A stretch of DNA of 64,000 nt from the NCBI RefSeq assembly GCF_013368755.1, contig NC_049564.1:5297511-5361510 (forward strand), in the 5' to 3' direction. The DNA is from Talaromyces rugulosus. Taxonomy: Eukaryota > Ascomycota > Eurotiomycetes > Eurotiales > Trichocomaceae. The notes under the pieces are model-generated. The model saw only the letters and a list, made by a program, of their open reading frames with translations, made no database searches and was not told where the DNA came from. Positions 1 through 64,000 of the stretch are shown piece after piece. The number at the start of each line of letters is the position of its first letter. The first letter of the stretch is position 1. The position numbers were made by a program, and so were the translations under genes.

Positions 1-472
1 AGAATAAGGCCACGGGGTCATGGAAGTTATTGTCGATGTGATCTCATATTATCCTATCGAAGTCTTGGTATGTAGAAATATAATTCCAAAACTATAACTA
101 GCGTTTACTCGGAAGCGAAAGTCCAGTGGGAAATTTTAACCTCTGAACTAGGGAAAGGGATAATGGAATCTCCGAAATTAGAGAAACAATCCGTCGAGAT
201 CATCAAATTATCGTTCAACAGCCAAGTATCGGGGGGCCGGAAAGCCGTGCACGCACCGAGTGTCAGGTCCCCGCTGATGGCTATTCATATACTTTTGAGG
301 TTGATGAAAATATAGAAGTTCTCTAATATTGAAGGTAAGATATCTGTCTACTCCTCAGTCTACCCTTGGTGGGTGTAAATTCTTATTTCGAAACCATTGT
401 AATCTCGGAGCATAATGACAATGACAAAACTCCAAAAACAGAGAGCTGTCATCCAAGCCAGATCATCCTAAC
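1..472. other. No gene seen (proximal edge)
   Basis: No open frame or recognisable protein fragment was found. The sequence is of mixed composition and ends where the trans-enoyl reductase relic begins. Confidence 0.5.
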
Positions 473-910
473 ATGACTGGCACCCTGCCTCTACTCATCT
501 CGCACAATTTTCCTATTCCCGCATCCTTGACACCGCATTACGTCTTAGCACGTGTACTAACCGTTGCACTTAACCCAACGGACTAAAAAATGCCTCTCTA
601 TCTGCCGACGCCCCGCACGACCACTGGGTGTGACTTCTGTGGTGTCGTGGTGCTCCCCTGGTGCTCCCCTGAACAAGAGGCCGGGTTCCCGGTAGGAACG
701 CGAGTGTGCGGGACCACATTCGCGTACAATGAATTGAGACCTCTAGATGTTGAATTCTCACAGTATACGCTAGGCGATGCGCGGCTAATGCTTAAAGTGC
801 CGTTATCCTAGACCGATCTAGAGGCTGCAGCACTTGGAGGAGTGCGCTGGAGAAATATTACTCTGTCAATGTGGGATGATAAGAAGACCAAAGTGGCTGC
901 TTCTGGCTAA
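473..910 (+). pseudogene. Trans-enoyl reductase / zinc-type alcohol dehydrogenase relic, 5' part only
   Basis: A single frame from ATG 473 reads through the N-terminal GroES-like region of a fungal medium-chain reductase of the type that works with polyketide synthases. Recognisable blocks are VALNPTD followed by a stop where the family has Trp, then GCDFCGVVV, GTRVCG and LEAAALGGV. In-frame stops lie at the Trp position (about 584) and at 809-811. The first fits TGG changed to TAA, as G-to-A decay would give. The frame ends at 908-910, before the cofactor-binding Rossmann half, so most of the gene is missing. The antisense transcription-factor relic follows directly, which suggests remains of a secondary-metabolite cluster. 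The family call rests on motif recognition. Confidence 0.65.
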
Positions 911-1023
911 ATGTAAGAACTTTTTTCTAGTACTATGACCGCTGGTTCGAAGTTCCTGTGGCGTCCTCTACTATTCTTTCGAGCCTGATGTAGAACAGGA
1001 GAATGAGCCTACCGGGTACTGGT

Positions 1024-1560
1024 TCAGGATGTATTGCCATTCCAAAACTCCCAATGCCGAAACAACTGACTTTTATTGGACAGAACAGCCAGTCTGTCCG
1101 CGAAGTCACCACGTTGAACGCAATAGATCAAGAAAAGTATATTGGCTGCAAGAATAGCGCTTTTGTCACTTGCCGAGATTGAGCCTTTCTGAGTCAACTC
1201 GATCATACATCTTAGCGATGCGGCACGCTGCCGTAGAGCCGAATTCCGCCGTTTTAGCACTGCATATTGGTCACCTGTCGAGCCGGCTTTGGCATATTCG
1301 GTCGTGAGCCAGTAAACGGCTGCAAGGGCATTGCTGGCATGCCATACCACAGGCTGGATTTGCGATGCCAGTGGGATGTGTTGGTGCCACAGGTCATTGT
1401 TGGACTAATCAAAAGCGCATGTGATGACATGGGCTCGAAAGTAGTGGCTCAACTCCAGCTCTGCAGAGCTCGGCGTGAGCTGTGCTGGGGCGGATGAATA
1501 CAGCTGACGGTCGAGTTGGAAGGCCGAGCGCCAGTTTCAAATGGCCGTCTCGTACGCCAA
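1024..1560 (-). pseudogene. Fungal-specific transcription factor (C-terminal domain) relic
   Basis: Read on the minus strand, one frame from about 1560 to the stop at 1024 gives a helical sequence typical of the C-terminal regulatory half of Zn2Cys6 transcription factors. Blocks include ELELSHYFRAHVITCAFD, a DLWHQHIP block, HASNALAAVYW and SAILAANILFLIYC. Two in-frame stops interrupt it (about 1532 and 1412). No DNA-binding Cys cluster is present, so the N-terminal part is lost. It faces the enoyl reductase relic, a common arrangement of pathway regulator and pathway gene, but both are dead. The assignment rests on pattern recognition of the domain, not on an alignment. Confidence 0.6.
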
Positions 1561-2404
1561 AGGACCCGGTGCAAGCCTGGGCTGTGCGCATACACTGGAC
1601 ACAGGCTGATTTAATCTCGTCGCATTTTAGGCGTCTCTTTCTTTGAAGATGTTAATACGCTTCCTATTATATTTCGACTACGCTTAGAAGATAAAAGGAT
1701 TGGGGGTTATTCAGGTGAAACAGCCCGTTCTCACCTTGGGAGCGGTTTCGGCGCGTAAGTAGTCTCTGCGGAATGGCGTGTATGTATATCTGCAGGCTGT
1801 TGCATGGCGTGAGCGCCTTGGGGTTGTAGATGCTGCACGCCTGCTACCCGATAACCTTGTTGTCACGGCTTTTCGCTAGTCGGGTAAGCGTCGTTTATAT
1901 ATATATATATGGGGGCCATTCCTGCTGCCCAGGTTGCCCTTGCTGGCTTGCTACATGTAGCTGAGGCAAGCCTCTAGGGGCGGGTCGTTGAACGCCTAGT
2001 GCCCGCCGAATGATCCGCCAAGCGCCTCATTTGTCCGATTCTGGTGTCTGCACCCTCGCTAGTCGTAGTTGCCGGGGTGTACAGGCATCTTTTAGGCTGA
2101 AAGACGGGTCGAATGAAGAGTCTGGAAGGATATGAGCCTGGGCAAGAATGCCCCCACGACCCTAGCAATCACGCTGGACATATGCTAGGTAGTAGTAGGT
2201 ACACAAGCCGGCCCGCGGGCGGGATGCGGGATGCGGGATGCGGGATACGGAGTGCCATTTTGTGGGATTAAAAAAAAAGAAGAAAAGGGTGAAATATTTA
2301 ATAGTATAATCTTTAACGAAGGCTCTGGGCTAAAAATCTATGTAATTGTCTCGGACAAGACTAAGCATATTGCTTCTCAATTTAAGCCAGATTTGATCGA
2401 TACA
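1561..2404. other. Intergenic, with short simple repeats
   Basis: No gene was recognised. A (TA)n run lies near 1897-1910. A GC-rich stretch ends in a tandem GGGATGC heptamer (about 2221-2250, four to five units, the last imperfect). The reading frame upstream of ATG 2405 is open from 2231 but low in complexity and Lys-rich, so I treat it as 5' leader of the next gene. Confidence 0.5.
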
Positions 2405-3973
2405 ATGTGGGTACAATTTATCCCGTTTCTCTTTGCGCTGTGGGCGGCTTTAGTGACTGCAAACATCACTACCTATCCACCGCCATCCATATACGGAGTA
2501 TCTTCAGTATATGAACTTTCGGTCAATGGTGTACCGGTTCCTGCAGTTGCCTACCCTGGCTACGACTATGCTCAATTATCTATGGATGAAGACCAAAACA
2601 CCAAGTTTGCAGTCACCATAAAAAACGGGACAGCCATTGATTCTTATTCCATCACCCCTAAGAGCTTGGACATCAAAGCCTCAGTCAGCGGCGATACACT
2701 AAGCTTTTCGGTTACGAAAGCTTATTATCTCATCCTTAAAGTCAATGGTCAGAAGGAGTTTGTGATTGTCGCGGATCCCAACGAAACAGACGTTCCACCC
2801 TCGTCCGGTCAGGGAATCTATAACGTCATGGATTATCAGGCCGACAACACCGGCACATCGCTTACTAGCGGAGTCCAAGATGCTCTTAATGCCGCTGGTA
2901 AGGCTTCCGGAGGGATTGTTTACGTGCCTAAAGGTATCTTTCTCGTTGGGAATATCATTATACCTAGTCGGACATCTCTTTATCTGGCTGGAGGATCAGT
3001 CCTCCGTTTTACCGGCAATCCTGCAGACTACAACCAGTTATATAACAAGCCCGGCTTGGGTCCAGGAACTTGGTGGATCCAAACGGCTATCAACTCGACT
3101 GATTGTAAAATTTACGGTCGGGGGACCATCGACGCCAACGGCTATGGGTACCAGCAGGGCAAACACGTTGCCCAAGTCATCGTTCCTGTAGGCACAAAGC
3201 GGTTTATCGCTGATGGTCCACTTATCAGAGAGAGTTCTTTCTGGACCATCGTACCCACCCAAAGCGAGGATGTGCAACTCCTTAATTTGAAGATTCTAAA
3301 CCGCTTGGACATGGTGCAAAACGACGGTATTGATGCCGTGGAGTGCAAGGGTGTAGAGACTCGCCGTGTCATCGCAATCGCCAATGACGACAGCTTCTCA
3401 GCCAAAACTTGGCCGTACGACGCTGATGATATTTTTTCTGCCTACCCCTACAGTCCACTTCCTCAAAGCAATATTTCGTTCACCGATTGCGTAGCCTGGA
3501 CTCACTGTTATGGCTTCAAAGTGGGCCAGGGTGTCTACCAATACCAAGAAAACATAGTTTTTGAGGACGGTACTGTCTATAAAGGGGCAGTTGGTATTGG
3601 AATTGATCACAAGTACGGAGATGGAGTCGCCCGCAACGTTACGTGGAGGAATATTGTCATCGAGGGTCTTGGCTATACCAACTTGCCAGGCGTCAGCACT
3701 TGGCTAGCCATCCTGGTCGAGCTAGATGGCAAAAGCGTCGGTCCAATTGAGAATCTACTTATGGAAGATATTCGAATCTACGATCTCGGTAAAACATCGG
3801 CTCCAATTAAGGGTTACAACTCATCTGTGCTGGTTACCAACACCAACTTGAATAACATCTACCTAAATGACGACACGACACCTACGACCAATATGTCTGC
3901 TCTAAAAATACTCCATATGCATACTTTAGACACTACTCTTACTGCGACTTCTAGTAGTGCACTTACTGGATAG
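2405..3973 (+). CDS. Secreted GH28-like / pectate-lyase-fold beta-helix enzyme
   Basis: This is a single-exon gene of 522 codons. ATG 2405 is chosen because it opens a clear signal peptide (MWVQFIPFLFALWAALVTA, cut near residue 19). Residues about 20-125 form a beta-rich N-terminal module. From about 138 (YNVMDYQADNTG) the protein has the pectate-lyase-3 / GH28 right-handed beta-helix, with GGIVYVPKG, GGSVLRF and a GRGTIDANG block near 238-246. Candidate active-site blocks in GH28-like order are NDGID (306-310), NDDSFSAKT (327-335) and HCYGFKVGQG (367-376). The strict GH28 motifs are altered, so the substrate is uncertain: pectin or another plant or fungal glycan. Several N-glycosylation sites (NIT, NGT, NVT, NSS) support secretion. 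The frame is intact with no sign of decay. Confidence 0.8.
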   Translation: MWVQFIPFLFALWAALVTANITTYPPPSIYGVSSVYELSVNGVPVPAVAYPGYDYAQLSMDEDQNTKFAVTIKNGTAIDSYSITPKSLDIKASVSGDTLSFSVTKAYYLILKVNGQKEFVIVADPNETDVPPSSGQGIYNVMDYQADNTGTSLTSGVQDALNAAGKASGGIVYVPKGIFLVGNIIIPSRTSLYLAGGSVLRFTGNPADYNQLYNKPGLGPGTWWIQTAINSTDCKIYGRGTIDANGYGYQQGKHVAQVIVPVGTKRFIADGPLIRESSFWTIVPTQSEDVQLLNLKILNRLDMVQNDGIDAVECKGVETRRVIAIANDDSFSAKTWPYDADDIFSAYPYSPLPQSNISFTDCVAWTHCYGFKVGQGVYQYQENIVFEDGTVYKGAVGIGIDHKYGDGVARNVTWRNIVIEGLGYTNLPGVSTWLAILVELDGKSVGPIENLLMEDIRIYDLGKTSAPIKGYNSSVLVTNTNLNNIYLNDDTTPTTNMSALKILHMHTLDTTLTATSSSALTG

Positions 3974-4179
3974 ATATCCACCACTAAAATCAGATTTACC
4001 TTATAAAATAAATATTGTTTAAAAGAGTATTTACTAGATATTTATATGAGAACGATGGCACCACCAGCGCCGGCACCTACTGCTCGAACCTAGGGCTATA
4101 CCAGTTTCTTAAAGGAATAGGACAACAATTCTAAGCTAAATTATGGTTCAATATAGCAAACATTTATATATGTATTGTC
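3974..4179. other. AT-rich 3' flank of the beta-helix gene
   Basis: This is the non-coding region after the stop at 3971-3973. It probably holds the 3' UTR, with an AATAAA-like TAAAATAAATA at about 4004-4014. Confidence 0.4.
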
Positions 4180-4419
4180 TGTGAGAACCGGTGCACCTTG
4201 CAGGCCACACTACCATGGCCACACGGCACACCAACCTCACAGGAGGCACATGGGACAACCCTAGATTGAACCATGGAACCATAGGAGTAACAGGACAGAG
4301 AATTATCTTCGCACAAGCGGTTAAGAACTGAAGGAGATCAGTAATCAGTTTGATTCTATAGCTACCTATAGCTTTACACGAGAGAATCCATTTGCTTGCC
4401 CTCTAAAACACTTCCTCAG
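4180..4419 (+). repeat. Diverged solo LTR relic, same family as the LTR at 25627
   Basis: It starts TGTGAG and ends in CCTCA. It shares ordered blocks with the LTR at 25627-25837: an internal CCTCACAG, CAGTAATCAGTTTGA, TATAGCTTTA, and TTGCTTGCCCTCT near the end. The rest is diverged and no target duplication was found. From 4420 to 4670 the sequence is plain AT-rich DNA before the protease stop codon. Confidence 0.55.
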
Positions 4420-4670
4420 TTATTTATTTATTTATTATAAGATTACTACTAATAATATTATATTAATAAATAAAATATAAGATTTACTAGCCTAGTTCTA
4501 CGATTTAATATTAAAACACCGTACTTTAAGTTATATAGTAAACTAATACCAGTTAACTAACTTAACTTATAAAGCTCATGAAATCTAAAAACTTTTCAAA
4601 AGCCTTACGAGCTTTAGGAGTCTTTTAATGATTTTTTCTATAAATCAAGTAGAGGCTATTCTTTTAGCGG

Positions 4671-7600
4671 CTAAGGACATTGGAATGAGCAAGTAAAATT
4701 CTTGCTGTACGTGTACTGTACCTGGGCGGTGTCAGGTCCACCGTCCACCCACCTGGAGCAATTATTCGAAAAATTATCCCAGTGTTCGTTGGCATATCCA
4801 AAATCGATCCCTAGCACAGCTTGGCCAGGGCTCAAGTTTTCAGGGCTCCCATCAATGCCTTGAGTCAGGACTAGAACCCAGGGAAGCTTGCTGTCTATCG
4901 GCAATGATTCTCCGTCATCAAGGGGTGCACGTGTTTCATTGTAGCCGATTTGAACCCCGTTTGGATCCATGATATTTGCTTTTATCATATATCCACTGAC
5001 AACTCCAATCTTTTCGTACCCTAGAAAGACATTTGTTTTGCAGGTCCCTGGAGGGTTTGTTACGGCGGGTGCAGGGGCAGCAGTAGTAGTTGGCTCTGGG
5101 ATCTTTGGATCATAGCTTGCTGTTGGTAAAATGGAATAATGGCAGTTTATCAATCCGGATGCTGTTTGATGGAGAGGGGAGGCAGTCACTCCATTACACA
5201 TACAATAGGCTGACGTCCCGGTCGTTGCACTGAATGTTTGTTAGCGAAAGAAAAAGAAAGTGTAGGTGTTGGAAGCATACGGATACGCAGCACACCCTGG
5301 AACCCCCCCTACACCGGGTTTATTTGTAGGCATTACGGTGGTCAAGGCCATTGTTGTTACTCCTTCAAACTGGCAAGTATAGGCCGTCAAGGAATCCTTG
5401 CCAACAGTAGTTCCAATACCGGCCGTCATACCGTCATTGCATGTGCAATATCTCGTCGCAGGCAATGTAGTCCCCGAATGCGTTGTCGCAGGTGCAGAGA
5501 CTGGAGAACAAGAGGTAATTGTCGACGACAGGCCAGGCTTGCTGGTAGACTTTCTAGTAGACGTGCTGGCAGATATGCTTGATGCGCGAGATTTGCAAGC
5601 CTGTACATTTGTTTCATCCCTACGTACAGGGTGAGCGCAGCTACCGCCGATTTCCCCATTCCATATAACCCTCACCGATCCGTGTCTTGGATAGGCCAAT
5701 CTCATGATAAGTATTCTGAGATTACCAGCAATTTTCCCTTGCTCCTGTAACTCAGCTCGATATTTTTCCATTGATAGCAAAAGGGCAGCAAGGCCACCAA
5801 CTGCGGCTGTGGCTGTTGAAAATGGCCGGTTTAGCTTTCATTTTAGATCCAATTTGAAAATGTTGAAATCATACCTTGTGATGTCCCTGACCGAAATACT
5901 GTTTCATCCGGGGTACCGGAATCGCCTGAACAGGGTACATTAACGCCAGATGCGAACACAGACACCTCAGGTCCGGTTTGAGAAAAGGCTGCAATACGCC
6001 CTTCGTTGTCTGTAGCTCCTACAACAATAATACCGTCTACACCATCACTCATACACGCTGGATAATGCTGTATGGGGCTTTGATTCTGATGACAAAATAC
6101 TTAGCAGAATATCCAAACGTTCGGGAAAAAAAGAAAAGAAAAAAATATTACTTACCCACCCATCATTGCCAGCAGAACATATTATGGGAACGTTGTTATG
6201 CCTGGCGATTCCTACAAACAAAAGTCGAAGGGTTTTAATAATCCAGAGAGGTCTTTTCTTCAGGAAAGCTTGGAAATGTAAGCCTTTGTCTTGAAGCGGA
6301 AATAGAAAACTTTACCTCCTCCAGAATAGTTGACAACTGCTTTCCCTTGAAGATTATTGTTCTCAATGTCTTGCTTAACGGCACTCCACACGCTTATCAC
6401 CTCGAAATCTTGCATTTCTTTGTCAAACTCCCCGGAGAACGTCTTGACTATTACTACATCCACCTTCTTAGCAACACCATATCGTGGCCCTGCTATTTTG
6501 GAAAGAATGCAAGTTCCGTGGCCAGTTTCATCAGACTCTTTGTTAGGCCAAGCGCCTGGAATATTAGGGTTTGCACGGAACAGCCAACGTATATTGCCTA
6601 CCACTCCCCGGTATTCGGAAAGAAAGGTATTAGCACCAGAATCGACTACGTAGACAGTTATACCCTCGCCTGCAGCAGAATTATATCTGTAATCATCAAT
6701 CAGATTAATCATAGGCACGTTTCTCGGCTGTGATACGACTCTCAGTGAGGTATCTGCGTTGACTTGGGAAACAAGGTAACTTTCGTCGTTTCTTTTATAA
6801 ATATCAGTCCTTTTGTTTTTCCGAGATAGCAAAGGACCAGCTGTGCTGTTTTGAGAGAACCATTCTATTCTTATATTACCACCAGGTCCAATATCAGCAA
6901 CCTGTCAAATATCAATGTTAGATAGCTTGCAAACAATAATCTTGGGGCTCATTCCATACCGCAGAGCTTTTGTTAAATTCTTCAACCTGGGTAGAATTTA
7001 AAGGAGCAGCCCACATAAGAATCCCAAGAGAAGAATTACTACTACCGGCCGTGTACACGTTGCTTGCTCCAACCTGTTCTTTAAGCTCTTGGTCGAATTT
7101 TTCTATAATGGGGTTGTCCTTTTGGTCCAGGTCTCTATATATTAGGAGCAGTTTGCTTAAGCTTGATGAAGTTATTGTCCCTGATACTATGGTGGTCATA
7201 GTTGGTGCTATAGCCTCACAGGCACTTGTTGTTACACAAGAAGTGGCGGTATTAGTGAACACTATTGAGCCTGAACTACTCGAACCTGACATGGTGGGGA
7301 AATATGAGGTTGAGAGAGAAATGGTCTCTGTACATATGGGTACAGCTGTCTGAGTACATGATGCATCTCCTGAGATAGTAGTAGTCTGGGTTGTTGGTTT
7401 TGCGGAGCATGCAGTCGTAGTATCACATTTGGTTTTTGTTTTCGTCAGCAGTGTTGAACCTGAGCCAGAAGGGAAATGTGAAGTTGACAGATAAACAGTC
7501 ACTGTACACACGGGTGCTGTCGTCTTAGTACATGACGACTCAGGCTCCGATGCATTAGTGGTCTGGGTGGAGTGATCAGATTGCTTTGCCGAAGATTGCT

Positions 7601-8740
7601 TGTTGTTGTCGTCGGTTTCTCTTATATCCTTCCCAATCTCATCAATAGCGTCAGTCAAATCGCCAAATTCCTTAATATCTGGATGAACACCCTTGACAAC
7701 ATGATCTATGTTGTCCAAAACCTGGTCCGCGCAAGTAACAAGCTTCCCAATATTCCCCGCCAAACCTGAAATGCTAGATAGCAAACTACGTTTGCGCTTG
7801 TTACCAGAGCATTGAACACCCTTAACGTCGGGCTGGTCAGGTAGTTTATCGAGGTAATCTTTGATTTCATCCTTGGTGGTTTTGATCTTATTCAGATAAT
7901 CTGTCTTGGTGTTTCTGTTGTCTAGAGCATGGTCGCCATCCTTGACAAGTCCACCAAAGATTACTGGGAAGTTGGTAGCACCTGGACCTGAAGACGTGGT
8001 CTTCGAGGGATGGCCGGAGGACTCTGCTAAAAAAGTCGCCGAGGAGCCACCATGCGTGGTACCAGTTGTTTGTGTAGTAGGTGCAGAAGTTGGATTAGTT
8101 GGTCCAGAGGAACCACCATGTGCGATATCCGTCATTTTTGAATTCGGCGTAGAAGTTGGGTTTGATGTTTCTGGATTCGGTGTAGAGTTTGCATGTGTGG
8201 TTCCCGACGAGCCCCCTCGTGCGGTATTCGTCGTTTGTATTGTAGAACCCCGATTTGGCTTTGGTGATGTCGGTAAGCTCCCAGGACTGGATGGCTTTGC
8301 ACTGGACCCAGTGGTATGTGTCATTTCCCCGGGGTTGGAGCTGTGAGGTAACGTATCCACGGATTGGTTATGCTTTGGGGGGTGAGAGGTTAAGGTTGGA
8401 CTCGGCGATCCATGATTTCTGTCTGTTGCCAGTTTTACAGAAGTATATCCTCCTGTCTGGGTTGAGCTATGACCTGGTGGTATGGGGAAGGAAGTCAAGA
8501 GGCTGGTCGAGTTCCCCCTAAGAGTAGTTGAATTTTCGGTTGAATTTCTTCCTCCAAAGGTCGAATTTCCATGTTCTCTTAACCTGAGAGGATTATGGTA
8601 CACGCTAATCGGGGGTTCCTTGGAGATTGTATGTGTCTGTCTGTCAAAATATCTGAACCTATGAAGGGAAGCTTCAGAAGGTTGGAAGCAAAACACAGCA
8701 AGGAGCAGGAAAATATACAATGGATAGATATGCTCGCCAT
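4671..8740 (-). CDS. Secreted subtilisin-like (S8) protease with long Ser/Thr-rich N-terminal arm; six exons
   Basis: The exons on the minus strand are 8740/8720-6960, 6901-6316, 6211-6156, 6085-5875, 5812-5281 and 5229-4671. The introns are 58, 104, 70, 62 and 51 nt, all GT...AG, and all phases agree, giving about 1234 codons. Exon 1 encodes a hydrophobic leader (YIFLLLAVFCFQPSEA) and a Ser/Thr/Asn/Gly-rich linker with repeated TTxTTGGSS-like stretches. It then has a helical segment and two similar Cys-containing repeats (PVCTVTVYLSTSHFP and PICTETISLSTSYFP). The peptidase core keeps Asp (VVDSGA, about 674), His (GHGT, about 715), oxyanion Asn (SAGND, about 798) and Ser (GTSQATAA, about 870), counted from 8720. 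The C-terminus is Cys- and Thr-rich. The start is uncertain: the leader frame begins at TTG 8720, while ATG 8740 (MASISI) lies one base out of frame. Either a one-base deletion or sequencing error sits near 8722-8738, or a short first exon was missed. Confidence 0.85.
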
Positions 8741-9484
8741 TTTATTACCCCAGGTCAGTAAAAATGGCAATTAACAAGCCAGTATGTATGTGGACATCCA
8801 GGAATGCAGATATAAAAGTTGAATACATGTAAAAAGTCTACAGTATAATAAACAATATATACGTACCAAATTACAGACCAACGCATTCATGATGCCCAGA
8901 AATTGCAAGATGTAGAAGGCGGTTCGGTAATTAAATGGCATAGTTACTCTTTTCAAGACTCCATCTTTGTTTTCGAGTCTGTGTACAGACATCGGCCCGG
9001 TGGCGGACAAAGAGAAATAACATAATACCCGAGATGAAACATGTGGCTTACATACGGTGGGTTTTCAGAACTTGAGGATCTTGATGGGATACTCTATCAT
9101 AATGCAAAAGGGTGGTACTAGTACCGCCATTTATATTTAGGTACTTTAGTGATTATAAGTTATTAAAAATTATTATATTTTATATTTTATATATATTCTT
9201 TATATTTACTATTAATATAATTTCTAGTATTATAAGATTATCTAATAGTCAATAAATATTTTTATATAAATCTTAATATTAGATAATTATCTACTAGATA
9301 TATCAATAGATTATTAAATATAGTACGCAAAAGTTCACATCGCAGGGACTTCCCTGCTTTTTTGATTCCAATACTTTGAGCCCTTTTTGCCAACTTACAC
9401 TTGATTCGCTTATCACCACCTGCCACTGCAACTATCCCCTCCAGAAAGACTAGAGTATACCTGACGCATAGCTGGCCTTTCATG
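8741..9484. other. Intergenic, AT-rich
   Basis: This is the upstream region of the protease gene and the downstream side of the P450 relic. The part at 9120-9320 is almost pure A/T, as in RIP-decayed filler. No coding sequence was recognised. Confidence 0.5.
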
Positions 9485-10339
9485 TCAGTCGACACATTAA
9501 GCGGATTTGATCTGCATCTTTCATCCGTAGAAGAAGCTGCATATCAACATTTCTCGTTGTAGCTAGAACTCTTGCGCGCGTCTCCTGGGAGTTTCTCCTG
9601 AATTTGGGATAGCATACACGCGATGACAGCGTAGAAGGCTCGCCATCACTGCTACGAATTCGACCTGCGAGAACTTGCTCCTAGGGCAGTTCTGGGGGCC
9701 TGCTGATCATGGGAAATAAGTACACCGTAGCGGGGCGATAACCTGTTCATTCCATTTAAAGTCGCCGCTGGATCTGTCTTAATCCACCGTGAAGGTTTCC
9801 AGGTCATAGGGTTTTCCTAATACTGAGGGTGAATGTACATAGTGAGAAGACTTGGATGGACCCCGATGTTTGAAGGAATTATGATATTTCTATCCCCCAC
9901 TTCTAGTAGTTGCGGCTCGTTGCTGGCCCACTTCAGTAAGGATAGGATAGGAGGAAAGAGGCGAAGGGTTTCGAGCTGTAAAAACCAGTCAGTATATCAC
10001 GTATAAACATAAGAAGAGGTTAGCTAGACACACCATGACAGATCTACAGCGACTGAGCCTGGGGAAAATATCGGCGTATTGACCTTTGATGTCATCGCCA
10101 AGAGCATGTAGCTCCCGGGCCACCCAGTCTTGAACCTCTGGATATACTGCCAAAAGTAGCAACCTGAAACTTAGGGTATTAGCCGTCGTATCATGGCCAG
10201 CAAAGTTTATGACGAAAATATTTCCGAAAATTTCCTCAATGGTAAGCCCTTTAAGCGGTAGGGGTTTCAAATCTATTTTGCTCTGAATGGCCTCATTTTG
10301 CTGCAGATCCATAGCACGCACAAATGACGTCATTAAACC
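9485..10339 (-). pseudogene. Cytochrome P450 relic (I-helix to heme region)
   Basis: One exon begins after an acceptor at 10340 and carries the I-helix oxygen-binding motif FAGHDTTANTLSF. It ends at SRCRSVM, followed by an intron (donor GTGTGT near 10030, acceptor TTTTACAG near 9978). The next exon starts LETLRLFPPI, which covers the ExxR K-helix. The rest matches the meander and heme loop in two frames: YFP, a stop, then SAGPQNCP with SKFSQVEFVAV. Damage includes a Trp-to-stop TGA directly before the heme loop, Gly-to-Arg after the heme Cys, a further TAG in the meander and at least one frameshift. Those point changes are all G-to-A, in line with RIP. The N-terminal half and membrane anchor are absent. 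Fungal P450s of this kind usually oxidise secondary metabolites. Confidence 0.8.
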
Positions 10340-11112
10340 CTAAGAGTGAAAGCGAGTTGGTAGAGAGAATGGACTGGGAAGGGGGGTTGGCCCTGGGAAA
10401 GATGTTCGGTGAAAGACGAAGGTCCCATCCGCGCTGGGTGGGGGAGGACAATCAACTCTAAAGGAACTCCGCACGCCGGTTTAATGAACAATTAATCTAA
10501 TACTAGTTCGTACAATATTACCCCTTAGGGTCACAGTGGAAACAAAGAAACTGTAGCTGTCTTGTATGTACCGGGGAGTATACATATTTAATTATAAATC
10601 GGCTATTATGCAAAAAGATAGATCTATAGCTATATCCTGATACAACAGTATTATAGTACTAGGTCAACCTTTGTATCTACGGAATTGGGGACATCGGACT
10701 GTCATCACTAATGAAGTGGAATCGATAAGGTCTGTCTCGGTCTTCTATTAGGGCATTAGTTCTAAGTAGATACTGGTTTAACAAATACTTTACTACTACT
10801 CACACTGGCCTATTCTACAGAGCAGTCATATCTTCCACTATAATATCAAAATTAGATACATTACGGTTTTATATTATATATCAATAATATAACAGTAATA
10901 AAATTGTTTTCTAATTAAATCCAGTTGTCTGACCATTACCAAGCCTGTCAATGTTGCCGCGACGTTGCCGAGCGGTTATCCCGTTCCCCAAAAACCGGTA
11001 TTGACTTATTTAGATCTTATTATTATAATACTATACTCCTAGTTTATCTACAGTCTCATAAGCCTACCCTAACCTATTTAATTATCTTTCTATTTAGGCT
11101 ACCGCCCATCCG
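10340..11112. other. Intergenic, AT-rich from 10490
   Basis: No gene was recognised. A GC-richer piece at 10340-10480 may be the remains of an upstream P450 exon, but no clear protein match is visible. Confidence 0.45.
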
Positions 11113-12370
11113 CTATCCATGTGTGGATACATAATTTTCCGATATCTCTTCACCCCATACATCCACATCACCAGAGAATACGGATCCCATACGATAAATA
11201 TCGTCCCACCCCGCACACAACCAATATCCCAATTCTGGCTGGGCAGTAGCATCACCAAGCCCTTTCCAAATTCGATTCCCGGATTGTTCGTCAAACTTGG
11301 CAATCACTTCTCCCGGATTTTGTTTCAACCGCCGTCGCCAAATACTCTGCCACCCCCCCAGCTGGATAGCAATGTTAACATCCCTCCCCGGCCCCAAAGC
11401 CCGTACCATCTCGTCAATCGGACTCAGGATAACCCTCTCAACCTCGCCCACAGGATCTTCAAAGATCTTCGGCTCCGGTGGTGCGATATGACTCTGCAAG
11501 GAGATATATAGGTGATGAAGATTAGGAAAGGTTTCTAGGACTATGCGGCATAATTCGTGAAGTGTTGAATCAGCCCCGGACAGTGGTTCGGGGGATGCCG
11601 TGACGGCCCTCTCCCAGAGTATACCGACCAGGTTATTTTTCTCGCTGTAGTATTTCTGACGGGGCTTCTTTAGATCCCAGATCAGGACTAGAGAGGAGAT
11701 TCTGGCTAGCCTTTGGAGAGGGAGCAACCGAGACAAGTTCTGTTGGAGCTCTAGGCCGGAGAAGTGGAATTTATTTGTTGTGAATAGAATTTCTATTCCA
11801 TCTTGATATCTATATCAATATTAGTAAACCAATACTAATCATATCAGGGAATATGTGGATTTACGCCATACGACAAGCAAGCAACCATCCCATCACCCCG
11901 ATAGAGCAGCCCGCAGGCACAGGGGGTCCCGTATATCCACGCGAATACAACGGTGTCGGCACACAGTGATCATCAAACGGGGGGCGTACATTCTGATGCG
12001 CAACAAAGGCATCGGACAGCTTCGTCCAGCGGTGGCACTCGCAGCTAAACCATCGCCAGGTGGATTGTTGAACGTGATCAGGGCGCAATGTATTATCTGT
12101 TTGAGCCTGGGGCGGGTACAGCGGACCATACCTCAGATCCACATGGAGGGTGCGCTGGCCAAATGCAAACACCAGAATCTCTTGTCTGATTTCCAGCGGG
12201 AGTCGTCCGAAGAGCCCGTAGTTGTTGCGGTGATACTGTTGGCAGGCTTCTGTTAGTGGCGGTATAGCCGGGGTGTTGAGAAATGGGAGTGGAGGGGGTG
12301 CCTCCTCAGGTTCATCCACGGTCACTTTTGGATGGATGATCTTCTTTGTCCATTTTTTGATCGATTTCAT
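11113..12370 (-). CDS. DUF7730-like fungal protein, two exons
   Basis: Exon 1 is 12370-11865 and exon 2 is 11809-11113. The 55-nt intron (11810-11864) has donor GTAAAT, a perfect TACTAAT branch site and acceptor ATAG, and the joined frame gives 400 codons. The protein starts with a basic segment (MKSIKKWTKKIIHPK) and then a Pro-rich linker. From about residue 55 it has the family signature LFGRLPLEIRQEILVFAFG with a later LLACRMAYQDGIEILFTTN and NLSRLLPLQRL, the pattern of the fungal DUF7730 group. Its function is unknown; such proteins resemble F-box-like domains lacking a known enzyme. Its frame is intact and its base composition is normal, unlike the decayed P450 next to it. Without the splice the upstream part would seem to end at a TAA inside the intron. 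Confidence 0.8.
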
Positions 12371-12906
12371 TGTCTTTGGGTATTAGAGATTAACCCCTGG
12401 TATATATACCATAATTTAAACCGTGATCTGCAGTGTTTATGGGCATTACACCCACTAGCGAAAGTTTCGGCCCAAAAACCCCTCACGCGCGCGCGACGCG
12501 TTTCAACCCATAACTTTACACAATGCCACCATGTTAGAGTGTCACTATGGTTCGGTTATGGTTCTTGATTAGCTGAACCAGTCTAGTTCGATTTCTAGAC
12601 CTTTAAACTGAATGGTTTTTTACTTTATTTAGTTTAGTTTAGTTTAGTTATTATAAATAAGATCAAACTATATAATTTCTATATATCATTATTATAGAAA
12701 AATTATATAAAGAATTAGAATTGTTAAATCTCTTTATATAACTTTATATAAGTAGTATAATATTAAAGTCTTAGACTTTAATTATTTTATTTCTGTAATG
12801 CAATAGACATACGTCAGAATGAATGGGAGAAGAAAGATGCTTTGTTCAGTAACTATCTCGCTATATACATAAGAGGACAGATTATTATTGTGGTGGAAGA
12901 TATGAC
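12371..12906. other. Intergenic, AT-rich at 12600-12790
   Basis: This is the upstream side of the DUF7730-like gene. A GC-rich CGCGCGCGACGCG patch lies near 12486-12500 and AT-rich filler follows. No gene was recognised. Confidence 0.45.
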
Positions 12907-13131
12907 TGTGAGGATTATTCTCAGAGAGCAGGCAAACGTTCAGAATAATAGTATATGTATGGTCCTATACAGTACTAAACTGATTGCTGAGTCTTTATAT
13001 GATTTCCAGAAGGTGCTATGGTATATATGGCCTCAGGTAGTAGTGGCTTGGCGAAGGATTGCAACCCTGTGAGGCTGGTGCATCCGCAGCAGCGCCGCAG
13101 TGTGGCGTGAGGTGGATGTGTCAGCCTCACA
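12907..13131 (-). repeat. Solo LTR with 5-bp target site duplication ATGAC
   Basis: This 225-bp LTR begins TGTGAGG and ends CCTCACA (perfect 7-bp inverted ends). It is flanked by ATGAC on both sides (12902-12906 and 13132-13136), the 5-bp duplication that LTR integrases leave. It is inverted relative to the LTR at 25627-25837 and shares with it the internal GCCTGCTCTCT, CAATCAGTTT and CCTCACAG blocks. No internal retrotransposon sequence is left, so LTR-LTR recombination removed it. Confidence 0.85.
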
Positions 13132-14230
13132 ATGACCGCCCCATGGAATGGGCCAGTGTGAGCAGCGGCAGGATGTTTGTCGAACTGGCACTTACTTGTA
13201 GCAGACAGGGCACATATGAAACCTCAGGCAGTTATTGCAATTCTAATTCAATTCACTATCTTAATCTCTGACTTGCTCGCGCGTGAGTACATAAAAAGAA
13301 TCCCAAAGTTCCCGGCGGCCGGGGAAACCACCTTTCCGAGGGTCCAATGCAGTGGTTTCCCACTGCACTACTAAATTTGAGATCTATTAAGACAGTAATT
13401 ACTCAAAACACGCATGATAGGGACATTTTATGACTTCCAAAACTATGATCGCACCTTACCCGGGGCAGTATGATGATTTAGAGGCTCACTATACTCCGTA
13501 TGTTCTCTGCAACTACAGTCACTCGGATACTTCCATTTTCTTTTCCATGCCCTACCTTGCATTGGCTTAGTACATATGCGGTTAGATTGTAATGGATTCA
13601 CCCGAGGGCCAGTCAACCAGTCCCTTGGTAAGAGCTTTAACAGAATGGTCGAAAGGGACCTCTTAGCTATTGAGTCATTGACATCCTAGGCCGTTTCGTG
13701 GCAAGGTCGGGAAAAGAAAATTCAGCTCATGGCCGTCCAAAAAAGAGGCGTCAAATTGCTGATTCGAACTTCCACACTCAGGCGATGAACAAAGCGTCTA
13801 GCGCTGCCGATCTTTTTGAGGGGTTGGGTCCTAGTCCCGTGTAGGATTCAGCGTAAATACTAAATAGCTTTAATACGAGGGTCAAGGTTTGGCGCTACCG
13901 CGCTTCCGAGGGCCCCGACCGTATGGTAACGAATTCATTCATTATTTGTTGGTCGAGCGTTGATAGGTTGGAAAACTAGGTTTCAAACAAGTCCATCCGT
14001 CCCGCGGTTAGAGTCAGGTTAGAGTCAGGAGGCCTGACGCCCCAACAATGCATTATTACTTAACCCACCAGTCCTTCTGCATCTTCTCTCTATCATGCTT
14101 TCCCAAAGTCTCCCCGCGTCAGTAATAAGAATCTATCGCTTGCAGGACTCCAAGTATTTGTGGTGTGGATCCTATTCCTCTATGCGCGGCAAATGAACAA
14201 ATCCGTTACCCTAAGGACACCTGTTCAGCA
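13132..14230. other. Intergenic; upstream region of the CFEM gene
   Basis: No gene was recognised. Composition is moderate, unlike the A/T blocks elsewhere, so a lost gene or a long promoter is possible. Confidence 0.4.
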
Positions 14231-15852
14231 ATGAAGTGTCTAGCAATTTTTGCGGGAATAATGATCGCGAGCGACTATGTCTCCGCTCAGCGCCAACCTC
14301 CATATCCTCCATATCCTCCATATCCTCAATATTCTCCATATCCGCAATGCGCGGTATGCAATCTACCCCAACTCGGAGAACCGGCACTAACCGGGATCTA
14401 GGACAACTGCACAGTCACAACGGCATCACAATTCAATTGTTCTCTAACCGATGTCACCTGCAGCTGCTCGAGCCAATTTCTCGACGTTCTCTTTCCATGC
14501 ATCGATACGGAATGTACTGTGTTGGATAGCTTGACTGCCAAAAATGTTACCGCCAATGCGAGGTGTCATCAGCCAGACCCCGATGATGGGAAGATTTTGG
14601 TCATCATTGTGCCGATGTGTGGCGCTATTGCGACATTGGTTCTGGGGGTGAGAATAGCTACGGCCTTTCTGCGGCGGTCCCGGTTAACTGTCGAGGATTA
14701 TTTGATCATGGCCTCATGGGTAAGCTTCTTTTATCTGACGCAGTCATATATAATCCTCAGAAAAGGTAACTTGATTGGCATTTACAGTTGATAGTTGTCA
14801 GCCATGTTGCCTTTTCAGTTGAAAGTAAGTACTCGCTTGATTCAAGGAGTTACCCACAGTAAACAGATCCGTTGATACGAACACACAGTGTACAAGACCG
14901 GGGTGGGTCGAAAAATATGGAGTATTCCTCTAGAGAACACCTACTTTAACATGAAGGTCAGTAACAGTTTCCTCTCCGAATCCATCCTTTCCGCTTATTC
15001 ATAGGTGCTAATCCGCTGTTTTGGATGTGCAGCTGTTTTTCTTTGCAGACATTGGGTATCTTACTGGTATTTCCTTGACGAAAATATCCATACTTCTATT
15101 TTATCTTCGGGTATTCCCCAACATGCTCGTCACCTTGTATGCCTTCATTGGTGTGATATCATGCTATAATGTGTCGTTTGTCGTGGCCCTTCTGGCGTCA
15201 CATATCCCAGTTAGCGGCGTGTGGACGGCTTGGGACGGCAAATTCACTGGCCGCCATATTAATGTCGATCTCATGTGGTATGTGGCTGCCAGCCTGAATC
15301 TCGCTTTGGATCTGGGAATCATACTTCTACCAATCTGGCAATTGCGGCACTTGCGTATGAGCTTTAGCAAAAAGGTGCGGGCTAGCTTGATGTTTCTAGG
15401 CGGAACTTTGTACGTATAGACATCTCTATGGCTGGTGCGCACGTCCTAACCAACTACCCAGTGTCATTATTACCTCCGCTATCCGCATGCCCAACCTCCG
15501 CGATTCTTCTGCACCGATCAACCTCATGCGTGTGGACTCGGTCATTGCTCTCGGTTGGTGGAGCACTGTTGAGGTCACGGCTAGCATTCTAGTGGCGTCG
15601 ATGCCCAGCATACGCCTCTTTGTCTTGTACTTCTTTCCGCGAGCCGAATCCGAGGCCAGCGGCGGTGGTGGCTTTTCAGGCAGCCCGAATCGGGACATTC
15701 ACTGGCGCAAACCACCTACAAGAAGTAATATCCCCAAATGTAAGCGGAGGGGGTTGAACGTTCTGGGGACGGATTATGCCCTAGAAAGTTCATCGACACA
15801 AGATTTAGTTGATATAGTGACGTTGAGTCAGCCCAAGGGGTTTCATGAGTAA
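14231..15852 (+). CDS. CFEM-domain seven-helix (rhodopsin-like, PTH11-type) membrane protein, six exons
   Basis: The exons are 14231-14353, 14402-14719, 14788-14824, 14889-14956, 15033-15409 and 15462-15852. The introns are 48, 68, 64, 76 and 52 nt, and phases agree throughout, giving 437 codons. The signal peptide is MKCLAIFAGIMIASDYVSA. A PYPPYP linker (imperfect CCATATCCT repeat) follows. Then comes a CFEM domain with the Cys pattern CADNC, FNC, TCSCSS, PCIDTEC. From about residue 105 there are seven hydrophobic helices of the fungal rhodopsin-like family (ILVIIVPMCGAIATLVLGV, DIGYLTGISLTKISILLFY, LNLALDLGIILLP). The conserved ENTYFNMK sits before the fourth exon end. The tail is polar. 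The first intron (donor GTATGC, branch CACTAAC) is a multiple of three and holds an in-frame TAG, so an unspliced reading would wrongly look broken. Related proteins act as surface receptors, for example in host sensing; the role here is not known. Confidence 0.85.
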
Positions 15853-17284
15853 CTTTCTCGTTGTGACCTTGTCTTTCGAGGTGAATTGAGAATGTTGAGC
15901 TTTCATCGTTAATTTGGAATTTCATGTGCCCCGTAAAGTTTGTCAGCTCCGGTGGTGCGATATTCTATTAGGCGATTTACAGGATATACGTGAGTGTGGC
16001 TGTCGCATCTTCGTGGTGTACCGGAAGATCTAGTGGGAGAGCCCCTTGATTGAGCGAGCATGGGAATTCTTGTGAGGCACGACTTCATAGTCATATCGCA
16101 AGTACACGTTGCTATTGTCCTATCCAGCACTTCGCAGCAATTGCTGAAGAAAGATCAGACTATCTTCCAGGGCGAGGGCTATCTCCTGATAAAAGAATCC
16201 AAGGGAGTTCGACTGAATAAAATTAATAACCGGGTCAAGATATACATCAAAGTGATCAACAATTACTGAGCGAAACCGAACTTATACTTAGTAAGGATTA
16301 TAGTCAATCTTAGTGATATTAACACTAATAGCGTTTCCTGCTATCTTTGTAGTGATAGATCCAACAATACCAGCGTTTATATTTAATCTGATCAGCCATC
16401 CAACTCTGACTGGAGCAGCAGCAATAATAGTTAATACTATAATAACTATGGCAACTCCTCTAACTACAGAAGAGATAATGATCTTGTCCTACTACCTTCT
16501 TTACTGGACATCTGGCATTTGAGTAGAAACAACTGGATTAGCTATAATAGATATAGACTGAGACATTATATCGAGTTATTAAGAGGTTATAAATATTATA
16601 AGAAAGATTAACAATTAATTTCTTTAAATTATTTCGGTTAAAATCTACTTTTTTCATAGATCTATAGATCTCTCTTTGTACAGCATAAAAAATATATTAG
16701 AAAATAGAAAAGCCACAGTGGATAGAAACCCTTTTATACCCATTGATTCTCCCCATCATTCTGTGATTGGTAATTATTTTTATAAGAGGTATGCTGTCTC
16801 TGATAGAATTGTATCGTCATCAAATAGTGCCCTGCGAGCAAAACTGGCCTGCATCGAACACAGTCAAAGCAGGTTGCGCTAACCTTAAATATAAGTAGCT
16901 GCAGGTAGAAGCGAACAAATATATACTGCATCACTTTGATTAGAACTGTAGACAGATAGCTGATAACTAGATCCTCGATCTTACACTACATAGTGCCACT
17001 ATCAGCACCTCCACGCCTGTTGACCATAGCTTCCCCGTTCTTGATCATAATCCATATATATCCCTCGCCCAACTTTACTAGATAGTCAATGTATAGCTGA
17101 CAAGGTGATATTAATAAACATATACGGTAATGCATATAAATGGCCTCGACAGTCCTAGCGCATCGATCCAGCCCCGATAGCGAATTCTTTAGACCGGTCA
17201 TATGACTCTCAACCAAAAATATTCCAAAGAGGCCTTCACGCCAACGACATATCACCTAAAAAGCATAGCGACACCACTAGAATC
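15853..17284. other. Intergenic, AT-rich
   Basis: Only short frames of low complexity are present. No gene, RNA or clear transposon was recognised. Confidence 0.45.
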
Positions 17285-17690
17285 TGCCCCGCTGACCTCA
17301 GATTACTTGGAAATGGCAAACAGGATGCTTATCTCAACCTTGATTATAATAATCTCCTCTTTGTCCATCTGGATGGCAAACCTGTCGACGGTCAGACATA
17401 CAACATTATCCACAAAGACAACGAAAGCACTCCAAAATGCGTATCGTATTTAACGAGAAGGGCAATGTTGTGGATATGTATATATAGACGACCCAGATGC
17501 TGGCATGTAGACTAGAAGGCGTATAAAAGTTCCAATTCGGACAAGGTGACAGTTGATCCCACCACCGTCACTGTCACAACGGGCGTTCTGGCGGGCAGCA
17601 CGTCCTGACTCACGTTCCCTGCGAGTACGACTGGGCGCCAGACGAGATTGGGAAACGCAGTGAGCGTAGTGACACCCATGCCGTTTACGT
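17285..17690 (+). pseudogene. Unidentified decayed protein-coding fragment
   Basis: A coding-like stretch appears in pieces: LRLLGNGKQDAYLNLDYNN then LFVHLDGKPVDGQTYNIIHK (about 17290-17420). After a frame change come MRIVFNEKGNVVDMYI and a stop (about 17437-17487), and later VTVDPTTVTVTTGVLAGSTS, a stop, and TGRQTRLGNAVSVVTPM (about 17541-17690). The balanced amino-acid use suggests a real former gene with frameshifts and stops. I do not recognise the family. Confidence 0.35.
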
Positions 17691-18103
17691 GCCGTTATTA
17701 ACTGCATTAAACATATCAATAGGATTTTCTTTCTTGTAGATTGCTTGATGCCTTCCATCTTGACAAACCCTTAGCTTAGCTGAAAAGATAGAAAAGGAAA
17801 TTGAAGGATTAAGACTAAATTTATATATAAATCACCATCAATTAGGAAATAGTAGTTGTTCGAGAGCGTATCCTCGTGACTAGTTTTTTATGAAATTGCA
17901 TCTGCTTCTCAGGAAGTCTTCAGATGACTACCTAGCACCTCCATCCCCGCGGAATAGAGCGCAGAAATCATATCAGATTGAAGGCGGGAGGGATGGCTCT
18001 GAGATATCTACCATGTTGGAAGGATATAATAATCCCTTCAACGATCCGACTCAGCATCTCTGAAAGTATCAATAGTACCTTTTACCCCTTCCGGCGCAAT
18101 AGA
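17691..18103. other. Intergenic
   Basis: Nothing was recognised. It is AT-rich near 17760-17840. Confidence 0.4.
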
Positions 18104-18487
18104 CTATACACCTTCTTCAATCGGGTTACGCCAACAATCCAACAAACGCTCCAGCCGCAGAGGGCGGTAGTAGTTACCACCAAAAGGCTTGAATCCATGC
18201 TGAAAGAGGTCTGCAAAGCTTCCCCTATCAGCAAGCTCCCCATCGCTTCTTCGTGCGCCTACGCTCCTACCATCATTGAGGGTGAACGGAAGCAAAAGCC
18301 GAAACCCGTCCTCGGCCGTGTCAAGACCGTTTCTCTCCACCGCCTCGGTATACAGGCCTGCAGAGACGCGAGACGGTGTAATCGTATCAATGGATATTGA
18401 AAAGAAGCCCCTCAATAAAAATGGACTTGTTGTTCTCGTGAACTGGACAGGACGTTGGTCTCCGCCTTCGGCAGGGAAAAGGCGCAC
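18104..18487 (-). CDS. Unrecognised open frame, possibly a gene fragment
   Basis: A 127-codon frame with balanced composition reads in part FRLLLPFTLNDGRSVGARR and FADLFQHGFKPFGGNYYRPL, which looks like real protein. It has no ATG near its upstream end (the first codon is GTG) and no obvious splice partner. It may therefore be an internal fragment or an exon whose partners decayed. An overlapping 140-codon frame on the plus strand looks less protein-like. No function can be given. Confidence 0.25.
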   Translation of the reverse strand: MRLFPAEGGDQRPVQFTRTTSPFLLRGFFSISIDTITPSRVSAGLYTEAVERNGLDTAEDGFRLLLPFTLNDGRSVGARRSDGELADRGSFADLFQHGFKPFGGNYYRPLRLERLLDCWRNPIEEGV

Positions 18488-20557
18488 CGGCGGTGCAGTG
18501 TGTTGAGAGCGAAGCCTACATGCATGATACTACAATAACGCTAAACTATGAAAGGAAAGGTGGGCTGTTAAGGACAGAAGAAGGACCAAACCAACAATGG
18601 CAGGCTTACAAGATTGTGGGTTAGTCAAGGGTAGAGTGCATCCCCTATAGGACATAGACAATATGCATGTGATAGACATAGAATTACACTAGTTAGCACA
18701 AGCTGCTATGCAGGATATGCTAGTACAATGCACATGCTAACAACTCTATGAAATGTGGCATAGTGTCGTCCCAATATACTACTAAGCTTATTGTTTATAG
18801 CTCAATCACTATATAATAAGCATTTCCTTCTATACTATTTACTAGCTTATTCCTACGCCCTTAAACTAGACGCAGGCTCAAGCCTTTCAACCCGTAACAG
18901 TAGCATTCTCATCCCGCTGTAAGAGATAAGGTACATAGTATATTTTATTTCAAAGCTTGAGATATCTGATCTATGCCTCACCCTGTGAAGGGAGAATATA
19001 CTGACGGCATGAAGAAATTCCTGGTTGTGGGGTTGGATTTTATCATGTTTCTGCGAAGATTCAGCCAAACTGAAATGGGGGAGTAGCGAAATTGACACTT
19101 CTCATTCACAAATCAAACCGACACACCTGACGAGTCATTACGATTAACACGCTCAGACTCGGCCAAACGGTCTCGGGGGAAACATAATGACTCATAGACA
19201 TCATAGGACAAATTGACCTGCACTTTGCACATGTCTGCTTCTAATAAAAAAATTCATCAACTGTTTAAATACAATTATGACCATGACTTCGCATATATTA
19301 CATGGTGCAACTGATTCGTGCCCATACTGCTTCCTGTAAGACCTCCACTGTTCGTTCACTATGTTCTCCCTACGTCGTTGTCTTAGGGACCTCTTTCAGA
19401 TGAAAGTCATTTGGTGTTTTCCAATCAGGAACAGGATAGTACGATCCCTAATCAGATTAGCTATGCCAATAACAGGATGAAGTTTCGTATTAGCTGTGAG
19501 ATAAAGGAGGACCAAATGCCCGTCTCATCCGTGTAGAATATCTTCATGCGACCGGTGTCTCGAAATCTAATACAAAGAAATACATTGGCGTCGCATCACT
19601 CATTTCATATGCTGTATTAATGAGAGTTTGCCCACGTTGATATCGTCTCTGTCGTTTTTGTTTCCGAGTCTTTGCGTGTGGAAGAGATTTCTTTGTCATT
19701 TTGATGGCTACTGTCCTCTCGATCGTCTTTATCGTTGCTGTAAAGTAAGGAGGAAACTGACGGGTGGACTTAAATCACCCTGTTGAATATCTCGGTGGCT
19801 GTGTGTGGCTGATGGTATAGGAAAGTGGGTCTGTGCATATGCATGTATATATAAACAGTCTATCTACCCCTCTTATAATTATAATGAACAACTTTTTGAC
19901 ATGCTACTCAACATTGAACATCTTCCAACATTAGAAGTTTTTAATATTGGAATTCAATATATGAAATAAAGTTCCACTGAAACCACATATTTGAGTCATC
20001 AATGTCGGGCTTTCATTTGCTCGTACAGTAGGTTGCATAATTAGCTTGACAGTCCAATAAACATTACTCTCAACTAACTAATGTGTTTCCCTAGATCGCC
20101 GGACACACGCCGTGAACGGACGAGTCCATAGGTTCGACTTCTAAGGTCTCTCCCTCGCAAGTTTATCGATATATAACTTTTATATTATTGTTCTGTAGGT
20201 ACTTCTCCCCTAGGAAACCTTTCGCAACTATAATAAGCGCGTCTGTTAGTTATGCTATCGATCACTCTAGCGGTTTTCCTTTGCTTAATCGTAGCCGTGG
20301 GAATTTTTTCAAAGTTTGAAGAACTCAATTGCTAGTTCTGTAAGAAATAAATATCTCCAAGCCGTGAAGGCTACGCCGACCAAAAGTATCACTATATAGT
20401 AGAGTATAGAATAACCTTTAGGTTTTTACGCGCACCTTTACTTTATTACACTATAGACCTAGCTAAGACAAGAAATACTATATAACACAAACCCCCTACT
20501 CCCTAATTAGGTAGTGAATTAGAGGTAGTTACTACTATTCCCGTCTTACTACTACCC
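18488..20557. other. Gene-free stretch, about 2 kb
   Basis: No open frame of note, RNA gene or transposon was recognised on either strand. Composition is mixed and AT-leaning. Confidence 0.45.
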
Positions 20558-21586
20558 TTATGCCCTCTCTCCCTCTCCCTCTTCCATCAAAGCCTTCCAA
20601 TCGGTCTCTTTCGGCCTCCAACCCAGCTCGAGCAGCTTGTCAGATCTCGTTCTTTCACCACAACCCCACATGATGGGGCCAAACAGATGGATTTCTCTTG
20701 CGGCATCAACCGACACGCTTTCTACCTCTCCAAAACCTAAGCGCTCACTGATAGCTTTGGCCCTTTCCATCATACTCAGGTCTCCGGTACGCACAAAGTA
20801 GTAGCCGTCCTGATTTACTCCTACTTGTCCGCATCTCTCACTCCCACTCTTCAGTGCCTGTTCCATCAGGAACACGACCGCATCTCCCAAATCACCAATG
20901 GAACACCACGACCATGTTGCGGTACCCTTGCCGATTACAAAGGCCCATCCACGGCTCTTAACCGCTGCATAATAAAACGCCGCATTGCTCTCCTTCTTCA
21001 GATGACCCTTGCCCCGGCCCCACAATTGACCAGGCGAGACCAGCATTGTGCCCACCCCTTTAGCAGTACTGTGAGCTACGATGGCTTGATCAGCACCAGC
21101 GTGCATCCGATCCTTAGGAACGTTCAGTATTGTATGCGCGTCCGTGATATCGCTCCAGGGACGGCTGCTCGCCCTAAGATTCCCAGTGATGGGATTCGAG
21201 AGGTCGATAAGACTACGCGGGCCGGTTAGACTGATGAGCCGTGGCATGGGCGATCCAGTGGTGGTACGGGATGCCAACCCATCTATCATCGCGCAAACGG
21301 CGGGGACATTGTCACCTCCAGCGTGGATGACGAAGTCGGCCTCCGCTGCCGTAGATATGAGGAGAGAAAGGGAGGAAAGTTCGCCGATGATGGGGGTGAG
21401 ATTTGAATAGACCGATTGGAGTTCTTTAGCATCCCTTTCCTCACGGATCAAAGCTTTGACGCGAACACTAGGATGTGCCTTTAAGAGACAAGAGAGGATA
21501 GTGCCGCCGACGAATCCGGTTACACCAGTGAGAAAAACGCAGCGTGATGTGGGCGTTGTTGTAGGATCAGGCTCCAAACTCATCAT
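20558..21586 (-). CDS. NAD(P)-dependent epimerase/reductase (extended Rossmann fold)
   Basis: This is a single-exon gene of 342 codons. ATG 21586 is chosen because the frame further upstream has no ATG before the TTG at 21640. The nucleotide-binding glycine motif is FLTGVTGFVGGTIL (G21xxG24xxG27), followed by VKALIREE, the second strand with basic residues that often prefers NADP. Further blocks are DFVIHAGGDN (strand 4), RLISLTGPRSL, MLVSPGQLWGRG and WSWCSIGDLGDAVVFLME. These are typical of the atypical or extended short-chain reductases that include NmrA-like and dihydroflavonol-reductase-like fungal proteins. A canonical YxxxK pair is not evident, so catalysis is uncertain. The frame is intact and GC-richer than its AT-rich surroundings. 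The next intact gene lies 850 bp away, so no operon-like or cluster context is clear. Confidence 0.85.
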   Translation of the reverse strand: MMSLEPDPTTTPTSRCVFLTGVTGFVGGTILSCLLKAHPSVRVKALIREERDAKELQSVYSNLTPIIGELSSLSLLISTAAEADFVIHAGGDNVPAVCAMIDGLASRTTTGSPMPRLISLTGPRSLIDLSNPITGNLRASSRPWSDITDAHTILNVPKDRMHAGADQAIVAHSTAKGVGTMLVSPGQLWGRGKGHLKKESNAAFYYAAVKSRGWAFVIGKGTATWSWCSIGDLGDAVVFLMEQALKSGSERCGQVGVNQDGYYFVRTGDLSMMERAKAISERLGFGEVESVSVDAAREIHLFGPIMWGCGERTRSDKLLELGWRPKETDWKALMEEGEGERA

Positions 21587-22437
21587 CGCGAACGAATATT
21601 CAAGATAGGAACAGTGAACAGTTGACTGCTGTACAAACAAAGAAGTATTAAAGGGTTTTTATTCTATAGTTGTGGTGCTCTTTACTGCGGCTGATAGCAC
21701 ACGCTAAAGCAAAAGACGTCACGGGACCACGGGGCCAGGCTGTCACAGGACCGTGGAGTTAAGCTAAGATAGCTTTATTATTATAAAGCTATACTACTAA
21801 AGCTATAATCTTTATCTTTATATCTTCTTAGTTCTTACTATCTATCAATTCATGTTTAGTAGTATAGAGCTATAATAATATTATAATAAATAACTGTTTA
21901 CCTTTAGAAATTCCTAGATCTTTTAGCATTTATAAGCTATTATAAATAAAGATTAATGTGACGTACCTTTTCCAAAGATATTTGATTCCTATCTAGGGGT
22001 GCGGTTAGGGTGGCCGCAGAGATGGGAAATCTCAGTTGTTATGGCGTGGAAGCAGGAAGATAAATAGAAAGCTTAGTTATAAAATTAACTAGGATAATAA
22101 CTAACGTATTTCACGACCCCACTGTAGATACATCAATTGATCCTTTTTCCTGTGCCTATGCTCCTGCTTGTGAGCTTCTGACCTTCAATATACACTAACA
22201 GCTTCCTCAATCTAGGATGATTACACATATTTTGATCACCAAGTTATCCAGTAACGACTGTTCCTCCATATATCCTGCTCCGTCCTTCACTTAACCAGCG
22301 CAAGTACCGCCCAGTTCTGCCCACCACGGACCATGTCATCAGGGCTGAGCTGGCGATTGGCCTAACTGCTCCATGACTCGCCAGTGCGACCAACCGTCCC
22401 GCTGCAAGGCGGCCATTGGCCATGTATAATGCCTAGA
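21587..22437. other. Intergenic, AT-rich at 21760-21960
   Basis: This is the upstream region of the reductase gene and the downstream side of the small secreted protein. No gene was recognised. Confidence 0.45.
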
Positions 22438-22963
22438 TCACTCATCATACCCCTTTACTGCGTCCAACCACTGTACTTCGAAGCTATTCCAGCCCACTGA
22501 AGAAGCCCTATGACCACCTTCTTCAGATAGACCGACTTGACGTTCTTCGTCACTGGAACAGTCCACTGACTCAAAGGGGAAAACGTCCCACCCTGCTTCA
22601 CTGACTTTCCAGTATGGGCCGTCTCCGAATAGACCCACCGATTGAAGTTTGAGTCTAGTGTCGACACTCACGCATCCACTTGGCACACTGTTACCGAAGC
22701 TATCAACTTGTGGTCCAGAAAATGTTGCGTCCTCGGTGAAGGCGACACCCCTAGTATTAAAGTCAGCAAATTCAGATGGGCATGGAAAGGAGTCAACCCA
22801 AAGGCCTCTAGACTCCAGACTACTGAAGACATTTGGAGCTTGAGAGCACTAAACGGGTGTATAGTGCTGAAAGATCATACCAACGACCGCTAACCGCTTT
22901 GCCAACTGATGCGAAGGACAGGACTGCAAGAACAGCGAAACCAGAGTTAATTGAGAAACGCAT
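22438..22963 (-). CDS. Small secreted protein, two exons (candidate effector)
   Basis: Exon 1 (22963-22895) encodes the signal peptide MRFSINSGFAVLAVLSFASV, ending near GKA. A 46-nt intron (22849-22894, donor GTTAGC, acceptor GTTTAG) leads in phase 0 to exon 2 (22848-22438). The product is 159 codons. The mature part has four Cys (CSQAPN, PCPSEF, GCVSV, DCSSDE), enough for two disulfides, and an acidic C-terminus. The intron donor is not the consensus GTATGT/GTAAGT, so the exact junction is less sure than the two exons themselves. I recognise no family. Small size, secretion and Cys content, together with transposons close on its upstream side, are features of fungal effectors or other secreted competition proteins. 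This is context, not proof. Confidence 0.6.
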
Positions 22964-23300
22964 AGTGGATACTAGCATAATAGATTCGAAATGAGCTCTT
23001 CTGCTGTTCAGCGAATATAGGTTTATTTGAAGTCTTAAGAGACCAATGTGTAAAGAGAGGTGAAGGCGGATAGCACCCTCATGTGAATACAGCCCGTAGT
23101 AACCTTTTATATACCTTCATAGTTTCTATTTATAGACATTGAAAAAATCCGATTTGTAATACTACGGGCTCAGCTTTTAGAAGGACGGTGCGAACATCCG
23201 GATTTCAGGATATCTGTCGGATAAGCTGGTATTCCAAATGAAGCGATCAATCAGACACTATTTTAAGCCCCCAAACTTACCGAATCAAGACTAAGGCTGA
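22964..23300. other. Upstream region of the small secreted protein
   Basis: Nothing was recognised beyond a probable promoter. It runs into the MITE-like pair. Confidence 0.4.
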
Positions 23301-23435
23301 TATTAGAAAATCTTATCCATATTCAGTAATCCTTTCAACATACGTACTTATTTATTAGGAGCTATTACTAGCCTATTATAATAATAAAATTATATTCGAG
23401 AAAAGATTACTAAATATAGATAAGATTTTCTTATA
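23301..23435. mobile_element. MITE-like palindromic element, copy 1
   Basis: This AT-rich element of about 135 bp has terminal inverted repeats of about 30 bp (AGAAAATCTTATCCATATT at the left, its near complement at the right) and no coding capacity. Copy 2 lies 60 bp away in the same orientation. Confidence 0.65.
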
Positions 23436-23495
23436 TCCACTTTGAATAATAATCTCTAATAATGAAAACAGCTGTTTCCTATTATTCAAGATAAA

Positions 23496-23625
23496 TATAA
23501 GAAAATCTTATCTATATTCAGTAATCCTTTCAACATATTTATTATTAGAAGCTATTATTAGCCTTTGATAATAATAAAATCAAATTTTAGAAAGAATTCC
23601 TGAATATAGATAAGATTTTCTTATA
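23496..23625. mobile_element. MITE-like palindromic element, copy 2
   Basis: This is a 130-bp element whose first 26 bases (starting TATAAGAAAATCTTATC) are exactly complementary to its last 26. The 60-bp spacer between the two copies is itself an imperfect palindrome (TTGAATAATA ... TATTATTCAA), so the whole 325-bp block is nested inverted repeats. Confidence 0.7.
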
Positions 23626-23638
23626 CTGCAGTAGGGAA

Positions 23639-23737
23639 ACTGTGAGGATATTATGTAGAGAGCAGGCAAGAGTTGGATTTGATAGTAAAGCTATGGTTCG
23701 CTAGGTAGTCAAACTGATTGCTGACCTTCGGCTAGAC
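23639..23737 (-). repeat. LTR fragment, inverted relative to the LTR at 25627
   Basis: Beginning TGTGAGGATATTATG, it is nearly the exact reverse complement of 25755-25837 (shared CTATGGTTCGCTAGGTAGTC and GCTGACCTTCGG). The remaining part of the LTR is missing. Confidence 0.75.
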
Positions 23738-24498
23738 TGCGGCAACATCCTCAAGATCCATGGATATCCACATATCCTCTCCACAAATTGCGGATATGGT
23801 ATGTCACCCAATATCCTCAATCCTCATTTTTGTGGATATGGTAGGCCACCTAATATCTTCTGGACATTTGAGGATATCCAGCGGATATCAAACAGGCCAA
23901 ACATGCCCAGCCTCGTAACTTTTTTGAGCGTGCATTATTTATGCAATTCCTCTATTTTTTATGTAATCGAAGTATAATCATTAACTGGCCCCTTTATATA
24001 TTCTGGAGCCGGCTAGTTACGGAGTTTGTGGATTTAGTTGTCATAATTTGATCATTTTCATGCTACATAGACTATCTCAAATCAATTTGAAATCTGTGAA
24101 GTGCCAGGCTCGGGAATGCCTGATCCGGCTTACAAAGGCCTGCATCTCCTCTGAGGGTTGAGTTGATATATCACAAATGATGTATCAGAAAGGATGCATC
24201 TACCCCTCATACTCGTGGAATATAACCTCATTAAGAGGTAGGGTCTTATTTAGATCAGGCTTATAAGCTTGAGAACTCTTCTCTCCGGATGAAGGGGCTC
24301 AAGCGGTTTATTCTATATTAATATAACCCATATTTATTTACTTTATATACTGCCTCGACTCCTAGTAAGAATCCTCTCAGAGCCCAGTAGGTTCTAACTC
24401 TCTCATATATAAGTCTTTCAGACACTAAATGCTTTACATTATAAACCACTTCCATGAGGATCTGAATCAACTTTGAGATAATAGTAACTATACAAGAC
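23738..24498. other. Transposon-derived filler
   Basis: At 23750-23900 a GGATAT(C) and ATATCC-rich stretch recurs in both orientations, like a decayed terminal region of a DNA transposon. The region from 24000 to 24498 may be the leader of the retrotransposon gag that follows. No gene was recognised. Confidence 0.4.
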
Positions 24499-25617
24499 AT
24501 GACTTCTCTAATACCAGATAAACTAGGAACTATTTTAATTCCTAACCTAGGATTTGTATATAAAGAGAAAGAGGCTCAGGACTATATCAGTACTGAACCA
24601 GCGCAGAATATAACTTCTAAAGAATTACCTCCACAAACTGTTCTACAGATCAATATAATTATAGAGATACTATAGGCCCTTATACAAGAACTTAGAACCA
24701 TTAGACCGTCGCATATAACTATCAATAAATGTTATAATACCAAGATTCCAGATTCTAAGCGCTTTGCTTTAAAATTAATTAAGGAATTTAAAGAATAAAT
24801 TAAAAATATAGAAAATAATATCTTAAGTCATCTCCAATCCTATCTTAACGAAGTAAATAAAGTCTAATATACTGCTATTTAGCTTAATAAAGACCACTAT
24901 ATTTAATAGAGAGAAAAAAAAAATTTGATTAACTTGTAATCTTTTACTTTTAATAATTTCTAAACCTAGTTAAAGGACCAGATTAAATCTCTCTAGAACC
25001 AAGGAATCAACAGTGTTATAGCTTTATTAAGTTTAATACAGTCAAATAAACAAGATTCTAAGGCTTTTTATTCCAAATTCTTAATTCTCTATGAGAAAGT
25101 AAGAGAAGGAAATAATAAGCCTTTACTAGCTAAAAACCTTTTTAAATATTGAATTTTCCTGGCAAAGCTATTATTAAAAATCTATTTAGATATTACAAGA
25201 ATAGATACTCTCCTAGCAAAGCTTCTAGACCTAATTACTACTGCTTAACAATTATATCAAATCGAGAAGCAAGAGCAGAAATTGGAAAGGAAAGCTAAAA
25301 ATAAGAATAATAATCACTCCAGAGGCCAAGGTCCAACTTGGAACCAAGAAGGTTCTGACTTAAAGCTAACTCAGAAGCAAAAAAATAGATCAGACCACAA
25401 TAACCAAGAAAAATCTTAGAAGAAGCAGAAATCCTTTTTAAAGAACAAAGACAAGTCAATAATGACCTACTATCATTATAATTATACTAGCTATTATGCC
25501 ACTAAATGCAAAGCTACCAAAATTACTAAAAAAAATCTAATTTTATTTCTGAAGCTAAACGCTATCTATACAAAAAAAGAAAAGGAGACTAAGAAACAAT
25601 TTAATAAAAAGTAAACC
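24499..25617 (+). pseudogene. RIP-decayed LTR-retrotransposon gag
   Basis: From ATG 24499 one frame carries a gag-like polyprotein with a dozen or more in-frame TAA/TAG codons, consistent with CAA/CAG mutated by C-to-T. It has a charged capsid-like region, a basic linker (KNKNNNHSRGQG) and a degraded zinc knuckle. Near 25460-25515 the knuckle reads TYYHYNYTSYYATKC, where the CCHC pattern should stand. All but the last Cys have become Tyr, as G-to-A changes of TGC/TGT to TAC/TAT would do, and Gly and His are also altered. No pol follows: the frame runs directly into the LTR, so the element is internally deleted or was non-autonomous. Confidence 0.7.
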
Positions 25618-25626
25618 TAATAAGGA

Positions 25627-25837
25627 TGTGAGGCCGTGAGACCTTCGGGACGCACCAGATGCCGCACCTCGCTACACTAGCCTCACAGAGGGTTGCCAAG
25701 CCACTAATGAAGCGGCATATATATACTGACCTTTGCACAGGGGTTGCCGAAGGTCAGTAATCAGTTTGACTACCTAGCGAACCATAGCTTTACTATTAAA
25801 TCCAACTCTTGCCTGCTCTCTATATAATATCCTCATA
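25627..25837 (+). repeat. LTR (3' LTR of the gag relic)
   Basis: Starting TGTGAGG and ending CCTCATA (CCTCACA with one C-to-T change), it is about 211 bp long. It is homologous to the solo LTR at 12907-13131 and the relics at 4180 and 23639. It contains a TATATATA box near 25720. Confidence 0.75.
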
Positions 25838-25861
25838 TTCTGATTGCTCTTTACTAGACTT

Positions 25862-26600
25862 CCGCATAACCCATTTTGGGTCGAAGGTCACGACCCAAAA
25901 CCCAACCCGGTCTGGGTCTGGGTCGAAGCTTCATAACCCAGGCCCAACCCAGGCCCAGTCACTGGGGCCCCAGAAAACCCAGAAATAACCCATTTCGACC
26001 CAGTTCCGGCATAAATTATGGTATAATTATTTAAATTACACGCCGTCATTTTTCCCGTTTTGATGTTTACACTGAAATAGAACACTTTCTACCAGGAAAT
26101 CAATGAAATCTTTAAGGAATTTCTTAAATATGAAAAGGGCATATCGAATTCACTGTTGCTTATCTTTTACAATGCCTCGTTCTACATGGAAAGGCCGTAT
26201 CTACGGTGTGGTGGGAAAATGCGCATCTATCGTCGTACCGATGTAGTTATATATGTTAAACATATATTCACACATTATACATTTCTACATGAATCAAATA
26301 AATATTTCGGGGAATATTAGAATGTATTGAACTGTTTAAATGTTCTACTGTTGTCAGAATATCAAACCGTTCTATTGATAATTCCGACGCTTGTCAGAAT
26401 ACCTAGATATCTACATTTAAGTCGAAGGCTTCAACTTTGAAAGTAGGACGGGATGAATTTTTTTGGCTAGGCTTGGGGAAACTGGGGTGGGAATTGGGGT
26501 TTGACTGGGGTTTGACTGGGCCTTGACTGGGTTCTCTGGGTTGTCTCTGGGCTATTACTGGGTTATTACAGGGATAATGCATTAGGTCCACATAATATCA
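25862..26600. repeat. hAT-type subterminal repeats
   Basis: The left part (25870-25990) is full of CCCAG/ACCCA and GGGTC motifs. The right part (26450-26580) is full of ACTGGG/TTGACTGGG. Clusters of one short motif near element ends are typical of hAT transposons. The same ACTGGG-type motifs recur near 29090-29150 and 30290-30430, the far side of the transposase. Exact element ends and an 8-bp duplication could not be fixed. Confidence 0.5.
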
Positions 26601-26770
26601 GTATACCAAACCAATGAATGAGAGGACAAGGATTCATTCCATCTGACATATCAATTAACTTGACTTTCTCATTTTTCTCATTTTTCTAATTGTAGTGCTT
26701 TTCCATCTCAGTATGTTATTCATATTTTCCCTTTACCTCTCCCCTTCGTGATGCTTACATATCTTTTGTC

Positions 26771-28384
26771 ATGTCTCAAAGCCAGCTTTCCGACTTCACA
26801 TCGTCACTTTATAGTGGAGATATTGATGATCTTCCATCTCTCTCAACGCAACAAATCACTCCATCCGCAAGTCATCATACAATTGATTCTGGCTTCCACC
26901 GGCCAGATGACCTCCTCGTTCCCCCTTCTTTGATACGTGTTGGACCTGATCGCCGGAATAGGTTTGTTCTCTACGACAAGATGTCACACAACGAGTTTAT
27001 CGACTGGTGGTTACAGACGGACTATGGGCGGAAAAGAAAGATCAACTGGGATTCACATCGCCACACGGTGATCTGGAATAGCTACAACCAGGTTGCTGAG
27101 GGTGTAGATGGCACACCAAAGGTCATGTGCAAACGCTGTGGAAAGATTCTTGAGCATCCTTATTCCCTGAGTCTGAACAGTTCCGGCAAAGCGCAGTATC
27201 ACGGCACATCAACAATCCAGAAACATCTGAAGACAGCTGGGTGCCTACGGTCGGAGAAGGGAAAGAAGGCAGAGATTACAAAGTTTCTCCAAAAAGAGGT
27301 ATGTTTTAGACTGTGAAACGATACTTAGATACTAATCTATGGTATGTCTTCCTAGGGCGAAATCTCAGCAGATATACCCTTTTTACAAGAGGACTGGGAA
27401 GACGATATCTTGCAATTCCTGACTCTCAATCGGCTACCATTCCACCTCATCGAGCATCCATCATTTAAGCGGATTATCTACAAAGCGCGTTCTGCTCTTG
27501 TCGCTCCAGTGATCCCGTCTGCCGATACAATCCGTCGCCGATTAGGGAGCTTGGTCAAAGACCGGCAGCAGCGGGTTCTTCGTACGCTACCTGCTGGTTC
27601 AAAGATATCTATTGCGCTTGACTGTTGGACATCTCCATTCTCGCAGGCATTTATGGCGATCACTGGTTATTTTATCGACAGTGATTGGGTTTATCGTGAG
27701 GTGCTTCTTGGTTTTAAGCCACTTCACGGTACACATACGGGGTCTTACTTAAGTGGTGTTCTGATGGAAACCCTGGTAGAGAACAACATTGAAGATAGAG
27801 TGTTTGGGCTGACCACAGATAATGCATCAAACAATAAGGCATTAGCTGCGTCTCTCCAACAAGCTTTATCAGATGGTGTCATTATTACACGAATACCATG
27901 CCTTGCCCATGTTATCCAGCTCAGTCTTAATCAGCTTCTTGTTCGGATTAAGGCAGTTCCATCCAATGAATCCGCGGAGACAAAGTGGACAGAGAGTCAG
28001 TCCAGGCTGGTTCAAGAGAATGCGAAGCAATGTCAGATCTCTTCTACATTGAACAAAGTACGTTATCTTGCAATTTATATAAATGCAAGCCCCCAGCGCC
28101 GAGAGACATTCTACAATCTTCAGACAACAAACGTCAAGATTGTTCCCATCCAAGATGTGAAAACACGATGGAATTCTACATTTCTTATGCTTCGCCGGGC
28201 CAAACGGCTACGTGCTATCTTCTCTTTATTTTGTGCAGAGTATGACTGTGAGGAGATACTTAGCGAGCACGAGTGGCGCCAAATTGACTATCTTCTCTGT
28301 ATCACTGAGCCGTTCTTCGATTATACAACCCAGTTATCAAAGACTCGAGACGTCACTGCCCACTATGTGTTACAAGAGACTTAA
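26771..28384 (+). CDS. hAT-family transposase, C-terminally truncated
   Basis: Exon 1 is 26771-27298 and exon 2 is 27356-28384. The 57-nt intron has GTATGT, a TACTAAT branch and CCTAG. The product is 518 codons. Residues about 115-160 form a BED-type zinc finger (MCKRCGKIL ... TSTIQKHLKTAGC). The RNase-H-like core has ALDCWTSPF, TTDNASNNKAL and the KTRWNSTFLML block. The frame ends with HYVLQET and a TAA. The usual C-terminal part, with the third acidic residue and the hATC dimerisation domain, is missing, so the enzyme should be inactive. Unlike the older repeats around it this frame has no internal stop, so it is a fairly young insertion. Degenerate pieces of the same coding sequence follow at 28390-28900. 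Confidence 0.8.
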
Positions 28385-30906
28385 AGAACGATCTCATTCT
28401 GAACTCAACCGGCTACCATTTTCCATCAAAATCGAGGGCATATTTTAACGGAATATTCTACAAAGCGACTATCTATCGCTCTTGCGCTCCAGTACCCCGT
28501 CTTGCCGATACAATGTCGCCGATTAGGGAAAGCTCAAAGCCCTATCAGCGGGTCTTCTAGCTACTGCTGGTCAGATATCTAGGCTGACTGTGGAAATCTT
28601 ATACAGCAGCATTATGGCGATTATCCCTGGTATTAAACTAGTACTGGGTTGGAAAGAGCATCCGCTTTGAAGCCACTTCCGGTACACATACGGGTCTTTA
28701 ATACTGCTCGAGATGTGCGATGGGAAAAATGAAGACGAGACGATTGAGGATAGTTGGTCTGAAAAGGCACAGGAAGCAAATCTTGAAAAATTCTTCTCAC
28801 AGGATGAGCTTGGCGGCGAAAGAAGAAAGAAATGGTCATTAGTTAAACACGGATACCAAAGGTTGATGTGGAGATATAGGACTAGTACGACTTCCTTTTG
28901 TTGAACCAATAGTCCAGGCTCACCCAATACCGCAACGTACAGGGTATCAGGCGGAAGAGAGCCGAAGATGATATATTTTTTCTCTTAAATTTAAAAAAGG
29001 CTTTTTATTTCTTGCAATTTTTTTTATAAATACTAAAAAATACACTACAAAATGCATAAGTTATGCAATTAGAACGTATATTTGTTATATGTCCAGTACT
29101 GGGTTCTAACCCAGACCCATTTCTTATGTTTGACCAAAAACCCAGGCTACGTGCATTCTTCTTCTTTTATTTTGGGTGCAGAGTATACTGGAAGAGATGT
29201 ACTGGGAAGAGTGCTAGCAAATTCTATTATTTCTCTATCCATGAGCATTCCATTATAGAAACCCCAGTTCAAGAAACTAAACTGATATTTTAGAAAAGGA
29301 TATGACATATAGATCAAAACCACAGCTAGAGAAAAAGGTGTAATGGAAAGAACAAATGCTGAAGCCATAAAAAAGCTAGACCAAAGCTTTATGAGTACTA
29401 GCCAAACCCGTAGCTATAGAAATATTCTATGCTAATAACGAATGCTTTGAAATGAATAAAAAGACCCTCTCTAGCGATTAGGAATAAAAAGTGAGATATC
29501 TATGAACTTTAAGCAATACATATACCAAGTGGAAAAGTAGTCAAAAGCCAGAATGATACAGTTCTACTGAGCTTCAAAACCTAAGTAAGATGTTTTGATG
29601 AAAGAACCAGAACCTATTACTTGAAAGACTTTAAAGCGCACCTATAGTGACTGTTTTATAATCCACTACTTGTATTGCTGTTTATGAGATCATAAATAAG
29701 ACCTGGTTTGTTTCTGTTGCCCAACCTTAAGAGATAAATACAGTTTTAGAAAATATGAAGTTTTTTGGTAAAGGTATTGGCCTATAGATGGTGCAGAGTG
29801 GAAACTGAATCTGTAGATGTGCTATGTCTAGAATAAGAAGAAATTTAGGAGTTATAAGAGGTTTCTTTGTAAAAATATTCGATATAGAGGCACAGGAAAG
29901 AAAGCTTCTAAAAAAATTCTTCTAAGGAATGAGCTTGAAGCGGCAAAAAAAAAAGAAGAGAAAGCTTAAGGATTGGACAATCCAATTAGTGTGCAAGAAG
30001 ACAGAGAAAAGCTAAAAAAATGGAAAGAAAAGAAATGAAATGGAGGAACTAGGCTAAGATACGTTTTTATTATCTGCTGCTAAAAAGAAAGGACCAGGTT
30101 AGGGTCATTAAAGAACTTTAAAAAGGGATATAGGGCGGATAAACTTAAAAAAAGAGGGAAATATGATATATTTTTTATATCATTAGAAAAATATGTAAAT
30201 TACTAAAATAAAGGTTTGCCCTTTTTACCCTATAAATCTGTAAAAAAGGTATATAAAAATACAACTACAAAATGCATAAAGTATGGCATTTTAGAACTGG
30301 GTATATTTGTATGGTTGGTTAAAAATTGGGGGAATAGGATACTGGGTTAGTAAAGACTTTACTGGGTGACATGGTGAAGAATTTTGGTTGGGTCTGGTTG
30401 GTCTGGGGTGACTGGGGTCTGGGAAGACTACTCTTTACCTTTGGGAAGAGAGCTAGCAAGTTTCGGAATTATGATTACTACCAGGAGCACCCCTATTCCC
30501 ACTAATACCACCAAATGTTCCGTACCAGCGGCAGAAATCTAACCCAGTATATTAGAAACACTGGATGGACATAGTAATAGAGAAGAACCGGCGATAGAAC
30601 TAGAAAGAAATCACTCTACCAGTAAAGACCTGGACCTAGGGATGGTGCGGCCACCTTTAGAATAGGAACTAGAGGATATGTCAATGGAAGAACTTGAAGC
30701 CATAAAAACCCAGCTAGACCAAGAGCTTTATATCGCGAATCTGAAACAGCAGATCCTATAAACCTAAGTGTAGCTATATAGTGTATTAGTATATGAGAAC
30801 TAAGACACCAGAATCCCTGATAGCAGCGCTTATACGAGCAACAAATGACCCTAGGGTAACTGATATGATTATTATTATATTTAAAAAGTAGTCTCTGAGG
30901 AGTTTT
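28385..30906 (+). repeat. Garbled duplicate pieces of the hAT element
   Basis: Positions 28395-28710 repeat transposase sequence 27420-27755 with many small gaps (shared GGCTACCATT, GCCGATACAAT, GCCGATTAGGG, CCACTTC and GGTACACATACGGG). Positions 28705-29400 and 29800-30740 then repeat each other loosely (GAGGCACAGGAA, AAATTCTTCT, ATGAGCTTG; CTACAAAATGCATAA; GAAGCCATAAAA, AGCTAGACCAA). No open frame survives. The dense small indels, as distinct from base changes, are unusual for RIP and may reflect assembly or read errors. Confidence 0.55.
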
Positions 30907-33430
30907 AAAATGCCAGGAGGTGTCGCCATGCTGTGTGGCCCTACAGTAGGAAATCTCTAACTGAACTTAAGACATTCATAGGATATGTAGAATCATGGTT
31001 CAGTAGATATCCAGAGTGTATAGCTTTGGTATATAACCTAATATTGCGTATGACCTGATTAAGTTGAATATCCCGGCTATCTGGACCATAGTGATCCAAC
31101 AGTTGGTTATGTTTGTTGAATGGGATATCTATACTATAAATTTGCGTATACGCGCACCTGTGCCTAGCTATCTCCCTATTACCAGTACATGTATTAATCA
31201 TATTAGTGGTCCTGAGTCTCTGAAAGATTAGATAGCTATCTATATAGATAAACAGATTTCAGCATAAGTAGTATTGATCTCCTGTCCTTATTTAATGTTT
31301 AGTCCCTTATTTCCTGTTAAAGCCAACTTGTAGTATTTTGCGATTATTCTTGAGATTGAAGTTTATGTTCAAGAGTGATTTTTTTTTGAGCTAGATGAAG
31401 CTACAGCCCCTAATTATATGTGCGAGATGTTAATCCAGAATATGGCAGATGTATTGGCGAGCATGTAAAGGTCCTGGATCTGAAAGATTATATAGCTTTT
31501 ATCTATATACAGTAGAAACAGATTCCAGGCATAAGTAGGATTAGATATACGTCTTATTAATGTTAGTATAGGAATTTGCCCGCTATCTGTGAACCTTTAA
31601 AGATTAGATAGATATACAGTATAGCAAGGAACAGTATATGAAGTTTCTCATGGTAAAGGTTCTGTGGCCTATCCAAGATAAGTCGAGTAGTATTAGATAT
31701 AGTACACCCTATTAGAGATGTATTAGGATAAAGCACCGTGCAATTTCTGCAGAAACTAGAAGATGCTATGTGGTAAAAGATATTGATGTTTTTTTAGTAT
31801 ACACAGCAGCCGCACGAGTAGACTAGTCCTCTGTATTGATTCACGCGACGACAGCGCATGGCATGGGAACGGTTGGTCAACGTGGTGCGGATTCCACCCA
31901 CCCGCTAGGTGAGCAAGGGTAAGGTGATTACGTGATCCGGGGCCACGCGGGCACTGCTGTGGGAGGAGGAGGAGGAGGAGGAGGAGGAGGAGGAGGAGGA
32001 GGAGGAGGAGGAGGAGGAGGAGGAGAGGAGGAGGAGGAGGAGAGAGATACTATGTCGATTGATTCGTTGTCTGTGGACAGCAACGAACCTGATTTTTTCA
32101 ATGATAGGAGTGACGGGATAGAGAAGACGATGGAGGAGACGGCCATAGGGAGAATGGTTGATGTGGATGCCATATTTGATATTGAGCGCCTCTCGGAGAA
32201 TGAGGAGGAAGCCAGTAATATTACTGTGCTGCTATTGAGCCCTATAGAGCAGGTGTGTTTGGATTTTTGCATTAAATTATTGAACCAGCGCATTACCTGA
32301 TGGGAGTCTAACAGTGTATTAATGTATGCTGTAGCCATATTGGGGGTTCATGAGGGCGGTTTCCGTACATCTAAGGATTATCTACCTATTTTATTGCGAA
32401 TAATTAAGGTTATGCGGTTTATAGTGCTGGGAACTGTGAAGGTGAGGAGGAGGATATGGCCAAGTTGCCCAGTTCTATAGATTATATAGATTAGGACAGC
32501 GTATATAGTAGATCACCGCTACATTTGCTGAGATAGTGAAAAGCCCTTAGGCTAGTAAAAGCTATTGATGGGTGAGTTGTCCGAATATACGGGTAGAATA
32601 GGGACGAGTTATGTTATAAGAGTTATAGACTTTGAGGGGCTGATCTGAATGAGTGGGCACCCCTTTTATATAGTGGATATTGATGGATATAACAACCCCA
32701 GTAATAACTAGATATAATAAAGTTTTTTACAGAACATCTAAATGTAATGGCTTATAGAATCTTGACATAGATTGTTAAAACCTAGCTATGTGGTATCAAT
32801 TTATCTAGGTTAATAGGTAAGGGTTGGCTGAAGGAATAGAGACTATGTCTTTCTATGAAGTATATGAAAGCTTGGTAGCTGGGTGTATGGTATATATCCA
32901 GCATAAGAACAGTTTTATAGGTGGGATCCATAATATATTTATCGAGGATAATATGGTGGTATTGATTATACAGTATCATAAGGATTACTAATTAAGTAGT
33001 GATATTAAGATTGGGAAGTACTGTTAGATATAGAGATGTCTGGAATAGATGAGCTTTGATTGCTAGATTATCTAACCAAAATACCTGAGTGTAGTGAACT
33101 GTACTACAATCAATGGAATTCTAAATAATTACAACATATATTATAGCGCGAGAGTATTATGGAATTATGTGGTCAATCATTGCACATTACATCATATCAT
33201 GAGTTAAATCTAGGGTTAGTGTTATAGACTATAATCACAAACTTTTATAGACTATAAAGCTAGTAATTTGTAATTGGCCGATGCCACTAATTATTAAGCT
33301 AGGCATGATCTATACACAGCCAGTAGTATATACGTTAGAAAAGCCACAAGTGTTTAAGCAACCACCTAGCGGTCACTAGAGAATAGCGATATTTAGATAG
33401 TAATCATTAAAATAGGATAGGTTTTTCAGG
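30907..33430 (+). pseudogene. TLH helicase unit A, scrambled and RIP-decayed
   Basis: It holds pieces of the TLH gene in roughly native order: the N-terminal zinc finger part at 30915-31130, the region after it at 31290-31480, the acidic repeat and following part at 31790-32470, and the mid-gene at 32800-33000. Each piece is AT-shifted with many stops. Odd joins occur: a start-of-unit motif (TAACCAAAATACCTGAG) at 33073 and leader-like text at 33204-33270 are spliced into mid-gene sequence. A pure GGA repeat (about 31958-32044) stands where the intact gene encodes Glu-rich sequence. Confidence 0.6.
31958..32044 (+). repeat. GGA/GAG microsatellite (acidic-repeat site of TLH)
   Basis: This is an almost perfect (GGA)n run at the position of the poly-Glu coding tract in the TLH gene. 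Tracts of different length occupy the same site in the other units: about 34780-34870, 45890-45985, 49866-49918, 52586-52669 and 57978-58029. Confidence 0.85.
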
Positions 33431-35002
33431 TGTTTTAGTTAGAGTTTACATTGGACGCTAGTGGCCAGGATATATCGCGTGCGCGCCATGACAGATTGTC
33501 AGGGGTTCTGATATATTAGGGCATGGTTATATATAATTATATATTGTCTATACTACAGATTACTATTACTATTATAGATAGTATTAGTATTTATCACATT
33601 TACTAGGGTAATTCATTATTATTATTATATATAACATGTTTTTTGAGCAATTAGAGGAGTTTCTTATTGTGGTATGCCAGGAGTGTCGCCATGCTGTGTG
33701 GCCTAGCTAGATTGAAACGTATTTGCGTTACGCGCACTGTTATGTGTCTATTACCATATGTATCACATTGGCCGATGATGTTTGTATATAACCTAATATT
33801 GCGTATGACCTGATTAAGTTGAATATCCCGGCTATCTGGGCCATAGTGATCCAACAGTTGGTTATGTTTGTTGATGGATATCAATATTAATTGAGTTCTT
33901 ATTTATGCTAATACATATGCACTACTATGCCTATCATACAGTAACATTAGATTAAGCATTATTAGTGGTCCTGGATCTGAAAGATTAGATAGCTTATCTA
34001 TATAGAGTAGAAACAGATTCAGAAAAAAAAAAAAAAAAAAAAACAATAAAAAAAACAATAATATTTAGTATGTTTGTTAATTATAAGCAGTTTACGCTAA
34101 TGGACTGGATTATATTAATAAGATACTATATCAATATATATTTTGCGATTATTCTTGAGATAGATGAAGCTATAGCCCCTAATAGTGATATGTGCGAGAT
34201 GTTAATCCAGAATATGCAGATGTATTGGCGCAGCATGTAGAAGGCCATAGATAGCAACTTACAGCAGGTACAGCGGGTACATGATCGCTGAATCAGCTAT
34301 ATCAACAAGGCATGTTCGATCCATATTTAGATGGAGAGGTGGATAGATACCAGCAGCAACAGTGCAAGGAAAGAGTGTGAGTCTATTCCTTGTGGATATC
34401 GATAGTTAGCTGTCTATTGAGCTAGAAGCCCATGTTATTTAAATAGCTATAGCGCGGTTAGCTATAATTAGCCAGTTATTTATAATTCACCAGATTAGAG
34501 TATTTATGCGGTTGGAAGCTATTTGGATTGAGTAGTATTAGATATAGTACACCCTATTAGAGATGTATTAGGATAAAGAGTTAATTGTAAAGTAGGTGTA
34601 GCTGTGGTAAAAGATATTGATGTTTTTTTAGTATACACAGCAGCCGCACGAGTAGACTAGTCCTCTGTATTGATTCACGCGACGACAGCGCATGGCATGG
34701 GAATCAACGCGAAGATGGAAGGAACGGGTAGGTGAGCAAGGGTAAGGTGATTACGTGATCCGGGGCACGCGTGCACTGTGGGTGGAGAAGAGGAGGAAGA
34801 GGAGGAGGAGGAGGAGGAGGAGGAGAGAGGGAGGAGGAGGAGGAGGAGGAGGAGGAGGAGGAGGAGGAGAGAGATACTATGTCGATTGATTCGTTGTCTG
34901 TGGACAGCAACGAACCTGATTTTTTCAATGATAGGAGTGACGGGATAGAGAAGACGATGGAGGAGACGGCCATAGGGAGAATGGTTGATGTGGATGCCAT
35001 AG

Positions 35003-35066
35003 GTTTGTGTGACGACGAGTCGATTCCTATCCTCTAAGAGTACTCTGCAACGAGAAAACCAAACAT
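35003..35066. mobile_element. Fragment of the 39.1-kb minisatellite/LTR junction inside TLH unit B
   Basis: GGTTTG followed by TGTGACGACGAGTCG and the next 45 bases equals 39097-39160, including the join between minisatellite and LTR. It interrupts TLH sequence between the GATGCCATA and CTGCTATTGAGCC blocks. Confidence 0.75.
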
Positions 35067-35248
35067 GCTGCTATTGAGCCCTATAGAGCAGGTGTGTTTG
35101 GATTTTTGCATTAAATTATTGAACCAGCGCATTACCTGATGGGAGTCTAACAGTGTATTAATGTATGCTGTAGCCATATTGGGGGTTCATGAGGGCGGTT
35201 TCCGTACATCTAAGGATTATCTACCTATTTTATTGCGAATAATTAAGG

Positions 35249-35336
35249 TAAAGCTTTTTCCAGTGTATCTGGGGTGTCTCAATAAATATACTTTTTTTAA
35301 ACTACCCACTCATTCTGTCCATTCACCACTTGATAG
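35249..35336. mobile_element. Retrotransposon fragment inside TLH unit B
   Basis: AAAGCTTTTTCCAGTGTATC and CTACCCACTCATTCTGTCC match 39588-39660, with small differences. TLH sequence resumes at GAGGAGGAGGATATGG. Confidence 0.7.
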
Positions 35337-35635
35337 GCCTGAGGAGGAGGATATGGCCAAGTTGCCCAGTTCTATAGATTATATAGATTAGGACAGCGTA
35401 TATAGTAGATTCAACTCGAGGAGGGGGGAGGAGAGGCTACCCAGTTTTGCTAGCTATTATGACCTAACTATTATGGTAATAAAAGCTTTTCAGGTATCTG
35501 CAAAGGATGTTTACAGTAAATGATCTAGATAATAGATCAGTTTATGGTGCGCAGATTGCAAGGCCCTATATAATGGATATTGGATTTGCGTATATATGGG
35601 TTGAAGATCTATTATAATACAACTAGTGCTAACTA

Positions 35636-35760
35636 AATTATGTAGCTGATATCCTCTCTCAACCATAAATAGCGATAGTCTAATTAACTCTTAAGATAAA
35701 ATTACTGCTGCGTAATCCATTATCAGTAACCAGTCTAATCAGTCATCCTGCGTATAGTTT
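35636..35760. mobile_element. Retrotransposon fragment inside TLH unit B
   Basis: About 120 bases beginning ATGTAGCTGATATCCTCTC are identical, as far as I can read, to 40070-40192 and are flanked by TLH sequence on both sides. Confidence 0.8.
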
Positions 35761-38700
35761 ATGGTATATGCAGTGGTCTAGAACATGCAGTGGATATTGA
35801 TTAACAACATATTAAGATGCCTATCTAATACTATACTAGCTATTCTATAGGATTATTTATATAACAACCCCAGTAATAACTAGATATAATAAAGTTTTTT
35901 ACAGAACATCTAAATGTAATGGCTTATAGATAGAAAACATTAGATATAGCATTAAATCTGTTAAAACCTAGCTATGTGGTATCAATTTATCTAGGTTAAT
36001 AGGTAAGGGTTTTATCTGGCGTAATAGATAGTGTATCAAAACTAGATTACTGTATTTTTAGAAAAGTTGTTAGTAGCTATTCAGTTTATATAGAATTAAC
36101 TGGTGTGGGTTCTTAAGTTATTGAATATCCAGCATAAGAACAGTTTTATAGGTGGGATCCATAATATATTTATCGAGGATAATATGGTGGTATTGATTAT
36201 ACAGTATCATAAGGATTACTAATTAAGTAGTGATATTAAGATTATCTATCAATATTTATTATATAAGATAGATAAGTTATTAGTATAGTATTTGTGATTG
36301 GTATAGCCATTCAAATAGATGGTCAATAGAAATATATATCAATAGAACCAGGTATCCAGCTATATTTAGACCATCCATCTATATCAAGCGAAATGGAATT
36401 CTAAATAATTACAACATATATTATAGCGCGAGAGTATTATGGAATTATGTGGTCAATCATTGCACATTACATCATATCATGAGGTTACAATTATTATCAG
36501 CTAGCGGTATTTACATAACAAATATCAATTTACAGCAGATGATGGAGATAACCTTAAGCTATAGATAAGGTGTAATTGTTGGCCGATGCCAACTAATTAT
36601 TAAGCTAGGCATGATCTATACACAGCCAGTAGTATATACGTTTAGAAAAGCCACAAGTTGTTTAGCACCATAGCGTCCATGTGAGAATAATATTATAATA
36701 GTAATCAGGATTAGTATATATAGTTAGAGTTTACATCATACTAGCTACCATCCAACCTAGATATTAATCTATTTAGCGCGCCCCTAGCATCTAACACATC
36801 ATGGTTCATAGATAAAACGTAGTGTAGCTAAAAGGAATAGTAGCAGCAGATACAGCGCATAGATGTTGACCAGATATTGCGCGACATAATAGGACTGGAT
36901 GCCATATTTCGCGGACCACAGAAGCAGATTGTGCAGGCTATGATCTAAAGACAGAGCCTAGTCATCGGCGTAATGCCCACCAGTGGTAGTAAGAGTTTAT
37001 TATTTATATTGTCAGTATAGATGGCCTATAGTAGTATAATGATTATTATTATTCTATTAATGTTATTATAAGATGATTTATAGTGTTAATATGTGGAATT
37101 AGATATTTAATATATTGTATAGAATAACTGGTAATCTGTTGATGATATATTGATTATGTTAATTATGTCTGAGTCCGCTGTATATGACGAAATATTTAGT
37201 ATGTTTTTAAATTATAAGCAGTTTACCGGCTAATTGGACTGGATTATAATTAATAAATACTATATCATATTATATAACTAATATAATTTCTATAAGTTGA
37301 TGATACAGTTAGGATAGTTAGTCCAGTACTATACCTCTATATTATTATTAATAGCGATAATGCCCTAAGAGGATGAGGAGTAATTGTGCTAGTAGATATA
37401 TTTCTTTTCCAGTACTATACATTGGATCTGTACGCGTATCAATTATCATAATATTGTATATTAGATAGTCCACATTGCGCGGCCGCAGAAGCATGGCTGA
37501 TGTAGTAACATAAGAGCAGCCATCATAGCGTGGATTAAACAGAAGATCCCGCGATATTCATCTAGCAAGGTAGTGATATACACCAACAGCTAGCACCAGA
37601 CAGAGCAGGTTATAGAGACATTGGAATACAGTGCATACTATTCCTATATAATTGATTAAGCTAGGATGTTGAGCACATTCCAACAGATGCCTAGTAGCGT
37701 TATTGTAGCCACCAGTACATTAAGCATAGACATTGATATCCCCAACATCTAGTATATAATCCACGTTAGGCATCCCTGATTATTGTTAGATTATGCCTAG
37801 GAGAGTGGGTATGCCGGGCAAGATAGGCAGGGCAGCACAGCAGTAATGGTTTTGGACAGTAGTGATGGTAGATAAAAAAACCTAGTAACCAATCAAGATA
37901 CAGGATCATTGCGGGCATTAAAGCAGGTACAGCGGTACATTGATCAGCTATATCAACAAGGCATGTTCGATCCATATTTAGATGGAGAGGTGGATAGATA
38001 CCAGCAGCAACAGTGCAAGGAAAGTGAAGCGGCGTATAATGAATATTATGCAGTAACTATACTGGTTAAGACACAGGCCACATCACTAACCATACAGAAT
38101 AAGACCCCAGCCATATTACCAACTAGATAGGTTCAGATCCAGACCAGATCACCAGTCCCAGCATCAGCACAGTCCCTAAAACAAAAGTTAAGCAAGGCAT
38201 TCACTATAGTAACAATACTATATACCTAACAAAGAGAATACAACAAGCTATAGGAGCAATTACAATCACACATCAAGCGTAAGGCGCAAATAGTGGATTC
38301 TATCCAGGAGCATTTTGACCGGTAGATAGGATGATGCCAGATTTACATAATGCACAAGGCATCTAACGAGCATTTTATATATCAATGTCCCCAGGCCAAA
38401 GGCCAACAGGCAGTGGCATGGATCGAGGAGACCATCCGCAAAGTGACCAGGAATCAACGCGAAGATGGAAGGAACGGGTATAAGGATTATATAGTATATT
38501 TTTAATGCCATTCATCACAGTGGATATGTCCATGATGGGTTCGTGTTGATTATGGTGGATATTAGTATACCAAAGAAGTATATCGATATTTGGAGATGGT
38601 GGTGCATACCATGGTGCAGTTGTTGCATAGACTGATGTAAGAGGTGATCCAGCCAGTATGGGAGCGGCGGTTGGCGTAGATGCCCGGGGGAGGGGTTTTC

Positions 38701-38926
38701 TATGAGAACCAGGCTGCGTTGATTCGTCATTTTCAGCGGAAGTTTGGAAAACGTGGAGAGGAGTGTAGTGGGTTGGTAGAAGAGATGATGTGGATGTGTT
38801 TATGGGTTGATGATATGATGTAGGTAGATGTCGAGAGTAGTGAGGATTCCAATTTAATTATAAGCCATATGTAGATACATATACTACAATAATATAGAAA
38901 TAGAGAAGGTTTCATAAGTATAAAAT

Positions 38927-39102
38927 GCCTGTATGATGGTCAAGCAGAGGTTTGTAGGTATTGGCCTGCATGATGGTTAAGCAGAGGTTTGTAGGCATAG
39001 GCCTGTATGACGGTCAAGTAGAGGTTTGTAGGCATTGGCCTGTATGATGGTTAAGCAGAGGTTTGTAGGTATTGGCCCGCATGACGGTCAAGCAGAGGTT
39101 TG
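38927..39102 (+). repeat. 37-bp minisatellite closing TLH unit B
   Basis: It has about 4.8 units of GTCAAGCAGAGGTTTGTAGG-type sequence with C-to-T variants (GGTCAAG/GGTTAAG), matching the array at 61911-62298. The Ty3/Gypsy element begins inside a unit, after AGAGGTTTG. Confidence 0.85.
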
Positions 39103-39355
39103 TGTGACGACGAGTCGATTCCTATCCTCTAAGAGTACTCTGCAACGAGAAAACCAAACATGAGAAGGGAAAGAGGAAGAGAAAGAACCTCCCCTGCTAG
39201 TTACATAAGAAATATTCCTTTGTGTGCGTCAGTCTATTCCCTTTATAGTTCTACATGAGGTTATTCCTATCTCAGTACCGCTCTCAGTTCCCTTTCCCTG
39301 GTGGTGCCTCAGGCCATCACTGCTGGTTCCCGAGGCCTGGGTCAGGACCGTCACA
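39103..39355 (-). repeat. 3' LTR of the Ty3/Gypsy element
   Basis: The ends are TGTGAC and GTCACA. On the minus strand it is preceded by the purine-rich tract GAAAGGGGGGTAG (39356-39369), as expected of the plus-strand primer site. Confidence 0.7.
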
Positions 39356-40379
39356 CTACCCCCCTTTCTAGGCTATACTTATCCTCAAGTATACTGTTAT
39401 CTTCCCTATCTAGTACAAATTTATCCTCTTCTACTGCCTTTAACCATTCCTAGAGGTGTTTTGGTGGTCCTAGCTTCTCTAAGTAGCAGTCATAATATTC
39501 CTTTAATATGACAGAAGCGTTCTTAAAATTTCTGGCTAGGTACCACTCCATATTAATATTATGACCTAACTATTTTATCTGGTAATAAAGCTTTTTCCAG
39601 TGTATCTGGGTGTCTAATACTTTTTTAACTACCCACTCATTCTGTCCATTCACCTTGATAGGCTCTGCCAGCTCTTCTAGTTGTTCTGGTAATGGTTTTG
39701 TGATTGCCGCTCGCCTCAGTTTCTCTGATGAGAATATAGGATGCACATTGATCTTATCCAGTAATTCTAGTTTGAAAGAATTGCTAATTTGCTTCTTGAT
39801 TCAGTATAGACTATTTGCCTGGATATCCAGCTTCCTACTAGGCCACCCTGTTTCCCAGTACTTTGTAGTAACCATGACATAATCACCTACATCAAAGTTG
39901 AGTAGTCAGCGCTTTTTATTGGCCATCAACTGCTGTTGCTTCTGACTCTTCTAAAGATTCATCCTTGCTATTTCCCAGGTGCTATATATTTGACCTAGCC
40001 ATAACTTGGCATTCTCTTTATTTAGAATTAGTTTCCTTAGTGGTTCAGGTAACTTCCAATCAAATGAGGTATGTAGCTGATATCCTCTCTCAACCATAAA
40101 TAGCGATAGTCTAATTAACTCTTAAGATAAAATTACTGCTGCGTAATCCATTATCAGTAACCAGTCTAATCAGTCATCCTGCGTATAGTTTATAAATACT
40201 CTCAGCTTTTATGATAAGTACTGGTTGGTAATCTCTATCTATCTATTAGTCTAAAGATAATAGATAGTTAACAGCTTCAGCTTAATTCCAAGGCAATAGC
40301 ACATCTCTAACCAGAATTCTAACATAAATTAACCATCTCTATTTAATACAATAGAGTCAGAGGGTCCTGTTTAGCAGAA

Positions 40380-40720
40380 CATATTCTCCAACCACAACCA
40401 AGCCATTCCCTTAACTATAGTCTCTTTCTAACAAAGTATTAACACTAGTGCTTTACTAAGTTAGTCCATAATTACAAATACTGTGTTGTATCCTTTATAG
40501 TCCTACAGATAAATCATAAAATCCATTAAAATATATTGCCAAGGTCGATCTAGGATAGGCAACAGGTTCAGCAGTCTAAAAAGCAGATCCCTCTAAGTAT
40601 TCATCTGCTTACACACCATACAATTATCCAGATAATAGTTCATATCCTTATTCTATAACTCCCAATAATAGCGTTCTTTAATCAAGCTCTAAGTCTTTGT
40701 CCTTCCAGGATAGGCAGTAG
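40380..40720 (-). pseudogene. Integrase relic
   Basis: The minus-strand frame shows part of the zinc-binding domain (YLDNCMVCKQMNT) followed by the core: PWQYILMDFMIYL, a stop, and DYKGYNTVFVIMD. This corresponds to the family pattern around the first catalytic Asp. Stops replace several Gln/Trp codons. Confidence 0.65.
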
Positions 40721-41649
40721 ATGGTTGGCAATAGATCTCATCCAATAAACATATACGCAGATCTCCTTCCTTAAGAATATATAAACGGCCTTTGAATAGT
40801 ACTATCTCATTAATAATTTGCCAGTCCTCTCCTAAGTACTCTACTTATTCCTTTACTTCAGCTATAGCAGCATATTATTTATTAGCCATTATAGCACAAG
40901 ACATCAGATCGGTCCCAGCCATGACTATGTAGACTTCTGCTCTCAGGTTATCAGCCTATAAATACTTTCCACAGTTCAACTCTTTAATGATTCTACTATC
41001 TAAAACTTCTTCTAGAAGTAGAATCTTTTTTTGATAGTCTAGATTACCTATCTTATTACCATGTCGTCAGGTCAAAATATCCGCGAGTATGTTGGCTTTA
41101 CCCAGTTGATACTTTAGAATAAAGTAAAACTTATATAAGAATTCACACCATCTCACCTATTAAATATTTAATGACTTTATGGACATGAAGTATTCAAGAG
41201 CTCAGTAATTAGATAGAATTTTAAACCACTCCTCCCCTTAGAGCCCTATCAACTCGGGTCTCTATTCTTTCAGGGCCTTAATGATCGCGAGCATCTTCTT
41301 ATCATGAATATTATAGTTCCTCTTAGCTAGCATCATTATTGCTAAGTAAAACACTATCAAATACCACTTGTTATCTTTATAACACTATAATAAAACCACT
41401 GCAACCATCCCATCAGAGGCATCTATTTCTACCTGTGTCAATCACTCTAGTTGATAATAGTATAATATTGGAGCCTCAGTTAACAACTTCTTTAGCTTTT
41501 TAAATGCCAGTTCACAGTTGTTATCCCAGACAAAAAAGATATTTACCCAAGTTAAGCAGTTCAGAGATTTAACTATCCAACTATATTCTTATATAAACTT
41601 CCAATAGAAGTTATAGAACCCTAGAAATGATTACACTCCTCATATAGTT

Positions 41650-42700
41650 CCTGGGGCTATCCATTTTAAGATAGTATTAATCTTAGTTAAATCAATCTTA
41701 ATTCCTTCTAACATAATAATGAATCCTAGATATTATATAGTTTTAATATGGAATTCACATTTATAGATTACAGTCTGTAGCCCAGCTACTCTCAGTCTTT
41801 TTAGCACAAATTTTATATATGTCTGATGCTCAAGCTTATTCTCATTATAAATCAGTAGGTCGTCAACGAACGCTACTAGAAACTTGTCAAGATAGTCTAT
41901 AAAGATGTCATTCACTAGTCGCTGAAAAGTTGCTGGTCTATTTATTAACCTAAAAGGCATCACCTTGTACTTGTATATTTTATATTGATATTAGAAGGTT
42001 GTTAAGTCCTCTGACTCTGAGCTCATTCTGATATAATAGAAACCTTGTTGTATATCCAATTTAGTGAATATCTTTGCCTTGCTCAGCCGCTTAAAGACTT
42101 CTTTAATTAGTGGCAGTGGATATTAGTCTTTCTTGGTTAGAGCGTTCAGCTTCTGGTAATCTACGCAGAATTGAAGTCTTCCATCTGGCTTGGATACTAT
42201 GAGAATTGGCGATGCGAAGGATGCGTTGTTAGGCATAATAAAACCTTTATTCAGATTATCTAGGATATATTCTCGCGCAGTCTCAAGCTCTTTTAGGTTC
42301 ATTTAGTATAAGGGGCTGTAACCTAGCTCTTGCTTGCTGGTTAGCTCAATCCGATGATCGTAGTCTTTATGATCTGGAAGCTTGTCTGATTCCTGTTTAG
42401 AGAATATATCCGCGTATTCCTGATACCTCTCGGGTAGTTTCTGCCTAATCTCAGCAAGCTTTTCAATTCCTAGATAGTCTTCCTGTTTATCCTGTATGAC
42501 CTTTTCAATTTTATGGAAGCTCGTCATGAAGGTGGTTGTATTCTTATCCTTTAAGTACCTCACGAATCCTGTAGCCCTAATAAGTGCTATCTACATCTCA
42601 GGCTTCGGTTTCGCAGGCTTAGCTTGTTTCTGGCGGTATACTGGATTTGCCTTTTCCTTAGAGAGATCATTACGCACGCTACTCAACTGTTAGTTCATCT
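41650..42700 (-). pseudogene. Reverse transcriptase relic
   Basis: One open piece (42563-42303) has RYQEYADIFSKQESDKLPDH and ELGYSPLY, the usual linker and first RT block of Gypsy elements. A second piece (41963-41733) has MPFRLINRPATFQRLVND and the catalytic loop VAFVDDLLIY (FVDD for the usual YVDD/YLDD). The part between them, including the first catalytic Asp block, is broken by stops. Confidence 0.8.
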
Positions 42701-43379
42701 TTGCCAACGCTATAAACTGTTCCTTTCAGTGGCTGGTCCAACATGATCTAGGGATAGTATCCATAGGTATAGTCTTATATAGTACTTCACCAGTAGCCTC
42801 CTATCTGATTTCTTTATTAAAGAGACTATCTTATCGATCAGCATCCTTCTGATGCTCTATAGAAACTTTCTTCAGTTGAGAGAGGATTGCTTTAGGGATA
42901 AAGAGGTCTTGCTTAGACAACAGCTCATCTTTCAAAGAAACCTCTTCTAGCTAGAGTAACTAATGATAGCAATAATCTATCAAAACACTGTGCTCTACCA
43001 TCCACATTTATCCAAGGATGATATCATATTTCCCTAGCTCTACTATCAGGAAAGAAAGATACTGTTATACTCGTCCTTATATCTTTAAAGTCAGGCATAT
43101 TAGGTGTGTAATCAGTGCAGTTGTCTTACTGTTATACCCTTTTACTGCACAGGGTTATTCCAAAGGGATTACGTGAATTTAGAAATAACGTGCGAGCTTC
43201 TCAGTAAGAAAAATATCAAGGAAAGCATAACCATTTGCTCCAGTATCCATTAACGCTTTAGTAGTAATAAAAAGTCTATTCTTAGCTAATCAAATAAGTA
43301 AAACTAGACTATCCTACTCTCTCCCCAATAACTGAAAAAGGTCCAAAGATGATAAATCAACACTCGCAATACCTAGAAA

Positions 43380-44183
43380 GAAGTCTTTCCCTAGACATAA
43401 TCATTTTCCGACTAACTCTCCGGTGGGCTGACTTCCTCAAGATTCTTCAGCTCTGGTGCTTTCTTCTTCAGAGGACAATCAAATGCTCTATGCCCTGGCA
43501 ACTTACAGTTAAAGTACTTGTTCTCCTCCATCAGCTTCTTTCGTTCCAACCACGGTAGGCCTTCTGATCCATTCTTCACTTTCAGAGTTACTGGATTTAG
43601 GTAGCTCTCACCAGGTCTAGGGTATGTATCAGTCTTATGTAGGCGTGCATACTTCTCACTAGTATTGATCTACTCAAGATGATTAGCAGTGGTGCTGCAT
43701 TTCTTAACAAATTCCTGGTATGAGACATGTAGGTCATTACTCTTTTTAATCATTGCATGCTGCAACTCAAAAAACAATTTATAGAACAGGTCCTCTTTCT
43801 ACTCACTAGTGGCCAAGCCTATATCCTAAGCAAGCAGTACAAATTACAAAAGAAAAGGCTGGAACTTAGTATCTCTTATCATAAAGCGTCGCAGTTCTAT
43901 CTTAGCATTAATGACCCTATTGACGTCCTAATACAGAGTACAAAGATGGTTAAAGATATCATCCACATCATAATATCGATCAAACAAGTCCTTTCTCATA
44001 CGAGCAAGCAAGTAATTCACTACTTCTCCTTTACACATACTCTTCACATAGACCATACGTGCCTAGGTAGTAGAATAATAGTCAGCATTGGCTTCGAGCT
44101 TCCCTTCAACATCGATAAGCCACGACTCAAACTTAAGATCCTTCTTATCCACCAGCACCTGCCTATCTGGCAACTTAATACTC
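43380..44183 (-). pseudogene. Retrotransposon gag relic
   Basis: The capsid-like part has WLIDVEGKLEANADYYS and VKSMCKGEVVNYLLARMRK. The zinc knuckle is NKYFNCKLPGHRAFDCP, in which the first Cys of CCHC has become Tyr. Stops replace several codons. The frame begins abruptly at the junction at 44183/44184. Confidence 0.75.
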
Positions 44184-44331
44184 TAACCAAAATACCTGAG
44201 TGTAGTGAACTGTACTACAATCACAAACTCTATTTTAGGGTTATTTTTGCTAGTTAAATCTAGGGTTAGTGTCATAGACTACAATCACGAACTTTTGTAG
44301 ACTACAATCAGGTTTTGTCGCCTGATCGCCC
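44184..44331 (+). repeat. TLH-unit leader, truncated copy
   Basis: It starts TAACCAAAATACCTGAGTG and runs through the first 148 bases of the unit leader, then is cut at GATCGCCC and joined to the start of the next unit. It is the shortest unit in the array. Confidence 0.85.
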
Positions 44332-47300
44332 TAACCAAAATACCTGAGTGTAGTGAACTGTACTACAATCACAAACTCTATTTTAGGGTTATTTTTGCTA
44401 GTTAAATCTAGGGTTAGTGTCATAGACTACAATCACAAACTTTTATAGACTACAATCAGGTTTTGTCGCCTGATCGCCCTCAAAATTAGACCAGTTATTT
44501 TCATACCATTAAATCGCTCGTCACTGGAGAATAAGCAATATTCAAGTTATTATACCACTGTCGTGGTTAATTAAAAAGGATAGGTTTTTTAGGTTGTTTT
44601 GATTGGGGTGCGATGGGCGCTAGTGGCCAGGATATATTGCATGCGCGCCATGACAGATCATCAGGAGTTCCAACATATTAGGGCATGGTTATATATAATC
44701 ATATATTGTCTATACTATAGATTACCATTACTATTATAGATAGTATTAGTATTTATCATATTTACCAGGGTAATTCATTATTATCATTATATATAACACG
44801 TTTTTCGAGCAACTAGAGAAGTTTCCCATTATGGTATACCAGGAGTGTCGCCATGCCGTGTGGCCCAGCTAGATTAAAACGTATTTACGTCGTGCGCATT
44901 GTTATGTGTCCACTATTATACACATCACATTAGCTGATAATGTTCGTACATGGCCCAACATCGCGCATGACCCGATCGAGTTGAATATCCTAGCCACCCA
45001 AACCATAGTGATCCAATAATTGATCGCGCCCATTGATAGATATCGATGTCAATTAAGTTCCCATTCATGCCAATACATATGCACTACTATACCTATTATG
45101 CGGCAGTATTGGATCAAGCATTATCAGTAGTCCCAGACCTAAAAGATTAGACAGCCCACCCACATAGAGCAGAAACAGATTCAGCATAAGCAGGACTAGG
45201 TATACTGTCCTATTCAATGCTAGTGGTTATTTCCTATCAAGGCCAACTCACAGTATTTTGCGATTATTCCTGAGATGGATGAAGCCATGGCTCCTGACGG
45301 TGATACGTGCGAGATGTTAATCCAGAATATGCAGGCGCATTAGCGCAGCGTGCAGAAGGCTATGGATCAGAAGATCCAGGCTGGTCAGGTCGACAAGGCC
45401 AACCCGTGGTTACAGCGAACCAAATGGGTAAAGTATTTGAGGGAGTTTAACATCCCTGATTTAATACAGAGTATAAATCTATCCCCCGCGGATATCAATA
45501 GCCAGCCATCTATCAAGCCGGAAGCCCACGCTATTTAGACAGCCATAGCGCGGTTAGCTACAATCAGCCAGTTGTCCGTGATTCACCAGATTAGAGTATT
45601 TGTGCGATTGGAAGCTATCTGGACCGAGCAGCATCAGACACAGTATACCCCGTTAGAAGCGTACTAGGATGAGGAGTCAATCGTAAAGCAGATGCGGCTG
45701 TGGCAGGAGATGTTGATATTTTTTTGGCGTATATAGCAGCTGCACGAGTGGACTAGTCCTCTGTATCGATTCACGCGACAACAGCGCATAGCATGAGAGC
45801 AGTTGGTCAATGTGGTGTAGATTCTACCCACCCACCAGGTGAGCAAGGGTAAGGTGATCACACAATCCAGGGCCACGTGGGCACCGTGGGTGGAGGAAGA
45901 GGAAGAAGAGGAGAAAGAGAAGGAGAAGGAAAAAGAGAAGGAGGAGAAGAAGGAAGAGAAAGAAAAGAAAGAGGAGGAGAAGAGAGACACTATATCAATT
46001 AATTTGTTGTCCATAGATAGCAATAAACCCAATTTTTTCAATAATAGGAGTGATAGGATAGAGAAGACAATAGAGAAGACAGCTATAGAAAGAACAGTTA
46101 ATATGGATGCCATATTTAATATTAAGCGCCCTCTAAAAAATAAGAAAAAAACCAGCAACATCACTATGCTGCCATTGAGCCCCGTAGAGCGGGCATATTT
46201 AGATTTTTGTATCAAATTATTAAACCAACACATCACCTAATAGAAATATGACAACGTATTAGTGTATACCATAGCTATATTAAGAGTTCATAAAGGCGGT
46301 TTCTGTACACCCAAGGATTACCCACCTATTTTATCGCAAGTAATCAAGGTCGCGCGGTTTATAATAGTAAAAAAAGCCGTCGAATTAAATAACAAGCCTA
46401 AAGAGGAGGATGTGGCCGAGTTATCCAATTCTATAGACCATACAGATTAAGACAGTGCATATAGTGGATCACCACCACCCAGTTTGCTAGGCTGCAAAGG
46501 ATGTTTACAGTAGATAACCTAGATGATGGATCAGTTCATAATACGCAGATCGCAAGGCCCTACGCAATAGATGTTGGATTTGCGCACATATAGATTAAAG
46601 ATCTATTATAACACGACCAGCGCCAGCCATGTATAATGACAGAATAAGGACGAGTTATGTTATAAGAACCAGCAGTTCACTATAAATAAGTTTCATGATA
46701 TAGTGCACGCAGTGGTCTAGAACGTGTGGCGGATATTGATCAACAACATATTAGAATATCCGTCCAACACCGTGCCAGCCATTCCATGGGACCGTTTGTA
46801 TAACAACCCTAGCAATAACCAGACACGATAGAATTTTTTACAAGACATCTAAATGTAATGGCCCATAGATAAAAAGTATTAGATGTGGCATCAAATCTAT
46901 TAGGACCCAGCTATACAGCGTCAATTCATCCAGGCCAACAGGCAAGGGTTTCATCTGGCGCGATGGATAATATATCAGAACCAGATCACTACATTTTTAG
47001 AAAAATTATTGGTGGCTATCTAGTTCACATAGAGTCAACCAGCACAGGCCCCCAAATTATTGAGCATCCGGCACAAGAACAGTCCTATAGATAGAATCTA
47101 TAATATATTTATCGAGGATAGTATAGTAGTATTAGTCGCACAGTACTATAAAGATTATCAATTAAGCAACAACATTAAGATTATCTATCAATATTTACTA
47201 CGCGAGGTGGGTGAGTTATTAATATAGTATTTATGGTTAGTACAGCCGTTCAAGCAGGTAGTCAGTGGAAATATATATTAACAGGACCAGGTATCCAGCC

Positions 47301-48304
47301 ATATTTAGACCACCCACCCACACCAAGCGAAATAGAATTCTGAATGATTACAACATATATTGCAGCGTAAGAGTACTATAGGATTACACAGTCAATCATT
47401 GCACATTATATCATATTATAAGGTTGTGATTGCTATCAGCTGGTGGTATTTACACAACAAATATCAATTTACAGCGAATGATAGAGACGACCCTAAGGCC
47501 ATGGACAAGGTACAATTATTAGCCAATGCCACCAATCATCAGGCTGGGTATGATCCACACACAGCCAGTAATATATACGCCTGGGAGAGCCACGAGTTGT
47601 TTGGCGCTATAGCGTCCATATAAGAATAATATCATAGTAGCAGTCAAGATTGACATATATAGTTAAAGTTTACATTATACTAGCCACCATCCAACCTAGA
47701 TGCCGATCTATTTAGCGCACCCCCAGCATCCAGCATATCATAGTTCACGGACAAGGCATAGCATAGCCAGAAAGAACAATGGCAGCAGATACAACACATA
47801 GATATTAACCAAACGTTGCATAATATAATAAGACCAGATGCCACATTTCACAGGCCACAGAAGCAGATTATACAGGCTGTGATCCAAAAACAGAGCCCAG
47901 TCATCAGCATAATATCTACTGGTGGTGGCAAGAGTTTATTATTCATATTGCCAGCATAGATGGCCCGCAGTAACACAACAGTTATTATTATCCTATTAGT
48001 ATTGTTACAAGATGATTTACAACATCAATATGCGGAATTAGACATTCAATGTGTTGCATAGAACAACCAACAACCCACCAATAATACATCAATTATGTTA
48101 ATCACACCTGAATCCACTGTATATAACGAAACATTCAGCATATTTTTAAACTACAAGCAGTTCACCAGCCAGTTAAACCAGATCATAATCAACAAATATT
48201 ATATCATATTGTACAACCAGTACGATTTCCACAAATCAATGATGTAGTTGGGGCAGTTAGTCTAGTACCATGCCCTCATGTTGTTATTAACGGCGACGAT
48301 GCCC
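44332..48304 (+). pseudogene. TLH helicase unit C, heavily RIP-decayed, cut after helicase motif III
   Basis: The leader is 44332-44788. The start codon has become ATA (44789) and the frame is full of TAG/TAA where the intact copy has CAG/CAA/TGG. Order and spacing are otherwise collinear with the intact gene to GACGATGCCC (48304), just after the LLLTATMP block. The last two RecQ motifs and the C-terminus are missing. The acidic tract (45890-45985) reads as mixed Glu/Lys from GAG-to-AAG changes, so open pieces such as 45839-46240 are remnants, not genes. Confidence 0.85.
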
Positions 48305-50495
48305 TAACCAAAATACCTGAGTGTAGTGAACTGTACTACAATCACAAACTCTATTTTAGGGTTATTTTTGCTAGTTAAATCTAGGGTTAGTGTCATAGAC
48401 TACAATCACGAACTTTTGTAGACTACAATCAGGTTTTTGTCGCCTGATCGCCCTCAAAATTGGACCAGTTATTTTCATACCATTAAATCGCTCGTCACCG
48501 GAGAATGAGCGATATTCAAGTTATCGTGCCGCTGTCGTGGTTAATTGAAAAGGACGGGTTTTTCAGGTTGTTTTGGTTGGGGTGCGACGGGCGCTAGTGG
48601 CCAGGATATATCGCGTGCGCGCCATGACGGATCGTCAGGGGTTCTGACGTATTAGGGCATGGTTATATATAATCATATATTGTCCATACTACAGATTACC
48701 ATTACTATTATAGATAGCATTAGTATTTATCACATTTACCAGGGCAATTCATTATTATCATCATGTATAACACGTTTTTCGAGTAACTAGAGGAGTTTCC
48801 TATTGTGGTATGCCGGGAGTGTCGCCATGCCGTGTGGCCTAGCTAGATTGAAACGCATTTGCGTTGCGCGCACCGTTATGTGTCTACTATCATGTGCGTC
48901 ACATTGGCCGATGATGTTTGTACATGGCCTAATATCGCGCATGATCTGATTGAGTTGAATATCCCGGCTATCCGGACCATAGTGATCCAACAGTTGGTCG
49001 CGTTTGTTGATGGATATTGATGTCAATTGAGTTCCTATTCGTGCTAATATATATGCACTACCATGCCTATTATGTGGCAGTATTGGATCAAGCATTATCA
49101 GTGGTCCTGGATCTGAAAGATTGGACAGCCTACCCACATGGAGCAGAAACAGATTCAGTATGAGCAGGATTAGGCATGCTGTCCCGTTCAATGCCAGCGG
49201 TTGTTTCCTGTTAAGGCCAACTCGCAGTATTTTGCGATTATTCCCGAGACGGATGAAGCTGTGGCCCCCGATGGTGATGCGTGCGAGACGTTAATCCAGA
49301 ATATGCAGGCGCATTGGCGCAGCGTGCAGGAGGCCGCGGATCGGAAGATCCAGGCTGGCCAGGTCGACGAGGCCAACCCGTGGTTACGGCGAACCGAGTG
49401 GGTGAAGTATTTGGGGGAGTTCGACATCCCCGATTTGATATAGAGTGTGAGCCTACCCCCCGCGGATATCGATGGCCAGCCGTCTATTGAGCCGGAAGCC
49501 CACGCCATTTGGACGGCTATGGCGTGGTTGGCTACGATCAGCCAGTTGTCCGTGATTCACCAGATTGGGGTGTTTGTGCGGTTGGAAGCCATCTGGACTG
49601 AGCAGCATTAGACGCGGTACACCCTGTTAGAGGCGTATTAGGATGAGGAGTTAATTGTGAAGCAGGTGCGGCCGTGGTAGGAGATGTTGATGTTTTTTTG
49701 GCGTACGCAGCAGCTGTACGAGTGGACCAGTCCTTTGTATCGATTTATGCGACGACAGCGTATGGTATGGGAGCGGTTGGTTGACGCGGTGCGGATTCCA
49801 CCCATCTGCTAGGTGAGCAAGGGTAAGGTGATCATGCGATCCGGGGCCACGCGGGCACCGTGGGTGGAGGAAGAGGAGGAAGAGGAGGGGGAGGAGGAGG
49901 AGGAGGAGGAGGAGGAGAGAGATACCATGTTGATTGATTCGTTGTCCGTGGACAGTAACGAACCCGATTTTTTCAATGATAGGAGTGACGGGATAGAGAA
50001 GACGATGGAGGAGACGGCTATGGGGAGAACGGTTGATGTGGATGCTATATTTGATATTGAGCGCCCCCCGGAGAATGAGGAGGAAGCCAGTAATATCACT
50101 GTGCCGCCATTGAGCCCTGTGGAGCGGGTGTGTTTGGATTTTTGCATTGAATTGTTGAACCAGCGCATCATTTGATGGGAGTATGACAGCGCATTAGTGT
50201 GTGCCGCAGCTGTATTGGGGGTTTGTGAGGGCGGTTTCCGTACGCCCGAGGATTACTCGCCTATTTTATCGCGAGTGATCAAGGTCGCGCGGTTCATGGT
50301 GGTGAAGAAAGCCGTTGAATTGAGTGACGAGCCCGAGGAGGAGGATGTGGCTGAGTTGCCCAGTTCCATGGACTATACGGATTGGGACAGCGTATATGGT
50401 GGATCGCCGCTACCTAGTTCGCCAGGCCGCAAAGGATGTTTGCAGTGGGTGACCTAGATGATGGATTGGTTCATGGTGCGCGGATCGCAAGGCCC
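48305..50495 (+). pseudogene. TLH helicase unit D, 3'-truncated
   Basis: The unit has a complete leader and ATG 48763, but codon 8 is TAA (CAA in the intact gene) and more stops follow. The unit ends at GGATCGCAAGGCCC (50495), about 570 codons into the gene. Unlike the terminal copy it keeps six C in the run at about 50064-50069, so the frame across that point is the ancestral one. Its first 360-1300 bases match units F and G almost base for base, including the same mutations. Confidence 0.9.
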
Positions 50496-50730
50496 TAACC
50501 AAAATACCTGAGTGTAGTGAACTGTACTACAATCACAAACTCTAACCAAAATACCTGAGTGTAGTGAACTGTACTACAATCACAAACTCTAACCAAAATA
50601 CCTGAGTGTAGTGAACTGTACTACAATCACAAACTCTAACCAAAATACCTGAGTGTAGTGAACTGTACTACAATCACAAACTCTAACCAAAATACCTGAG
50701 TGTAGTGAACTGTACTACAATCACAAACTC
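50496..50730 (+). repeat. Five tandem copies of the 47-bp unit-start repeat
   Basis: The units start at 50496, 50543, 50590, 50637 and 50684, each opening TAACCAAAATACCTGAG and closing CACAAACTC. Each holds a 6-bp stem (TGTAGT/ACTACA) around GAACTGT. All five look identical. Most other leaders have one copy; the leader at 54179 has three. Confidence 0.95.
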
Positions 50731-51022
50731 TATTTTAGGGTTATTTTTGCTAGTTAAATCTAGGGTTAGTGTCATAGACTACAATCACAAACTTTTATAG
50801 ACTACAATCAGGTTTTGTCGCCTGATCGCCCTCAAAATTAAACCAGTTATTTTCATACCATTAAATCGCTCGTCACCGGAGAATGAGCGATATTCAAGTT
50901 ATCATACCGTTGTTGTGGTTAATTAAAAAGGACAGGTTTTTCAGGTTGTTTTGGTTGGGGTACGACAGGCGCTAGTGGCCAGGATATATCACGTGCGCGC
51001 CATGACGGATCGTCAGGGGTTC
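50731..51022 (+). repeat. TLH-unit leader, truncated copy
   Basis: This is leader sequence following the five-fold repeat, cut at CAGGGGTTC and joined to the next unit start. It carries the same leader mutations as unit E (ATTAAACCAG, ATCATACCG), so the two share a source. Confidence 0.85.
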
Positions 51023-54000
51023 TAACCAAAATACCTGAGTGTAGTGAACTGTACTACAATCACAAACTCTATTTTAGGGTTATTTTTGCTAGTTAAATCT
51101 AGGGTTAGTGTCATAGACTACAATCACAAACTTTTATAGACTACAATCAGGTTTTGTCGCCTGATCGCCCTCAAAATTAAACCAGTTATTTTCATACCAT
51201 TAAATCGCTCGTCACCGGAGAATGAGCGATATTCAAGTTATCATACCGTTGTTGTGGTTAATTAAAAAGGACAGGTTTTTCAGGTTGTTTTGGTTGGGGT
51301 ACGACAGGCGCTAGTGGCCAGGATATATCACGTGCGCGCCATGACAGATCGTCAGGGGTTCCAACGTATTAGGACATAGTTATATATAATTATATATTGT
51401 CTATACTACAGATTACCATTACCATTATAGATAGCATTAGTATTTATCACATTTACCAAAGCAATTCATTATTATCATCATGTATAACACGTTTTTCGAG
51501 CAACTAGAGGAGTTTCTTATTATGGTATGCCGGGAGTGTCGCTATGCCATGTGGCCCAGCCAGATTGAAACGCATTTGCGTCGCGTGCACCGTTATATGT
51601 CCACCACCATGCGCATCACATTGACCGATGATGTTTGTACATGGCCTAACATCGCGCATGATCTGATTGAGTTGAATATCCTGGTCACCTGGACCACAGT
51701 GATCTAACAGTTGGTCGTGCCTGTTGATGGATATCGATGTTAATTGAGTTCCTATTCGTGCCAATATATATGCACTACTATGCCTATTATGTGGCAGCAT
51801 TGGATTAAGCATCATCAGTGGTCCCGGACCTGAAAGATTGGATAGCCCACCTACATGGAGCAGAAACAGATTCAGCACGAGCAGGACCAGGTATGCTGTT
51901 CTGTTCAATGCCAGCGGTTGTTTCCCGTCAAGGCTAACTCGCAGTATTTTGCGATTATTCCTGAGATGGATGAAGCTGTGGCCCCCGACGGTGATGTGTG
52001 TGAGATGTTAATCTAGAATATGCAGGCGCATTGGCGCAGCGTGTAGGAGGCTGCGGATCGGAAGATTTAGGCTGGCCAGGTTGATGAGGCCAACCCGTGG
52101 TTATGGTGAACCGAGTGGGTGAAGTATTTGGGGGAGTTCAACATCTCTGATTTGATATAGAGTGTGAGCTTACCTCCTGCGGATATTGATGGCCAGCCAT
52201 CTATTGAGCTGGAAGCCCACGCTATTTGGACGGCTATGGTGTGGTTGGCCATGATCAGCCAGTTGTCCGTGATTCACCAGATTGGGGTGTTTGTGTGGTT
52301 GGAAGTTATCTGGATTGAGCAGCATCAGACGCGGTACACTCTGTTAGAGGTGTACCAGGATGAGGAGTTAATTGTGAAGCAGGTGTGGCTGTGGCAGGAG
52401 ATGTTGATGTTTTTTTGGCGTACACAGCAGCCGCACGAGTGGACTAGTCCCTCGTATCGATTCACGCGACGACAGCGCATGGCATGGGAGCGGTTGGTCG
52501 ACGTGGTGTGGATTCCACCCACCCGCCAGGTGAGCAAGGGTAAGGTGATCACGCGATCCGGGGCCACGCGGGTACCGTGGGTGGAGGAAGAGGAGGAAGA
52601 GGAGGAGGAGGAGGAGGAGGAGGAGGAGGAGGAGGAGGAGGAGGAGGAGGAGGAGGAGGAGGAGGAGAGAGACACCATGTCGATTGATTCGTTGTCTGTG
52701 GACAGCAACGAACCCGATTTTTTCAATGATAGGAGTGACGGGATAGAGAAGACGATGGAGGAGATAGCTATAGGGAGAACAGTTAATATGGATGCCATAT
52801 TTGATATTGAGCGCCCCCCGGAGAATGAGGAGGAAGCCAGCAACATCACCATGCCACCATTGAGCCCCATAGAGCGGGCGTGTTTGGATTTTTGCATCGA
52901 ATTGTTGAACCAGCGCATTACTCGACAGGAGTACAATAGTGTATTAGTGTGTGCCGTAGCTGTATTAGGAGTTCGTGAGGGTGGTTTCCATATACCTGAG
53001 GATTACCCATCTATTTTATCGCGAGTGATCAAGGTCGCGCGGTTCATGGTAGTGAAGAAAGCCGTCGAATTGAGTGACGAGCCTAAGGAGGAGGATATAG
53101 CTGAGTTGCCCAGTTCTATGGACTACATAGATTGGGACAGCGTATATAGTAGATCACCGCCACCTAGTTCGCCAGGCCGCAAAGGATGTTTGTAGTGGGT
53201 GACCCAGATGATGGATCAGTTTATGGTGCGTGGATCGCAAGGCCCCATATAATGGATGTTGGATTTGCGTATATATGGATTAAAGATTTATTACAATATG
53301 ACCAGCACCGGCTATGTATAGTAGTAGAATGGGGATGAGTTATATTATAAGGACTGGCAGTTTACTATGAATAAGTTTCGTGGCATGGTGTATATGGTGG
53401 TCTAGGATATGTGGCAGATATTGATCAATAATATATTAGGATGCCCGTCTGATGCTGTACTAGCTATTCTATAGGACTGTTTGTATGACGACCCCAGTAA
53501 TAACTAGATATGATAGAGTTTTTTACAGGACATCTAAACGCAATGGCCTGTGGATAGGGAGCATTGGATATGGTATCGAATCTGTTAGGACCTAGCTGTA
53601 CAGCGTCGATTCATCTAGGCTGATAGGCAAGGGTTTTATCTGGCATGATGGATGGCGTATCAGAACCGGATTACTGTGTTTTTAGAGAAGTTGTTAGTGG
53701 CTATCTAGTTTATATAGGGTCAACCGGCGCAGGCTTCTGAGTTGTTGAGCATCCGGCATAAGAACAGTCCCATGGGTGGGATCCGTAATATATTTATCAA
53801 GGATGGCATGGTGGTATTGGTCGTGCAGTACCACAAGGGTTATTAATTGAGCGGCGACGTTAAGATTATCCATCGATATTTACCACGCGAGGTGGGTGAG
53901 TTATTAGTGTGGTATTTATGGTTGGTGCAGCCGTTCGAGCAGGTGGTTAGTGGAAATATATATCAATGGGACTAGGTGTCCAGCTATATTTGGACTGCCC

Positions 54001-54178
54001 ACCTACACCAAGTGAAATGGAATTCCAAACGATTACGATATATATTGCAGCGCGAGAGTGCTATGGGATTGTGTGGTTAATTATTGCATATTGTATTATA
54101 TTATGAGGTTGTGATTGTTATCAGCTGGCGGTATTTACGCAACAAATATCGATTTGTGGTGGATGATGGAGACGACCC
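51023..54178 (+). pseudogene. TLH helicase unit E, RIP-decayed, 3'-truncated before the helicase motifs
   Basis: The leader is 51023-51479 and ATG is 51480. The first stop replaces codon 76 (CAA to TAA). A 343-codon piece (52164-53195) remains open and contains the longest Glu tract of the array (52586-52669, about 28 GAG/GAA), but it has no independent gene structure. Six C are kept at the site where the terminal copy has five. The unit ends at GAGACGACCC (54178), short of the Walker A motif. Confidence 0.85.
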
Positions 54179-54319
54179 TAACCAAAATACCTGAGTGTAG
54201 TGAACTGTACTACAATCACAAACTCTAACCAAAATACCTGAGTGTAGTGAACTGTACTACAATCACAAACTCTAACCAAAATACCTGAGTGTAGTGAACT
54301 GTACTACAATCACAAACTC
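54179..54319 (+). repeat. Three tandem copies of the 47-bp unit-start repeat
   Basis: The units start at 54179, 54226 and 54273, identical to those at 50496-50730. Confidence 0.95.
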
Positions 54320-55097
54320 TATTTTAGGGTTATTTTTGCTAGTTAAATCTAGGGTTAGTGTCATAGACTACAATCACGAACTTTTGTAGACTACAATCAG
54401 GTTTTGTCGCCTGATCGCCCTCAAAATTGGACCAGTTATTTTCATACCATTAAATCGCTCGTCACCGGAGAATGAGCGATATTCAAGTTATCGTGCCGCT
54501 GTCGTGGTTAATTGAAAAGGACGGGTTTTTCAGGTTGTTTTGGTTGGGGTGCGACGGGCGCTAGTGGCCAGGATATATCGCGTGCGCGCCATGACGGATC
54601 GTCAGGGGTTCTGACGTATTAGGGCATGGTTATATATAATCATATATTGTCCATACTACAGATTACCATTACTATTATAGATAGCATTAGTATTTATCAC
54701 ATTTACCAGGGCAATTCATTATTATCATCATGTATAACACGTTTTTCGAGTAACTAGAGGAGTTTCCTATTGTGGTATGCCGGGAGTGTCGCCATGCCGT
54801 GTGGCCTAGCTAGATTGAAACGCATTTGCGTTGCGCGCACCGTTATGTGTCTACTATCATGTGCGTCACATTGGCCGATGATGTTTGTACATGGCCTAAT
54901 ATCGCGCATGATCTGATTGAGTTGAATATCCCGGCTATCCGGACCATAGTGATCCAACAGTTGGTCGCGTTTGTTGATGGATATTGATGTCAATTGAGTT
55001 CCTATTCGTGCTAATATATATGCACTACCATGCCTATTATGTGGCAGTATTGGATCAAGCATTATCAGTGGTCCTGGATCTGAAAGATTGGACAGCC
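54320..55097 (+). pseudogene. TLH helicase unit F, N-terminal fragment
   Basis: The rest of the leader is followed by ATG 54730 and about 123 codons, with TAA at codon 8 as in units D and G. It is cut at GGACAGCC (55097). Confidence 0.9.
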
Positions 55098-56416
55098 TAA
55101 CCAAAATACCTGAGTGTAGTGAACTGTACTACAATCACAAACTCTATTTTAGGGTTATTTTTGCTAGTTAAATCTAGGGTTAGTGTCATAGACTACAATC
55201 ACGAACTTTTGTAGACTACAATCAGGTTTTGTCGCCTGATCGCCCTCAAAATTGGACCAGTTATTTTCATACCATTAAATCGCTCGTCACCGGAGAATGA
55301 GCGATATTCAAGTTATCGTGCCGCTGTCGTGGTTAATTGAAAAGGACGGGTTTTTCAGGTTGTTTTGGTTGGGGTGCGACGGGCGCTAGTGGCCAGGATA
55401 TATCGCGTGCGCGCCATGACGGATCGTCAGGGGTTCTGACGTATTAGGGCATGGTTATATATAATCATATATTGTCCATACTACAGATTACCATTACTAT
55501 TATAGATAGCATTAGTATTTATCACATTTACCAGGGCAATTCATTATTATCATCATGTATAACACGTTTTTCGAGTAACTAGAGGAGTTTCCTATTGTGG
55601 TATGCCGGGAGTGTCGCCATGCCGTGTGGCCTAGCTAGATTGAAACGCATTTGCGTTGCGCGCACCGTTATGTGTCTACTATCATGTGCGTCACATTGGC
55701 CGATGATGTTTGTACATGGCCTAATATCGCGCATGATCTGATTGAGTTGAATATCCCGGCTATCCGGACCATAGTGATCCAACAGTTGGTCGCGTTTGTT
55801 GATGGATATTGATGTCAATTGAGTTCCTATTCGTGCTAATATATATGCACTACCATGCCTATTATGTGGCAGTATTGGATCAAGCATTATCAGTGGTCCT
55901 GGATCTGAAAGATTGGACAGCCTACCCACATGGAGCAGAAACAGATTCAGTATGAGCAGGATTAGGCATGCTGTCCCGTTCAATGCCAGCGGTTGTTTCC
56001 TGTTAAGGCCAACTCGCAGTATTTTGCGATTATTCCCGAGACGGATGAAGCTGTGGCCCCCGATGGTGATGCGTGCGAGACGTTAATCTAGAATATGCAG
56101 GCGCATTGGCGCAGCGTGCAGGAGGCCGCGGATCGGAAGATCCAGGCTGGCCAGGTCGACGAGGCCAACCCGTGGTTACGGCGAACCGAGTGGGTGAAGT
56201 ATTTGGGGGAGTTCGACATCCCCGATTTGATATAGAGTGTGAGCCTACCCCCCGCGGATATCGATGGCCAGCCGTCTATTGAGCCGGAAGCCCACGCCAT
56301 TTGGACGGCTATGGCGTGGTTGGCTACGATCAGCCAGTTGTCCGTGATTCACCAGATTGGGGTGTTTGTGCGGTTGGAAGCCATCTGGACTGAGCAGCAT
56401 TAGACGCGGTACACCC
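55098..56416 (+). pseudogene. TLH helicase unit G, N-terminal fragment
   Basis: The unit has a complete leader and ATG 55555, TAA at codon 8, and is collinear to GCGGTACACCC (56416), about 287 codons. The mutations are those of units D and F apart from rare single changes (for example ATCTAGAAT here against ATCCAGAAT in D). Confidence 0.9.
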
Positions 56417-56873
56417 TAACCAAAATACCTGAGTGTAGTGAACTGTACTACAATCACAAACTCTATTTTAGGGTTATTTTTGCTAGTTAAATCTAGGGTT
56501 AGTGTCATAGACTACAATCACGAACTTTTGTAGACTACAATCAGGTTTTGTCGCCTGATCGCCCTCAAAATTGGACCAGTTATTTTCATACCATTAAATC
56601 GCTCGTCACCGGAGAATGAGCGATATTCAAGTTATCGTGCCGCTGTCGTGGTTAATTGAAAAGGACGGGTTTTTCAGGTTGTTTTGGTTGGGGTGCGACG
56701 GGCGCTAGTGGCCAGGATATATCGCGTGCGCGCCATGACGGATCGTCAGGGGTTCCGACGTATTAGGGCATGGTTATATATAATCATATATTGTCCATAC
56801 TACAGATTACCATTACCATTATAGATAGCATTAGTATTTATCACATTTACCAGGGCAATTCATTATTATCATC
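56417..56873 (+). repeat. Leader of the terminal TLH unit (probable promoter region)
   Basis: These 457 bases lie between the unit-start repeat and the TLH start codon and are shared by units C-G. They contain telomere-like TTTTAGGGTTATT and CTAGGGTTAGTG, and two ACTACAATCA direct repeats. A TATATATAATCATATAT stretch near 56774-56790 could serve as TATA region. No promoter evidence exists beyond position. Confidence 0.7.
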
Positions 56874-59800
56874 ATGTATAACACGTTTTTCGAGCAACTA
56901 GAGGAGTTTCCCATTGTGGTATGCCGGGAGTGTCGCCATGCCGTGTGGCCCAGCCAGATTGAAACGCATTTGCGTCGCGCGCACCGTTATGTGTCCACCA
57001 CCATGCGCGTCACATTGGCCGATGATGTTCGTACATGGCCCAACATCGCGCATGACCCGATCGAGTTGAATATCCCGGCCACCCGGACCACAGCGATCCA
57101 ACAGTTGGTCGCGCCCGTTGATGGATATCGATGTCAATTGAGTTCCCATTCGTGCCAATACATATGCACTACCATGCCCACCATGCGGCAGCATTGGATC
57201 AAGCATCATCAGTGGTCCCGGACCCGAAAGATCGGACAGCCCACCCACATGGAGCAGAAACAGATTCAGCACGAGCAGGACCAGGCATGCCGTCCCGTTC
57301 AATGCCAGCGGTTGTTTCCCGTCAAGGCCAACTCGCAGTATTTTGCGATTATTCCCGAGACGGATGAAGCCGTGGCCCCCGACGGTGATGCGTGCGAGAC
57401 GTTAATCCAGAACATGCAGGCGCATTGGCGCAGCGTGCAGGAGGCCGCGGATCGGAAGATCCAGGCCGGCCAGGTCGACGAGGCCAACCCGTGGTTACGG
57501 CGAACCGAGTGGGTGAAGTATTTGGGGGAGTTCGACATCCCCGATTTGATACAGAGTGTGAGCCCACCCCCCGCGGATATCGACGGCCAGCCGTCCATCG
57601 AGCCGGAAGCCCACGCCATTTGGACGGCCATGGCGCGGTTGGCCACGATCAGCCAGTTGTCCGTGATTCACCAGATTGGGGTGTTTGTGCGGTTGGAAGC
57701 CATCCGGACCGAGCAGCATCAGACGCGGTACACCCCGTTAGAGGCGTACCAGGATGAGGAGTCAATCGTGAAGCAGGTGCGGCCGTGGCAGGAGATGTTG
57801 ATGTTTTTTTGGCGTACGCAGCAGCCGCACGAGTGGACCAGTCCCCCGTATCGATTCACGCGACGACAGCGCATGGCATGGGAGCGGTTGGTCGACGCGG
57901 TGCGGATTCCACCCACCCGCCAGGTGAGCAAGGGTAAGGTGATCACGCGATCCGGGGCCACGCGGGCACCGTGGGTGGAGGAAGAGGAGGAAGAGGAGGG
58001 GGAGGAGGAGGAGGAGGAGGAGGAGGAGAGAGACACCATGTCGATTGATTCGTTGTCCGTGGACAGCAACGAACCCGATTTTTTCAATGATAGGAGTGAC
58101 GGGATAGAGAAGACGATGGAGGAGACGGCCATGGGGAGAACGGTTGATGTGGATGCCATATTTGATATTGAGCGCCCCCGGAGAATGAGGAGGAAGCCAG
58201 CAACATCACCGTGCCGCCATTGAGCCCCGTGGAGCGGGCGTGTTTGGATTTTTGCATCGAATTGTTGAACCAGCGCATCACCCGACGGGAGTACGACAGC
58301 GCATTAGTGTGTGCCGCAGCCGTATTGGGGGTTCGTGAGGGCGGTTTCCGTACGCCCGAGGATTACCCGCCCATTTTATCGCGAGTGATCAAGGTCGCGC
58401 GGTTCATGGTGGTGAAGAAAGCCGTCGAATTGAGTGACGAGCCCGAGGAGGAGGATGCGGCCGAGTTGCCCAGTTCCATGGACCACACGGATTGGGACAG
58501 CGCATATGGTGGATCGCCGCCACCCAGTTCGCCAGGCCGCAAAGGATGTTTGCAGTGGGTGACCCAGATGATGGATCGGTTCATGGTGCGCGGATCGCAA
58601 GGCCCCACGCAATGGATGTTGGATTTGCGCACATATGGGTTGAAGATCCATTACAACACGACCAGCGCCGGCCATGTACAGTGGCAGAATGGGGACGAGT
58701 TATGTTATAAGGACCGGCAGTTCACCATGAATGAGTTTCGTGGCATGGTGCACGCGGTGGTCCAGGACGCGCGGCGGATATTGATCGACGACATATTAGG
58801 ATGCCCGTCCGACGCCGTGCCAGCCATTCCATGGGACCGTTTGTATGACGACCCCAGCAATAACCAGGCACGATGGAGTTTTTTACAGGACACCCGAACG
58901 CAATGGCCCGTGGATGGGGAGCATTGGATGTGGCATCGAATCCGTCAGGACCCAGCCGTGCGGCGTCGATTCATCCAGGCCGACGGGCAAGGGTTTCATC
59001 CGGCGCGATGGATGGCGTATCAGAACCGGATCACTGCGTTTTTAGAGAAGTTGTTGGTGGCCATCCAGTTCACATGGGGTCAACCGGCGCGGGCCCCCGA
59101 GTTGTTGAGCATCCGGCACGAGAACAGTCCCATGGGTGGGATCCGTAATATGTTTATCGAGGATGGCATGGTGGTATTGGTCGCGCAGTACCACAAGGGT
59201 TACCAATTGAGCGGCGACGTTAAGATCATCCATCGATATTTACCACGCGAGGTGGGTGAGTTATTAGTGTGGTATTTGTGGTTGGTGCAGCCGTTCGAGC
59301 GGGTGGTCAGTGGAAATATATATCAACGGGACCAGGTGTCCAGCCATATTTGGACCGCCCACCCACACCAAGCGAAATGGAATTCCGAACGATTACGACA
59401 CATATTGCAGCGCGAGAGTGCCATGGGATTGCGCGGTCAATCATTGCACATTGCATCATATCGTGAGGTTGCGATTGCCATCAGCCGGCGGTATTTACGC
59501 AACAAATATCGATTTGCGGCGGATGATGGAGACGACCCCGAGGCCATGGACGAGGTGCAATTGTTGGCCGATGCCGCCGATCGTCAGGCCGGGCATGATC
59601 CACACACGGCCGGTGGCATATACGCCCGGGAGAGCCGCGAGTTGTTTGGCGCCATGGCGTCCATGCGAGAACGATATCGTGGTAGCAGTCAGGATTGGCA
59701 TACATGGTTAGGGTTTGCATCATGCCAGCCGCCGTCCGACCCGGATGCCGATCCATTTAGCGCGCCCCCAGCATCCAGCACATCGTGGTTCACGGACGAG

Positions 59801-61858
59801 GCGCAGCGCAGCCGGGAGGAACGGTGGCAGCGGATGCAGCGCATGGATGTCGACCAGGCGTTGCGCGACATGATGGGACCGGACGCCGCATTTCGCGGGC
59901 CACAGAAGCAGATTGTGCAGGCCGTGATCCAAGGACAGAGCCCGGTCATCGGCGTGATGCCCACCGGTGGTGGCAAGAGTTTGTTGTTCATGTTGCCGGC
60001 ATGGATGGCCCGCGGTGGCACGACGGTCGTTATCATCCCATTGGTGTCGTTACGAGATGATTTACAGCGTCGATGCGCGGAATTAGACATTCAATGTGTC
60101 GCATGGAACAACCGGCAACCCGCCGATGGTGCATCGATTGTGTTAATCACGCCCGAGTCCGCCGTACGTGACGAAACATTCAGCACGTTTTTAAACCGCA
60201 AGCAGTTCACCGGCCAGTTGGACCGGATCGTGATCGATGAATGCCACATCGCATTGCACGACCAGTACGATTTCCGCAAGTCGATGACGCAGTTGGGGCA
60301 GTTGGTCCGGTACCGTGCCCCCATGTTGTTGTTGACGGCGACGATGCCCCGAGAGGACGAGGAGCGATTGTGCCAGCGGATGTATTTCCCCCCCAGCACC
60401 GTGCATTGGATCCGCGCGCGTACCAGTCGTCACAACATTGCATATCGGGTGGTCCGCATTGCGCGGCCGCAGGAGCATGGCCGACGTGGTGACGTGGGAG
60501 CGGCCATCATGGCGTGGATTGAACAGGAGATCCCGCGATATTCGCCCGGCAAGGTGGTGGTGTACGCCAACAGCCGGCACCAGACGGAGCAGGTCGCGGA
60601 GGCATTGGGATGCGGTGCATACCATTCCCACACGATTGATCGAGCCGGGATGTTGAGCACATTCCGACAGACGCCCAGCGGCGTCATCGTGGCCACCAGT
60701 GCATTAGGCATGGGCATCGATATCCCCGACATCCGGTGTGTGATCCACGTTGGGCGTCCCCGATCGTTGTTGGATTATGCCCAGGAGAGTGGGCGTGCCG
60801 GGCGAGATGGGCAGGGCAGCACGGCGGTGATGGTTTTGGACGGTAGTGGTGGTGGATGGGGGGACCCAGTGACCGATCGAGATGCGGGATCATTGCGGGC
60901 ATTGGAGCAGGTACAGCGGTACATTGATCAGCCATGTCGACGAGGCGTGTTCGATCCATATTTGGATGGGGAGGTGGATGGGTACCAGCGGCAGCAGTGC
61001 GAGGAGGGTGAAGCGGCGTGTGATGGATGTTGTGCGGCAGCCATACCGGTTGAGACGCAGGCCACATCACCGACCACGCAGAGTGAGACCCCGGCCATAT
61101 CACCGGCCAGGCGGGTTCAGGTCCAGGCCAGATCACCAGTCCCGGCACCGGCGCGGTCCCCGAAACGAAAGTTAAGCGAGGCATTCACCATGGTGACAAT
61201 GCCGCATGCCCGGCGGAGAGGATACAACGAGCCATGGGAGCAATTACGATCACACATCGAGCGTGAGGCGCGAACGGTGGATTCCATCCGGGAGCATTTT
61301 GACCGGTGGGTGGGACGATGCCGGATTTGCGCGATGCACGAGGCACCCAGCGAGCATTTCACGTATCAATGTCCCCGGGCCGAAGGCCAACAGGCGGCGG
61401 CGTGGATCGAGGAGACCATCCGCAAGGTGACCGGGAATCAACGCGAAGATGGGAGGAACGGGTATGAGGATTATGCGGTATGTTTTCAGTGCCATTCGCC
61501 GCAGTGGATATGTCCACGATGGGTTCGTGTCGATCATGGTGGATATCAGCGTACCAAAGAAGCATGTCGATATTTGGAGACGGCGGCGCACACCATGGCG
61601 CAGTTGTTGCATGGACCGATGCGGGAGGTGATCCAGCCAGCATGGGAGCGGCGGTTGGCGCAGATGCCCGGGGGAGGGGTCCCCCATGAGAACCAGGCCG
61701 CGTTGATTCGTCATTTTCAGCGGAAGTTTGGAAAACGTGGAGAGGAGCGTAGTGGGTTGGTAGAAGAGATGACGTGGATGTGTTCATGGGTCGACGATAC
61801 GATGCAGGTAGATGTCGAGAGCAGTGAGGATTCCAATTCAATCATAAGCCATATGTAG
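56874..61858 (+). CDS. Telomere-linked RecQ-type helicase (TLH), one-base frameshift
   Basis: ATG 56874 to TAG 61858 gives about 1661 codons if one missing C at 58175-58179 is allowed for. Units D and E have six C there and this copy has five. As read, a 449-codon frame ends at 58223 and a 1215-codon frame begins at 58211. Zinc-finger-like [20 protein letters not shown] (C17, C20, H32, H37) and a second Cys/His cluster (C87, C94, H107, H112) resemble the DUF3505 type. A Glu tract follows near 370-385. The helicase part has Walker A MPTGGGKS (about 1028-1035), the DECH box VIDECH (about 1118), TATMP (about 1157) and [12 protein letters not shown] (about 1303), as in RecQ. CDGCCAAA and [20 protein letters not shown] are further Cys clusters near the C-terminus. 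Proteins of this kind lie next to telomeres in many fungi and are thought to help maintain chromosome ends. Whether this copy is functional depends on the C-run. Confidence 0.9.
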
Positions 61859-61910
61859 ATACATACACCACAATAATATAGAAATAGAGGAGGTTCCATA
61901 AGCACAAAAT

Positions 61911-62298
61911 GCCCGTATGATGGTCAAGCAGAGGTTTGTAGGCATTGGCCCGCATGACGGTCAAGCAGAGGTTTGTAGGCATAGGCCCGCATGACGGTCA
62001 AGCAGAGGTTTGTAGGCATTGGCCCGCATGACGGTCAAGCAGAGGTTTGTAGGTATAGGCCCGCATGACGGTCAAGCAGAGGTTTGTAGGCATAGGCCCG
62101 CATGACGGTCAAGCAGAGGTTTGTAGGCATTGGCCCGCATGACGGTCAAGCAGAGGTTTGTAGGTATAGGCCCGCATGACGGTCAAGCAGAGGTTTGTAG
62201 GCATTGGCCCGCATGACGGTCAAGCAGAGGTTTGTAGGTATAGGCCCGCATGACGGTCAAGCAGAGGTTTGTAGGCATAGGCCCGCATGACGGTCAAG
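61911..62298 (+). repeat. 37-bp minisatellite behind the TLH gene
   Basis: About 10.5 units of GCATGACGGTCAAGCAGAGG plus TTTGTAGGCATAGGCCC are present, varying only at TAGGCAT/TAGGTAT and AGGCCC/TGGCCC. It starts about 50 bp after the TLH stop. The same repeat follows unit B (38927-39102), so it belongs to the element. Confidence 0.95.
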
Positions 62299-63895
62299 GC
62301 AGTTCCAAATATTTGCATAGATGCATCAGGATCAGGTAGATTATCAGAACCCAGATCAGGTATATACATGGATGAGACAGAAAGTTCAATAGGAAGGCAT
62401 AGAATATACACGCATGAAGCAGGGGTTTTACCAGATCAATAAAAGCATTATTCAGTGATTATATATATTTACAGATGTCAATATAAACCAGTCCGAGGAA
62501 TATATATTTTGAATATTGAATCAAGAGAGTGATATATATATACACAGATCGACATAGATAATATATATATAACAGAATACCAAAAGAAAGCGAGAAAAAG
62601 AAATGGCAAGACCAGAAAGAAAGGAAAGGAGAGTGTTGCAAAGAGGGACATCGTTGTCCAAGGCCAGGGTTCGGGTTACCCATGATGGTGCACAGGGCCC
62701 AATTGAGGCATCATCGGGGAGACGGCAGAGTGTCATGACGAGTTCGGAGAAGCAGAGGAGAAGATGAAAAGGAAAGAGAGAGGATGACGTATCGGTTGGG
62801 GTTAGGGAGAGGGGCCCATGGTGGCCAGGGTTAGGGTTACCAATGATGGTGCAAGGGGCACAATGCGGTTGTCATCCCCATGAGAAACAATTATATATAA
62901 TAGAAAAAAAAGAAAGACGGAAATGAAAGAATAGGAATAGCACAAACAGGAAGAAAAATATAAAAAGTAGAAAAGACCAGAAAGACAGAAAAAATTAGAA
63001 AGGTTGAAAGAGCAGGAAAGGTCGGACAGGCAGGAAAAGGAAAGGAAAAGGTCAGGGTTAAGGTTACCAATGATGGTGCCAGGAGCACAATCCGGCAGTG
63101 ATCCCAGCGAGAGGCAGTTATATATAATAAAGAAAAAGGACAGAAGTGAAACAACAGAGAAAGTAGATAAAGCAAAAAAGCCGAAAAGATAGGAAGGATA
63201 GGAAAGGCAGAAAGGATGGAAAAACAGACCAAGTAGTAATACAGTGCAGTCAGGGTTAGGATTACCAATGATCGTACCAGAGATAGAATGGAGAGAGTCA
63301 GGGTTCAGGTTATTAATGATGGTATAAGAGGTACAATATCATGATTTTACCGGCAAAAAGGTTATTATACACAGTAACCAGAAGAGAAGGACGAAAGTAC
63401 AAAGAACAGAAAAAGACAGAGAAAGAGAGGAAAAGTAAACAAAGGAAAAGGAATATAAGAGAGAAAGGAACGGGACAGAAAAGGCAAAGAAAAAGAATAG
63501 GGAAGGAAAAGGAAAGACAGAGAACAGAAAAGGAATGGAAAAGAACAGGAAAAAGACAAGGAAAGGAAAAGAAAAGGAAAAGAAAAGGAAAAGAAAAGGA
63601 GAGAAAAGGAAAAGGTCAGGGTTAGGGTTGCCAATGATGGTGCACGGGGCCAGATTCGGGGTTGTCAGAAAGACCGCGAAGAGTGTGGACCAGCATCGAT
63701 GCAGAAGAAAAAGACGGGGAAATGGAAAATAAAAGGAAAGGGTGTCGGTCAGGGTTAGGAAGAGGGGTCGATCATGGTCAGGGTTAGGGTTACCAATGAT
63801 GGTGCGAGGAGTATAATCCAGTGGTTACCCCAGCGAGAGGCAAGTATATGGAGTAGAAAAAAGAGAAAGAGAGAAGTGAACGGGAAAGGAAAAGG
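62299..63895. repeat. Subtelomeric spacer with polypurine tracts and embedded telomere-like repeats
   Basis: Seven copies of AGGGTTAGGGTTACCAATGA, followed by TGGTGC and a GC-rich tail (some diverged), lie at about 62662, 62825, 63053, 63252, 63299, 63616 and 63778. They are separated by A/G-rich tracts, densest at 63365-63615, with TATATATAATA patches. Open frames here are simple Lys/Arg/Glu or Phe/Ser/Leu translations of these tracts, so no genes are called. Confidence 0.85.
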
Positions 63896-64000
63896 AGGGT
63901 TAGGGTTAGGGTTAGGGTTAGGGTTAGGGTTAGGGTTAGGGTTAGGGTTAGGGTTAGGGTTAGGGTTAGGGTTAGGGTTAGGGTTAGGGTTAGGGTTGGG
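63896..64000 (+). repeat. Telomere, TTAGGG repeats
   Basis: About 17 perfect TTAGGG units run to the window end and mark the right chromosome terminus. The final unit reads TTGGG. Confidence 0.98.

Follow-up and report, generated by a model that had tools for sequence, protein, structure and literature searches.

The window, a 64,000-nucleotide stretch of Talaromyces rugulosus contig NC_049564.1, ends in telomere repeats (63896..64000; this and all window features given below are on the + strand), preceded by a unit of about 7.5 kb, here called U, which runs from its head to the last base before the telomere (56416..63890). Units of this type cap all 11 readable chromosome ends of this assembly, the one assembly of one genome to which all results refer; nine of these ends read through to the telomere, and the 11 terminal units are near-identical to one another. 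The head of U (56416..56565) contains direct repeats of ACTACAATCA (at U32, U96 and U119) and inverted ones, TGTAGT (U19) and TTGTAG (U113), all of them candidate protein-binding sites. A scan of 19 sequences showed no TTAGGG/CCCTAA array (two or more repeats) in an interstitial position, on the proximal side of units included. The gene of U lies in two pieces, one of 449 aa (56874..58223, with OrsD at about 56889-57212) and one of 1150 aa (58406..61858), there being a frame break in the window copy where other ends have a single frame of 1661 aa. The second piece includes a RecQ helicase core (DEAD and Helicase_C, 59903..60811) that matches RecQ structures in the PDB with an E-value of 2.7e-30; such a core and a telomere-adjacent position are the features by which telomere-linked RecQ helicases (TLHs) are recognised, and both are present.

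Between OrsD and RecQ lies a further domain (58985..59740, residues 194-445 of the 1150-aa piece) which, as modelled, is of the tyrosine-recombinase/topoisomerase IB fold, with a putative catalytic role. The catalytic residues were assigned by motif and order: R229, K264 and R353 occur in 110 of 110 aligned sequences, H397 in 108 of 109 and Y406 in 109 of 109. Three positions before R353, where HxxR normally has its first His (or Lys), 96 of 110 sequences have Ala or Gln, and another residue may take that part. Profile comparison with recombinases by hhalign gave probabilities of 0.1 and 0.4% (a narrow XerD profile and 10 recombinases), neither of them significant; neither Pfam nor PHROGs gave an integrase match, and Foldseek matches of the domain model have weak E-values; a second model was compared using VIA-align 2. 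Given that no profile similarity is significant, it is on fold and residues that the domain is placed in the superfamily, and from these that we infer its function. A pattern scan for relatives in viral and genome contigs returned 146 and 36 matches, none of which was confirmed.

From 44183 up to U the window holds an array of older units that have kept their heads and lost their distal parts, the limits of each having been set by mapping on U. The first is U1-148 (44183..44330), whose left partner is not U. There follow a relic cut at about U3933-3934 (44331..48303; RIP-mutated, 83% identity); one cut at about U2189-2190 (48304..50494; 111 C-to-T changes and no G-to-A); four 47-bp heads (50495..50682) and a relic cut at about U339-340 (50683..51021); one cut at about U3122-3123 (51022..54177); two more 47-bp heads (54178..54271) and a relic cut at about U825-826 (54272..55096; 38 C-to-T changes common to the C1L, C1R and C6R units); and one cut at about U1319-1320 (55097..56415), after which the whole of U begins. 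The sequence-only reading, made earlier from the letters of this DNA, had described eight junctions starting at one fixed base, and all eight are present (coordinates here are those of the first C of CTAACC); the five that it gave as CCCTAACC do read so (44331, 48304, 50495, 54178 and 56416), the others being ACT| at 44183, GTT| at 51022 and AGC| at 55097. Several left contexts recur, U2189 at five sites, U148 at four, U3122 at four (one a RIP variant), and U3933, U1319 and U139 at two each; junctions are thus shared with other ends, and the eight in the window are therefore not all private events.

Among the pieces from 44183 on that were mapped on U, no remainder of a truncated unit was found downstream. 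The earlier proposal that ends repeatedly lost their distal part and then acquired a new TLH-telomere end is supported. LINE-like insertion was rejected, given the absent remainders and the lack of a reverse-transcriptase match in the TLH pieces. Reverse transcription might act in another way, if an antisense RNA (3' end ...UUAG) were copied with the chromosome 3' end as primer, in the geometry of HeT-A or MoTeR, its other end being eroded or incompletely copied; the constant proximal and variable distal ends would fit, and MoTeR 5' ends face the chromosome end according to excerpts of PMC7367193. However, besides the two TLH pieces U has only nine antisense ORFs (100-166 aa), interstitial telomere arrays are absent from the 19 sequences, and the sense-strand avoidance of CT described below would have no reason, so that this route is very unlikely. 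A reciprocal swap of chromosome arms by the recombinase, through crossover between a head and a pyrimidine-CT (YCT) site, would employ the enzyme and sites of the reading favoured below, but it predicts partners that are 5'-truncated and 3'-complete. None was seen, either at the 11 terminal units or in the mapped relics from 44183 on, and the near-identity of those terminal units would need copying or conversion; such a swap is very unlikely.

Genome-wide, the head 17-mer CTAACCAAAATACCTGAG has 84 copies (its reversed control none), 80 of which lie no more than 55 kb from the end of a contig; C stands immediately 5' of all 84. Within the window the head 13-mer, allowing up to two mismatches, occurs 16 times against 2.47 expected (0 of 100 shuffles reach 16). 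The exact heads number 15, because 47-bp tandem repeats also open units (50495-50683 and 54178-54272) and because there is an isolated 41-bp head (33072..33112) within an old TLH relic, outside the 44184..56873 to which the earlier reading was confined. An inward orientation, which counts against the reading favoured below, is seen in at least one head (C6:84294; also C3:5800432 if one mismatch is allowed). A 29-bp micro-insertion at C6:84294 was considered and rejected, as the head there runs into a repeat starting TGTCATAAG, found also 3' of the L024 relic and, from the way it starts, probably an LTR. A second, diverged TLH family has the head CTATCATCAATG, which has CTA in common with the first, is not telomere-like beyond it, and joins likewise.

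What the heads join to is narrowly defined. In 33 of 33 distinct left contexts C or T directly precedes CTA, and the lack of any C preference at other ends, which would have told against the earlier reading, did not occur; the target is YCT, on the strand with a telomere-facing 3' end, and joining is by the head only. Homology to telomere-like CCCTAA, the rule first proposed, fails, given a second family without a telomere-like head and targets reading CTA, CTG and CTC. The earlier reading was nevertheless right that the partners share a few letters where they join: in six of six cases in which an uncut homologue matches the left partner at 100% identity, it has CT at the cut point. Three of these CT are native to the head and three were made by RIP, which bears out a role for RIP in creating the joint sequence. 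Four of the five head YCT sites serve as junctions, and use of YCT14, which would give a 13-bp head, was not seen in the sequences examined. At the other 11 cut points the intact unit has YCC, a sequence that the C-to-T changes of RIP convert to YCT in damaged units; in uncut targets the letters found are CTA, CTG, CTC or, as RIP precursor, CC. There are exceptions: at U339 the sister haplotype (99.5%) reads CC, three contexts have homologues with CCA or CCC only, and one head of the second family follows A. Upstream of the joints positions -1 to -3 alone stand out, and a longer motif was rejected, as was homology among left flanks (P 0.0175 for k=3, chance level for k=2 and k=4 to 7); in the fragment-only contexts L036-L052 the left flank is about 190 bases.

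The intact unit itself has five YCT sites (U14, 48, 78, 140 and 149), all within its first 149 bp. From there to the chromosome end the + strand is free of YCT (56565..64000, 7436 nt), with about 128 expected up to the telomere, and CT as a whole occurs 8 times where about 310 are expected; on the opposite strand its level is normal. By trinucleotide the counts (observed/expected) are CTT 0/60, CTC 2/68, CTG 2/99 and CTA 4/83, avoidance being total for YCT (0/128) and weaker for RCT (8/182). It is conceivable, if improbable, that CT was lost for some other reason (a mutation process that hits CT on one strand, or CU being avoided in RNA), with the joints at YCT independent of this. Strand-specific signatures are often due to transcription, and TT stands at 1.39 times its expectation in the gene and 1.31 times in the 3' part, an excess of the kind that C-to-T change at CT would produce; but the avoidance ends at the head (CT 13/10), is complete for the very motif of the joints, and is complete also in the 2-kb non-coding part of U. 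Apparently, CT was purged from one strand to avoid self-cutting, and so clear a genomic sign of self-avoidance is unusual: 7 kb in which a single strand is purged of one dinucleotide, with joining confined to places just after it. The C1L, C1R and C6R units have 16 YCT each, yet are whole. Ends might also be captured passively, an eroded end being joined to, or copied from, a donor starting CTA through 2-3 nt of microhomology while the recombinase-like domain stays idle; uncut targets do often have CTA or CT in common with the head, and excerpts of PMC8381367 describe truncation and capture at failed telomeres in Pyricularia. This would leave unexplained why two families use the same donor base, why all CTN and not CTA alone are avoided, and why a pyrimidine so strictly precedes CT, and it is accordingly rather unlikely.

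The reading favoured here, to which a probability of about one half is given, is that TLH units are single-ended mobile chromosome caps, whose recombinase-RecQ protein joins heads to YCT, CT-less units being immune and RIP-mutated copies replaced. The tyrosine-recombinase domain would cut an exposed 3'-ended strand at YCT, and join the cut end to an intact unit at its head; this unit would then be copied out to the telomere by synthesis resembling break-induced replication, with the RecQ part as helicase. Of what lay beyond the target on its distal side, the array retains nothing. With the telomere as the other end, a single joining end would suffice. A unit free of CT would be immune to its own enzyme; RIP, in inactivating repeats, would write CT into old copies, which would therefore be cut and replaced by an intact unit. 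We infer that RIP makes damaged copies susceptible, and by rewriting C-T into them it may mark them for replacement. Somewhat more tentatively, the element may tell self from damaged self by one dinucleotide, 7.4 kb being free of YCT, RIP restoring the site and the mutated copy becoming a landing pad, with TLHs across fungi being recombinases rather than plain helicases. As RIP would write the site back, host defence would thereby become the element's renewal signal, and the link points to a defence process by which the replacement of damaged ends may be guided.

Yeast Y' elements resemble TLH units in being subtelomeric, encoding a helicase and spreading between ends, but they spread by homology, and we know of no head-specific YCT joints in them. 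Helitrons have a Rep-helicase protein and ends 5'-TC and 3'-CTRR; the TLH pieces gave no Rep match, and the joints here are C/T|CTA. MoTeR and FoTeR non-LTR retrotransposons likewise form chromosome-end arrays with truncated copies and tandem repeats at one end, with RIP in FoTeRs, but have a reverse transcriptase and sit in telomere repeats, neither of which was found in the units (no Pfam match to a reverse transcriptase in the TLH pieces, the remaining ORFs of U being antisense and at most 166 aa). Tyrosine-recombinase transposons include Cryptons and Starships, and with the latter U has in common a tyrosine recombinase (here predicted) whose gene is near the 5' end. Excerpts of PMC12153272 give some Starship targets as containing CTA, and report that 19 of 20 elements have direct repeats and 18 of 20 inverted ones. 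These transposons have two defined ends, whereas U has one, its distal end being the telomere, and DUF3435, the Starship captain, gave no Pfam match at E-values up to 5-10. Type IB topoisomerases of the poxvirus type share the fold and a pyrimidine target, (C/T)CCTT in excerpts of PMC2666729, but they relax supercoils and are not part of a mobile element. Also close are the fungal TLHs (UTASa/UTASb of Ustilago, TLH regions of Fusarium oxysporum), for which excerpts of PMC12857005 and PMC10532341 report a telomere-adjacent RecQ gene at many ends, in full and truncated copies, and excerpts of PMC10532341 and PMC11457142 report OrsD together with RecQ. The units here share all three features; the recombinase domain, the YCT rule and the avoidance of CT go unmentioned in the excerpts of these three papers, and a search of titles and abstract openings, in which CT avoidance was not a term, found no link between TLHs and tyrosine recombinases. 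The single components are of known kinds, and what would be new is the combination of one joining end with a telomere and of a target motif erased from the element; if the reading is true, TLHs would be recast as recombinases, through a domain between OrsD and RecQ that is conserved in 110 aligned sequences.

The window forms the right-hand end of contig C4 (5,361,510 bp), in a genome of six contigs and 35.76 Mb, and is closed on its right by (TTAGGG)n. The intact terminal unit of the telomere-linked helicase (TLH) element, here called U (window 56416-63890, + strand; U numbers are positions within it), is present at all 11 readable chromosome ends with 99.45-100% identity. In nine of these the telomere was reached by read-through, and there the last pre-telomere bases are identical; for the right ends of C2 and C3 the sequence examined stops 517 and 210 bp short of the contig end, respectively. 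At the left end of C4 the portion inspected consists of N, and no match was obtained. The window's own terminal TLH copy (56874-61858) has a frame break, which may be a real change or an assembly error; the copy at the left end of C2 is a single frame of 1661 aa. Directly 3' of the gene is a 37-bp tandem repeat of 10.5 copies (window 61911-62298), and the unit at the left end of C5 is longer by about 44 bp and shows an additional repeat-length gap in the alignment around this repeat. Named relatives of the helicase come from Alternaria, Pyrenophora and further fungi, while two close relatives in records labelled plant (Tanacetum, P0036) and bacterium (Salinispora, P0093) are probably fungal contamination.

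The 5' start of the unit (its head, beginning CTA), searched for genome-wide as a 17-mer, occurs 84 times, against 0 for the reversed control. The junction pattern noted in the sequence-only reading is genuine and exceeds chance by far. The nesting of 5'-complete, 3'-truncated units that it described fits the proximal copies from 44183 on, with the next head immediately adjoining, and no downstream remainder of a truncated unit was found after the proximal copies mapped from there. As to whether heads are always subtelomeric and preceded by C, the second part held (84/84), but the first only largely, 80 of the 84 lying by coordinates no more than 55 kb from a contig end; 83 read outward. The inward-reading heads are C6:84294 (L023:4294) and a one-mismatch copy at C3:5800432, which lie 84 and 96 kb inside the nearest end and point away from it, an orientation that may reflect inversion or another route. 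In contrast to the other truncated older copies (relics, named by window start), the old relic at window 33072-33334, mutated by RIP (repeat-directed C-to-T mutation), is a mosaic: an isolated 41-bp head at 33072 is preceded by U to about 2811 and followed by U2961-3052, and a second head piece (U70-125) lies at about 33202.

Of the 84 heads, 72 fall in the sequence examined, and 45 of these are not preceded by another 47-bp repeat. They reduce to 33 distinct left contexts, whose final base is C in 16 and T in 17, and the CCCTAA microhomology originally proposed as the basis of joining should be replaced by a rule that the head follows a pyrimidine-CT target. Fifteen distinct cut points lie within U; there the intact sequence has Y|C (Y, pyrimidine; R, purine), followed by C (11) or T (4), Y-C-Y having a frequency in U of 2.8%; CTA or CTG is frequent at these sites in RIP-mutated copies. 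When 32 left contexts (one RIP variant merged) were compared with uncut homologues, available for 21 within the sequence examined, the best homologues had C at +1 in 20, C or T at +2 in 21 and A or G at +3 in 19, with CT at the cut in at least one homologue for 18 of the 21. Shared sequence at the cut was borne out, as CT, in all six homologues matching at 100% (three native head sites, three RIP-made), but a 99.5% sister of the U339 cut has CC, and three contexts have CCA or CCC homologues only.

YCT occurs five times in the intact unit, at U14, 48, 78, 140 and 149. Where one head follows another at less than 200 bp, the spacing is 47 bp in 36 cases, 77 in one, 139 in two and 148 in five. These values match four of the five YCT sites, and none corresponds to any of the seven RCT sites that lie between them; a head of 13 bp, which would represent use of U14, was not found in the sequence examined. 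The 47-bp arrays may be a record of repeated joins at U48, and slippage can have enlarged them as well. At the remaining 11 cut points the intact unit reads YCC(A/G). U itself contains 4 YCTR and 149 YCCR, and six RIP-mutated relics contain 20-66 YCTR, 80-94% of which fall at CCA or CCG of U. Relics 54272, 55097 and 48304, cut at U825, U1319 and U2189, have a common RIP haplotype (38/38 changes shared between 54272 and the unit at the left end of C1, 61/62 between 55097 and 48304), and therefore one damaged copy appears to have been truncated repeatedly; the U825 and U1319 sites are a RIP-made CT in sister copies. In the units at both ends of C1 and the right end of C6 the haplotype's first 39 changes are present, up to U827, and the sequence distal to this is clean; apparently a clean copy once served to repair the damaged one, in register, near U827. 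RIP is one-sided in relics 48304-50494 and 55097-56415 (111 and 62 C-to-T, no G-to-A) and two-sided in relics 44331 and 51022.

A second TLH family has its own head, CTATCATCAATGGA, with 10 exact sites, all outward by coordinates and nine no further than about 37 kb from an end; among eight related heads in the sequence examined (one a weak match) the preceding base is C or T in seven and A in one. At loci L025 and L026 a truncated U is followed by a second-family head, and at L024 a truncated second-family copy by a U head. The copy at L031 is a RIP-damaged TLH with 24% identity to that of U. Comparison of the two head sequences shows that CTA is common to both, as are a C at position 5 and AAT at positions 9-11. 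Second-family heads also contain, at positions ~16-39 (L024:4727-4766), a palindrome formed around TACTAGTA or GACTAGTC, and the U head has TGTAGT/ACTACA at 19-37; these features of the two head types may be binding sites.

The more far-reaching finding is that the element has rid its sense strand of the pyrimidine-CT motif and encodes a recombinase fold. Observed/expected counts of CT in U are 13/10 for positions 1-150, 4/18 for 151-458, 4/247 for the gene and 0/48 for the final 2032 bp, with AG at 0.92 of expected in the gene and 1.13 in that final part. Beyond U149 there are 0 YCT against 128 expected and 8 RCT against 182; over the chromosome's terminal 7436 nt the + strand is without YCT, and uninterrupted sequence lacking CT reaches 4966 nt, compared with 81-268 nt in control stretches. 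Leucine is encoded as CTN in 1 of 92 codons in TLH, against 70% in nine ORFs of non-TLH stretches, and the gene has no YCTR, where 500 synonymous shuffles gave a mean of 20.5 and a minimum of 10. In fossil copies CT followed by C or T, a motif that RIP rarely creates, was counted relative to expectation: of five stretches that are U relics or older TLH sequence, four have 0.07-0.23 and one has 0.52, the diverged TLH at L011 has 0.13, L031 has 0.21, and second-family sequence has 0.24 and 0.41, against 0.98-1.37 in six controls. Its mirror motif on the other strand is at 0.68-1.14 in the TLH set.

A mechanism consistent with the observed joining end, target rule, distal loss, avoidance on the sense strand, targets created by RIP, and the recombinase fold and its residues would have the recombinase-fold domain cut and join on the strand with the telomere-facing 3' end, the target perhaps being a resected single strand; the purge would be confined to one strand because that is the strand on which the domain would act. 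A fresh unit would be copied to the telomere in a manner resembling break-induced replication, and RIP would mark damaged copies for replacement. The units at both ends of C1 and the right end of C6 have 16 YCT each and are all still whole, and therefore cutting, if any, is not immediate. A pyrimidine target fits the tyrosine-recombinase/topoisomerase IB superfamily, poxvirus topoisomerases being described as favouring (C/T)CCTT (PMC2666729).

Among known systems, the Ustilago elements UTASa and UTASb combine RecQ and OrsD as here, with no recombinase mentioned in the available portion of their description (PMC10532341), while Starships are described as tyrosine-recombinase transposons with direct and mostly also inverted repeats (PMC12153272). 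FoTeRs and MoTeRs share with TLH units the chromosome-end setting and decay but, unlike them, are reported as reverse-transcriptase elements within telomere repeats (PMC12857005, PMC7367193), and in Pyricularia failed telomeres are reported to undergo truncation and capture (PMC8381367).
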